Below, in pieces: positions 1-64,000 of a DNA stretch of 64,000 bases (position 1 is the stretch's first letter; each line of letters begins with the position of its first letter). The notes below the pieces were generated by a model that did not search any database, was not told where the DNA came from, and worked only from the letters and a program-made list of their open reading frames with translations. Origin of the DNA: Panicum virgatum (lineage: Eukaryota > Streptophyta > Magnoliopsida > Poales > Poaceae); assembly GCF_016808335.1 (NCBI RefSeq), contig NC_053148.1:18824933-18888932 (forward strand), in the 5' to 3' direction. Position numbers and translations under genes: made by a program.

Positions 1-2818
1 GATCTCTTGCCTGGCACTGCTCCTATTGCAAAGCGGCCCTACCGCATGGCACATATAGAGCATGAGGAAGTCAAGAAGACTATTGATGAGTTGCTAGCCA
101 AGGGCTATATCCGTCGCAGCTTCTCTCCTTGGGCTTTTCCATTGTTGCTAGTTGATAAGAAGGATGGCTTGAAGAGAATGTGTGTCAATTATCGGGAGAT
201 GAACGCAGTTACCATCAAGAACAAGCATCCACTGCCCCGTATTGAGGATCTGTTTGATCTGCTTCGAGGTGCTCGTATATTCTCGAAGATTGATCTGCGT
301 TCGGGTTATTTTCAGCTGAGGATCCATCCTGGGGATATTCCGAAGAGGGCATTCACTTGCAAGTACGGGCTATATGAGTACACGGTCATGTCCTTCGGCT
401 TGACTAATGCCCCGGCTTTCTTCATGCATCTGATGAACATGGTTTTCATGGATTATCTGGATGTCTTCATGGTGATCTTCATTGATGATATTCTGATCTT
501 CTCCAAGACAGAGGAAGAGCATGAAGAGCATCTGAGGCTCGTGTTGCAGAGATTGAGAGAGCATCAGCTGTATGCTAAGTTCAGCAAGTGCGAGTTCTGG
601 ATTGACGAGGTTCCATTCCTCGGTCATATCATCTCCAGGGGAGGTATTGCAGTTGATCCGAGCAAGGTGAAGGATGTGCTCGAGTGGGAGACACCGTAGA
701 TGGTGAAGGAAGTCCGGTCATTCTTGGGCTTAGCAGGATATTATCATAGGTTCATTGAGAATTTCTCCAAGATCGCGAAGCCTTTGACTTCTTTGCTAGA
801 GAAGAATGCGGCATTCATATGGACTGATGAGCGTCAAATGTCCTTTGATGAGCTGAAGAAGAGGTTGACTACGACACCAGTCCTTACTCTGCCAGACCAG
901 AGCAAGAGGTTCACGGTGTATTGTGATGCTTCGAAGGATGGTCTTGGTTGTGTTCTGATGCAGGAGGGCAGAGTGATTGCTTATGCTTCACGGCAGTTAC
1001 GCCGGCATGAGCTGAATTATCCTACTCATGACCTTGAGTTAGCTGTAGTTGTACATGCTCTGAAGATTTGGAGGCATTACTTGTATGGGAAGCAGTGTGA
1101 TATCTACACTGATCACAAGAGCCTCAAGTACATTTTCACACACAATGAGCTGAACATGCGGCAGAGGAGATGGTTAGAGTTAGTCAAGGATTATGACCTG
1201 GAGATTCACTATCATCCGGGTAAGGCCAATGATGTGGCAGATGCTCTGAGCAGAAGAAGCTATGCCAACATGGCCGTTGCTTTCCAGATGCCTCCAGAGT
1301 TATGTGAAGAGTTTGAGCAGTTGAGTCTGGGTTTCTTGCATCATACTTCGAGTGCGACATTCGAGGCAGTGCCCACTCTAGAGATAGAGATCCGGCAGCA
1401 TCAGAAGGAAGATGAGAAGCTGCAGGAGATCCATGAGTTGCTCAAGAAGGGCAAGGCTCCTCATTTCAGAGAGGATGATCAGGGTACCTTGTGGTACAAG
1501 AACCGGATCTGTGTGCCAGATGTGAAGGATCTCCGGAAGTTGATTCTGAGTGAGGCTCATGATACAGCTTATTCTATTCATCCGGGCAGTACCAAGATGT
1601 ACTATGATCTCAAGGAACGTTTCTGGTGGTATGGGATGAAGCGTTCAGTGGCAGAGTACGTGGCTATTTGTGACACCTGTCAGCGTGTAAAGGCTGAACA
1701 TCAGAGACCAGCAGGTCTGTTACAGCCATTGAAGATTCCAGAGTGGAAAATGGGAGGAGATCACTATGGACTTCATTGTTGGATTGCCTCATACTCAGAA
1801 AGGGTACAACACTATATGGGTAGTAGTGGATCGTCTGACGAAGGTTGCTCACTTCATTCCAGTGAACACTACTTGCTCTGGTGCTAGACTTGCAGAGTTG
1901 TACATCTCTCGGATTGTCTGTTTACATGGCGTGCCCAAGAAGATCATATCTGACAGAGGATCTCAGTTCACTTCACGGTTCTGGGAGCAGCTTCATGATT
2001 CTTTGGATACGAAACTGCATTTCAGTACCGCCTATCATCCTTAGACAGATGGGTAGACAGAGAGAACCAACCAAGTGTTGGAGGATATGCTAAGAGTCTG
2101 TCCTATTCAGTATGGTACTAGTTGGGATAAGTGCCTGTCGTATGCTGAGTTCTCCTATAACAACAGCTAACAGGCCAGTCTGAAGAAGTCCCCCTTTGAG
2201 GTATTGTATGGTAGAAAGTGCAGGACTCCTCTCTATTGGGATCAGATTGGTGAGAAGCAGCTCTTTGGCCCTGACATTATAGAAGATGCAGAGCAGATGG
2301 TACAATCTGTGCAGGAAAATCTGAGGATTGCACAGAGTAGGCAAAAGAGCTATGCAGATGGCAAACGGAGAGACCTGACTTTCAGTGTTGGTGATCATGT
2401 GTACCTGAAGGTGTCTCCGATGAGAGGAATCTGCAGGTTTAATGTCAAGGGGAAGTTAGCACCTCGGTATGTTGATCCATTCAAGGTGCTAGAGAGGAAA
2501 GGCGAAGTTGCTTATCGCCTGGAGTTACCTCCCAGCCTCTCAGGAGTTCACGATGTCTTCCATATATCTAAGTTGAAGAAGTGTCTGCGAGTACCCGAGG
2601 AGCAGGCACCACTGGATGGAGTAGATGTGCAGGAAGATCTGACTTATACTGAGCATCTGGTGAAGATTCTGGAGACATCAGAAAGGGTTACTCAACACAA
2701 GCATATCAAGATGTGCAGAGTTCAGTGGAGTCACCACAGTGAAGCTGAGTCTACATGGGTGCGAGAAGATGAGCTGAGGAAGACCTATCCAGATCTCTTT
2801 GCTAGCCAGCCCAGCTAA
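1..2818 (+). pseudogene. pol: Tekay-A pol: RT, RNase H, integrase, chromodomain (broken)
   Basis: The RT palm is visible with [12 protein letters not shown] (about 285-330) and the catalytic FIDD box (about 478-490). RNase H follows with [14 protein letters not shown] (about 920-960) and [10 protein letters not shown] (about 1110-1140). Integrase shows the HHCC finger ([12 protein letters not shown] to CDTCQRVK, about 1576-1693), the first Asp in MDFIVGLPH (1766 on) and SDRGSQF (about 1950). The tail has the chromodomain signature VQWSHHSEAESTW (about 2720-2760). Damage: TAG at 697-699, a frameshift near 1750, TAG at 2042-2044 and 2054-2056 inside the QTDGQTE motif, and TAA at 2168-2170. The 5' end (gag, protease, RT fingers) lies outside the window. 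It cannot make a full polyprotein as it stands. Confidence 0.93.
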
Positions 2819-2840
2819 ATCTCGGGGACGAGATTTCTAT

Positions 2841-2854
2841 AAGGGGGTAGGGTC
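2841..2854 (+). promoter_or_regulatory. Tekay-A polypurine tract
   Basis: aagggggtagggtc lies directly before the TG of the 3' LTR. It follows the ctcggggacgagat segment that precedes the tract in all chromovirus copies of this window. It would prime plus-strand DNA synthesis. Confidence 0.85.
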
Positions 2855-4782
2855 TGTAACACCCTAATTTAAATTCTAGCATTTTATAATAAATTTAATT
2901 GGCTTTATTTAATTTTCTAAGGTTTTATATGTCTAGTCTTGCATTTAATCTAATTTTTGTTCCATAAGTAATTAAAATTTATCATAGGGTTAAAATATTT
3001 GTGCATTCATGCTGGAGCATCTCTTTTATTGGTTGAGTGCTAGGGTTGAATTCAAATTTGTATTTGAATTCAATTAGGTTTGAGTAGTGTTTGAAATAGG
3101 GAAATAGGAAATAGAAAAGGGAAACCAAACCCAAACCCTCAGCCCAGCCGGCCCAAAACTCCCTAGGCCCGTGCTCCATCTCTCCCTGTGGCCCCTTTTC
3201 CTTTCCCCGGCCGCTCCTTTCTTTCCCTGGCGGCCCAGTCTGCGCGCACGCAGCCCGCTCGGCCTTCCCTTCTCAGCGCCTCATCCGCTCCAGCGCCTCA
3301 GCCGCTGCCAGCCCAGCCCACCATGTCGGCGCCCTCTTCCCCAATGCAATGCGCACCGTCAGTTGACCCCGCCCCACTTATGAACCGGTCCCGCCTGCCA
3401 GTGTCACCCCACGCTCGTCCAGCGCAGCGCCTCTCGCGCGTCGCCCTCTCGCTGCCAACCCGGGCCCGCTTGGCAGACTCATCTCCCCTACGCCGCACAC
3501 GCCCACCTCTGCACTCCAGCGCCGCCAGAGCCCCGAATCCCACCGCCCCTGCCTAGCCCCGCTGTAGCAGAAACTTCACGCCGCCGCGGCCACGCCGCTC
3601 CGCCGCACCGGAGCCCCGGCCAAGCCGCGCAGCAGCACCGCCTTGACGCCCGGAGTCTCACCGAGCACGTGTTCCCCGACCCCGGTCCCCACCTGCGCCG
3701 GATTTTTCCCCGGAGCGCTGCCATAGGTACGTTGGTCTGCCACCACGCTTCATTGCCGCCGGTGGACCGCAGTCCGATTTAACCATGTTGCACCGTCCCA
3801 GGTCCACCAGGAGTCGAACCGTGGAGCCAAGACGCCCAGGACTCCACTGCACCACCTCCTCATCGAGCTCCGACCGAACGCCGCCCATGTACCGCCGCGC
3901 GATCTCACCGCCGGTACTGCTACGCCACTTCCCCATCCGATTCCAGGCACGGTGAGCACCACCCCAACTCCCCTTATCTTTTGCGCTAGATTCCGTAGGC
4001 CTTAGCACCCTCTAGGTGCTAGTATGCGGCACGCCGGCGACCCTGGGCCGCCCTGCGCCGCCGCAGGCCATGACCGAGCCCTAATCCGCCGCCCAGTTTG
4101 CCCAGAAGGGTTCGCCATCGCGCATACTCCCTCCCAGGCCAAGCTCCGCTCGAAAACACCCCCAAATGGCCGACTTCGTCCAACGCCGGTGAGTCGCCGC
4201 CGCGGAGCGCCTGTTCCGGCGACTCCCGCCACCCCTGCTCCCCGACCGAGTCTCCTGGGCCGCGCGATCTCCATCGGATGGCCCAAAGCAAACCAGCCCG
4301 TAGTCAACTGGTCCAGAAAACGGTCAGCGCCCGTCTTTCTTGCAAAAGAGCCCCTGCTCTTTACTCGAATCAACCCGCAGTCCACCTCTAGTCAAAAGTA
4401 TTCGCAGTTTAGTCCAGAATTTAGCGCGTAGCCCCCTGGGCTCTATAGAAATAGAAACTGCAGTCATGAGCAGTCAGTTTTGCATGTTAGCCCCGGGATC
4501 TAAGGTTTAATTACGTTTTAGTCCTCGGTTTTGCCCAGAAACCCCCTGGAACTCTAGTTTTCTTACAAATAGGTCCCTGGAACTTGTTTTCGGCCTAGAT
4601 TTTGCGTTTTAGCTCCGTTTTAGGCGTTCTTTATGTCCACGCGATCGTTGTAATGCGTAGAATAGTTCTAGCTTAGTTTTGTTTGCTGTTTTTATGTATT
4701 GTTGTACTGTTTCTTAGTGTTAGCCTTTGTTTGCATGTATATTTATGTTGTGTATTGTTTTTGGCCATGTGTTCGTGAGTAG

Positions 4783-4875
4783 ACGTTGAGCTACCGGAGG
4801 AGCCCCAGTACCAGCACCCGGAGCAGCCACCGTCTTCAAAGCAGTTTGAGCAGCAGCAGGAGCAGTTTGAGGAAG
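4783..4875 (+). CDS. LTR mini-gene block B, family A (putative exon)
   Basis: A 93-nt block preceded by GTGAGTAG| and followed by GAAG|GCAAGT, which fits a GC-type 5' splice site. It reads as two leftover bases, 30 codons and one base, giving a Gln/Glu-rich peptide (motifs VELPEEP, PSSKQFEQQQEQFEE). The homologous block in LARD-A is 84 nt, so the length difference is a whole number of codons. No in-frame ATG is visible upstream; a stop lies just before the block in the same frame, so translation would require splicing from another exon. Function unknown. Confidence 0.45.
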
Positions 4876-5847
4876 GCAAGTATAACATAAACACCACCTA
4901 TCACTTTAAATACATTTTCATACTGCATTTTAATACTGTATGCCTATAAGGACTTTCCTAGCCACTTTATATCCTTTATATATATCCTTTGGGTTGCATT
5001 TTGGTTAGTTGTGCTAGGTGCCGCGCTATAACACACTTGGTCCTTTTTAATTAATTTGATTAATGGTTTATGCAACTTAATTCTGGGAGTGGCCCTCTAT
5101 GCTTCGTGCTTGGGTGGCTCACGTCTCGTTAAAATATGTTTTGTTAGAAACTTGGTTTAGGGGGCCAGCATGGTGCTTAGTGCTTGGTTGGCCACTCTCC
5201 ATAGGGACCGGTTCATAGAGCGACAACCTGGGACAACAGCGCTACCACAAGACTGGAATGGGACGGTCTTGGCTTACTAATTAAGTCTTTTTAGTTTGGA
5301 GTAACTTACCTGTGGGGCAAAGGGTGGTAAGCTTCAATGGTCCCTGCTCCTCCGGCTTGATCTGTGCTTGGTTTGCGCACCTGTGCTTGTACCCCCATGA
5401 GGTGGGCCCCATCGTCGCCGATCCAACTCTTCGGGGTTACGCCTTATCAACGAGATTCTTTGTAACGGCCTCGTAGTGAGTTTGCTAGTCATCTCACCTA
5501 AGGAAGTGTGATGAATAACTGGCGTAGCTCACGACTTGTGGGTAAAGATGTGCAACCTCTGCAGAGTGTAAAACTGGTATACTAGCCGTGCTCACGGTCA
5601 TGAGCGGCCCAGATCCTCCTTTTGATTGGTGGGGTTATCTTCCATTGACGAGGCAGGTTTCCCCGGGTGGCTTGGTTTGGTATGGTTCTCAGTAGTACCA
5701 TGATTAATTTTGATTAATTACTATGTAACTGGGGTATGGTAAATCATCAACTTGTAGTAAATAGCTTTAATAAAATTTTGCCAAGATTAAAAGCTAATGC
5801 AGTTGAGTCAGCCAACCTTAGAGTCTCATAGTTTGTGTTATACTTGT

Positions 5848-5868
5848 TGAGTACAAGTTGTGTACTCA
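5848..5868 (+). other. Conserved LTR hairpin before block C, family A
   Basis: TGAGTACA-AGTTG-TGTACTCA is an 8-bp perfect stem with a 5-nt loop. Families B and C have a hairpin of different sequence but the same GAGTA/TACTC core at the equivalent place, upstream of block C. Confidence 0.65.
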
Positions 5869-5920
5869 CTCTTGCCTACTCTTCTCTTTTTCCTCTTGGG
5901 GACACTCTACTGCTGCTAAG

Positions 5921-5976
5921 TTCCTGCCGACGCGAGGGAGTTCACTCAGCGCTACCAGGACTATGAGGACTTCTAG
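5921..5976 (+). CDS. LTR mini-gene block C, family A (putative terminal exon)
   Basis: Preceded by a pyrimidine-rich stretch and CTGCTAAG|. It reads two bases, 17 codons and TAG, with peptide end EFTQRYQDYEDF. The phase (two bases first) matches the single base left by block B. The LARD-A 3' LTR copy reads EFTQSYQEYKDF, so changes are conservative and the stop is at the same place. The intervening 1045 nt would be an intron with GC-AG borders. Function unknown. Confidence 0.45.
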
Positions 5977-6236
5977 GCGTTCGTCTCCCAGTCGACGTCC
6001 CTGTGGCGCCCTGCTCAGCTTCCGACGAGAGTTATCGTTTATGTATTACGCTTTCGCATACTCTGTACCAGACTTTTGTCATTATTGTAATGAATAACAT
6101 TCGTATTCGCTTTATTATATCTTTTTATGTGATATGTGCTGTGATATACTGTTCATTCTTTTGTATATACGTGTGACTTGATCCTGGCACGTATATGATT
6201 GCTCAGTTTATGTCCTTTTATAAACCGGGTGTTACA

Positions 6237-7590
6237 AAATGCAGTTTCAAGACCTAAACCGCCTTGAGCAAGAATGTGCAACTATTGATTGATGTGTCGG
6301 TGGAACGGAGGGTCGAGAGGAGCCAAACCCAGGCTGGCCGGCCTAGGGGAGGCCGGCCGGCCTAACAATCACGTGCTTTTGACCCAATCCTCTTCCACCA
6401 ACTTGCATGAGATAATCCAAGCCGTCCACAAAAAGTCGGTGGCCAGATGGTGGGATCCCTAGGCCGACCGGCCTAGGGGAGGCCGACCGGCCCCACATTG
6501 TGGTGTCTCGAGCTCATCTTCACGTGGAAGCTACATCAGTCGACCTTCTTGCATACAACTGACGCCTCAGCCAAATACCGACCTCTAGCTAGTATAAATA
6601 GGACCTCATCCCTCACTTGTGAGACACACACCAAAAGGAGTTCTCTCTTCTCGCTTTTAGTTTGTAGAGTAGGTTAGGTAGTCTGGGAGTTAAAGTCGAG
6701 TCGAGCTTGTCTCGGGATTCCGGAGTCATCATCGAAAGTCGGGTGTAAGCTCTTGTATCTTTTCCTTTGCCATTTATCAATATAAGTTATCTTCTTTATC
6801 TTTTCGAGTCAGCTTTACTTCCCACATTTATTTACCTTTCCAAGTTATCTTACTTGTGTGCGAAAGTAATTCTCTAGCTTAGGCTTTGTACCTAGCTTAT
6901 TTATCGAGATCTTATCTTACGGATTCTCTCACCCGGACTAGAGTAACTCAAGTTAGTTCTCTAGGTTGAGGGGGATTTCTCTTGAACGCGTCAAGAGAAA
7001 TCCTAACACCGAGTGCAGACGTGGTGTCTGATCTTAGTGTTAGCTAGAAAGTGTGTTCCACCCCACGGAACCATTGTGGTAGTCGGTAGGTGGTGACAGC
7101 CCTATCCGTCCTTTGTAGTCCACCACATTCAGGTGTTTTCATAGCAGTAGTTGCAGGTTGCCGTTGGACTCCCCTCTCATCCCATTCTGAAGTCCTTCCT
7201 CTTCCAGCCGCCAAGTAAGCTCTAGGTTCCCGATAATTAGTTAGAAGTAAGGTTTAGTATAGAGAGGCTAGCTCGGTAGTTTAGAAGTGTTTTAGGAGTC
7301 TTTCTCGCTCGTTGTCCTCCCAGCTGCTTACCTCTCTAAGGATTAGAGTCTCCCGTGTCAGACGGTCATCGTTGGCCATTATCTTATCTATCATATCAGG
7401 CTTACACCCACTAAGTTAGTCGGTTGATATCTTTAGTAAAGTTTGTCATTCGATTCTTCGATACTCTTTAACCATAGTGCTTCCCTGAGGAAAATTACGA
7501 TACCATGGAATACTCCAAGGTGAAGTGCTACAGCGGTGATTCTGTGCGCTTGCGGAATCCATATTCTATTGAGCGTAAGAAACGCCAACA
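6237..7590 (+). repeat. Athila 5' LTR, right part
   Basis: Matches 36504-37839 nearly base for base by eye. It contains two clusters of GGCC-type palindromes (about 6330-6365 and 6458-6496), a TATAAATA box at 6593-6600 and the end CGCCAACA. The left 349 bp are separated from it by the Tekay-A insertion. Confidence 0.9.
6593..6600 (+). promoter_or_regulatory. Athila LTR TATA box
   Basis: TATAAATA in an otherwise ordinary context; the identical box occurs in the 3' LTR at 36841-36848. Transcription would start about 30 bp downstream, near the ACACACACCAAAAGG segment. Confidence 0.75.
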
Positions 7591-7598
7591 AGCATTTC

Positions 7599-7616
7599 TA
7601 GCGCCGTTGCTGGGGA
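7599..7616 (+). promoter_or_regulatory. Athila primer binding site
   Basis: tagcgccgttgctgggga lies 8 bp after the LTR end. It resembles the tRNA-Asp complementary site of Athila elements with a few mismatches. Confidence 0.7.
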
Positions 7617-7832
7617 AGCAATTGCCTAAAGATATCGTCGAATAGTCTGATAAAATTTACTAGTTTGTCACTGCTAATTTTAGCGGGATTACCATTGCTC
7701 TCGGTATCTTTGTGATTTCTGCATAGTAGTGCAGGACCGAATTCGATCTACCATATCACTTCAACTCAGATCCAGAAAGAATTGGGTGAATTGTTTGACG
7801 CATAGTCATCCTACCAGAAGAAATTTTCTTAG

Positions 7833-8551
7833 GATCAAGGTTTGACAACACCAGCTTTAATACCTATGGCTCAGAAGACACTCCGTCAATTCTCAGCCCC
7901 GTCCAATAGTCATATCCCTACTGGACTGAATAATGACCAAGGCACTGATGGCTTTGAGATGAAGACTGGGCTTGTCAACATGGTTCAAGCAAATTCCTTC
8001 TGCGGAAAGGCATCAGAGGATGCCCACACTCATCTACAGAATTTTCTGGAAGTAAGCAGTATAATCAACCCAAAAGGCACTACGATGGATACTGTTCGTC
8101 TTCGACTATTCCCATTCTCTTTGATTGGGAAAGCAAAGACATGGTTCTACACCTACAAGGACGTGTTTGACACTTGGGATGGGTGCTCCAATGCTTTCCT
8201 GGTCATGTACTTTCCGGTGGGCAAGACCAATGCCCTTCGGAACAGTATTTCCTATTTTGAACAATTCCAGGATGAGACAGTCCCGGAAGCCTGGAACGTT
8301 TTCAGGAATACATTGCAGCATGCCCACACCACAACATGGAAGAATGGCTTATCATTCAGAACTTCTTCCACAGCCTGAAGCAGCAATCGCAAGATCACAT
8401 GGACGCAGCAACGGGAGGAGCATTCCTCTCCCTCGATGTTGCAGGAGCTAGAATGCTCATCGACAAGGTTGCTTCCAACCAGAGTTGGAAGGGAGATAGG
8501 TAGCCAGCTCATGCAAAAGGAATGCATGAAATCGACAATGTCGATATGCTG
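7833..8551 (+). pseudogene. gag: Athila gag, N-terminal part (interrupted by LARD-A)
   Basis: The reading frame opens at 7833 and has an ATG at 7866. It contains the Athila gag core, with RLRLFPFSLIGKAKTWFYT (about 8098-8155) and PVGKTNALRNSISYFEQF (about 8213-8268). A frameshift near 8334 moves the frame, which then continues with EEWLIIQNFF and LDVAGARMLIDKVASNQSW. A TAG follows at about 8502. At 8551 the frame is cut by LARD-A; its continuation (AAKMDLLMEKLESPHQE) resumes at 32721. Gag would form the capsid. The start codon is uncertain because the 5' part is degraded. Confidence 0.85.
8547..8551. repeat. LARD-A target site duplication, left copy
   Basis: tgctg, repeated at 32716-32720 directly after the right LTR end. 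Removing the insertion restores continuity of the Athila gag sequence. Confidence 0.93.
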
Positions 8552-8876
8552 TGTGACACGCCGGCCTACAGATAGTATGGGAGAATTTGAGGATTACTTA
8601 GACGAGGTAGAAGAGTTATGCAGATATGAGTTGAAGAAGTGCTTGAGAGTGCCAGAAGAACAAGCACCATTGAAAGGATTGGATCTGACCTATACCGAGC
8701 ATCCGGTGAAGATACTGGAGACATCAGAGAGAGTTACATGGAATCGGAAGATCAAGGCGTGCAGAATGCAATGGAGTGACCACACCGAGAAGATGAGCTG
8801 CGGAAGACCTATCCTGAAACCTTTACTAGCCAGCCCTTAGAATCTCGGGACGAGATTCCTGTAAGCGGGTAGGATT
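8552..8876 (+). pseudogene. Captured integrase tail/chromodomain inside LARD-A 5' LTR
   Basis: Reads ELKKCLRVPEEQAPL, LTYTEHPVKILETSERV and ACRMQWSDHTE, closely matching the Tekay-A pol tail at about 2571-2745. A small deletion after SDHTE shifts the frame and destroys the last chromodomain helix. A former polypurine tract (gtaagcgggtagga) and the old LTR start follow. The same 325 bp with the same frame break are in the 3' LTR at 12852-13176, so the damage predates insertion. Confidence 0.85.
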
Positions 8877-10844
8877 TGTAACACCCTAATTTAAATTTCA
8901 GTATTTAATAATAAATTTAATTGGCTTTATTTAAATTTCTAAGGTTTATTTGCTTAGCCTTGCATTTAATCTAATTTTGTTTCACAAGTAATTAAAAAAA
9001 ATTCTAGGTTTAAACTTGTTTGTGCATTCATGCTGGTGCATAAGTTTTATTTGTTTGAATGCATAGGAGTTTGAATTCTAATTTTATTTGAATTCAAATT
9101 AGTTGGAGTGGTGTTTGAAAAAGGAAAGGAAATAGAAAAGGAAAGGAAACCAGAGCAAACCAGCCCAGCCGGCTCAAGAACCCGCTCGCGGCCTGACCCA
9201 CTCCCTCCCTCACCCCGACGCCGGCCCAGTCCACTTCCCCCGCGGCCCAGCTCCCTCCGCGCTCAGCCCAGCCGCGTCATGCGCGCCCCTCCTCCCCTTT
9301 TGGCCCAGCGAGCCGCTCCCCGCAGCCTAGCGCGCCCTGACCGAGCGCGCGCCTCCTCCGGCTGACAGGACAGGCCCACCCGCCAGCGCCCCCTTTCTCC
9401 TTCCTTCCTTCCTCCTTCAACGCGCCCGCAACAGCCACGCCGAGATCACAGCAGTGATCTTCGGCTATTCCTCGCCATAACCCACCTCCGAGATCCCCGG
9501 CTCCTCCCTTTAAATGCCCCCGCGCTCCACCCTACACCTTGCCCCGCCCCCGTAGCCACCACCGCAACCCTAGTACCACCACCACCCCGCTCTGCCGCGC
9601 AGAGGCACTGCGCCACCACGGGCACGCCACTCCGCCGCACCCCATCCCCACCGGAGCTGTGCAGCAGCCTCGCCTCGACTGCAGGAAGCTTCCCGAGCAC
9701 CTTGCCTCGACCATAGCCCAAGCAAACGCCGGAATCGCACCCGGACTTCATCTTAGGTGAGATCGGTCCGCTGCCGCAATTCCTCGCCGTCGGCCATCTC
9801 CGAGCCTCCCTGACCCCCGTGGCACCATCACAGGACCACCTTGAGCCGAATTGTGGAGCCCAGAAGCTGGAGCACGCCTGTAACAACCTCCTCCGCGAGC
9901 TCCGCATCGCCATTACCACCGGTCAGCGTCGCCGACCCCCCTGTGCGCCGAATCATCCTGACCTGAGCCCTCGGTAAGCTCCAGCCCATTTCCCCGGTCC
10001 TTTTGGCGCTAGAACTTGTAGGCCGTAGCCCCTGGAGCCCTTAGAACATCGCACGCCGGCGGGCGCCGCCGCGCAGATCCGCCCCCTTCGCCGCGCATGC
10101 CGTTCCGAGCCCTGAGCCTCCTCCTTGTTGTCCCCATTGGATCACGCATGGCGTGAGGAGCGTCCCCGACCCAAGCCCGCTCCGTTTTGACCCCGGGAAG
10201 GCCGAGTTCCGCCAATTCCGTCGAAGCCCCGCCGCGGAACACTTGTTCCGGCGAGCCGCGCCGCCGCTTGCGTGCCCAAGCAACCCTGGCCACCCGATCC
10301 CGCACGGACAACCCAGATTAGATCGTGCCCCGTTTAGATCTGAGCAGCCAGATCTGAATCCGACGGCCCAAATTAGAAGATACCCCTTCGCCCTGGCGTT
10401 TTTGCTAAAGAGCCCCTGACTTTTTAGGGAATCAACCCGCGGTCCTTCTCAGTTCAAAAGAATTTCCAGAAAGGCCCAGTTTTTAACGTTTAGACCCCTG
10501 CGCTTTTCCCTTTTTGAACCCACCATCCAGCCCCTGTGTTTTTATGTGCTGACCCCCAGATCTATCCTTTAATTTTGTATAGGTCCCTGGTTTTTGCGCA
10601 GAAACCCCTGGAAACTCTGTTTTCTTATAGTTTAGCCCCTAGATATTGTTTTAAGCCTTGATTTCGCGTTCTAGCTCCGTTTTAGGTGTTCTTTATGTCC
10701 ACGCGATCGTTGTAATGTGTAGAATAGTCTTAGCTTAGTTTTATTTGCTGTTTTTATGTATTGTTATACTGTTTCTTAGTGTTAGCTCTTGTTTGCATGT
10801 ATGTATATGTGCTGGACTTGTTTTGGCATTGTGATCGTGAGTAG

Positions 10845-10928
10845 ACGTTGATCCTTCGGAGGAGTACCAATACCCGGAGCAGCCACCGTCTTCAGAGCAG
10901 TTTGAGCAGCAGGAGAACTTTGAGGAAG
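10845..10928 (+). CDS. LTR mini-gene block B, LARD-A 5' LTR (putative exon)
   Basis: Eighty-four nt between GTGAGTAG| and GAAG|GCAAGT, phase as in Tekay-A, open. The peptide contains PEQPPSSEQFEQQENFEE. The 9-nt difference from the Tekay-A block keeps the frame. The 3' LTR copy (31296-31379) has a CAG to TAG stop at 31358-31360. Confidence 0.42.
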
Positions 10929-11968
10929 GCAAGTATAACATGAACACCACCTATCACTTTTAAACACATTCTCATACTGCATTTTAATATTGTATGCATA
11001 TAAGGACTTTCCTAGCCACTTTATATCCTTTATATATATCCCTTTGGTTGCATTTTTGTTAGATGTGCTAGGTGCCGCGTTATAACACACTTGATCCTTT
11101 TTAATTAATTTGATTAATGGTATATGCAACTTAATTCTGAGAGTGGCCCTCTATGTTCTGTGCTTGAGTGGCTCACGTCTCGTTAAAATTGGTTTTTCTA
11201 GAAACATGGTTTAGGGGGCCAGCACGGTGCTTAGTGCTTGGTTGGCCACTCTCCCTAAGGACTGGTTCATAGAGTGACAACCTGGGACAACAATGCTACC
11301 ACAAGACTGGAATGGGACGGTCTTGGCTTACTAATTAGGTCTTTTTGGTTTGGAGTAACTCACCTGCGGGGCAAGGGTGGTAAGTTTCTATGACCCTCGT
11401 GCTGAGTGGCCTCGTCTGCGCTTTGTGTCTTGACTCCCACTAGACCTGCTCCATCATCGCCAATCCAACCCTCGCGGTTACTCCTTACCAAAGAGATTCT
11501 TTGTAACGGCCTCGTAGTGATTTTGCTAGTTATCTCACCTACGGAAATGTGATGAACAACTAGCCTAGCTCACGACTTGTGGGTAAAGATGTGCAACCTC
11601 TACAGAGTGTAAAACTGGTATACTAGCCGTGCTCACGGTCATGAGCGGCCCAGATCCTCCTTTTGATTAGTGGGGTTATCTTCCATTGATTAGGAGGGTT
11701 CTCCGGGTGGTTTGGTTTGGTTTGGTTCTCAGTAGTTCATAATTAATTTTGATTAATTTCTATGTGACTGGGTTTATGGTAATTCATCCACTTGTAGTAA
11801 TTAGCTTTAATAAAATTTTGCCAAGATTAAAAGCTAATGTAGTTGAGTCAGCCAACCTTAGAGCCTCATAGTTTGTGTTATACTTGTTGAGTACAAGTTG
11901 TGTACTCACTCTTGCCTACTCTACTCTTTTCCTCTTGTTCTCTTTGGGGACACCCTACTGCTGCTCAG

Positions 11969-12024
11969 TTCCCGGCGACGCGGAGGAGTTCACCCGGAGC
12001 TACTAGGTGTACGAGGACTTCTAG
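11969..12024 (+). pseudogene. LTR mini-gene block C, LARD-A 5' LTR (stop-disrupted)
   Basis: Follows CTGCTCAG| and starts in the phase expected from block B. It reads VPGDAEEFTRSY and then TAG at 12004-12006 (CAG in the sister copy at 32410-32465). The original stop is at 12022-12024. Confidence 0.45.
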
Positions 12025-12265
12025 GCTGTCGTCTCCCAGTCGACGTCCCTGTGGCGCCCAGCTTCCGAGTTTCGTACTTGTTTTACGCTTCCGCATACTT
12101 TGTATCAGACATTTTGTCATTAATGTAATAAATAACATTCATACTCGCTTTATTATATCTTTTAACGTGATATGTGCTGTGATATACTATGTATTCTATT
12201 GTATATAGGTGTGACTTGATCCTGGCACATATAGGTTTATGTCCTTTTATAAACCGGGTGTTACA

Positions 12266-12851
12266 GAGTGGTATCAGAGCTATATCGATTGTAGGACGAA
12301 AGCCTAGATAGAACTGGTAGAGTTTTGGGTCTTCTTCTCTCTAAGCCTTGTCTGCTGAAACTATTTTGCTATTATATTCCTTGAATTCTAAGATTTTTAC
12401 TCATCTTGCCTTGACTTTTCTCTATAGAATAGTTTCCGTAGATTTTGGCCTGAAGTAAGTCGACCGACCATCATAGGTGTAAGCTAAATGACCCTTTATA
12501 ATAGCATGACAGAACGTTCCACGACGCATTGTGTTAGTCAAGTTGTGTGTTAAACTCAGCCAAAGTGTAAATTTGTATGCCTGTTATTGTGCAAATGTTT
12601 GATTTGGATCTTTGGTTGATTTCACAGCTTAGTAGTTAAATTTGTTTAATGAAAATCAGTCTTAAGTTAAAGTTAATCAATTAATAAGACTGAGTTAGAT
12701 CGTTGGGGTTAAACCATGCACTCTGTTTCCCTCTACCTTATCATGCCTTGGGCTTCTCCTGTCTTGCTTGTTGAGAAGAAGGATAGTGCGAAGAGGATGT
12801 GATATCCCGGGGTTAACCGACGAGGACGTCGGTCCTGTAAGGGGATAGGGA
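12266..12851 (+). other. LARD-A internal region with PBS, RT relic and polypurine tract
   Basis: Contains tggtatcagagc (12269-12280), the initiator-tRNA-Met type PBS. A 19-codon relic of RT (12743-12802, PWASPVLLVEKKDSAKRM then TGA) resembles the [15 protein letters not shown] stretch of Tekay-A RT. A polypurine tract (aaggggataggga) precedes the 3' LTR at 12852. The rest is AT-rich sequence in which I see nothing coding. Confidence 0.82.
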
Positions 12852-13833
12852 TGTGACACGCCAGCCTACAGATAGTATGAGAGAATTTGAGGATTGCTCA
12901 GATGAGGTAGAAGAGTTATGCAGATCTGAGTTGAAGAAGTGCTTGAGAGTGCCAGAAGAACAAGCACCGTTGAAAGGATTGGATCTGACCTATACCGAGC
13001 ATCCGGTGAAGATACTGGAGACATCAGACAGAGTTACATGGAACCGGAAGATCAAGGCGTGCAGAATGCAATGGAGTGACCACACCGAGAAGATGAGATG
13101 CGGAAGACCTATCCTGATCCCTTTGCTAGCCAGCCCTTAGAATCTCGGGACGAGATTCCTGTAAGGGGGTAGGATTTGTAACACCCTAATTTAAATTTCA
13201 GTATTTAATAATAAATTCAATTCGCTTTATTTAAATTTCTAAGGTTTATTTGCTTAGCCTTGCATTTAATCTAATTTTGTTTCACAAGTAATTAAAAAAA
13301 TTTCTATGTTTAAACTTGTTTGTGCATTCATGCTGGTGCATAAGTTTTATTTGTTTGAATGCATAGGAGTTTGAATTCAAATTTTATTTGAATTCAAATT
13401 AGTTGGAGTGGTGTTTGAAAAAGGAAAGGAAAGGAAACCAGAGCAAACCAGCCCAGCCGGCTCAAGAACCCGCTCGCGGCCTGACCCACTCCCTCCCTCA
13501 CCCCGACGCCGGCCCAGTCCACTTCCCCCGCGGCCCAGCTCCCTCCGCATTCAGCCCAGCCGCGTCACGCGCACGCCCCTCCTCCCCTTCTGGCCCAGCG
13601 AGCTGCTCCCTGTAGCCCAACGCGCCTGACCGTGCGCCCGCCTCCTCAGGCTGACAGGACAGGCCCACCCGTCAGCGCCCCCTTTCTCCTTCCTTCCTTC
13701 CTCCTTCAGTGCGCCCGCAACGGCCACGCCGAGATCACGGCCGTGATCTCCGGCTATTCCTCGCCATAACCCACCTCCGAGATCCCCAGCTCCTCCCTTT
13801 AAACGCCCCCGCGCTCTATCATGCGCCTCACCC
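12852..13833 (+). repeat. LARD-A 3' LTR, left segment
   Basis: Begins TGTGACACGCC like the 5' LTR, including the captured pol tail (12852-13176). It is cut at 13833 by Tekay-B and resumes at 29997. Confidence 0.9.
13829..13833. repeat. Tekay-B target site duplication, left copy
   Basis: caccc, repeated at 29992-29996 after the Tekay-B right end. Excision restores an LTR matching the 5' LTR at about 9533-9540. Confidence 0.9.
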
Positions 13834-14582
13834 TGTGACACCTCAGGTGTCAGTACACTTAAATACAGATCACTATACCCCATTTAAACTTAAAAGGAAA
13901 ATGTGGGAAATTAAGTCAAAGAGGAGAGGTCAAATAAAAGTCAAAGTATATAAGAGAAATTAAAGGAGAAAGAAAAAGGAGTGAAAAGCTACTCAAATTT
14001 CAATTCAAAAATGTGCACAAAATTTTAGTTGGCTCATGAGAGGTACTTCAATTGATATGTGCTCAATTGAACTTCAGCCAAAAACCAACCAAAAACTGAA
14101 TAAAACCAAAGCCTTTTTGTGCAAGTTTGAAAATTTACCAATAGTTCAAAATGTGAGTTTCAAATGAAAATTTGCACAACACAAAAGTTGTAGATCTTAA
14201 AAAGTTATGAAAAAATTGGTATTCAACACTTTTTCATTTGAGCCCTCTAAGAAGGAGATAATTATAGTTTACCGAGAGGTCCCTGAATTTTCAGAAATCA
14301 CAAACAAGCCCTCACCTCCATCTCTCTCCTCTCGGCTGCTCTGTTTCGCCCGCCGCCCGCCGTACGCCGCCGGTGGACCTCGTCCGCGGCCAAGTGGACC
14401 CAGGGGAGCGCTCCAGCGCCACCTGGCCTGCCCCTTGGCACCTCCCCACACAAACACGCATCCGTGGCGTCCTTCCGAGCCGCCACGCCACCCCGCCATG
14501 CGCAGCGCCGCCTGCTCGCTCCGCCCGCTCGCCGTCGAGCCTCCCCCAGACGCCACTCCTCTCGCCCAGTTGTTCTCCAGCC

Positions 14583-14590
14583 TATAAGTA
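14583..14590 (+). promoter_or_regulatory. Tekay-B LTR TATA box
   Basis: TATAAGTA, conserved as TATAAGTG at 26378-26385 in the 3' LTR. It sits at the left border of the GC-rich leader. Confidence 0.75.
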
Positions 14591-16610
14591 GCCCCAGAGC
14601 CCCGCCGTCGCGCGACTTCCCCTTCTTCTCCCTCCTTCCACCGTCCGCCATGGCCGGCGAGATCTAGCTCGTGCAGACCGGCCACCACAGCCCCGCATTG
14701 CTCCATCCAACCACTCCAGTAGCTTCGCCACACCCCAGTTAAGCTCCACGCGCGCGGAATCGAACCCAAACCTATTCTCGTCGTCGTTCCCCTTCCGCGC
14801 TGCCGCCGGTGAGCTCGGGCTCACCGCGGACCGGCCCACCCAGAGGGAGACCGTGCACGAGAGCTACCCCAGGAGCTTCCTCACACTCTCGCGGTGCTCG
14901 TGCGCGGGATGTTCCTCTACCTCGAGCCCTCCTTCGCCTACAACACCGGCGACCCGAACTTCACCTCCGCCATTGACGTCGACGAGCTTGCTTCCGGTCA
15001 CCGTGCACTCGAACGCCGACCTGGGTAGGTGTTCCTCGACCTCCTCTCTCTCACGCGCCTCCCGGTTACAGCCCCGGTAAGCCCTGCCTAGCAGAACACC
15101 ACCGGCAAGATGCAACAGCGGAGAAGGCCGGCGAAGGACCTGGTTGTAATTTGTTTTTTTCGCTCAAGGGTGTGTTTGCAAGATTTCCAGTGTTTGTCAG
15201 TGAACTTCGAAAATGCTAAACAAATCACAGAAAAATCATAAAAATGTAAACTCAACGGATCTGGAATCCTTGTAACAAGATCTACAAATTTTGTAACAGT
15301 GAAGTCTGCAGAAACTCTACCAAATTTAATCTACGAAAAAGAATAAGAAAATCAACCCATGCATGTTCAGGAAGTTCCACTCAACAAACGACCTTGATTT
15401 TTGAATATGTTATCACTGATGGAATATTAAGCTCACAGTATAAAGATGCCACCCAACCAAAATAGTTATCATGATGGAACAATCAAGATTCTCTAATCTA
15501 TTGTTGACATTCAAGATTTAATACTGGAAAACATATACCTAACCTTGCTCTGGAATTTCTACTACATGCATGTGTAACTGAAGCCTTGTTAATCCATAAA
15601 TTTCAGATTTATTAGAGCTCAGTTGCTATATATCATGTGTAATGCTTGTTCAATCAACTTAATTCATCATATATAGTTTTTATGCTCAGAAAAATCTATA
15701 TTTATTTCTAAAGTCTCACTTTCATTCTGTGATCCTGCCTGAAAAATTTGAGCTACAGTTACTGAGTTTTGCTTTAGTTAAAAATCATGCTTAGCATCTC
15801 ATGGTTAGATTTACCATTTTTGTTCTGAGTAAAATAGGCCGTATCTGATCAAGATTTTTGGACATATTCTTAGTTAGATTTTATTCTCGCTATAATAAAA
15901 ATTTCACATGCAGTAATGATCAAATGATCTTTGAAAAATTTATGCTAACTCATGATAAGTTAACTACATAACTAATTTATCTTGATGATATAAAGCTTGA
16001 TAATTTTTCTGGAATATGTTTAGCTTATGTCTAGGCTTTGGTAAAAATTTGAGGACCATATTCCTAGTGTAACTCTCTGTAGAATTAATCTTAGTAATGG
16101 CTTGCTAAAATTGTTCATTTTGTCACCTCTGTTGTATAAGTGAATAAAATCTGGAAAAATTACATTACTGAGTAGATGCTTTGTAGATGCTCCCGTAAAA
16201 TTTGTAGTACCAGAACCCATGTCAAATGTTCTGTGCAAAAAGGTGAAGTAACTAGAGTAATCTACTTACATGTTTTGTTATGGTTAATTGCTTTATGGTT
16301 AGATGCTGAAATTTATGCCATAGATGCTAGAGTATCTGATCTGTGCTACTTTAATTTTTCATCACTAGCTCATGAGTAGATTTGTTGTTATGAAATAGGG
16401 AAAGCATGCTATGTTTTAATGATAAAATGAAAACCAAAACCCACACTCATTCATGAAGAAGCATAGTTATGTTTACTACTCCATAAATGACTACCCATGA
16501 AAGAAAATATTGAGATTATCACTGAATTAACTTTTGTTGAACTACAACTTTATCGTGAAGGAAAGAAATCGTTATCCATGAGTAACTCATAAATCTTGCA
16601 TTGCATATAG

Positions 16611-16754
16611 AAGCGGTTAATCTTGCTGACGGAGAATACGAGCTGGTGCCCGCGGACTCTCGTGTTGATCAGGAAGTTAATTTGAACTGTGCTAACTTAT
16701 CTCAAGACCTGGGCCAAGCCCCAGAGGTTTTTCTACCTGACATTGCCCAAGAAG
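16611..16754 (+). CDS. LTR mini-gene block B, Tekay-B 5' LTR (putative exon)
   Basis: One hundred forty-four nt following GCATTGCATATAG| (identical in Tekay-C) and followed by GAAG|GCAAGC. It reads two bases, 47 codons and one base with no stop (motifs ADGEYELVPADS, APEVFLPD). The second copy (28403-28546) is also fully open with only a few amino-acid changes. Tekay-C shares YEL(V/I)P near the N-end and QEG at the border. There is no upstream in-frame ATG (a TAA lies 25-30 nt before). Acidic peptide of unknown function. Confidence 0.5.
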
Positions 16755-17679
16755 GCAAGCCCCGGTGCATAATGCCTTTATTTTCCGAGTTATTATTCAT
16801 CTATCTATTTATAATGTGTTGTAATAATTTTATTTCTGCATTTAAGTTTTCTAGGCGTTGATCGAAAACCTTAGATGCATGATCCCTAGGTACCAATGTT
16901 TGATATCCGGATCTTTTTATCGACTAGTAGCCATGCTAATTAGGTACGGTAGAAGTCGAGGGGTTTCCTGCCTCTCGCGAGCAAATAGGAATTTTACTGA
17001 CTTCAATTCCTACTGAAATATAAGGACAACGGGCGGGGTTGTGTAGTTGTGATACCCCGCTGATGTAGTCAAAAATGGTTAAGGTCGCGGTGTGTGGCTC
17101 AGTTCGTTAAGCGATTGAAAGTACTAGCCAAATACCGAGAAATATGGTAATCGGTAAGCTTAAGTACCTGATTGGACCGGCGAGTGGAACGACCATTCAC
17201 CCTCTTGGTAGAAGTAGGTTTTATTTTTGTCCGGACGTACAGGTGCAGAGTGGTCGGACTCTGTAGTCGGGGAGGGTGACCCGGATCCACAGACTGGAAA
17301 GAAAGGGGAAAAGTTGCGTGGGCGAAAGTGGCGTCGATCCCCATGCGTGTGTGTTAGGTTCCCCTGGCCAGGTTGAAATTCGATTCAGAATCGTCCGCCT
17401 CTCACGGCATGAGATTGCTTAAAGTTTTCGGTCACACAGAGTAACAAGTGGAACAAATGTTGATAATACTGCTGTATGATTAAATGTATGCTCTACCATG
17501 CTTGAGTAGAGTTAGTTGCAAACTTAGACTGGTTAACTCCCACTAGAAAATGGCTAAGTAAAACTTGAAAGTAAGGACCAACTCTTAGTGGCATTTTTGG
17601 CAAAACAAACCCCACCAACCAAAAAAGCCTTGCATGTCTAGTTATCGGACTATGTTATATCCGGTGATGTGTAAGTCTT

Positions 17680-17701
17680 GCTGAGTATTAGTATACTCAG
17701 C
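17680..17701 (+). other. Conserved LTR hairpin before block C, Tekay-B
   Basis: GCTGAGTAT-TAGT-ATACTCAGC, a perfect 9-bp stem, 24 nt upstream of the block C acceptor-like site. Copies are at 29472-29493, and in Tekay-C at 43264-43285 and 54519-54540 with loop TAGA. Confidence 0.7.
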
Positions 17702-17725
17702 CTTGCTTGTGGCACTGTTTTTCAG

Positions 17726-17841
17726 GTACTAACTTCGAAGATCTGTTTGCAAGTCTTACTTGGTCGTGTACCTTGCCTCCGGGCTAGTCTGTTGAGTGGG
17801 ATGGCCCTTCAGCTGGTGCTGACCACCCTCCCGCTGAGTGA
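17726..17841 (+). pseudogene. LTR mini-gene block C, Tekay-B 5' LTR (one stop)
   Basis: Preceded by CACTGTTTTTCAG|, a strong 3' splice-site look-alike. Two bases, then 37 codons and TGA. It carries FEDLFASLTW and, after one TAG (TGG in the 3' LTR copy), SVEWDGPSAG. The 3' LTR copy (29516-29631) is fully open and shows LPPGWSVEWD. Tekay-C has FEEQIASLTYPCS and LGWSVEWD, clear homology at the protein level. The phase fits the single base left by block B. Confidence 0.5.
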
Positions 17842-18203
17842 CGCTTTTCGTATGGGCTTTATCGATGCGTCACACTTATCACTAGTAGTCGTTTACTCTT
17901 TCCGCTGAAATAATGAGACTTGAATAATTTGTGTAGTTCGGAATTCTGTAGTACTTTGCTACTCTGAACATGGTTTGTAATAAATTTTCCTTTCCGCTGC
18001 AAACTCTGAGTTGTATGGGATGATCTGTGTTGTAATCTCTGGGCTCAACTTCGTGTGAGTGTTGTCTGCTGATCCTGGAATAGCGTGGCTTTTATCGAGG
18101 CTTCACTCAAGGAACTACCGGTGAGTGCCAAATTGGGTCAGAGTTGCTTAGCAGCAAAGATCAGTGCACCCGGGCTCAGTAGTTTGGGTGGTTCTGCCAC
18201 AGC

Positions 18204-18215
18204 TGGCATCAGAGC
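18204..18215 (+). promoter_or_regulatory. Tekay-B primer binding site
   Basis: tggcatcagagc, two bases after the LTR end; one mismatch from the tRNA-iMet type tggtatcagagc seen in LARD-A. Confidence 0.85.
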
Positions 18216-18399
18216 TCGCAGACAGCCTACCAGAGATGACAGCCTCAGTTTTCAAAACAACAAGTCTAGAACGTAAAGCCCTAGGGGATCTTATGGGTAT
18301 TATCAGGTGGCTTATTTTGTATGGCTAACTTCCAGCACATTACTTTTCAGCATTTAAATTCTGTAATTTAAATTCTGCAACTACATCGTCGCCGCGGAG

Positions 18400-18500
18400 G
18401 TATGCTTACTCAGTCAGCTGAGGGAGTTTGACCTTCCTGTCGGTGATGCGAGCCGAACGCTGGAGCTCAAGCAGTGGCCTACTTGAGCTGCTGCCCATAT
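18400..18500 (+). promoter_or_regulatory. Tekay-B leader: donor-like site and conserved hairpin block
   Basis: GGAG|GTATGC at 18399/18400 is a plausible 5' splice site. Immediately after it lies a block shared with Tekay-C (cagctgagggagt, tgatgcgagccgaacgctg). The block ends in a hairpin at 18464-18489: AGCTCAAG, loop CAGTGGCCTA, CTTGAGCT. A position just after a splice donor, in the region only unspliced RNA would keep, is where retroviruses place packaging signals. That role is inference. Confidence 0.5.
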
Positions 18501-19509
18501 TCAATTCCCCGTCAAAGACGGTACTCAGTCAATATGTTATTTCGATAACGTATGCTTAACGTTGTCCATACGGCGGTAATTGTATGGATGCCGGTTTTAT
18601 AGTGATCGGTAATGTATGGGAACGCTTTCGTGAGTGCTGGCACGGAAGGTTCAATTTATATATATTGTCAATTTTCTGTAGGTACGCTAACTCGAAATCG
18701 AATCCTAGGCTATCTAGCTATATCGAGTAGTTATATAGTGAGAGACGTAATATGTATGGCACCAAAGTCAATTGCATAAGACCAAGGTTACTTGGCAATT
18801 CTTTTCCTTGATGAGGACGGATAGGTTCTGCATTCATCCTCAAAATTGTTAACAAAGAAATCTTTGGAAGAAATCGCAATCGAATCAGCTAAAATCCTAT
18901 CCTAAGGAGCATCTAGATAGTCTGCAAATTCAGGGAAATTGGTTTCCATGAATTTTAACCCTCTGTTAAATTATTCAAATCGACTTGGGGTAGTAAGACG
19001 AAATGATGTTCCCTAAGTTGTCAAAATCTTGTAAAAATTTGAGAATTTTGAAGCCTCCTAGCTTGGTATTTGTGATTTTAAATCAACCCTGTGTAAAACT
19101 GTCAACTCTGAACAGTTTGTACAACTGAAATTGTTCGACCTTCATAAGTTGTTCAAATGAAAAACCGTTCAACATGAAAGTTGTATATAACTAAATTATG
19201 AACTTACCACAAAAATTTGAAGTATTTTAGACAAATGGTTTGAGAGTTATGGTCAAAATACACCCTCTCTGGACACCCAGTTTTCCTGGTTGACGTCACT
19301 CTGAAAACCTGAGCATGTCACCCCCATGGAGTCCAAATTGATCTTAGTGATGACTAGATGAATTGTTCCTTATTATCATAGGGATCTTGTGTAAATTTTT
19401 GAGAATTTTCGGAACATATTATCTATTGTTTTAGCAATTTCTTTCACTGTCCAGAGTCAGCTATTCCTTGTTTACCATCAGCTGATCCATCGGTCTTTTG
19501 TTGGGACAG

Positions 19510-20409
19510 ATGGAAGAGCTGCTGGTGGTTGACGCACAGGGGCACGTGCACTCCGCTTGCTTGCACTGGGATAGATTTCCTCACCGTCTTTGGGAGCTTT
19601 TGAGTGCAGCCTGTTACCTCCAGCCACCGATTTACGATGGCCACGAGTTTGTGGAGGACGGAGTTCGTCGCTGCAGTGTGACGATAGTGATCCCGCAGCA
19701 CCAACTCAATGGGTGGGAGCCGATCGTGACTCAGATGGTCGGTCACTATCTGCTGGACACTTGGGAGTTTACTGCCATGAGGGCGATGACCACTTTTTGC
19801 TCTTCGCACCCTCTGGAGGTGATTCTGACCATGTTCGGGTTGTTCCCTGCACCCGACCCGACAGACCCGCTTTGGCTAGACCGGATGGCACATGTGGACG
19901 GGGTCGCTACCCTCGACCCGGTCGGGGCACTTTGGACGACAGCGATGTGCTTAGATGGTCTCTACAGACTTCGCACGTACCAGAGTTACACCGTCGCTTA
20001 GTTGGTGGACCAGGCTCAGGCCTTGCACCTGACGGTCCAGCTGAGAGACGAGCAGCTTCAGGAGGCTAGTGCCGAGCTCGAGAGCAGGGCTGCTCTTATC
20101 GCCCATCTCCACGGCCAGGTTCACGAGCTTCAGGACACGGTGTTGGATCATGATGCTACGATCAACTTCCTGGAGGACTAGTTTCACGACTTTCAGCTTG
20201 ACTTGGACGAGGCCCAGGGGCAGCTTCACGAGATGCAGCACGCGCAGGATGCCCTTCACACACCACCTGACGAGATGCAGGTGGACGGTGAGGACGAGCT
20301 CCAGGAGATCTAGGGCATTTCGGAGATGGACTCCGAGGACCAGGCGCCGCAGCCCGCACCGGTTGAGGTTCACACTCCCGTGGCGAGTGAGGCATCGGTC
20401 AATATGTAG
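19510..20409 (+). pseudogene. Tekay-B accessory frame (ORFx) upstream of gag
   Basis: ATG at 19510 directly follows GGGACAG. The frame spans 299 codons to TAG at 20407, with in-frame TAGs at 19999, 20179 and 20311. The N-terminal part (about residues 10-115) contains CLHWDRFPHRLWELL, IPQHQLNGW and MTTFCSSHPLEV. These match the Tekay-C counterpart (CLYWEGFPRILWDSL, IPQHPTLEW, ITTFCEHHPEEV). The C-terminal third is Leu/Gln/Glu-rich and looks like coiled coil, ending in an acidic tail. I recognise no enzyme motif; function unknown. Confidence 0.7.
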
Positions 20410-21064
20410 ACCGAGGCGTTGTTTTCTTAGCTTTTGTAGACTCCTCTTAGTGTAGCCTACTTTTGGATCATGGCTACTAGGCTAACTTAGAGTCGAGTAA
20501 CCCCCTTAGTACTGATGTTAGAAGTAACCAACTGGAAATGAGAGGATGATAAATGTAATGAACCTCTAATGCTACTACTGTGAAATATTGGTGATCTGTG
20601 AAAAGCTGAATGCAGCAGCTAGATCGAATTTTTATCCCCTTTTCCTTTCTGAATTAGCTCCTGAGTTGAATACCAAAGTTGTTCCAAATTTCATCGTGGA
20701 AATGCTCACAAAAGTTCAGCTCAAACGGATTAGTATCGCAGGAGATAATCGCAAATTACAGAAGCTCTGTTTTCTGTAAAACAGAAAACCCAAGGAGGAG
20801 TAAATGAATTTTTCGACTAAACTACTCTGGGAATCCGAATTTGTGATGACTACCAAAGTTGTAGCTCATGAAATTATCTACCTCCTGTAAATGTTTCAAG
20901 TTTATATCATGTACACAACTCCAGGTATGAGCGATTTCGTATCACTGGTTTTCCTGCACAACATGATTGAAGCAATTCCTATTACTTCCATGTCATTTTG
21001 AGTTGTATGTTCCATTTGAAATGATGATAATGTTGAGCCTAATGCAAAAGTACTCACATTTCAG
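20410..21064 (+). other. Tekay-B spacer between ORFx and gag
   Basis: AT-rich, many stops in all frames. It ends ACTCACATTTCAG directly before the gag ATG, a 3' splice-site look-alike. I see no other feature. Confidence 0.5.
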
Positions 21065-24000
21065 ATGGTTGGATCAACTCGAGGCACCCCTAGTGCTTTT
21101 GGAGCCGGGGGGAATGGCGATCCACCTCCACCTCCTCCACCAGTGGGTATTGCTGAGGTTCTTGCCGCCCAGACGGAAATTTTGCGGCAGTTGGTTCAAG
21201 CTCAGCAACAACCGCCGGGTGGGCATCATGCTTATCAAGCACAAGAAGCGAGCTACCAAGATTTCCTCAGTACTCAGTCTCCACTGTTCACTAAAGCGGA
21301 TGAGCCTCTGGACGCGGACGCTTGGATTCGCACAATCGAGTCCAAGTTTTCTCTATTGGCTACTCCTTGTTCAGAAGCGAACAAGACTCGCTACGCCGCA
21401 CAGCAGCTTTGCGGATCAGCTCGTATGTGGTGGGATCATTACCACAGGATGCTACCGGCTGATCATGTGGTGAATTGGAATGAGTTCAAAATAGCTTTTC
21501 GGGGTCATCATATTCCAGCTGGACTTCTTGACCGTAAGCTCAACGAGTTCTTGGCCTTAACTCAGGGCACTCGTACTGTAGTGCTGTATGCCCGGGCATT
21601 CAATTAATTGTGTCAATATGCTGGACATCACGCGGATACTGACGCTAAGAAGCGTGAACACTTCAGTCGAGGCCTTAGCACCAAGTTACAAGAAAGGCTA
21701 AATCTTGTCAGTGCAAACTCTTTCAATGAATTGGTGAATATGGCTATCTCCCAGGAGGATCTTATTTTTGCACACTGCGCTGAAAAGAAGCGCAAGGCAC
21801 CTGATGTACCCTCGAGTGCCTCTGCACCGAGGTATCGCCTTGTGCAGAATAACCCACCCGCACCCTCTCAGAAGGCCCCTCAGCCAGGGCGTTGGATTAT
21901 TCGTTCTCCTCAACAGCAGCAGCAGACTCGATTCGGGCTACCTCAGCAAGCTCGATTTGCACCTCAGCAGCAGCAGATCGGCCCTAGGCCGAGTACTCAG
22001 CAAGCCGCTCGCCCTGACAACAATAACCGCTATTTCAAATGCGGGAGTCCGGATCACTTTGCCAAGATGTGCCCCCAGGCGGGACAATCTCAAGGGCAGG
22101 CTTCTCGCAGAAATGATCAGAACAAGGGCAAAAAACCAACCATTCAAGTCAGGCAGGGCCGACTCAATTTCACCAACTTGGCTGACCTTCCAGCGGGAGA
22201 ACCAATTATGTCGGGTACCTTCTCTATAAACCATCACCCCGCAGTTATCTTATTCGATTCTGGTGCATCTCATAGCTTCATTAGTTCTAAATTTGGAGCA
22301 AAAGTTGGGTTAGATTTTTGTCACACCAAAGGCTCTTACATGATATCTACTCCTAGTGGTAAAGTAGCGTCCAACCAAATGGTTAGAACAGCACCGCTTA
22401 AGTTGGGTAGTGAAACGATTTCAACCGATTTAATCCTATTACCACTAGAAGGAATTGATGTTATTCTAGGAATGGATTGGATGAAAAGACATGGGGTATT
22501 GTTAGATATCTTTTCCCGAGCCGTTGAAATAAATTCTCCAACTCATGGTCATTCGGTCCTATATTTACCTCATCACCCATGCAACAACTCTTGTGCCTAT
22601 GCCATGAAAGATATTCGCCTCGAAGATATTCCTATAGTCCATGAGTATGCAGATGTGTTTCTGGATGACTTGCCGGGTATGCCACCAGACCGAGATATCG
22701 AATTTGTTATTGAACTTCAGCCTGGTACAGCACCTATTTCAAAAAGGCCGTACCGAATGCCGCCTAAAGAATTGGCTGAACTAAAAATCCAGCTGCAAGA
22801 ACTTCTGGACAAGGGTTTTATTCGCCCAAGTGCTTCACCTTGGGGCTGTCCAGCATTGTTCGTAAAGAAGAAGGATGACAGTCTGAGGTTGTGTGTTGAC
22901 TACCGGCCTCTTCATGCGGTGACCATCAAAAATAAATATCCACTTCCCCGCATTGATGTACTATTTGATCAGTTGGCTGGAGCAAAGATCTTCTCCAAGA
23001 TTGATCTTCGATCGGGGTATCATCAAATTAAAATCAGGCCTTGCGATATTCCCAAGACCGCTTTCTCAACCAGATAAGGCCTCTATGAATATTTGGTTAT
23101 GTCTTTCGGTCTCACCAATGCTCCAGCTTATTTCATGTATCTCATGAACTCGGTATTCATGCCGGAACTCGACAAGTTTGTCGTGGTTTTTATTGATGAC
23201 ATTCTGATCTATTCCAAGAATGAGGCAGAACATGAACAACACATGTGTATTGTTCTTCAATGTCTCAGAGAGCATAAGCTGTACGCAAAATTCTCCAAGT
23301 GTGAATTCTAGCTGGACACAGTCAAATTTCTGGGTCACACTATATCCAGTGAAGGCATCTCAGTTGACTCCAGCAAAGTACAAGAAGTGATGGACTAGAA
23401 ACCTCCTACTTCAGTTCATCAGATTCGCAGTTTTCTCGGATTGGCAGGGTATTACCGCAGATTTATTCCGGACTTCTCCAGAATTGCAAAACCCATGACA
23501 GAACTACTAAGGAAGGATGTCAAGTTTAAATGGGATGCGAAGTGCGATGAAGCATTCCATACATTAAGAGCACATCTAACCACAGCACCAGTCTTGGCTC
23601 AACCTGACAACAATAAACCCTACGAGGTTTATTGTGCTGCTTCAGGTACTGGTCTTGGTTGTGTTTTAATGCAAGACAATCGGGTTATAGCATATGCTTC
23701 CCGAGCTCTTCGGCCACACGAGCTAAATTATCCCACTCATGATCTTGAGCTAGCCGCAGTTATTCATGCTCTCAAGATTTGGAAACATTATCTTATGGGC
23801 ACTCATTGCAATATCTATACCGACCATAAGAGTCTCAAATACATTTTCACCCAAAGTGAGCTGAATATGAGGCAACGAAGATGGCTGGAATTAATCAAAG
23901 ATTATGACCTGGAAGTTCATTATCATCCGGGCAAAGCTAATGTCGTAGCCAATGCGCTCAGTCGCAAGATTCACTGCAATTGCCTTTCAGTGGAGTCGTA

Positions 24001-25553
24001 TAATGACACATTGTGTGCTGAAATGCAAAAGCTGAAATTGGAAATCATTCCTCAGGGTTCTCTGACTCATATTTCTGTGGAACCAACACGGTATGACAAG
24101 GTCATCATGGCACAATTACATGACAAAAGTGTTGGTATCATCAAACAGAAAAGTATTAGAAGGTGAAAATAAATACAAGTGTTTCCGTGTGGACCATAAA
24201 GGAATCTTGTGGTTCGAGGATCGCCTAGTCGTTCCCAAAAATCATGAGTTGTGGAAACAAATCATGGACGAAGCACATCTCTCTAAATTTTCTATTCATC
24301 CGGGTAGCACCAAGATGTATCAAGATCTCAGACAAAATTTCTGGTGGACTCGCATGAAGAGAGAGATTGCCAAATATGTCGCAGAGTGTGACACATGTCA
24401 GAGAGTGAAAGCTAGTCACTTGAAAGTTGCTGGAACTCTCCAACCTCTGCCAATTCCGTCTTGGAAATTAGAAGATATCAGTATGGATTTCATCGTGGGC
24501 TTACCGAATACCTCTCAGCATCATGACTCCATTTGGGTCATTGTCGACAGGCTCACAAAGACCGCTCATTTTATTCCAAGGCATACTGAATATCGAGCCA
24601 AGAAATATGCCGAAATCTATATCGATCGAATTGTCTGTCTACATGGTGTACCCAAAACTATTATCTCGGATCGTGGTCCTCAGTTTGTGGCAACATTTTG
24701 GGAGCAGCTCCAAGAAGCTCTCGGAACTAAATTAATTCGAAGCACAGCTTACCATCCACAGACTGACGGACAGACCGAAAGGGTGAATCAAATTCTCGAG
24801 GACATGCTTCGAGCATGTGTCATCCATTATGACAAGAACTGGGACAAATGTTTATCCTTGGCTGAGTTTTCTTATAACAATAGCTATCAGGCTAGTATGA
24901 AGATGGCACCATTCGAGGCCTTGTATGGTCGACGGTGTTGAACTCCTTTGAATTGGTCTCAGACTGGACAACGTTAAATATTTGGACCCGAATTAGTGGT
25001 CGAGGCTGAGGAAAAAGTAAAAATAGTACAAGCAAATCTCCGAGCAGCTCAGTCTCGGCAAAAGAGTTATTTTGATAAAAGAAGGGATCCCTTGAAGTTC
25101 ATGGTTGGTGACCACATTTATTTACGAGTATCACCAACTCGAGGCATTCAATGCTTCGGAATCAAGGGTAAGCTAGCACCTCGCTATGTCGGGCCATATG
25201 AAATCATTAAAGAATGTGGACCCGTGGCTTATCGTCTGCGACTTCCTTCACGACTCGCAGCCATCCATGATGTTTTCCACATATCACAACTCAAGAAATG
25301 TGTCCGAGTTCCGACCGAAATTATCGATCAACAGGAAATTTTAGTGGAGCCCGATCTCTCTTATACCGAATATCCACTTAGAATTCTGGATCAAAAAGAG
25401 AGAGGTACTCGTCGAAAGGTGGTAAAAATGTATAAAATTCAGTGGTCTCATCACACTGAAGAAGAAGCCACTTGGGAGACGGAAGATTATCTTAATCGAC
25501 ATTATCCGGGTTTTCTTAGCTCCACCTCAGGTATCTCATTTTTCCCTACATAA
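21065..25553 (+). pseudogene. gag-pol: Tekay-B gag-pol with chromodomain (broken)
   Basis: A single gag-pol frame, ATG at 21065. Gag core: RMWWDHYHRMLPADHVV (about 21423-21474). Zinc knuckle [15 protein letters not shown] (about 22031-22075) has Tyr where the first Cys is expected. Protease [11 protein letters not shown] (about 22253-22285). RT with [12 protein letters not shown] and FIDDIL (about 23189-23206). RNase H reads [10 protein letters not shown], Ala for the catalytic Asp, and [10 protein letters not shown]. Integrase has [26 protein letters not shown] and QTDGQTERVNQ. Chromodomain IQWSHHTEEEATWE (about 25438-25480). Breaks: TAA 21605, TAA 23075, TAG 23309, TAG 23396, a frameshift near 24120-24170, TGA 24939 and TAA 24975. 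Not functional as it stands. Confidence 0.93.
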
Positions 25554-25588
25554 ATTCAATCATCCAATCTCGGGGCGAGATTCTTTTT

Positions 25589-25600
25589 AAGGGGGGTAGG
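25589..25600 (+). promoter_or_regulatory. Tekay-B polypurine tract
   Basis: aaggggggtagg, one base before the TG of the 3' LTR. Confidence 0.88.
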
Positions 25601-25601
25601 T

Positions 25602-28600
25602 TGTGACACCTCAGGTGTCAGTACATTTAAATACAGATCACTATACCCTTTTAAACTTAAAAGGAAAATGTGGGAAATTAAGTCAAAGAGGAGAGGTCAA
25701 ATAAAAGTCAAAGTATATAAGAGGAATTAAAGGAGAAAGAAAAAGGAGTGAAAAGCTACTCAAATTTCAATTAAAAAATGTGCACAAAATTTTGGTTGCT
25801 CATGAGAGGTACTTCAATTGACATGTGCTCAATTGAACTTCAGCCAAAAACCAACCAAAAATTGAATAAAACCAAAGCCCTTTTGTGCAAGATTGAAAAT
25901 TTACCAATAGTTCAAAATGTGAGTTTCAAATGAAAATTTGCACAACACAAAAGTTGTAGATATTAAATAGTTATGCAAAATTGGTATTCAACACTTTTTC
26001 ATTTGAGCCCTCTAAGAAGGAGATATTTATAGTTTACCGAGAGGTCCCTGAATTTTCAGAAATCACAAACAAGCCCTCACCTCCATCTCTCTCCTCTCGG
26101 CTGTTCTGTTTCGCCCGCCGCCCGCCGTACGCCGCCAGTGGACCTCGTCCATGGCGCGTCCGCAGCCAAGTGGACCCAGGGGAGCGCTCCAGTGCCACCT
26201 GGCCTGCCCCTTGGCACCTCCCCACGCTAACACGCGTCCGTGGCGTCCTCCCGAGCCGCCACGCCACCCCGCCATGCGCAGCGCCGCCTACTCACTCCGC
26301 CTGCTCGTCGTCGAGTCGCCTAGGACCAAATCAACCTCCCCCAGACGCCACTCCCCTCGTCCAGTTGCTCTCCGGGCTATAAGTGGCCCCAGAGCCCCGC
26401 CGTCGCGCGACTTCCCCTTCTTCTCCCTCCTTCCACCGTCCGCCATGGCCGGCGAGATCTAGCTCACGCGGACCGGCCACCACAGCCCCGCATTGCTCCA
26501 TCCAACCACCCCAGCATCTTTGCCACACCCCAGTTAAGCTCCACGCGCACGGAATCAAACCCAAACCTATTCCCGTCGCCGTTCCCCTTCCGCGCCGCCG
26601 CCGGCGAGCTCGGGCTCACCGCGGACTGGCCCACCCAGAGGGAGACCGTGCACGAAAGCTACCCCAGGAGCTTCCTCATGCTCTCGCAATGCTCATGCGC
26701 GCGACGTTCCTCTACGTCGAGCCCTCCTTCGCCTACAACGCCGGCGACCCGAACTTCACCTCCGCCATTGACGCCGACGAGCTTGCTTCCGGTCACCGTG
26801 CACTCGAACGCCGACCTGGGTAGGTGTTCCTCGACCTCCTCTCTCTCACGCGCCTCCCCGTTGCAGCCCCGGTAAGCCCTGCCTAGCAGAACACCACCAG
26901 CAAGATGCAACAGCGGAGAAGGCCGGCGAAGGACCTGGTTGTAATTTTTTTTTGCTCAAGGGTGTGTTTGCAAGATTTCCAGTGTTTGTCAGTGAATTTC
27001 TAAAATGCTAAAAAAATCACAGAAAAATCGTAAAAATGCAAACTCAACGGATCTGGAATCCTTGTAACAAGGTCTACAAATTTTGTAACAGTGAAGTCTG
27101 CAGAAACTCTACCAAATTTAATCTATGAAAAAGAATAAGAAAATCAACCCATGCATGTTCAGGAAGTTCCACTCAACAAACGACCTTGATTTTTGAATAT
27201 GTTATCACTGATGGAATATTAAGCTCACAGTAAAAAGATGCCACCCAACCAAAATAGTTATCATGACGGAACAATCAAGATTCTCTAATCTATTGTTGAC
27301 ATTCAAGATTTAATACTGGAAAACATATACCTAACCTTGCTCTGGAATTTCTACTACATGCATGTGTAACTGAAACCTTGTTAATCCATAAATTTCAGAT
27401 TTATTAGAGCTCAGTTGCTATATATCATGTGTAATGCTTGTTCAATCAACTTAATTCATCATATATAGTTTTTATGCTCAGAAAAATCTATATTTATTTC
27501 TAAAGTCTCACTTTCATTCTGTGATCCTGCCTGAAAAATTTGAGCTACAGTTACTGAGTTTTGCTTTAGTTAAAAATCATGCTTAGCATCTCATGGTTAG
27601 ATTTACCATTTTTGTTCTGAGTAAAATAGGCCGTATCTGATCAAGATTTTTGGACATATTCTTAGTTAGATTTTATTCTCGCTATAATAAAAATTTCACA
27701 TGCAGTAATGATCAAATGAACTTTGAAAAATTTATGCTAACTCATGAAAAGTTAACTACATAACTAATTTATCTTGATGATATAAAGCTTGATAATTTTT
27801 GTGGAATATGTTTAGCTTATGTCTAGGCTCTGGTAAAAATTTGAGGACCATATTCCTAGTGTAACTCTCTGTAGAATTAATCTTAGTAATGGCTTGCTAA
27901 AATTGTTCATTTTGTCACCTCTGTTGTATAAGTGAATAAAATCTGGAAAAATTACATTACTGAGTAGATGCTTTATAGATGCTCCCATAAAATTTGTAGT
28001 ACCAGAACCCATGTCAAACGTTCTGTGCAAAAAGGTGAAGTAACTAGAGTAATCTACTTACATGTTTTGTTATGGTTAATTGCTTTATGGTTAGATGCTG
28101 AAATTTATGCCATAGATGCTAGAGTATCTGATCTGTGCTACTTTAATTTTTCATCAATAGATCATGAGTATATTTGTTGTTATGAAATAGGGAAAGCATG
28201 CTATGTTTTAATGATAAAATGAAAACCAAAACCCACACTCATTCATGAAGAAGCATAGTTATGTTTACTACTCCATAAATGACTGCCCATGAAAGGAAAT
28301 ATTGAGATCATCACTGAATTAACTTTTGTTGAACTACAACTTTATCGTGAAGGAAAGAATTCGTTATCCATGAGTAACTCATAAATCTTGCATTGCATAT
28401 AGAAGCGGTTAATCTTGCTGACAGAGAATACGAGCTGGTGCCCGCGGACTCTCGTGTTGATCAGGAAGTTAATTTGAACTGTGATAACTTATCTCAAGAC
28501 CTGGGCCAAGCTCCAGAGGTTTTTCTACCTGACAGTGCCCAAGAAGGCAAGCCCCGGTGCATAATGCCTTTATTTTCCGAGTTATTATTCATCTATCTAT

Positions 28601-29991
28601 TTATAATGTGTTGTAATAATTTTATTTCTGCATTTAAGTTTTCTAGGCGTTGATCGAAAACCTTAGATGCATGATCCCTAGGTACCTATGTTTGATATCC
28701 GGATCTTTTTATCGACTAGTTGCCAAGCTAATTAAGTACGGTAGAAGCCGAGGGGTTTCCTGCCTCTCGCGAGCAAATAGGAATTTTACTGACTTTAATT
28801 CCTGCTGAAATATAAGGACAACGGGCGGGGTTGTGTAGTTGTGATACCCCGCTGTTGTAGTCAAAAATGGATAAGGTCGCGGTGTGTGGCTCATTTCGTT
28901 AAGCGTTTGAAAGTACTAGCTACATGCCGAGAAATATGGTAATCGGTAAGCTTAAGTACCTGATTGGACCGGTGAGTGGAACGACCATTCACCCTCTTGG
29001 TAGAAGTAGGTTTTATTTTTGTCCGGACGTACGGGTGTAGAGTGGTCGGACTCTGTAGTCGGGGAGGGTGACCCAGATCCACAGACTGGAAAGAAAGGGG
29101 AAAAGTTGCGTGGGTGAAAGAGGCGTCGATCCCCATGTGTGTGTGTTAGGTTCCCCTGGCCAGGTTGAAATTTGATTCAGAATCGTCCGCCTCTCACGGC
29201 ATGAGATTGCTTAAAGTTTTCGGTCACATAGAGTAACAAGTGGAACAAATGTTGATAATACTGCTGTATGATTAAATGTATGCTCTACCATGCTTGAGTA
29301 GAGTTAGTTGCAAACTTAGACTGATTAACTCCCACTAGAAAATGGCTAAGTAAAACCTGAAAGTAAGGACCAACTCTTAGTAGCATTTTTGGCAAAACAA
29401 ACCCCACCAACCAAAAAAGCCTTGCATGTCTAGTTATCGGACTATGTTATATCCGGTGATGGGTAAGTCTTGCTGAGTATTAGTATACTCAGCCGCTTGT
29501 GGCACTGTTTTTCAGGTACTAACTTCGAAGATCTGTTTGCAAGTCTTACTTGGCCGTGTACCTTGCCTCCGGGCTGGTCTGTTGAGTGGGATGGCCCTTC
29601 AGCTGGTGCTGACCACCCTCCCGCTGAGTGACGCTTTTCGTATGGGCTTTATCGATGCATCACACTTATCGCTAGTAGTCATTTACTCATTCCGCTGAAA
29701 TAATGAGACTTGAATAATTTGTGTAGTTCGGAATTCTATAGTACTTTGCTACTCTGAACATGGTTTGCAATAAATTTTCCTTTCCGCTGCAAACTTTGAG
29801 TTGTATGAGATGATCTGTGTTGTAATCTCTGGGCTCACCTTCGTGTGAGTGTTGTCTGCTGATCCTGGAATAGCGTGGCTTTTATCGAGGCTTCACTCGA
29901 GGAACTATCGGTGAGTGCCAAGTTGGGTCAGAGTTGCTTAGCAACAAAGATCAGTGCACCCGGGCCCAGTAGTTTGGGTGGTTCCGCCACA
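25602..29991 (+). repeat. Tekay-B 3' LTR (4390 bp)
   Basis: TGTGACACCT to TTCCGCCACA. TATA at 26378-26385, block B 28403-28546 (open), hairpin 29472-29493 and block C 29516-29631 (open). This copy therefore has both mini-gene blocks free of stops. A GC-rich reading frame over the leader (to 26823) is open here but stopped twice in the 5' LTR. Confidence 0.92.
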
Positions 29992-29996
29992 CACCC

Positions 29997-32715
29997 CGCC
30001 CCCGCAGCCACCACCGCAACCCTAGCACCGCCACCACCCCGCTCTGTCGCGCAGAGGCACTGCGCCACCGCAGGCACGCTGCTCCGCCACACCCCAGCCC
30101 CACCGGAGTTGCGCAGCAGCCTCACCTTGACTCCAGGAAGCCTCCCGAGCACCTTGCCTCGACCATAGCCCACGCAAATGACGGAATCGCACCGGACTTC
30201 ATCTCAGGTTAGATCGGTCCGCTGCCGCAATTCCTCACCGTCGGCCATCTCCGAGCCTCCCTGACCCCCGTGGCACCATCGTAGGACCACCTTGATCCGA
30301 ACTGTGGAGCCCAGAAGCCGGAGCACCCCTGCAGCAGCTTCCTCCGCGAGCGCCGTGTCGCCCTCACCGCCGGTCAGCGTCACCGACCCCCCTGTACGCC
30401 AAATCATCCTGACCTGAGCCCTCGGTAAGCTCCAGCCCATTTCCCCGGTCCTTTTGGCGCGAGAACTTGTAGGTCGTAACCCCTGGAGCCCTTAGAACAT
30501 CGCACGCCGGCGGGCGCCGCCGCGCAGATCCGCCCCCTTCGCCGCACACGCTGTTCCGAGCCCCGAGCCGCCTCCTTGTTGCCTCCAGTGGATCACGCAT
30601 GGCGTGAGGAGCATCCCCGACCCATGCCCGCTCCATTTTGACCCCGGGAAGGCCGAGTTCCGCCAACTCCGGCGAAGCCCTACCGCGGAACACTTGTTCC
30701 GGCGAGCCGCGCCGCCGCCCGCGCGCCCAAGCAACCCTGGCCGCCCGATCCCGCATGGACAACCCAGATTAGATCGTGCCCCGTTTAGATCTGAGCTGCC
30801 ATATCTGAATCCGATGGCCCAGATTAGAAGATACCCCTTCGCCCTGGCATTTTTGCTAAAGAGCCCCTGACTTTTTAGGGAATCAACCCGCGTTCCTTCT
30901 TAGTTCAAAAGAATTTCCAGAAAGGCCCAGTTTTTAACGTTTAGACCCCTGTGGTTTTCCCTTTATAAACCCACCGTCCAGCCCCTATGTTTTTATGCGT
31001 TGACCCCCAGATCTATCCTTTAATTACGTATAGGTCCCTGGTTTTTGCGCAGAAACCCCTAGAAACTCTGTTTTCTTACAGTTTAGCCCCTAGATCTTAT
31101 TTTAAGCCTAGATTTCGCGTTCTAGATCCGTTTTAGGTGTTCTTTATGTCCACGCGATCGTTGTAACGCGTAGAATAGTCTTAGCTTAGTTTTGTTTGCT
31201 TTTTTTATGTATTGTTGTACTATTTCTTAGTGTTTTCTCTTGTTTGCATGTATGTGTATGTGCTGGACTTTTTTTGGCATTGCGATCGTGAGTAGACGTT
31301 GATCCTTCGGAGGAGTACCAGTACCCGGAGCAGCCACCATCTTCAGAGCAGATTGAGTAGCAGGAGAACTTTGAGGAAGGCAAGTATAACATGAACACCA
31401 CCTATCACTTTTAAACACATTCTCATACTGCATTTTAATATTGTATGCCTATAAGGATTTTCCAAGACACTTTATATCCTTTATATATATCCCTTGGGTT
31501 GCATTTTGGTTAGTTGTGCTAGGTGCCGTGCTATAACACACTTGGTCCTTTTTAATTAATTTGATTAATAGTATATGCAACTTAATTTTGAGAGTGTCCC
31601 TCTGTGTTCTGTGCTTGAGTGGCTCACGTCTCGTTAAAATTGGTTTTTCTAGAAACATGGTTTAGGGGGCCAGCACGGTGCTTAGTGCTTGGTTGGCCAC
31701 TCTCCCTAAGGACTGGTTCATAGAGCGACAACCTGGGACAACAGCGCTACCACAAGACTGGAATGGGATGGTCTTGGCTTACTAATTAGGTCTTTTTGGT
31801 TTGGAGTAACTTACCTGCGGGGCAAGGGTGGTAAGCTTCTATGGCCCTCGTGCTGAGTGGCCTCGTCTGTGCTTTGTGTCTTGATGCCCACTAGACCTGC
31901 TCCATCGTCGCCGATCAAACCCTCGCGGCTACTCCTTACCAACGAGATTCTTTGTAACGGCCTCGTAGTGAGTTTGCTAGTCATCTCACCTACGGAAGTG
32001 TGATGAAAAACTAGCCTAGCTCACGACTTGTGGGTAAAGATGTGCAACCTCTGCAGAGTGTAAAACTGGTATACTAGCCGTGCTCACGGTCATGAGCGGC
32101 CCAGATCCTCCTTTTGATTAGTGGGGTTATCTTCCTTTGATTAGGAGGGTTCCCCGGGTGGTTTGGTTCTCAGTAGTTCATAATTAATTTTGATTAATTT
32201 CTATGTAACTGGGTTTATGGTAATTCATCCACTTGTAGTAATTAGCTTTAATAAAATTTTGCCAAGATTAAAAGCTAATGTAGTTGAGTCAGCCAACCTT
32301 AGAGCCTCAGAGTTTGTGTTATACTTGTTGAGTACAAGTTGTGTACTCACTCTTGCCTACTGTACTCTTTTCCTCTTGTTCTCTTTGGGGACACCCTACT
32401 GCTGCTCAGTTCCCGGCGACGCGGAGGAGTTCACCCAGAGCTACCAGGAGTACAAGGACTTCTAGGCTGTCGTCTCCCAGTCGACGTCACTGTGGCGCCC
32501 AGCTTCCGAGTTTCGTACTTGTTTTACGCTTCCGCATACTTTGTATCAGACATTTTGTCATTAATGTAATAAATAACATTCATACTCGCTTTATTATATC
32601 TTTTTACGTGATATGTGCTGTGATATACTATTCATTCTATTGTATATACGTGTGACTTGATCCTGGCATGTATATGATTGCTCGTTTTATGTCCTTTTGT
32701 AAACCGGGTGTTACA
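29997..32715 (+). repeat. LARD-A 3' LTR, right segment
   Basis: Continues the LTR broken at 13833 and ends GGGTGTTACA, followed by the tgctg duplication. It contains block B (31296-31379, stopped by TAG at 31358), a hairpin (32329-32349) and block C (32410-32465, open, ending EFTQSYQEYKDF). Confidence 0.9.
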
Positions 32716-32720
32716 TGCTG

Positions 32721-34414
32721 GCAGCCAAGATGGATCTTCTCATGGAAAAGCTGGAATCTCCGCACCAGGAGGTCAACCAGACTACTGAGTCTCAGATGAC
32801 ATGTAAGAAATGTGGCAATACTGGACACTTGGGAAAATCTTGCCCATTCACTCAAGAGGACGAGAACTCCATTGGGAACAACACTCCCAATGACTCAGAT
32901 TGTCGTCCTCAGCAAGGTTGGAATTCTAAGCCCGACCTCCCCTTCGATCAACAGCAAGGTAACAATTTTAATAATAGTTTTTAGCCCTCGCTTAAAGACG
33001 TCATGAATGGCCAAAAACAAATTAATGACAACATTAGTAAGAAATTTCTTGCTAATGATAGAATTCTTGAGTCTTTGGCTATGCAACTAGATGGGTTTAA
33101 CTCTGTTATTAAACATCAGTTGAGTTTCAATAAATTGTTAGAAACTAAAGTAACTCAACTGGCCTCATCCTGCCTTAACCATGATACGGGGAAGCTATCC
33201 GGGCAACCGGAAGTGACCCCGAAAGAAAGTCTGAGTGCGGTAGCTGTGCGGGCAAGGCAATCCGCACAGAAACCACATCTTTCGCAGGATGCAGGTATAC
33301 CATCCTGCCTTAACCATGACACGGGGAAGCTATCCGGGCAACCGGAAGTGACCCCGAAAGAAAGTGTGAATGTGGTAGTTATGCGGGCAAGACAATCCAC
33401 ACAGAAACCACATCTTCCGCAGGATGCAAGTACACGGTGGAAGACCGTAACCACCAGGAATACCTGTGCTGAAGACGGAGTGTTGGAGGAGGCCGAAGAA
33501 TCCAACACCATTGCTACCCAGGAAGACCCCATGGAAACCCCTAGAACTTCACGGGACTGTCACGATACAACCGCCTTACCATTTCTAGAGCGGAGAAGGA
33601 GGCCGGTGGTCGACGAGCAATTCGGCACGTTCGTCGAGGTAACTAAGAAGTTTTATGGCAACATACCACTTCTTGATACTATGCAGGTACCCACATACGC
33701 CAAGTATCTCAAGGATATCCTTGGCAATAAGAGGGTCCTACCGACCACCGAGGTCGTGTAGCTTACAGATGAGTGTAGCACAGCTATGCTCAATCCTCTC
33801 CTGGAGAAGAAGAAGAAACCAGGATGCCCCACCATCACATGTTCCATCGGAGCTCAACACTTTAAGCACGCTCTTTGCGATTTGCGATCAAGCAACAGCG
33901 TCATGCCAAAGGTAATTTATGATAAACTTAACCATCAGGCGCTTGCTCCTACTGCCATGTGTTTGCAGCTAGTAGACCAATCAGTTCGTCATCTCGCGGG
34001 GATCACCAAGGATATTCTGGTGAAAATACAGAATTTCTTCGTCCCCGTTGATTTTGTCATTCTTGACATGGAATGACACTGAGATCACTCTCATTTTGGG
34101 AGGCCATTCTTGAGCATGATAACATTGATGCGGGAGTTGGAGTAATCCAACTCAACATCAATGGGCAGAAGGAGAGATTCGGTTTCAAACCGAAGGATGA
34201 AAAATGCTCACAGATCAAAAGTTTCAACCGAAAGGAATCCGTGAAAGAGCTGGAGAAGCCATATTCCCTCATCAAATTCGTGGAGAATCTTCGAACTCGA
34301 GAGGAGATTAAGGTGTATAACCAACGGAACGCGAAGCGGAATATCCAATGTAGGAATTTTCTAGAATTTGGGAAGAAAGAGATCGAAGTAATTCTGCCTA
34401 CACGGAAGGTGTAG
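32721..34414 (+). pseudogene. gag-pr: Athila gag C-terminus and protease (broken)
   Basis: The gag frame resumes with the zinc knuckle CKKCGNTGHLGKSC (32802-32843). From 33003 the frame encodes a linker with a 135-bp in-frame tandem duplication (33166-33435), then FVEVTKKFYGNIPLLDTMQVP. TAG at 33759-33761 replaces an expected Gln. The protease region reads ALCDLRSSNSVMPKVIYDKL (about 33869-33928), with Arg where the active-site Gly of D-x-G/A is expected. A frameshift near 34073 follows. The frame then runs to 34414 (NINGQKERFGFKPKDEK). No RT follows. Confidence 0.82.
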
Positions 34415-36142
34415 CAGAAGAAAGTGTCGCCACCAATGTCTTCATCAGGTGACGACGACCAAACCCAAAGTATGGATAGTCTTGCTCAGACGAGAAACTC
34501 GAGCCCTTGCCATGAGGTACATGGTAGTTATCCATTCTTGCATTTGCATTTGCATATAGGATAGTTTATCTTCTTGCATAGTCTTCCCTTTCTCATCATG
34601 GCATATTTAAATTCTCTCAAATGCATTCTTTTCACTTTACATTGCATACAAAAAAATCGATCAAGATGGCAGACCTACTAAGCTTCATTCAAGCTTGGGG
34701 GGTGCCCATGTATCCAGGTAAGTCATCCGACCTATCCTTTCGTCTTGTGTCAAAACAAAGTTAGTTTAATCATTCAAAAAACTCAAAAAAGGGTAAAAGT
34801 ATAAAAAAAATAAAAAAAACAAAATAAATAAATTAAAGCACAACAAAAAAATGTTTCATGCTTTGAATAAAACTCCCAACTCATATGTGTGGAAATCCGT
34901 GTAAGCTCTTATCAAGGAAATGATGAATAGTTGCTCTGTCCATGCTTTGCAAGAGCCTTGTTTACAACTGTTTACTCTCCTAGTACTTGAACTAGTTGGC
35001 GCATAAATAGTTCCACTAAAATCTGGTTGTGTGGGAGCATGAGCTTGACTTCCAAGTCTAAGTTGTTGTGAGACTTGAGATAGCCCGAACCGGAATAAAA
35101 CTGCATGCTCTAGTAGGGAACCTCTCGTAATTTCTTTAAAATAAAACATGGTAAAGAATTCCCCTTTGGTTTACATGTCCTACCCAGAGCCATAATGTTT
35201 TATCTTATGAACCGATATAAGCTATCTTGAGTTATTTTGAGCTTTGCCGAATGGTGAGTCCGTTCAAGGAAGGTACTTGTCATCTACCGGTCTTTCTCCT
35301 TTGCATACCCATTGTTTTGCTAGCCTCAAAATGTCTGGCATGTCAATTACCTACTTCGGGTATTGATATCTACCATCGCCAGACAATTCCCTCACAATAA
35401 AACCCAATATCTCCACAGTGAACCTATCCATCTCGAATGGTCTATCCAAGCAGTGCTCCCTTCCAAAAAAAAACTCTATCATTATGGAAGTGTGGGTCAT
35501 CTTCCTTAAAAAAAACTGGAGCAGAAGCAATGAGAAAAAAAAAGAGACAAGACTCATACCTCCACTGAAGAGAGTTGAAATAAGGAGCTCAAATAAAAAG
35601 ACCAAAAATTTTCTAAGTGTGAGTCCATTTCCTCCCTCTCCCCTGAACACTTCACCTTCCATAAGATCGGGATTTGATCGAGTACCAACCTCTTGTGAAC
35701 CACTCTTCGGCTTGGCAACACAGGTAACCAAGGTATGCTACACTCTTCCTACCCAAAACTCCACATATCAGCCTTATAGTAGGAAGAAGATGGTCAAAAT
35801 TTCCAACAATGGTGAGGATTATACACCTTGAGTGACTTGAGAGTACCATCAGGGAATCTTAAATCACTTTTGGAAAACATGCAAAAACTCCGAGATAGGA
35901 ACCTGAACAGGAGGCAGGAAATATTCCAGTAAAGGTTGTTCAATCTCTCAACAACCCAAGACGAGGGATGAAATGCGAGTAAGCCCCATCTCCAGAAACT
36001 AAGGTATGAGCCAACTTATTCAAAGTACATATGGGTTAGAGTATTATGTTGTGCATAAGGTTTCTACAGGGTTTGAGAATTGATGCAACTCCTGATCCAC
36101 CGAGCCCCAGGTTTAGCTTTGCTTGAGGACGAGCAAAAGTTT
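34415..36142 (+). other. Athila non-coding 3' region
   Basis: About 1.7 kb with no sustained coding frame on either strand and no RT, RNase H or integrase motif. It includes an A-rich tract (about 34795-34850) and a second AAGCTTGGGGGGTG (34691-34704), identical to the polypurine tract/LTR junction at 36143-36156. Confidence 0.7.
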
Positions 36143-36154
36143 AAGCTTGGGGGG
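36143..36154 (+). promoter_or_regulatory. Athila polypurine tract
   Basis: aagcttgggggg just before TGTTGATGG, following gcttgaggacgagcaaaag, a context typical of Athila elements. Confidence 0.85.
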
Positions 36155-37839
36155 TGTTGATGGCCATTATTTCCCATTTTGACCATCAATTTCTCGAGAA
36201 TAACATGAGCTTTACACCATGTTCCATATATATTTTGCTTATTTCTAACAAGTGCAACAAGTTTTGGATGAGCTGTGGTCGCAGGAACTAGTGTACCAAA
36301 AATCAGGAAAAATGGACAAAATACTAGGCCGACCGGCCTACCCTAGGCCGGCCGGCCTGGCACCTCAACATACCATGCCACGAAACTTTGCCAGAGTGAT
36401 CATGAGGACAAATCCAAGCCAATCCAATTTGGTTCCGTCCAAAATTCACAAACAAAGACTGAAAGGCTTGAGCAATGGAAGGTTGGGTCCACTTTCAGTG
36501 TCCAAATGCAGTTTCAAGACCTAAACCACCTTGAGAAAGAATGTGCAACCATTGATTGATGCGTTGGTGGAACGGAGGGTCGAGAGGAGCCAAACCCAGG
36601 CCGGCCGGCCTAACAATCACGTGCTTTGGACCCAATCCTCTTCCACCGACTTGCAGGAGACAATCCAAGCCGTCCACAAAAAGTCGGTGACCAGATGGTG
36701 GGATCCCCAGGCCGGCCGGCCTAGGGGAGGCTGGCCGGCCCCACTTTGTGGTGTCTCGAGCTCATCTTCGCATGGAAGCTACGTCAACCGACCTTCTTGC
36801 GTACAACCAACGCCTCGGCCAAATACCGACCTCTAGCTAGTATAAATAGGACCTCATCCCTCACTTGTGAGACACACACCAAAAGGAGTTCTCTCTTCTC
36901 ACTTTTAGTTTCTAGAGTAGGTTAGGTAGTCTGGGAGTTAGAGTCGAGTCGAGCTTGCCTTGGGATTCTGGAGTTGTCATCGGAAGTCGGGTGTAAGCTC
37001 TTGTATCTTTTCCTTTGACATTTATCAATATAAGTTATCTTCTTTATCTTTTCGAGCTAGCTTTACTTCCCACATTTATTTACCTTTCCAAGTTATCTTA
37101 CTTGTGTGCGGAAGTAATTCTCTAGCTTAGGCTTTGTACCTAGCTTATTTATCGAGATCTTATCTTATGAGTTTTCTCACCCGGACTAGAGTAACTCAAG
37201 TTAGTTCTCTAGGTTGAGGGGGATTTCTCTTGAATGCGTCAAGAGAAATCCTAACACCGAGTGCAGACGTGGTGTCTGACCTTAGTGCTAGCTAGAAAGT
37301 GTGTTCCACCCCACGGAACCGTTGTGGTAGTCGGTAGGTGGTGACAGCCATATCCGTCCTTTGTAGTCCACCACATTCGGGTGTTTTCATAGCAGTAGTT
37401 GCAGGTTGCCGTTGGACTCCCCTCTCATCTCATTCTGAAGTCCTTCCTCTTCCAGCTACCGAACTAAGCTATAAGTTCCCGATAACTAGTTAGAAGCAAG
37501 GTTTAGTCTAGAGAGGCTAGCTCGGTAGTTTTGAAGTATTTTAGGAGTCTTTCTCGCTCGTTGTCCTCCCAACTGCTTACCTCTCTAAGGATTAGAGTCT
37601 CCTGTGTCAGACGGTCATTGTTGGTCATTATGTTATCTATCATATCAGGCTTACCCCCAATAAGTTAGTCGATTGATATCCTTAGTAAAGTTTGTCATTC
37701 GATTCTTCGATACTCTTTAACCATAGTGCTTCCCTGAGGAAAATTATGATACCCTGAAATACTCCAAGGTGAAGTGCTACAGCGGTGATTCTGTGCACTT
37801 GCGGAATCCATTTTCTATTGAGCGTAACAAACTCCAACA
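36155..37839 (+). repeat. Athila 3' LTR (1685 bp, intact)
   Basis: TGTTGATGGCC to CTCCAACA. Contains clusters of GGCCGGCC palindromes (about 36326-36362, 36598-36612, 36708-36745) and TATAAATA at 36841-36848. It is followed directly by Tat pol sequence at 37840 (gggct), which should be one copy of the Athila target duplication. Confidence 0.92.
36841..36848 (+). promoter_or_regulatory. Athila 3' LTR TATA box
   Basis: TATAAATA, identical to the 5' LTR box. Confidence 0.75.
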
Positions 37840-39988
37840 GGGCTCCCCTTGTATCGGCTTCTGAGGAAAACTGAGCGGTTCGATTCACCTGGACCACCAA
37901 GGCACAGGAAGCACTGGACGGGCTCAAGAAGCTCCTCGGCAACGCGCCGATCTTAGTTCCTCCGGTTGACGGTGAGCCTCTCCTCCTCTACATAGCAGGC
38001 ACAACGCAAGTCGTCAGCACAGCCTTGGTAGTGGAAAGGGAGGAAGAAGGCCATGCCCTCAAGATACAATGTCCTGTGTACTTCGTCAGCGAGATCTTGG
38101 CCGACACCAAGATGCGGTACCCTCAGATCTAGAAGCTCCTCTACGTGGTCCTCATCACAAAGCGCAAGCTGAGGCACTACTTCGAGTCGCATCCAATTAT
38201 GGTGGTTACCTCCTTCCCCCTTAGAGAGGTCATCCGCAACCCGGACGCGACTGGCAGAATTGTGAAGTGGTCTCTCAAGTTCATGGGGCATGGGATCACT
38301 TATACCCCATGGATGGCCATCATATCACAAGCGCTCACCGACTTTGTCGCCGAATGGACAGAGACACAACTACCTCCAGCCCCCGTCGACGAGGAATACT
38401 GGACAATGTTCTTCGACGGGTCGGTGATGCAGAAGGGAGCCGGCCTTAGTCTCGTCTTCGTCTCTCCACTCGGCATCCAGATGAAGTATGTAATTCGCGT
38501 CCATTTCCCAGCCTCGAATAATATGGTAGAATACGAAGCCCTGATCAATGGTCTGCGGATCGCCATCGAGTTGGGCATCCGTCGACTGGAGATTCGAGGA
38601 GATTCCCGCTAGGTCATTGACCAGGTGATGAAATAGTCAGAGCGCCACAATCCTAAGATGGACGCGTACTGCCAGGCGGTACGAGAGCTCGAAGACAAAT
38701 TCGACGGATTGGAGCTAATCCATATCCCCCGGTGGTCGAACGAAGCCGCCGACACGCTCGCCAAAATGGCATCGAAAAGAGAGCCCGTCCCAGCCAGAAT
38801 CTTTGCAAGTGACCTCCTCAAGCCATCGATCCGGTATGGCGAGGAGGCCTTGGCCGACGCTAACGCTGCAAATGCGGGCTCGGGGGCTGCGGAGCCAACC
38901 CTCGCGAATGCCGACCCTCACGCCCCTGCTAAGGTAACCCGGGGCCACCACCCAGAATCGCCCCTGGCAAATCCTAATCCCTCAGGAGAGGACTCGGGGG
39001 CTGAAAAGTCAGCGGACCCCTCGCCCGACTCTGAAGTCATGGAATTAGACGCAAAGCCGGACCCGCGCGCTCGACCCAGCCGATGATTGGAGGGAACCTT
39101 ACATTTGATGGCACCTCCACGAGGTCCTCCCGACCTACAACACTGAGGCCCGTCGTCTCGCGCGATGGGCTAAGTCGTACGTGATGGTTGGCAGGGAATT
39201 GTATAAACGAAGCCATGCCAAGATCCTGCAGCGTTGCATCTCCATCGACCAAGGAAGACAACTGCTGATTGACATCCATGGTGGAGTTTGTGGTCACCAC
39301 GCCGTGCCAAGAACCTTAGTCGGGAACGCGTTCCGACAAGGCTTCTACTGGCCGACGGCTGTGTCCGACGCCGAGCAGATCGTACGCACCTGCGAATGGT
39401 GTCAGTACTATGCTCAACAGACGCACATGCCAGCCCAAGCGCTCCAGACGATCCCCATTATGTGGCCGTTCACGGTCTGGGGACTCGATTTGGTCGGCCC
39501 CCTAAAAAAGGCACCCGGGGGCTTCACTCACTTACTTGTCGCCGTCGACAAGTTCACAAAATGGAAAGAAGCAAGGCCGATTGCGACGATCAAGTCAAAA
39601 GAAGCCGTTGCCTTCTTCCTCGACATCGTGCACTGTTTCAAAGTCCCGAACTCCATCATCGTGGATAACGGCACACAGTTCACGGGTAGGGAGTTCCTGG
39701 AGTTCTGCGATGATTACCACATACGCGTGGATTGGGCGGCCATCGCCCACCCCCAAACGAACAGGCAGGTGGAACGCGCGAACGACATGGTCCTTCAGGG
39801 GCTCAAGCCTAGAATCTACAATCGCCTAAAGAAGTTCACAGGACGTTGGATCGCTGAGCTCCCAGCTGTCCTATGGAGCTTAAGGACAACTCCCAGTCGG
39901 GCGACCAGGTACACACCCTTCTTCATGGTATACGGCGCAGAAGCCATCCTCCCGACCGACCTCGAGTATGGATCCCCGAGGGTAAGAG
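37840..39988 (+). pseudogene. pol: Tat-type pol: RT end, two RNase H domains, integrase (split by Tekay-C)
   Basis: Starts at the RT connection (PLYRLLRKTERF, about 37843-37880), with a frameshift soon after. The first RNase H-like region (YIAGTTQVVSTALVVE) lacks the usual catalytic residues. A second, archaeal-type RNase H follows: FFDGSVMQKGAGL, VEYEALINGL, IRGDSR. Having both is a hallmark of the Tat group. An acidic linker (38790-39170) leads to integrase: GGVCGHHAVPRTL, CEWCQYY, GLDLVGPLKKAPGG, VDNGTQF and HPQTNRQVERAND (Arg in place of the usual Gly). In-frame TAGs near 38130, 38610 and 38634 are CAG to TAG type. Cut at 39988; the end is at 55047. Confidence 0.9.
39984..39988. repeat. 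Tekay-C target site duplication, left copy
   Basis: aagag, repeated at 55042-55046. Removing Tekay-C rejoins the Tat integrase frame (GSPRVR to AYDEQG). Confidence 0.93.
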
Positions 39989-42212
39989 TGTGACACCCTA
40001 GCTGTCTGCACATTAGTGTTGCGTACCTTTTATACATCATGTGCTTGTTTTGCTTGAAAAAGGACCTTTTTGTAATTATAAAAGGTTATATGTGTAATAT
40101 TGATTTTATGCAAGGGTCTTTCTATAGTTTAATTTGAATTGAATGTGTGATTATAGCTTTTGTCGAGGGTGTTTTTGCAAAATGTGGTGTAATCATTACA
40201 TGGCAGGAAACTTTTCAAATCAGCCTAAATTTGAAGTGAAATTGTATTGAATTTGACAAAATTCCTGGAATTCAAAATCCCTCTTATGTTTTCAAATTTA
40301 GCTCTTGAATCTTTGATCAAATAAATTTTTACACAACATCAAAGTTGTAGATCTTGAAAAGATGAACAACTTTCCTGTTGGGCACTTTTTCATTTGAGCC
40401 CGATTTTAAAAGTTATCTCTGCTTTACAGTTTGGTCCCTGGAATTTTCAGAAATTGCAAAATAGCCCTTTTCCCCTTCCTCCTGCTCCTTCCTCTGTTTT
40501 CCCCGTCGCCGCTATGCAGAGCGCCGCCCGCCCGCCGTGGAGAGCTGCCTCCCCGCGCCACCTCCTGCCTGCTAGCCCACGCGTCGCGCGTGAGCTCCCC
40601 ACCGCCCTCCTTCGCTCGCGCTGGTGCTCCCCTGCCGTGCCACGCGCCCCCGCCGAGCCCAGAGCAGCCCGCGCGGTCGCCACCTCGCCGTCGCCGTGGC
40701 CCGGCCAAGGCAGAGGCTGCCGCCTTCTCCTAGCGCGCGCATGGGCACTACTTAAACTCCAGATAGCTATTCCGTTCGCCCTTTCGCTTGCTCCGCTTTC
40801 CCATGCCACAGAACGCACCGCCGCTCCACCCAGAACGCCGGCGAGCTTGACGCCGCCGTCGACCCGCCTCTCCGCAGCTTCCTCGCCCACGCTGACCACT
40901 CCAGCAGTTGCGCCTCGACCTCGCGCAACTCCCAGACCACATCCCCTCGCCCAATCCTCACCGGAGCGTCACCACTACCGTTCTCCTCTGCCGCCGACCC
41001 ACCCTGCTACGTCGCGCCGCCGCTACAGCCCACCCCCACCCCAATACCGGGCATCTAGAGGTGCGCACGGGTGCGGTGAACCTCCCACACCCCTCTACCC
41101 TCGCCGCCGGTGACCCCCCTCGCCAGGAAACGGCCGGTCAAACCCCGCCCCCCCCCCCCCCTCGGACCCGGCCCAGGGACCTCGGGTTGGAAGAAACAAA
41201 ACCCCAGGGGGTTATTTGAATAGCCATAGACTCATTTGAATAGTGCTCTAAGGACTTCTTTGTAATTTCTAGCTGCAAACTTTGAAATTCAGTAGAAATT
41301 CGTATGAAATTCGTAAAATAGCAAATCTTGATGTTCTGGAATCATTGTGTAAAGCTCTATGCAGTAGAATCATAATATGTTAGGCTTTTGTTGAAAGTGT
41401 TTGCTGTACAAGTTAATTTGTGTCACTAGGTACATAAAGACTAGATGTTTATCTTTTTTCTTAACTAATGATTGATGCCTTGTTGTGCAATGAAATTTGT
41501 ATGGTAGTTTGTTCTTGTAACACTAGTGTTTCTATAAAAATTTCGTGCCCAGTTCTCTTGTGTAGCTATTTATTTAATTTAATCCATGTTTAGTAGACTT
41601 TAATTATGATAAATAGTTTATGCGAATGATAAATCATGAAAATATTTCTGAGTGACATCTTTGAACAATTTAGCTTGTAAATAAAGTTTGAGCCTCAGTT
41701 AATGAGTACAACAGGAGCTAAAAATGAATCTTGCTAATCTGATGTCTGTTTTGTTTATTTTCTCAGAATTGTTTGTGTCTAGATAAAATCATGAAAAATT
41801 CACAGTAGCTAACTAATTTCCGTGTCGACCTCCTGTTAAATTGTGAGCTTCTTATTTGCTTCAGTTTGACCTGTATAATTCAAGCTTGTTCTAGGTGTTG
41901 TCTAAATGAATGAATAGTTGTGATTTAATGGATACGTGTTTTGGCATGAATTTTACAGGGTAGCCTACTCTTTTCATGTTCTGATTAGGGTATTTTTTGC
42001 TAAATTTATTACTATTTGTGCTCTGAGTCGTTAATTTATTAGCAAACCTTGAATTAATTGCTATAGGAATCAACCACCACTTACTTTATGAAGTTAGTTT
42101 AGCTTTCTTGTGCTGTTGATCATGATGCCTTGTGTAGTTAGATTTGTTATTTAACTACTCTATAAACGATTGCCTATGTGTGTTTATAATACTGTTCTTG
42201 CATTGCATATAG

Positions 42213-42365
42213 ATACGACTGCTTTGTCGGACGGGACGTACGAGCTGATCCCGGATTCCGAAGGAGGTGATCTCGAAGCTCAAGCGAACACCGCCGTACT
42301 AACTGAAGCCCCGGACCAAAGTTCAAAAGAGCCTAGAGCTGAAATAGTTAGCGACTACCAAGAAG
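42213..42365 (+). CDS. LTR mini-gene block B, Tekay-C 5' LTR (putative exon)
   Basis: One hundred fifty-three nt between GCATTGCATATAG| and GAAG|GCAAGC, open, phase 1 on both sides. Motifs SDGTYELIPDSEGGD and DYQE. The 3' copy (53447-53599) has TAC to TAA at 53473-53475. An in-frame ATG exists 37 nt upstream at 42176, inside the presumed intron, so initiation there is possible but not shared with Tekay-B. Confidence 0.5.
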
Positions 42366-43263
42366 GCAAGCCCCGGACATAACCTATATTTCAAATTATT
42401 ATCATTTACTGTTATTATTTGCTTATGCATTTACAGTTCTTAGGATTTGAATTGAAACCCTAGATGCATGATCCTAGGAACCTATGTACTGAACACTAGA
42501 CTTGAGTTCGACTACTTGCTAAGCTTATAGGACCGGTAAAAGTCGAGTGATTGCCTGTCACTCGCGAGTTTTATAGGAATTATTTCTTTACCTTTCTGTT
42601 ATCAATATAAGGACGACAGACGGGGTTGTGTTCGATATCATGACTTTATGTGAGACCCCGTTTGTGTTGATGAACTTGCTAAGGTCGCGGAGTGTGGTAG
42701 CGGTGGTTAAGTTTTTGAAAGTACTAGCCACATTCCGTAAATATGGTACGCGGCAAGCCTAGTAGCCGATTGGACCGGGGAGTGGATATACCTCCCACTC
42801 TCTCTTAGGGATAGGTTTTATTTTTATGTTGCGCAACACTACGACTTCGAGGGACAAGGTTCGGCCTTGGAGCCCTGTAGTTGGGGAGAGTGGCACTATC
42901 CACAAGCCGGAAAGAAAGGTAAACGGTTGTTTGGGAACGACCCGACGGTGTTCCAGACATGTGTGTTAGGTTTGCCTGGCCAGGTTAAGAAATTCGATTC
43001 GAATCGTTTGCTTCTCACAGTTTGGGACTGCTTAATCCCTTTGCCACACAGAGTAATAAAGGCAACATTATGATATTCAATTTTGATGTTTGGGTAGTAG
43101 TTGCTTACATAGAATAGTTAATCAACTAGAATCTTGAAAGCTAAAACTTGAAAGTAAGGACCTACTCTTTATTGCTTTTCAGCAAAAGGAAAACCAGAGC
43201 CTCACAAAACCTTGCATAGTCTAGCTAAAGTGGGCTACGTATACCCGTTGACGGTTAAGTCTT

Positions 43264-43285
43264 GCTGAGTATTAGAATACTCAGC
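43264..43285 (+). other. Conserved LTR hairpin before block C, Tekay-C
   Basis: GCTGAGTAT-TAGA-ATACTCAGC, 24 nt before the block C border, the same spacing as in the Tekay-B 5' LTR. Confidence 0.7.
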
Positions 43286-43309
43286 CTTGCTGTTGAAACC
43301 CTTTTTCAG

Positions 43310-43419
43310 GTATGAGTTTTGAGGAGCAAATCGCTAGCTTGACCTATCCTTGCTCATTGCCTCTTGGCTGGTCCGTAGAGTGGGATACGTCTTCGACCGG
43401 CTATGACTATGACGAGTGA
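43310..43419 (+). CDS. LTR mini-gene block C, Tekay-C 5' LTR (putative terminal exon)
   Basis: After CCCTTTTTCAG|; two bases, 35 codons and TGA. Reads MSFEEQIASLTYPCS, then GWSVEWDTSSTGYDYDE. Open in both LTRs (second copy 54565-54674). Homologous to the Tekay-B block with S-L-T-[WY], C-[TS]-L-P and GWSVEWD conserved, although surrounding LTR sequence is divergent. It begins in the phase left by block B, and the ATG two bases in could also serve as an independent start. Confidence 0.52.
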
Positions 43420-43788
43420 TACCATGCTTGGACTAGCCTGGTATACTTTTGCGACGTGTTGTAGCCGTCGTGTTTTATCTTCCGCTGTCTAAACTCTGAA
43501 CTTATAGTTATGGCTTGTATAACTATTTTACTTAAGTTGGCTTTGTAATAATAGTTTGAACTGGTTTGTAATCATTATTATGCCTGTGTTGTAAAATTGT
43601 GGTTGTAATATCTCTGGACTCGCCTTTATGCGGGGTATGCTTGTTCGATCCGAGAACCGGTGGTTGTATCGGGACGTTACCCGACAGACCAAGGATTGTT
43701 CCGTTTGAAGTGCGTTTGAGCCGGTGTTGCCTTTATGGTGATGGCCTGCGCACTTGAGTCGGGATAATTCAGGTGGTTCTGCCACAGC

Positions 43789-43800
43789 TGGTATCCGAGA
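43789..43800 (+). promoter_or_regulatory. Tekay-C primer binding site
   Basis: tggtatccgaga, two bases after the LTR end; close to the tRNA-iMet type site. Confidence 0.8.
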
Positions 43801-44055
43801 TACAAGCATACACCAGAGGTGTTGGAACCTTAAAAATCGTTTTCCGTATAAAATTGGAACAACAAAGAATTTTGGAAAACTACGTTGGATTCGTTAAGGG
43901 TTGTGCATAGAACGTAAAGTCCTAGGGAATTTACGAGAATTACTAGGTGGTTATTTATGTATGGTTTATGTTATCTGACTTCCAGCACTTTACGTTTTTG
44001 TCAAACCATACTCACAAGCAACTCTTAATTCTTGTAACGACGCACCTACATTGAG

Positions 44056-44332
44056 GTAAGATGGTAAGGATCCTCCATCAGCTGAGGGAGTCTGACCTTC
44101 CCGTCGGTGATGCGAGCCGAACGCTGCCCTCAAGCAGTGGCTTACTTGAGGTGCTCCCAATATACCAACGATTAGTTGACTATATTGGAAGTAAAGTGTA
44201 CTCAATCAGCTGAGGGAGTCTGACCTTCCCATCGGCGATGCGAACCGAACGCTGAGCTCAAGCAGTGGCCTACTTGAGCTGCTGCCAATATATCGATCTC
44301 GATTGACTATATTGGGAGTAAAGGAACTTGTG
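44056..44332 (+). promoter_or_regulatory. Tekay-C leader: donor-like site and duplicated hairpin block
   Basis: TTGAG|GTAAGA at 44055/44056 is a strong 5' splice-site match. It is followed by two tandem copies (128-bp period, starting 44077 and 44205) of the block seen once in Tekay-B. The hairpins are 44128-44151 (CCTCAAG/CTTGAGG) and 44255-44280 (AGCTCAAG/CTTGAGCT). The closing pair changes from C-G to G-C between copies, which keeps the stem. Confidence 0.55.
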
Positions 44333-44455
44333 AATACACCACTGAGTAGCGTATGTTAACGTTGGCCATATGGCGGAAACTGTATGGCTGCCGCTTCTAT
44401 AGTGAGCGGTAATGTTTGGGGACGCTTTCATGAGTGCTGGCATGAAAGGTTCATT

Positions 44456-44458
<3 letters not shown>

Positions 44459-44528
<70 letters not shown>
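44459..44528. repeat. (TA)35 microsatellite
   Basis: Seventy bases of uninterrupted TA in the Tekay-C leader. The equivalent place in Tekay-B (about 18655) has only a short ttatatatat. Confidence 0.97.
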
Positions 44529-44532
<4 letters not shown>

Positions 44533-45120
44533 CTGTCAATCTTCTGCAGGTATACTAACCGCGATTCGATAAGTTAAGAATGGTTAGAATATATCGACTA
44601 GCTATATAGGGAGAGCCGTATTTATGTATGCCACCGTGCTAACCACGTTAGCCCAATGATAGTTGGCAATTGTTTATCTTGTGAGGAACGATCAGGACGT
44701 GCATGCATATTTGGTTGATGTTCGAATTGATTCCTAGTATTTGAAGTTGTTACATAAGCTTTGTAAGGAATTTCTAGTATGAATCGTCATAGAAAAGTGT
44801 TAGTGTGCTTAAGCCATAAGTGAGTTAAATTTTGATTTTAGGAGCATGCTTGTTTAAATGCTTAGACTTTCTTGGATGAAAAAGATGGTTTTGAGTCATG
44901 CCTTCATCCTAAGCCCCCTCTTGTTGTTATAAGGATCTTTTCATTCCTTAGAATCTCAAATGATGAACCAGTACCGATTGTGGTTTATTATTCTCTGAGT
45001 TTGGAACCATATCATCTTTTGAATTAGAATCACATTTGCTTTACCGTAGTCTTCTTAAAGCTTTATTTGAGAAGTCTTGAGATAATCGTATTACTCACAT
45101 TTGAATCCTTTTTCATTCAG

Positions 45121-46023
45121 ATGGCGGCTTGTCCACAGATCTTTTGGGATGAGGAGGGAAATGCTCATACCGACTGTCTGTACTGGGAGGGTTTTCCGAG
45201 GATTCTTTGGGATTCACTTCGTATCTTCCACTACCCAGATCCACCCCAGTACACGGGACGCCAGTTTTCTGAGGATGGAATTCAGAAGAACAAAGTTACA
45301 ATGACCATTCCTCAGCACCCTACCTTGGAGTGGCCACCGATTGAGATTGAGGTGATTGGGTACCGTCTTGTTGATGCTTTTGAGACAGCAGTTCTCAAAG
45401 GTATCACTACTTTTTGTGAGCACCATCCAGAGGAGGTAGCTGCGTACCCTATTGGTTTGTTTCCAGCCGTCAGTGCTGGCGGTGTAGAGTGGCAGTTCAG
45501 GATCACACACTTCGGGCACTTAGTTGGAGATGTAGCGGATGAGACTATTCATGCTGAGACCAAATATATGAATGCTCAGTCTCACTACCAGATACTCCAG
45601 CAGCGACACATGGACCAGGTGATAGACTTGGCCCAGAGTTTTCAGCGAGGTCTTCGTTTGAGGGATATTCAGATTCAGGGACTTCAGGATGCCGTTGCTG
45701 GGAGGGATCAGGCCATTGCACAGTTTGAGCATCAGGCTTTGGAGCATGGTGCTGAGATAGTGCAGCGTGATACAGTGATCGGTTTTCTTCAGGGGTAGGT
45801 GAATGAGCTTCAAGCAGATTGGGCTGATGCTTTAGCCCATATTGGTGCGCTCCAGGAGCAACTAGATGCTCCAGCTGAGCCTGCAGAAGCAGATGAGGAC
45901 CCCGAGGAGGTTGAGGGAGTTTCTGATTTAGATTCAGAGCACGCACTTGCTGAGCCTAACCCTTAGCCGGATGACTCTTCTTCCGGCAGTGCCTCTTTTG
46001 TGGGCAACCTCGACGACTTCTAG
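45121..46023 (+). pseudogene. Tekay-C accessory frame (ORFx) upstream of gag
   Basis: ATG at 45121 directly follows CCTTTTTCATTCAG. The frame runs 225 codons to TAG (45796-45798). It then stays coding-like to TAG at 45964 and to a final TAG at 46021, 300 codons in total, one more than Tekay-B. The N-terminal region has CLYWEGFPRILWDSL, MTIPQHPTLEWPPIE and ITTFCEHHPEE. From about residue 160 it is rich in Gln, Glu, Leu and His with heptad-like spacing (coiled coil by eye), ending acidic (SDLDSEHALAEPNP). No enzyme motif, signal peptide or membrane segment seen. A conserved N-terminal fold plus coiled coil could suit an RNA- or Gag-binding helper; that is inference. Confidence 0.75.
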
Positions 46024-46665
46024 GTGCCTTAGACTTGTCCTAGATAGTTGTGTTTTCTCTTATTGTAGCATATGTACATAGGGAAGACAATGTTGTAAAA
46101 TATCCCTAGGGAGGAGTACCACTTGTTGTATTATATGTGGTAAGGATGTATGATGATAGGTTGTATGAAAAAAGCTACTTTGGATGTAATATAAGTAGCG
46201 ACTACCAGTTTGAAAATCATGATCTTCCTATTTGCCAATCTCTTCATTTGTGCGTTTCTAGGCCATTTGATGAATACTAAGGATGTTGCAAGTTTTGTGG
46301 CATGTGTGCTCATCAAATTTTAGGCTATGAAATCTGTGAGACTATATTTTTAGTCCAATCACTTCTATAATCTCTGTTGATTAGCAGCTTAGCACATAAC
46401 GGTGAAGAGTGAATTGCTAGATTATCTTCTTTACCCCTTGTGCTCTCAGCGTTAAGTACCAATACGATGGAGCATGAAGCCATCTAACAGCTGACCAATT
46501 TTGAGTTTTAGGGGTTGCACAAATATGTGTTGTGCATATTATGCTACACCGCATTTAGTTAAATTTTACTGATTTTATTTTGATATCCAATGTTTGATCA
46601 CTGCATTTACCATTGATTTTGGGAGAAAGAGAAATGTATCTAATGGATGTCTTCCATAATTACAG
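46024..46665 (+). other. Tekay-C spacer between ORFx and gag
   Basis: AT-rich, stop-dense. Ends CTTCCATAATTACAG directly before the gag ATG, again a 3' splice-site look-alike. Nothing else seen. Confidence 0.5.
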
Positions 46666-49600
46666 ATGGTTGGTCAAACTCGTGGAACGCCTGAAGGCTT
46701 CGGCCGTGAGAGTGGCAGTGGATCTCAGCAGCCACCGCCACCACCGTCGAATCTGGCCGAATTAATGGCCATGCAGACTGAGCTGCTTCGCCAGTTGGTC
46801 CAAGGGCAACAAAATCAGCCATGCCAACAGCATGGAGGACGGGATGCTCAACCCGCGGGTTACCAGGAGTTCTTTGGTACCCAACCTCCACTTTTCAGCC
46901 GAGCTGATGACCCACTGGACGCCGATGCTTGGCTCCGTACAATTAATTCCAAGTTTACTCTGTTAGCGGTACCTTGTGCTGATGCAAACAAGGCCCACTT
47001 TGCCGCCCAACAACTTCGTGGTCCTGCACGTATATGGTGGGATCATTATTGTGAGATGCAGCCTGCTGAACATGTCATCTCTTGGGAGGAATTCCGAACT
47101 GCCTTCAGATCACATCATATTCTTGAGGGACTGATAGAAAGAAAGTTGAATGAGTTCTTGGCTCTAAATCAAGGAACCCGCACTGTTCTACAATATGCAC
47201 AGACCTTCAATCATCTGTGCCAGTATGCGGGCCATCATGCTGATACTGATGCCAAGAAACTTGATCGTTTTCGTTGTGGCCTCATTACTAAGCTCAAGGA
47301 ACGTCTGAACTTGGTTCAGCCCAACACTTACAATGAGCTGGTCAACCTGGCCATTACTCAAGAGGACTGTATTACTGCCCATTGTGCTGAGAAGAAGCAG
47401 AAGGCACCCACAGGACCCTCGAGTGCCCAGCCACCGAGGTATCGTCTGGTGCAAAACACTCCACCCAGACCTCCACATAGAAATGCCCCAATGGGCAGGC
47501 TTGTCTTTAGGCCGCCTCAGCAGCAAGGAGGATTTAGACCTCCAGTGCCTCAGCAGCAGCAACAGCAGCAGCAGCAGCAGTTTAGCCCAAGGCCAAATGC
47601 CCCACAGTTCAATAGTGGGAATGGTAATAATCGATGCTTCAACTGCGGTAGTACTTCCCACTTTGCCAAGAATTGTCCGCAGCCTAGAAAGAATAATCCT
47701 GGGCAAAACTCCAACCAGAACAACAACAAGGGCAAGGGAAAGAGGCAAATGGTGCAAGTCCGGCAAGGGCGAGTTAACTTCACTACTCTTGCAGACCTTC
47801 CAGAAGGAGCACCAGTCATGACGGGTACTTTCTCTATCCACAATAAACCCGCAGTCATATTATTTGATTCTAGTGCAACTCATAGTTTTATAAGTGCCAA
47901 ATTTGGAGCAAGATTAGGATTGGATTTTTGTCATACTAAGGGATCTTTTATGATAACAACTCCTGGTGGGAAGATTGCTTCCAATCAAATCACTAGATAT
48001 GTGCCAATTAAGCTGGGCAGCAAATTGATAAAGACAGATTTGATTTTGTTGAACTTAGAAGGAATGGATGTTATTCTGGGCATGAATTGGATGACTACAC
48101 ATAAAGTACTATTAGATATTTCTTCCCGAGCTGTCGAGATAGATTCACCATATCAAGGAGCCACCATACTCTATCTACCACAACGAGAGTGCTTCAACTC
48201 TTGTGCCTATGCCACAAAAGAAATTAAACTTGAAGATATCCCTGTTGTGTGTGAGTATGCAGATGTATTTCCAGATGATTTGCCTGGAATGCCCCCCTGA
48301 TAGAGATATCGAGTTTGTTATTGAGCTTCAACCCGGTACTGCCCCTATTTCTAAGAGGTCGTACCGAATGCCTCCAAATGAGTTAGCAGAATTGGAAATC
48401 CAACTCCAAGACCTTCTTGACAAGGGCTTTATACATCCAAGTTCTTCACCCTGGGGATGTCCAGCCCTGTTTGTGAAGAAGAAAGACAACAGTTTGAGGC
48501 TATGTGTTGATTATTGACCACTCAATGCGGTCACTATTAAAAACAAGTATCCTCTTCCCAACATTGATATCCTATTTGATCAGTTAGCTGGAGCTAAGGT
48601 TTTCTCTAAGATTGATCTTCGTTCTGGCTACCATCAAATAAAAATCAAGCCTTGTGATATTCCAAAGACTGCTTTCTCGACCAGATATGGACTCTATGAA
48701 TATCTGGTTATGTCTTTTGGTCTTACCAACGCCCCAGCATATTTTATGTACTTGATGAATTCAGTCTTCATGCCGGAGCTGGATAAATTCGTCGTGGTAT
48801 TCATTGATGATATTTTGATCTACTCCAAGAATGAAGAAGATCATGCTGAGCATTTGCGTATCGTTCTTCAACGATTACGAGGTCATCATCTTTATGCTAA
48901 ATTCTCCAAGGGTGAATTTTGGTTAGACAGTGTAAAATTCTTAGGCCACACTATCTCAAGTGATGGTATATCCGTTGATCCAACTAAAGTACAAGAAGTG
49001 ATGGATTGGGAATCTCCTACTTCAGTTCATCAAATTCGCAGTTTTCTTGGTTTATCTGGATACTATCGTCGATTCATTCCTGATTTCTCCAGAATAGCCA
49101 AGCCTATAACGGAGTTATTAAAGAAGGGAGTGAAGTTTGTTTGGAATGACAAATGTGAAGAAGCCTTCCAAACTCTCAAAGCTCGATTAACTACTGCTAC
49201 AGTGTTGGCTATACCGGACAGTACCAAATCTTTTGATGTCTATTGTGATGCTTCTGGTACGGGACTTGGTTGTGTGCTCATGCAAGACAATCGAGTTATT
49301 GCTTATGCATCAAGAGCTCTCCGGAATCATGAGAAGAATTATCCAACACATGATCTAGAGTTAGCAGCTGTCATACACGCTCTCAAACTTTGGAGACATC
49401 ATCTTATGGGAACTCATTGTAATATTTACACTAACCATAAGAGTCTCAAATATATCTTCACCCAAGCTGATCTCAACATGAGACAGAGACGCTGGCTAGA
49501 GTTGATAAAGGATTATGATCTAGAAGTGCACTATCATCCAAGAAAGGCTAATGTGGTTGCGGATGCACTCAGCCGCAAGTCACAATGCCATTGTCTATCT

Positions 49601-51241
49601 ATGGAGCCATTCAATGAAACTCTATGCCAGGAAATGATGAAGTTAAACCTAGAAATGGTACCTCAAGGAAGTTTGAACCATATATCTATTGAGCCTACAC
49701 TTCATGATAGCATCATCATGGCACAATTACATGATGAGGGTATCAAAATCATCAAGGAAAAGTTATCCAAGGTGAAGCAAAGTACAAATGTTTTCGTGTG
49801 GATCATAGAGGAATTTTATGGTTTGAATCTCGACTTGTTGTACCCAAGAATCATCAGCTTAGAAAACAAATCCTTGATGAAGCACATCTATCGAAGTTTT
49901 CGATTCATCCCGGTAGTACCAAGATGTATCAAGATCTTAAACAAGATTTCCGGTGGACTCGAAAACAAGATTTCTGGTGGACTCGAATGAAAAGAGAGAT
50001 CGCCAGATATGTTTCTGAGTGTGATGTCTATCAAAGAGTTAAGGCTAGTCACTTGAAAGTAGCTGGTACTCTCCAACCTTTACCCATTCCATCTTGGAAA
50101 TGGGAGGACATCAGTATGGATTTTATTGTCGGTTTACCCAATACTTCTCAGAAGCATGATTCTATTTGGGTAATCGTTGATAGACTCACCAAGACCGCTC
50201 ATTTAATTCTAGTGCATACAACTTATTCTGCCAAGAGGTATGCAGAGATTTATCTCGATCAAATTGTTCGTTTGCATGGAGTTCCAAAGACGATCATTTC
50301 TGATCGTGGGGCTCAGTTTATTGCACGTTTCTGGGAGCAATTGCAAGAATCCCTTGGAACAAAATTGATTCGTAGTTCAGCTTATCATCCACAAACAGAT
50401 GGGCAAACTGAACGAATCAATCAAATCCTTGAAGACATGTTGAGGGCATGTGCTATTCAATATGGCAAGAACTGGGATAAGTGCCTAGCACTAGCTGAAT
50501 TCTCTTACAATAACAGTTATCAATCCAGCTTGCAAATGGCACCATTTGAAGTGTTATACGGTCGAAGGTGTCGAACTCCTTTGAGTTGGTCACAAGCTGG
50601 AGAACGCAAAATCTTTGGGCCAGATTTAGTCTATGAGGCAGAGGAGAAAGTCAAAGTTGTCCAGACTAATCTTAAGGCAGCCCAATCAAGACAGAAAAGT
50701 TATGCAGACAAAAGAAGAGATCCTTTACAATTCAAGGTAGGGGATTTCGTATATTTGCGAGTATCTCCTACTAGAGGTGTTCAACGCTTCGGTATCAAAG
50801 GGAAATTAGCACCCGATACATCGGACCATTTGAAATCATTGAAACTTGTGGACCTGTTGCCTATCGACTTCGTCTTCCTTCTCAGTTGGCCGCCATTCAT
50901 AATGTCTTCCATGTATCACAACTCCGGAAGTGCATCACGGTACCTACTAAGATCCTTGAACCACAAGATATCGAGATGAATCCGATCTATCTTATACGGA
51001 GTATCCAATCAAGATTCTTGACACCAAAGAAAGAAGTACTAGAAGGGAGAAAGTTAAAATGTACAAGATTCAGTGGAATCATCATACCGAGGAAGAAGCT
51101 ACTTGGGAGACTGAAAATTTTCTCCAAAGAAACTTTCCTGACTTTCTTAGAACAAATTCAGGTATCAAATCTTTCCATTCCTTTTCTTCCTGTAATCTCG
51201 GGGCGAGATTCCTTTTAGGGGGGAAGGCTGTGACACCCTAG
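46666..51241 (+). pseudogene. gag-pol: Tekay-C gag-pol with chromodomain (broken)
   Basis: ATG at 46666. Gag core: RIWWDHYCEMQPAEHVI. A poly-Gln stretch is encoded at about 47550-47580. Zinc knuckle CFNCGSTSHFAKNCP is intact (about 47635-47680). Protease reads FDSSATHSF, Ser where Gly is expected. Frameshift at 48298 (run of C), TGA at 48515. RT has FIDDIL (about 48800). RNase H is [10 protein letters not shown], but [10 protein letters not shown] has Asn for the catalytic Asp. A frameshift lies near 49770. Integrase contains a 24-bp in-frame duplication (49941-49988), CDVYQRVK (second Cys of HHCC lost), SDRGAQF and QTDGQTERINQ. Another frameshift near 50812. Chromodomain IQWNHHTEEEATWE (about 51067-51108). 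The last frame runs 13 bases into the 3' LTR. Confidence 0.93.
51217..51227 (+). promoter_or_regulatory. Tekay-C polypurine tract
   Basis: aggggggaagg, one base before TGTGACACCC. Confidence 0.85.
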
Positions 51242-54200
51242 GTGTCTGCACATTAGTGTTGCATACCTTTTATACATCATGTGCTTGTGTTTGCTTGAAA
51301 AAGGACCTTTTTGTAATTATAAAAGGTCATATGTGTAATATTGATTTTATGCAAGGGTCTTTCTATAGTTTAATTTGAATTGAATGTGTGATTATAGCTT
51401 TTGTGGAGGGTGTTTTTGCAAAATGTGGTGTAATCATTACATGGCAGGAAACTTTTCAAATCAGCCTAAATTTGAAGTGAAATTGTATTGAATTTGACAA
51501 AATTCCTGGAATTCAAAATCCCTCTTATGTTTTCAAATTTAGCTCTTGAATCTTTGATCAAATAAATTTTTACACAACATCAAAGTTGTAGATCTTGAAA
51601 AGTTGAACAACTTTCATGTTGGGCACTTTTTCATTTGAGCCCGATTTTAAAAGTTATCTCTGCTTTACAGTTTGGTCCCTGGAATTTTCAGAAATTGCAA
51701 AATAGCCCTTTTCCCCTTCCTCCTACTCCTTCCTCTGTTTTCCCCGTCGCCGCTGTGCAGAGCGCCGCCCGCCCGCCGTGGAGAGCTGCCTCCCCGCGCC
51801 ACCTCCTTCCTGCTAGCCCACGCGTCGCGCCTGAGCTCCCCACCGCCCTCCTTTGCTCTCGCTGGTGCTCCCCTGCCATGCCACGCGCCCCCGCTGAGCC
51901 CAGAGCAGCCCGCGCGGTCGCCACCTCGCCGTCGCCGTGGCCCGGCCAAGGCAGAGGCTGCAGCCTTCTCCTAGCGCGCGCACGGGCACTACTTAAACTC
52001 CAGAAAGCTATTCCATTCGCCCTTTCGCTTGCTCCGCTTTCCCACGCCACAGAACGCGCCGCCGCAACACCCAGAACGCCGGCGAGCTTGACGCCGCCAT
52101 CGACCCGTCTCTCCGCAGCTTCCTCGCCCACGCTGACCACTCCAGCAGTTGCGCCTCGACCTCGCGCAACTCCCAGACCACTTCCCCTCACCCAATCCTC
52201 ACCGGAGCGCCGCCTCCGCCGTTCTCCTCCGCCGCCGACCCGCCCTGCTACGTTGCGCCGCCGCTACAGCCCACCCCGACCCCAATACCGGGCATCTAGA
52301 GGTGCGCACGGGTGCGGTGAACCTCCCACACCCATCTACCCTCGCCGCCGGGACCCCCCTCGCCAGGAAACGGCCGGTCAAACCCTGCGCCCCCCTCTGA
52401 CCCGGCCCAGGGACCTCGGGTTGGAAGAAACAACACCCCAGGGGGTTATTTGAATAGCCATAGACTCATTTGAATAGTGCTCTAAGGACTTCTTTGTAAT
52501 TTCTAACTGCAAACTTTGAAATTCAGTAGAAATTCGTAGGAAATTCGTAAAATAGAAAATCTTGATGTTCTGGAATCCTTGTGTAAAGATCTATGCAGTA
52601 GAATTATAATATGTTAGGCTTTTGTTGAAAGTTTTTGCTGTACAAGTTAATTTATGTCACTAGGTACATAAAGACTAGATGTTTTATCTTTTTCTTAACT
52701 AATTATTGAAGCCTTGTTGTGTAGTGAAATTTTTATGGTAGTTTGTTCTTGTGACACTAGTGTTGCTATAAAACTTTCGTGCCCAGTTCTCTTGTGTAAC
52801 TATTTATTTGATTTAATCCATATTTAGTAGACTTTAATTATGACAAATAGTTTATGCTAATGATAAATCATGAAAATATTTTTGAGTGATATTTTTTAAT
52901 AGTTTAGCTTGTAAATAAAGTTTGAGCCTCAGTTAATGAATAGAAGAGGAGCTAACAATGAATCTTGCTAATCTGATGTCTGTTTTGTTTATTTTCTCAG
53001 AATTGTTTCTCTCTAGATAAAATCATGAAAAATTTACAGTAGGTAACTCATTTCTGTGTCGACCACCTGTTAAATTTTGAGCTTCTACTTTGCTATAGTT
53101 TAACCTATATAATTCAAACTTTTTCTAGGTGTTGTCTGAATGAATGAATTGTTGTGATTTAATGGCTACGTGTTATGGCATAAATTTTACAGGGTAGCCT
53201 ACTCTGTTCATGTTCTGTTTAGGGTAATTTTTTCTAAATTTATTACTGTTTGTGCTCTGAGTCGTTAATTTATTAGCAAACCTTGAATTAATTGCTATAG
53301 GAATCAACCACCACTTACTTTATGAAGTTAGTATAGCTTTCTTGTGCTGTTGATCATGATGCCTTGTGTAGTTAGATTTGTTATTTAACTACTCTATAAA
53401 CAATTGCCCATGTGTGTTTATAATACTGTTCTTGCATTGCATATAGATACGACTGCTTTGTCGAATGGGACGTAAGAGCTGATCCCGGATTCCGAAGGAG
53501 GTGATCTCGAAGCTCAAGCGAACACCGCCGTACTAACTGAAGCCCCGGACCAAATTTTGGAAGAGCCTAGAGCTGAAATAGTTAGCGACTACCGAGAAGG
53601 CAAGCCCCGGACATAACATATATTTCAAATTATTATCATTTACTATTATTATTTGATTATGCATTTACAGTTCTTAGAATTTGAATTGAAACCCTAGATG
53701 CATGATCCTATGAACCTATGTACTGAACACTAGACTTGAGTTCGACTACTTGCTAAGCTTATAGGACCGGTAAAAGTCGAGTGATTGCCTGTCACTCGCG
53801 AGTTTTATAGGAATTATTTCTTTACCTTTCTGTTATCAATATAAGGATGACAGACGGGGTTGTGTTCGATATCATGACATTATGTGAGACCCCGTCTGTG
53901 TTGATGAACTTGCTAAGGTCGCGGAGTGTGGTAGCGGTGGTTACGTTTTTGAAAGTACTAGCCACATGCCGTAAATATGGTACGCGGCAAGCCTAGTAGC
54001 CGATTGGACCGGGGTGTGGATATAGCTCCCACTCTCTCTTAGGGATAGGTTTTATTTTTATGTTGCGCAACACTACGACTTCGAGGGACAAGGTTCGGCC
54101 TTGGAGCCCTGTAGTTGGGGAGAGTGGCACTATCCACAAGCCGGAAAGAAAGGTAAACGGTTGTTTGGGAACGACCCGACGGTGTTCCAGACGTGTGTGT

Positions 54201-55041
54201 TAGGTTTGCCTGGCCAGGTTAAGAAATTCGATTTGAATCGTCTGCTTTTCACAGTTTGGGACTGCTTGATCCCTTTGCCACACAGAGTAATAAAGGCAAC
54301 ATTATGATATTCAATTTTGATGTTTGCTTAAAGATCTACCATGATTGGGTAGTAGTTGCTTACATAGAATGGTTAATCAACTAGAATCTTGAAAGATAAA
54401 ACTTGAAAGTAAGGACCTACTCTTTATTGCTTTTCAGCAAAAGGAAAACCAGAGCCTCACAAAACCTTGCATAGTCTAGCTAAAGTGGGCTACGTATACC
54501 CGTTGATGGTTAAGTCTTGCTGAGTATTAGAATACTCAGCCTTGTTGTTGAAACTCTTTTTCAGGTATGAGTTTTGAGGAGCAAATCGCTAGCTTGACCT
54601 ATCCTTGCTCGTTGCCTCCTGGCTGGTCCGTAGAGTGGGATACGTCTTCGACCGGCTATGACTATGACGAGTGATACCATGCTTGGACTAGCCTGGTATA
54701 CTTTTGCGACGTGTTGTAGCCGTCGTGTTTTATCTTCCGCTGTCTAAACTCTGAACTTATAGTTATGGCTTGTATAACTGTTTTACTTAAGTTGGCTTTG
54801 TAATAATAGTTTGAACTGGTTTGTAATCATTATTATGCCTGTGTTGTAAAATTGTGGTTGTAATATCTCTGGACTCGCCTTCGTGCGGGGTATGCTTGTT
54901 CGATCCGAGAACCGGTGGTTGTATCGGGACGTTACCCGACAGACCAAGGATTGTTCCGTTTGAAGTGCGTTTGAGCCAGTGTTGCCTTTATGGTGATGGC
55001 CTGTGCACTTGAGCCGGGATAATTCAGGTGGTTCTGCCACA
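51229..55041 (+). repeat. Tekay-C 3' LTR (3813 bp)
   Basis: Very similar to the 5' LTR. Block B 53447-53599 (stopped at 53473), hairpin 54519-54540 and block C 54565-54674 (open). Ends GCCACA, then aagag. Confidence 0.92.
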
Positions 55042-55046
55042 AAGAG

Positions 55047-55336
55047 CGTACGACGAGCAAGGGGCTGACGCCTCCCTTGAAGACACGCTGGATCAGCTGG
55101 ACGAAGCGCGAGACATCGCCCTCCTACGTGTCCGTGGAACGGCCTTTTGCATAGGCGACCTGGTGCTGAGGCGAGTCCAGAGCAACAAGGATCGTCACAA
55201 GCTATCGCCCCCATGGGAGGGTCCCTACATTGTGAAAAAAGTGCTTCCACCGGGCACGTACAAGCTCCAAACTGCCGACGGCGATGTCTTCCCCAACGCG
55301 TGCAACATCGAACAGCTATGTCGTTTCTATCCTTAA
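55047..55336 (+). pseudogene. pol: Tat integrase C-terminus
   Basis: Continues the frame broken at 39988: AYDEQGADASLEDTLDQLDE, then FCIGDLVLRRVQS, PPWEGPYIVKKVL and NIEQLCRFYP before TAA. GDLVL and PWEGPY are typical of the integrase C-terminal domain. The stretch between ARDIALL and RVRGTAF looks shorter than usual, as if about 15-20 residues were deleted. Confidence 0.85.
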
Positions 55337-55385
55337 GAGTGTTAAAATGTACCAATTCGTGTACAAATAACAGAGCGAAACACGT

Positions 55386-55641
55386 GTTGAGAAAAGTTGT
55401 TTCTTCTTCTTCACCTGATCTTTTCTTCTAGAGACCCCTGACCCTAGCTAACTTGGGTCGGGCGTCCCTCGGGGGCTGCAGGGGTTGTACCCCACCTCCG
55501 TGTCTAATTACGCGTTGAGAAAAGTTGTTTCTTCTTCTTCACCTGATCTTTTCTTCTAGTGACCCCCGACCCTAGCTAACTTGGGTCGGGCGTCCCTTGG
55601 GGGCTGCAGGGGTTGTACCCCACCTCCGTGTCTAATTTTTT
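55386..55641. repeat. Tat 3' region tandem repeat, 2 x 128 bp
   Basis: gttgagaaaagttgtttctt begins at 55386 and again at 55514, and the following sequence is nearly identical (cttgggtcgggcgtccct, gggggctgcaggggttg). Lies just after the pol stop, in non-coding sequence. Confidence 0.9.
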
Positions 55642-55913
55642 CAAAACTTTGACAATCCCCACACGAGTCGGCCAGAGCAAACGCGCTCCTAAAGCTGGGG
55701 TCGGACTGCACAGCAGCCAAGACTCCGACAATCGAGGCACTCGCTCACCTACAGTCGCGGAACGTCTTTCGTATCTTTGATGATGCGCTCTCACCAACTC
55801 AAGCGGCGGAAATGTCAACTCCTGTGCTTACAAACTACACAATCAATATGCAGAGAAAGCTCAAACCCGCTTTCTTAGTTCATACAAAAATAAAACATGT
55901 CTCTTCCTAGCCC

Positions 55914-58900
55914 TCAACTCCTGGATAGACTCTTCTGATCGGGTTCGTCTCCCTCTATTCTTTCCACCAGGGTACGGGCGAAGGGCTCGACCTCCTCTTC
56001 GATCTGATCTAGCTCAGCGTCGGTGTAATCGGCGGGATACCCCTGGGTCAGCTCGTCCAAGGCGATGTTGCTGTAGTGGCTACGGGCGACGGCGAAAGCG
56101 CGGTGCACTCCGTGGAATAACGCCTCGTCCGCTCGCCGGCGTAACGCCTCGACACCTTGAATAAGCTGACCAGGCAGCTGGCCCGAGTTGTCGGAGGGGG
56201 TGACACCAAGATCTCTCAGCAAAACCTGGATGCCAAGTTCTAGGTTGCTGAGGTTGCGAACCTAGATCTCCAAGCTCTGGCGCACCACGGTCAGGTCCGA
56301 CGCTAGCCTCTCAACCTCAGCATGAGCAACTGCAAATGCGTCACTACCAATCAAAGACAAGGAGGAAACTGGATACGCCTCACCCTTGCGAAAGGGAATA
56401 AGTGCATGAGCGATACAATGGAGCTCGATGCGCACAACCTCCTCCGACGCCATCGCCTCTGCAGTGGCCTTGTTGGCGATGTCGCGGTCCCGGATAGCTT
56501 CGTTCCGCTTCCCAATAGCAGCATCGCGCTCATGAGCCAGCTCTATCTGCGCTCTGATGGCGGTGTCCCGTTGCCCGTACGCGGTGTCGCGGTCATCCGA
56601 CATCTCATCACGCATTCGGACAGCGCGGTCTCGCTCCTGGATGGCGGTGTCGCACTCCGTGACCGCCGCCTCGCGGTCGCGCAGCGCGGCATCACAGGCG
56701 CGGATGGCGTCCTCGTGGTCCTTGTTGGCCCGCTCTCAGTCAGTGATGGCATCACGCGACACCACCACCGCCTGCTGATGTCCGCGCCGTGCCTCATCCC
56801 GCTCTTCACCAAGCTGGGCGATCTCTTCCTCCATCGCCTGGCACCGCTTCGACAGCGACTGATGTTCCGCGGCAAGCGCCCGATGCCGTCGCTCCTGGGA
56901 CTCTAGTTGCTGATCAGAACGAACAGAAAGGAAAACTCAACGCCCCCGATGGGCGAGAAATGTCAAGAAATCTCGACGGGTTCCAGCTAACTTATTGGCA
57001 CTGCTGGGGCGAGACCGGCTTGGACTATCTCCACCACAGACGCTATGGCACCCCTGAGACGATCCCAGTGTTTGGTTCATCTGTAGGGGGCGCCACCACG
57101 GTAGATTGGGGACCGCGTCCAACGATGCTCACGGCGAGGGAATCCCCGACCCCGTGGCCCGGCACCATAGGGTCGGGATGGGGTAGGGTCGGCTCCGCTG
57201 ACGTCTCTGGCAGAGGCAGGGCGGACGGCGCGACCTCCATAGTAGATGGCGCTGCATCCCCCGCCTCCGCGTCCTCCGGCATGACTGGGGGAGTGGGGGC
57301 CGCAAGGTCGGGCTTGGCACATTCACCCTCGCCAGCCGCAGGGTCCTCTTGCGCAGGCACCGCCGTCCGGCTCCACTAGGGGAATGTCCCGGGATCCCAC
57401 TTCAGGCGTGGCACCCGCGTCCTCCCTTGCATCGACGTCATCAGGAGAACTCAGAGTGATGATGACCGCCGCGACTGGAGGGGGTGATGCCTCAGGCTCA
57501 TGAATCTGCCACTCCGCCGACGATGGCTGGCCGGCGGAGGCGCTGGGGGCGTCACCGCTCGCACTCTCCACCATCGAAGATGTGGCCGTCAGAACGAAGG
57601 GTCTCCGGGAAAGGACTTTGGCGGGCATAACAGCTAGCGGGCCCCAAACACTTCCAGCCCTGAAGAGAAAGCCAAAAATTCATCGATAAAAGGGTTTTTA
57701 CGACAAACCCGAGAGGATGAAGATGCGAACGAAAGCCACTGACTGTGACGATGCCCACCGAGCCCACTTGGGGATGACACCCAATGGTGGGGACCCGGGC
57801 CCCTCTCGCCGCTTCCCCAGCACAGACTATGTGGGCGGAGGGGCGAGCATTTCCCTCTCGCTGCTTGAGGGGAGAAGAATCCTCCGCGGGCCGAGAGCAA
57901 TCGACGAGCTCCCGGCCGAGGTAGACATTTGGGGAGGACCCCTGACGATGAAGGGAGAGCCCGTGGGTCGGGACCCGGGGGATGCTCCTCATCGTCCTCC
58001 GCCATCAGGGCCGTCCAGTTAGCTCGTGGTCATCGCTCTCGTCATCATTGTCATCGCCGTCGTCGACCTCCTCGACGATCTCGCCGACCTTAGTGCGCCT
58101 AGCCTGGTCCCTCTTCCTCTCCTCGTGCTCGATGTTCCTCTTCTTCTTCCTCTCCTTCCTCTCCCTCATCTTTTCCGCAAGAATGCGGTTCGCCTTGTGC
58201 TGAGCCGCGTCCTCGGGCAAGGGTGGATGGGAGAGGCGGAACCCGAGATCGTCCTGCAGGCAACACAACACGAAGCCTAATTAAGAGGAAAAGGGGATCG
58301 AGGGAATCAAGACTGATCGAACCACCAGGGGACCCAGAGCGTACCATGCCAATCGCCCCGGAGTCCGGGAACATCACTGGATGTCCAGGATCCGGATACA
58401 TAGGAGCTTCCCCTGCAATTAACTCCCGAAGGCGCTGCTAGATCTCAGAGTTGCTAATCCTCTCCGTCAACAGCACCGTCTTGGCGAAGTCCTCCATCGA
58501 GGAATCGGACCGCATATGCCACAATGGGAGGCGTCGCGCCATGATCGGCGCGATCCTCCTGGCGTGGTAAGCACCGATAATGCTGGCCCCATCGAGGGCG
58601 TCGAAGAAATCCTGGAGCTTCTTGTGCTCATTCTTTGGTGGCCCATATTTCCACTATGGGATCTTCTCCTCGATTATCCACCCGGTGAAGCGAGGCAGCA
58701 GGGCGGTGCCGTTGTTCTTGACATAGGACCACTGGGCGTGCCACCCCTTGAGTGATGTTTTCAAGGGAATGCACATATAGCCTCTCGACCGGTTGCTCCT
58801 TCCCCCTCGAAGACAAATCCCCGCGCACCCTATTGGGGTGGGCACCAAGTCTTCTCCAACCTTTGCCTTTATCAGGTTGACAGTAAAGAAATACCGGAAT

Positions 58901-59331
58901 AGGTCGAAGACCGGAGGGACGCAAAGGAATCCCTCGCACAAGGAGATGAACGCCGAGATTTGCTGGATGCCGTTGGGGTTCAAGTGCTGCAACTCCACCT
59001 GGTAGTGGAACAGCAGATCTTGGAAGAAGTCGTGCGTCGGCGATGCGAAGCCCCGCTCATGGAAGTGAGCGAAGGACACGACGTAGCCCGGCGGCGGATT
59101 CGGCGGACACTCACTCCCGGGAAGGATCCACTCCTTCTCCTTGGTGAGGGGGCACAGGAGGCCTTTGGCCACCAGGCCGTTGAGGCGGGCGAGGGTGATG
59201 TCGAAACAAACCCAGTGACCACCGCTCGATATCTTGACGAATTTGGCGGACAGGAAGGCTCGGGGGCTCGGTGGCGCCGGCGGCGGAGTGGCTGCGGCGA
59301 GAACAATGACGTGGGAAGGTGAGAGATCTCT
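55914..59331 (-). pseudogene. Antisense gene 1 of the Tat element (putative gypsy-type transposon domain, coiled coil)
   Basis: On the minus strand the N-terminal region (59310 to about 58350) reads KISSGGHWVCFDITLARLN, PPGYVVSFAHFHERGF, FHYQVELQHLNPNGIQQ and PLWHMRSDSSMEDF. This resembles the uncharacterised 'putative gypsy type transposon' domain (Pfam PF04195, from memory). In-frame TAGs at 58656-58654 and 58440-58438 replace Trp-like positions. A GT-AG intron fits 58344-58254. The next exon is basic then acidic (RERKERKKKRNIEHEERKR; EEVDDGDDNDDESDD). After frameshifts and a Pro/Ala-rich linker (about 58005-57043) comes a RDxA-rich coiled coil (about 56912-56262) and a conserved-looking C-terminus to TGA at 55914. 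No in-frame ATG is visible near the start; CTG at about 59331 is at the expected place. Confidence 0.75.
58254..58344 (-). other. Putative intron in antisense gene 1 (91 nt)
   Basis: On the minus strand ATTGGCATG|GTACGC ends the first exon and TTGCCTGCAG|GACGATCTC starts the second. The size and borders suit a plant intron. Confidence 0.6.
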
Positions 59332-59391
59332 ACTCAGCTTTTCTCTTGCACGGAATAGGGAAACATGGGAGACTCCGCACCCGCCACCGCC

Positions 59392-59399
59392 TACTTATA
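59392..59399 (-). promoter_or_regulatory. TATA box for antisense gene 1
   Basis: Minus strand CCCTTATAAGTAGG, about 60 bp upstream of the start of the coding-like frame. It suggests an internal promoter opposing the LTR promoter. Confidence 0.6.
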
Positions 59400-59401
59400 A
59401 G

Positions 59402-60325
59402 GGGGAAGGAGATGAAGGCGGCTCGTCGCCTCGAATCTCACGACAACTGTTGTCAGTGCAACAGCTCCCCTCGTACGCCGTGACCCATCGAAATTGGGCC
59501 CACGATGCCCCGGTGCTAGGGCACAGATGAACAAGCCCGACAGTAAGAAGTTACTATGCTAACCCTGGTAGTTTTCTTCCACGATAGATGGGCCGCCACA
59601 CCGGCCCGCAAACTCCGACAGGTTTCAAAGCTGGCCCACCAACGGACTCGAAGCTGCCCTAGGAACATCACGATTGAGTCAGGGGCGGGGAATGGATGGG
59701 TCCCAGCGGCCAGAACCAGGTGGACACCCCGGGCGTCTGTTACCCGCGTTCGAGTCTCGGTATTTTCCCCGGCCTTGTTTTCCCCGGAAGGAAGGCCGTG
59801 AGCCATCGGGACCAACCGAACGGTCCTGATAACACCAAAGGTCGGGGACCGAGAACATGAGGGTCAGTCGCCAGCCGAGTCAAATCCGGGACCAGCTAAT
59901 GGAGCTCGGGGCCCCACTCGATCTCACCCGATAACAGCTCGCACGAGCATCCCCGTTTAGGCCGTCGATGGAGAACGGGGCATGTCTCGGCCCTACCCGC
60001 ATTTCCACGGAAAAAGCATGTACAGGGGAGTCCCGCAACGAACGCGGCATTACAGCTGAACCCGATCCTAAGGCGAACTATGGGTTGGGAACAAAAGGCT
60101 CGAGCGTAGGGTCACGAACAGATCGCGACCAAACCAAGCGCTCATTGTGCGTCCACGACTCACAGACCCATCTTAGCTCAAAGAAGAGAGATGAAAAGGG
60201 TCGAGACCCCGACGTTTACTAGAGCTGAACACAAAAGCACCATCTTCATTGTAGTATGGAATTTTTTACATGCGAGGGATACATCTTTACTGCTAATGCA
60301 CCTACGGCTAATAGCATTCCTAAGG
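59402..60325. other. Tat non-coding region between antisense genes
   Basis: GC-balanced, no sustained frame with recognisable protein similarity. It contains TGTTG-TCAGTG-CAACA (about 59449-59464). I cannot place an LTR border here. Confidence 0.4.
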
Positions 60326-60380
60326 CTAAGCCAAAGCAGAACTACTGCCTCCTCGGCGAAGCTCTCCAAAGATGTCGGGT

Positions 60381-60440
60381 GGAACTACCACGACACCATC
60401 AGGGGGGTAGGGCGGAACCACCACGACACCATCAGGGAGC
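60381..60440. repeat. 33-bp tandem duplication in antisense gene 2
   Basis: ggaac(t/c)accacgacaccat starts at 60381 and 60414. The 33-bp period keeps the minus frame and encodes two PPDGVVVVPP-like units. Confidence 0.75.
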
Positions 60441-60862
60441 TCGAGGAGGGGCGACGGCCTGGGCTTCACCAGGACCGGGCCACGTGGTTCAGCACGTTGT
60501 CGACCTCAGTCGCGGCAGCGGCGGCGGCGTGCTCGGCGGCGACGTAGAACTCCTAGGCGAGCTCCTCCCATTCCTCCTCTGGAACAGTGTCGGGGATTCC
60601 AGGCGCCACCTCGCACAGGTCGCGCCCGGACTGGAGTTGCGCCGCCATGAGCGCCACGGCCACGCCGCAGTGCATCCCGAACTGGACCGCCCGGCGGACC
60701 TGGGCTAGGACGCTCCGCAGCCTTTCGACGGCCGCACCACCTGGCGTCCGTGTTAGGACGACGACACACAGTGCGTCGCCGTACAGGGCATCATAGTGCG
60801 CCTCGAGGATGGCGAAACGGCCCCTGAGCTCCTCGAGCTCGCGGCGCGGTCCTCCTCCATGT

Positions 60863-60943
60863 CTGCCCAGACTAGAAACGAATCGGTGAGGGCGCGCGCG
60901 GACACGAAGATGGTAAACGCCACAGTCAAACAGAAACACTTAC
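60863..60943 (-). other. Putative intron in antisense gene 2 (81 nt)
   Basis: Minus strand CCATGG|GTAAGTG to GTCTGGGCAG|ACATGG. Strong border matches. Confidence 0.6.
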
Positions 60944-62028
60944 CCATGGCGTAGGCGCAGGCGGCGTCCGTCTCGCCATGCGCCACGACTGTCTCCTCCT
61001 CGAACCTACTGAGGGCGGCCTCCGTTTCCCTCAGGCGGGAGCGTAGGCAGTCAATCTCCTGTGTCGCCGCGGAGTATCGCTCGCGCGCCTCCCTTCCCTC
61101 CCGCACGAGGTTGCGGATCTCCTGCCGGCGAGCCTCGCCGGAGTCTGCAAACAAGGATGTGTTGTCGATCGAAACCCACCGGGAGCAGTGAGAGGCAACA
61201 CGAAGAGCCGGCAGGTCGCCGGGGTGCTGGCAGGCACTGCTCCCTCGTCGACGGCCTACAATTCCGTCACGCACCCGGAGATTCCTGAGAATGTGGGGCG
61301 TGCCACCTGACCTATACCCGATCAGGAAGGTGCGTACGTGCCTACAACGATTTACCTGCATACACAAACACGTGGAAACGTAAGTCCGAGCCGTGGTCGG
61401 CTCCCCGGGACAACTCTTGCATCGGCTTTAAAGAGCCGATCAAGTCCCGGTGTCAGATTGGATCTGCATCTATCCAGATATTGGTAAATAAAGCAAATAA
61501 CTGTAAAGCTGCTTCAATTAAATCTAACTAATCTAATCCACGATGGTAAAAGCTTCACCGCTAGATCGGAACACCCTACACGTGATTGGGCCTAATAAAC
61601 GTAACAGATAACTAAACCATAACAAAAAACAGAGGCCTAAGAACTAGCAAGAGCCGATTCCCGGATCAATTCCCTGTTAAGACTAAAGCAAAGCATCTAA
61701 CATGCCACCGGATCATCCAACCCGTTTGCAAGGCCTAACCTAGCGGATATTACACCAACTCTTAAGAATAAGAGCAAACCATAACAGATTAGATCTATTA
61801 GATGGAAAAGAAGCAGAGTGTTGTCTCCGTGCAACTAATTCTTCACAACAAGAATTAGCATGAGATTGAAACGTGACTGCACGAAAAACAACATGATATT
61901 CGTAGATGATAAGCAACAAAGTACAATAGATCTACTAAAAGCCATGCTCCGAACATCAAGATAACTAGCATTACTCGCTATAAAAAATGCTTCAGTACGA
62001 GTAATACCAAGGTAAAAGCAAGAACAAC

Positions 62029-62061
62029 GCTGCCCTGATCGCAAGAAGCGATCAGGGCAGC
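62029..62061 (-). other. Perfect 14-bp stem, 5-nt loop hairpin
   Basis: GCTGCCCTGATCGC-AAGAA-GCGATCAGGGCAGC. It lies about 100 bp downstream of the minus-strand TATA, so it would be in the RNA leader. Confidence 0.9.
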
Positions 62062-62166
62062 ATGGCGCTTACTTGGATGAAACCCTAGAATTAGGGGTGG
62101 CGAAGCGTCGAGAATTGTTGTTTTCGGGACGTGATGATGTTTTTTTTATGAATAACACAGGGTACA

Positions 62167-62174
62167 TATTTATA
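62167..62174 (-). promoter_or_regulatory. TATA box of the minus-strand LTR
   Basis: Minus strand GGACTATAAATATG, about 205 bp from the LTR start. Confidence 0.6.
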
Positions 62175-62601
62175 GTCCGGAGACTTGGGAAATAATCTAA
62201 TTCTATCTTGTCCCGATCGGACTCTATCTCTAATCTTAAACTAAATCTAAAGATACACGGCCCATGTGGCCCAAGTGCTCATGCAGGAGCCGATTTACAA
62301 GCCTTCTTAAATCTTCTACTCTAAGCCCAACTTGCTTTCGGCCCATTAATTAACCCTGTTAATTTATGGCGATAACAGGAAGAGGAATGCGGGGACTCCG
62401 GGGAGGCCCCCCGACCTGCGATCCACTGCGCCACAGACTGCCCGGGACGGCGGGACGGTTCGCTAGCCTCCTCACCGGTGGCGCACTTGGTCCCGGCCAT
62501 GACGAACGGAGGAGATTGGAATTGAGGGAGGGGGCTGATCTTTTCTTTCTGAAACTGACGAGCGGCTCGAGTAGTGAAGAAAGTGCTAGAGGGATGAGGG
62601 G

Positions 62602-62609
62602 AATTTATA
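62602..62609 (-). promoter_or_regulatory. TATA box for antisense gene 2
   Basis: Minus strand CACCTATAAATTCCCC, about 100 bp upstream of the ATG at 62500. It lies directly beside the left end of the plus-strand LTR at 62612. Confidence 0.6.
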
Positions 62610-62611
62610 GG

Positions 62612-63796
62612 TGTTGACGGCTGTTAAGTCCTAAAATCAGCCATCAACTCCTGCAGCTTTTCATGTTCAATAATCACCTAACTTAGTTATAGGGCTTATG
62701 ACTAATCAAATTCTATGAGTTTTGGTGAATTATCATTTGCAGGCACCCACAACTGTAAAACAAGAAAAACACAAGTGAACAGAGAAGAAATGCAAGAATA
62801 TCTTGCACCTGTGTTTCAATGGGCACGACGAGGAAGATGCACCCAAGGATCAAGACCAGGGCCCACCTATCAGCTGTCCAGAGGATGGCAGGCCCAGGGG
62901 AGTGCCATTTAGGCTCGGCCGACCCCCTAGTGGGCCAAATCAGGCCCATCTTTCTACTGCAAATTCCCACGGCTCTCCTACATCTATTCCGGACATGCAT
63001 AGTACCACCTCGCAAGTCTAACCGCGGATCCACCTTTGGAGAGGCTACATAAGGAGGAGGAGAGCACCCCATTCAACACACCACCATCATGTAGAACTTG
63101 TGCTCCATTGCAAAGGCGAGGCGCTGCCTAGGCTAGTGCTTAGAGTAGCGGGAGGGTGAGGAGTAGTTCGGTGGGGCGGCGGCCTGCCGGCGCTCTTCTC
63201 CAACTTGTACCTCTACGGATGATGGCTTCCTCTTGTATGAGTAAGTTAGTATTTATGATTCTTGTATTGCATAGTACTTTTGTATGGGTGAGATCAATTC
63301 TCTTACTCGAGGGTTCGTCGCTAAGTATTTATACGGAGTGCTGTAGTTTGCTATGGGATATTAGACGTAGTTAGACTACAGTAGTAATCAGTAGTGTAGA
63401 CATGGTGTCTTGGATAAGGGTTACCTTCGTTTGCCTTCTATCCCACGGTCTGTGAGGTAGGCCACAGGTGGTGACAGCCCTGCTGTTCCTTAGTAGCCCT
63501 CCACGTTCGGATATAGCATTGAGCCGTTGGCGGGAGTCTTCTGACCATTTCAGGGGTAAGCTGGTGCCCGAAGCGAGTCTTACCCGAGAGATCGACCTTT
63601 AACTCATCTTTAGTGCTACCACAGGAATCCTCTCCAGCCTTGCCAATTAATCTTGGTGTGTCCTTGGACCGACTGAGTTAGGAGTTAGTGCACACACATT
63701 CCCTGTGGATACGATACCCTTGAATACTCACGGGTGAAAGCTACGATGGTATCCGTGTGCTTGCAGATCTAATTTGCATCGTTAAAATACCCAACA
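62612..63796 (+). repeat. Tat/Athila-like LTR (1185 bp), plus orientation
   Basis: TGTTGACGG to CCCAACA. The first 37 bp form a terminal hairpin: GTTGACGGCTG (62613-62623) with CAGCCATCAAC (62638-62648), one G-T pair. TATA-like TACATAAG is near 63046. The right third resembles the Athila LTR (gataccctt-gaatactc, gtgtgcttgc). It is followed by a PBS-like sequence, so it is probably the 5' LTR of an element extending beyond the window. It could instead be the 3' LTR of the Tat element. Confidence 0.7.
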
Positions 63797-64000
63797 AGCT
63801 TTCTGGTGCCATTCTAACTTCGAACCTAGTTGGTCCTCATATATTTTCAAAAACAAAAAAAAATCTGTTTTCTTTTTCTTTAGCTCTACCTTCACCCCTG
63901 CTACCCATTCTACCTTCACCTTGCATAGACTCCCTACCGACCGACATCCTCGATTTTAAGCAATAAGAGAAGGAGTCCATAGGTGCAGCATGTGCTAGAT
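63797..64000 (+). other. PBS-like site and element leader at window end
   Basis: tggtgccattctaacttc at 63804-63821 resembles a gypsy-type PBS (tggcgcc-) with mismatches. The rest is A/T- and C-rich leader with no coding signal. Confidence 0.5.

Follow-up and report, generated by a model that had tools for sequence, protein, structure and literature searches.

The window analyzed here, a 64,000-nt stretch of Panicum virgatum NC_053148.1, contains LTR retrotransposons of families A, B, and C, which we presume to belong to the Tekay clade, a label taken over by name alone from an initial annotation of this DNA. The family B element has its 5' LTR at 13834 to 18203 (B5), followed by a PBS-like site at 18204, and its 3' LTR at 25604 to 29993 (B3); the family C element has its 5' LTR at 39989 to 43788 (C5), with a PBS-like site at 43789, and its 3' LTR at 51230 to 55043 (C3), all on the plus strand. 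The internal regions of both elements code for gag, protease, reverse transcriptase, and an integrase with a C-terminal chromodomain, which is followed by a purine-rich tract and then by the LTR. Both elements are decayed, their long frame being split into several ORFs. In a Pfam scan that covered six proteins and left out the family C integrase, the chromodomain at the C terminus of the integrase, upstream of the polypurine tract, matched PF00385 with an E value of 2e-5 (24.7 bits, at a cutoff of 25.1), and pol relatives such as P0140 (83% identity) have PF00385. As for family A, copy A1 is the 3' part of an element with pol, the LTR of which extends from about 2858 to 6236, and a second, pol-less element holds copies A2 and A3.

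The layout of the window has some further features. The second family A element seems to have received element B (13834 to 29993) within its 3' LTR, which is thereby split into two parts (12852 to 13833 and 29994 to 32717). At 8553 to 8870 and 12853 to 13170, the LTR of this pol-less element opens with a piece coding for integrase and chromodomain and with a purine-rich tract, after which TGTAACACCC marks the start of a Tekay-A type LTR; this LTR has apparently expanded to the left, across the pol end. Elements B and C each carry a further ORF located after the 5' LTR and ahead of gag (19486 to 19998 and 45028 to 45795, respectively) with similar wording (IPQH...W and TTFC..HP), and the one in element C is without a Pfam match. 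Short tandem duplications with units of ~126 nt and 128 nt are found at 44073 to 44323, downstream of the PBS of element C, and at 55382 to 55637. An Rfam scan of the whole window gave no match at the gathering score.

The blocks under study lie in the 5' LTR of family C and consist of block B (42213 to 42365; 153 nt, open) and block C (43310 to 43419; open up to its own stop). The 3' LTR of the same element holds block B at 53447 to 53599, with one in-frame stop, and an open block C at 54565 to 54674. In family B, block B measures 144 nt in the 5' LTR (16611 to 16754) as well as in the 3' LTR (28403 to 28546), where it is open, and block C is located at 17726 to 17841, with one earlier in-frame stop, and at 29516 to 29631; the two blocks of the 3' LTR are those that we propose below as exons of pol, the second of them being the last and carrying the stop. 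In family A, block B is found at 4783 to 4875 (93 nt) and block C at 5921 to 5976 in A1, with coding unsupported for either of them. All of these blocks are on the plus strand; a second family A copy of block B spans 84 nt (10845-10928).

The initial annotation had placed block B at these coordinates, with lengths of 93/84, 144, and 153 nt and an AG border upstream, and had assigned phases such that block B ends with one spare base and block C begins with two; both statements proved accurate. It had further described GAAG|GCAAG at the end of block B, and this sequence is present in all seven LTR copies, with no further occurrence in the window. For block C, the starts after an AG at 43310, 17726, and 5921 and the closing stop were recovered; early in-frame stops interrupt block C in A2 and B5. 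Counting the in-frame stops in block B of A3 and C3, four of the seven copies are broken, leaving A1, B3, and C5 with an open frame. Poly(A)-like hexamers follow 68 to 138 nt beyond the regular block C stop in all six copies scanned, a count that allowed variants and had no control; in B3, the hexamer is an AATAAA at 29769, 138 nt beyond the stop.

Tests for coding in blocks B and C

The likeness of the blocks between families B and C, which had been noted by eye, lies above chance, since tblastn between LTR copies, run with the low-complexity filter off, yielded E values of 8e-16 (block C) and 7e-10 (block B). In the same comparison, GC-rich stretches upstream of the blocks also match between the two families (E=3e-12), which presumably reflects composition. 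Pairs within family B or family C have too few differences to be informative. In the first 32 codons of block C (which has 37 in B3 and 35 in C5), these two copies differ at 7, 7, and 22 sites in codon positions 1, 2, and 3, respectively, with a pS of 0.913 and a pN of 0.223. This pair shares 20 identical residues, with 11.7 expected, and none of 2,000 randomisations, in which the same substitutions were placed at random, did as well; the comparison of B3 with C3 gave 21 identical residues, with 12.3 expected, and again 0 of 2,000. A sliding test with 60-nt ungapped segments, which covered both strands of the last 2 kb of the LTR, starting ~400 nt before block B, returned block C in exactly its frame as the top 17 of 636 tests (z of 4.6). 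The reverse strand of the block C stretch reached a z of 3.2, with a stop, the best start elsewhere reached 2.65 and contains stops, and in the stretch between the blocks (intron 2, see below) no frame stood out. Judging from these alignments, block C is very probably coding in families B and C.

Block B by itself displayed no significant purifying selection, neither over the 47 codons aligned (P=0.16) nor over the first 15 (P=0.13), and the case for its being coding comes from its position, its open frame, and its copies in the database. In family A, the coding test for block C was not significant in any of three pairs with 16 to 17 codons each (P=0.36, 0.07, and 1.0), and the pol of A1 ends without a GT. 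The three families for which a split gene had been suggested are thus reduced to two, B and C.

To these comparisons within the window, database copies can be added. A protein search with blocks B and C of C5 resulted in 758 matches, the best 120 of which were examined. Three of these 120, P0001 to P0003, contain block B with in-frame internal duplications and were left out for that reason when the block B border was anchored, which succeeded in 117 of 117 for P0004 to P0120. Among these matches listed, [ILV]D stands across the block B border in 116 of the 117, a pair that (N)TA-G|A can encode. Upstream of the border, the residues are variable in sequence and length in the 117 matches listed, while those from the border on are nearly constant, a constancy that is partly selected, given that the exon part served as the query, with the variable flank unaffected by this. 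A second search, with the joined family B protein, gave 17 matches out of 87 candidates, five with block B and 12 with block C, all of them unspliced. Further variants of block C, among them P0132, P0134, and P0137, retain FED..A(S/G)LT(W/Y)PCTLPPGWSVEW. The usual stop of block C is read as W in 11 of the 12 block C matches and as R in the remaining one, suggesting that the source annotations translated TGA as Trp. Among 257 database proteins from these searches, there is none in which block B continues into block C, or pol into one of the blocks, although plant transcripts may be scarce in the collection, and no further DNA copies were found in the viral_contigs or genome_contigs collections. 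The tail that the two blocks would encode gave no Pfam domain above the cutoff, and a WW/MBD-like identity of "LPPGW" was dropped as it was without Pfam support.

A candidate donor at the end of pol and a conserved putative intron 2

In families B and C, the end of pol carries a candidate splice donor. The C-terminal part of pol in family B, comprising the integrase SH3-like domain (PF24626, E=3e-24) and the chromodomain, occupies an open frame at 24978 to 25530 on the plus strand, with TCAG|GTATCT as the proposed exon end, and the protein reads ...YPGFLSSTS before G|GTATCTC (25530|25531). In family C, the pol end with the chromodomain (50960 to 51161, plus strand; frame broken further upstream) has TCAG|GTATCA as the proposed exon end, and the protein reads ...FPDFLRTNS before G|GTATCAA (51161|51162). 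TCAG|GTATC is therefore found at the same aligned place in both pol genes and leaves one spare base, where block B begins with two, a phase fit that by itself has a chance of 1 in 3. The frames, the selection on block C, and the conservation and phase of this donor are directly visible in the DNA. Scored with a donor matrix, it takes second place among the 125 GT pairs that align between the gag-pol regions of B and C and falls into the top 1.0% (B) and 2.8% (C) of the 3,588 GTs on the plus strand of the window. Both pol donors match weakly at +5, where they carry C, and another GT within pol (24163/49772) outscores them.

Without splicing, the family B pol stops 7 codons past the donor, at 25551, before the LTR, and the family C pol stops 26 codons past it, three codons inside the LTR and far before block B. 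From borders and phase, an intron 1 would extend from 25531 to 28402 in family B, containing the polypurine tract, the start of the LTR, U3, and the promoter, and from 51162 to 53446 in family C, both on the plus strand. In family A, the pol of A1 ends in ...PDLFASQPS and a stop, with no GT there. Both blocks and the GC donor persist in this family even so, and the blocks could therefore have a different role in it.

A profile built from the two joined proteins served to collect relatives of pol in a third search; it gave 6,267 matches among 7,999 scored, and the best 120 were examined. The anchor motif was present in 116 of the 120 relatives listed, of which 39 read past the donor place, 60 terminate precisely at it, and 17 fall short of it. 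Among the 39 listed relatives that read on, 33 feature [GS][ITM] at the donor codons, as [GA]GT-A(T/C)N can give, and six are without this pair, while at other offsets from 8 to 19 it is found in at most 16 of the 39. An NNA codon is possible at the preceding residue in all 33 relatives with the pair; the four columns before the donor codons, and those after them, vary more among the 39 listed, and the query of the search had no G or S at the donor place. Such a pattern is expected from a kept [GA]GT-A(T/C) together with an end of coding. Of the 60 listed relatives that end exactly at the donor place, only 8 end with G or S plus T. That 77 relatives end at or before this place, some of these ends being perhaps contig edges, suggests that many related families may be without such a tail or may have lost it.

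The proposed intron 2, which separates blocks B and C, has GC-AG borders and lies on the plus strand at 28547 to 29515 in the 3' LTR of family B and at 42366 to 43309 and 53600 to 54564 in the 5' and 3' LTRs of family C. Its length is 971 and 969 nt in the two B copies, 944 and 965 nt in the two C copies, and 1,045 nt in A1. The initial annotation described the LTR sequence around the blocks as largely unalignable by eye, a view not borne out by the alignment of B3 with C5, in which intron 2 is 70.1% identical over 903 ungapped columns, above block C (63.6%) and block B (54.9%). The corresponding identities are 52.5% after the stop and, for the LTR part of intron 1, 56.2% before a TATA-like box and 46.7% after it, making intron 2 the most conserved of the six LTR segments compared between B and C. 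Because synonymous sites differ far more (pS of 0.91 in block C and 0.77 at the chromodomain end), intron 2 seems to be constrained for its own sake.

Intron 2 also seems to be structured. Folded as a single sequence, intron 2 has a z of −2.8 in C5 and −1.9 in B3, with 0 of 20 shuffles as good in each case, and a control stretch of intron 1 has a z of +0.5, with 14 of 20 shuffles as good. The consensus fold energy of intron 2, which draws on two families, is below that of all 60 column shuffles, although these are a lenient control and the z is inflated because column shuffles break dinucleotides; the covariation, consisting of 23 double changes and reached by 4 of the 60 shuffles, is weak by itself. 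In families B and C, a hairpin with 9 to 10 paired bases is located ~25 to 46 nt before the block C acceptor; in C5, it lies at 43264 to 43285 on the plus strand, with perfect arms of 10 nt. Family A has a similar inverted repeat, which is absent from the best fold of the two stretches tested, and these fold no better than shuffles. Intron 2 could conceivably act at the RNA level, in export, in packaging, or in the control of splicing. Its donor is GC in all seven copies, though one common change would give GT. GC-AG introns are reported to make up <1% of introns, and plant GC-AG sites to be conserved in 9,830 aligned sequences versus 13,045 with GT-AG (PMC7072748), so that the retention of GC is not in itself rare. 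It is tempting to speculate that this splice is kept weak on purpose.

Alternative readings and a proposed spliced integrase tail

The exon that precedes block B is what separates the possible readings. In the initial annotation, the blocks were taken for an independent, spliced small gene with its AUG exon in the same LTR. This would agree with a TATA-like box in the 5' LTR of family B (TATAAG, 14583 to 14588 on the plus strand; a consensus match only), with the GC-rich and then AT-rich stretch upstream of block B, with the unfiltered tblastn match of the GC-rich stretches between B and C (E=3e-12), and with the poly(A)-like hexamers downstream. However, a scan of six LTR copies (B5, B3, C5, C3, A1, and A2) for exons with an AUG start and an in-phase donor of score at least 2 gave short peptides only, one of which, with 22 residues, is common to B5 and B3 and absent from C5, C3, A1, and A2. 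The lack of an upstream AUG exon in the LTR, conceded from the outset as the weak point of that annotation, was thus reproduced, and since families B and C share no such exon, we reject a separate LTR gene and regard it as very unlikely. Alternatively, the blocks could be coding with their upstream exon elsewhere in the internal region, either in the leader ORF before gag or at the start of gag, and be spliced in the manner of an accessory gene. The coding signal of block C, the extra ORF in both elements (19486-19998 and 45028-45795), and the absence of an AUG exon in the LTR common to B and C are all compatible with this arrangement, but the donor at the end of pol, in phase and among the two best of the 125 aligned GT pairs, argues against it, and we consider it unlikely.

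Translation is dispensed with altogether if the blocks are exons of a spliced, untranslated 5' leader, in which case the LTR architecture would serve RNA handling and the frames would be by-products. That intron 2 is the most conserved of the six LTR segments and folds better than shuffles, that block B is without a selection signal, and that family A keeps blocks and GC donor in the absence of a pol donor would all fit such a leader. The third-position pattern and the high pS of block C are nonetheless hard to explain without translation, which leaves this reading decidedly unlikely. Finally, the common ancestry of two LTR families might by chance or artefact preserve a frame without function, as could be argued from a clear signal in two families only and from four of seven broken copies; against it stand the 0 of 2,000 randomisations for block C and the motif retained by the database variants P0132, P0134, and P0137, and we consider it highly improbable.

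We find it reasonably probable, from the sequence comparisons, that pol in families B and C ends with two exons in the 3' LTR, namely blocks B and C. Reading the blocks as C-terminal exons of pol is preferable to a separate gene because the conserved phase-1 donor at the pol end fits block B in both families. What remains of the initial proposal is an LTR-encoded, probably spliced acidic protein with a GC-AG intron in families B and C, for which selection on block C and the conservation of the splice sites speak; for family A, it is not supported.

For this pol tail, we infer the following course. A pre-mRNA beginning in the 5' LTR would end at the poly(A) site of the 3' LTR. The donor right after the chromodomain (25530| in B and 51161| in C) would be spliced to the block B acceptor of the 3' LTR. 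The GC-AG intron of 0.94 to 0.97 kb would then be removed, joining block C, and the product would be an integrase in which the chromodomain is followed by an acidic tail of 86 to 87 residues that ends in the constrained motif FE(D/E)..ASLT(W/Y)PC(T/S)LP.GWSVEWD. The unspliced RNA would retain the polypurine tract and U3 and act as the genome, its pol being the short form. Because splicing would take out the polypurine tract along with U3 and promoter of the 3' LTR, the spliced RNA could be translated and could not be copied into a full element, and the splice at the end of pol would thereby separate messenger RNA from genome RNA. The tail might perhaps bring the integrase into contact with chromatin or direct it to targets, as an analogy with the CR motif encoded in CRM LTRs would suggest. 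More tentatively, and as a possibility that we put forward with some reserve, this group of chromoviruses may draw the 3' exons of integrase from its own 3' LTR, with a deliberately weak splice (GC-AG and structured) deciding the fate of each RNA: if spliced, it would serve translation only and yield the long integrase with the conserved acidic tail; if retained, it would serve as the genome. As the exons of the tail lie between promoter and poly(A) signal, they would on this view be kept in every LTR copy, solo LTRs included.

The long LTRs of plant chromoviruses are usually taken as noncoding. If the tail is real, the annotation of integrase in these elements ends too early, and the length of the LTR would be partly explained by the needs of coding and splicing. 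The split of one retrotransposon RNA between translation and reverse transcription would then also become directly testable by counting the two junctions. Adjoining the chromodomain, the tail would be a natural candidate for a part in the choice of insertion sites.

Comparison with known systems

A retroviral coding sequence in the LTR that is reached by splicing exists in MMTV, where sag is a separate gene with its own AUG. Compared by description, sag and the tail proposed here are alike in being LTR coding sequence reached by splicing and differ in that sag is a gene of its own. In the open-licence literature, at the level of titles and the openings of abstracts, no spliced, LTR-encoded pol tail was described.

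The closest parallels are other chromoviruses. In group A of the CRM clade, the polyprotein extends into the 3' LTR as a single frame, the LTR part of which carries the CR motif (PMC3059260). Families B and C resemble this group, as far as the available part of its description goes, in that a chromovirus would have the C terminus of its integrase inside the 3' LTR, with a possible role in targeting (PMC3059260). In contrast to CRM, the chromodomain ends here before the polypurine tract, and the LTR part would be reached by two splices; a continuous pol frame of the CRM type running into the LTR tail was found in neither family B nor family C, and the available part of the CRM account mentions no intron or splicing (PMC3059260). 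Outside CRM, some gag-pol ORFs of the Bingo chromoviruses of beet extend into the 3' LTR, and the proposed tail is like these in that pol runs into the LTR, which for Bingo is described, in the part of the report at hand, without splicing (PMC3605345).

Splicing as a means of dividing the roles of RNA has its own precedents, here compared from the excerpts available. Ogre elements have an intron between GAG-PROT and RT, and their partly spliced RNA, existing in two forms with different polyproteins, is similar to what we propose (PMC6317226, PMC12786077). The Ogre intron, however, is inside the polyprotein region, whereas that of families B and C would lie between pol and the LTR exons. In BARE, translation and genome RNA are kept apart via distinct RNA pools (PMC3735527), and in Ogre and EVADE, RNA roles are divided by partial splicing (PMC6317226, PMC12786077). 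Our model shares with BARE1 and EVADE that the RNA for translation is set apart from the RNA that serves as genome, partly by splicing (PMC3735527, PMC12786077); it departs from both in that theirs is a gag-only RNA, while the splice proposed here would lengthen the integrase and remove the polypurine tract and U3. The new part would be the reach into the LTR via two introns, combined with a chromodomain that is already complete upstream of the polypurine tract.
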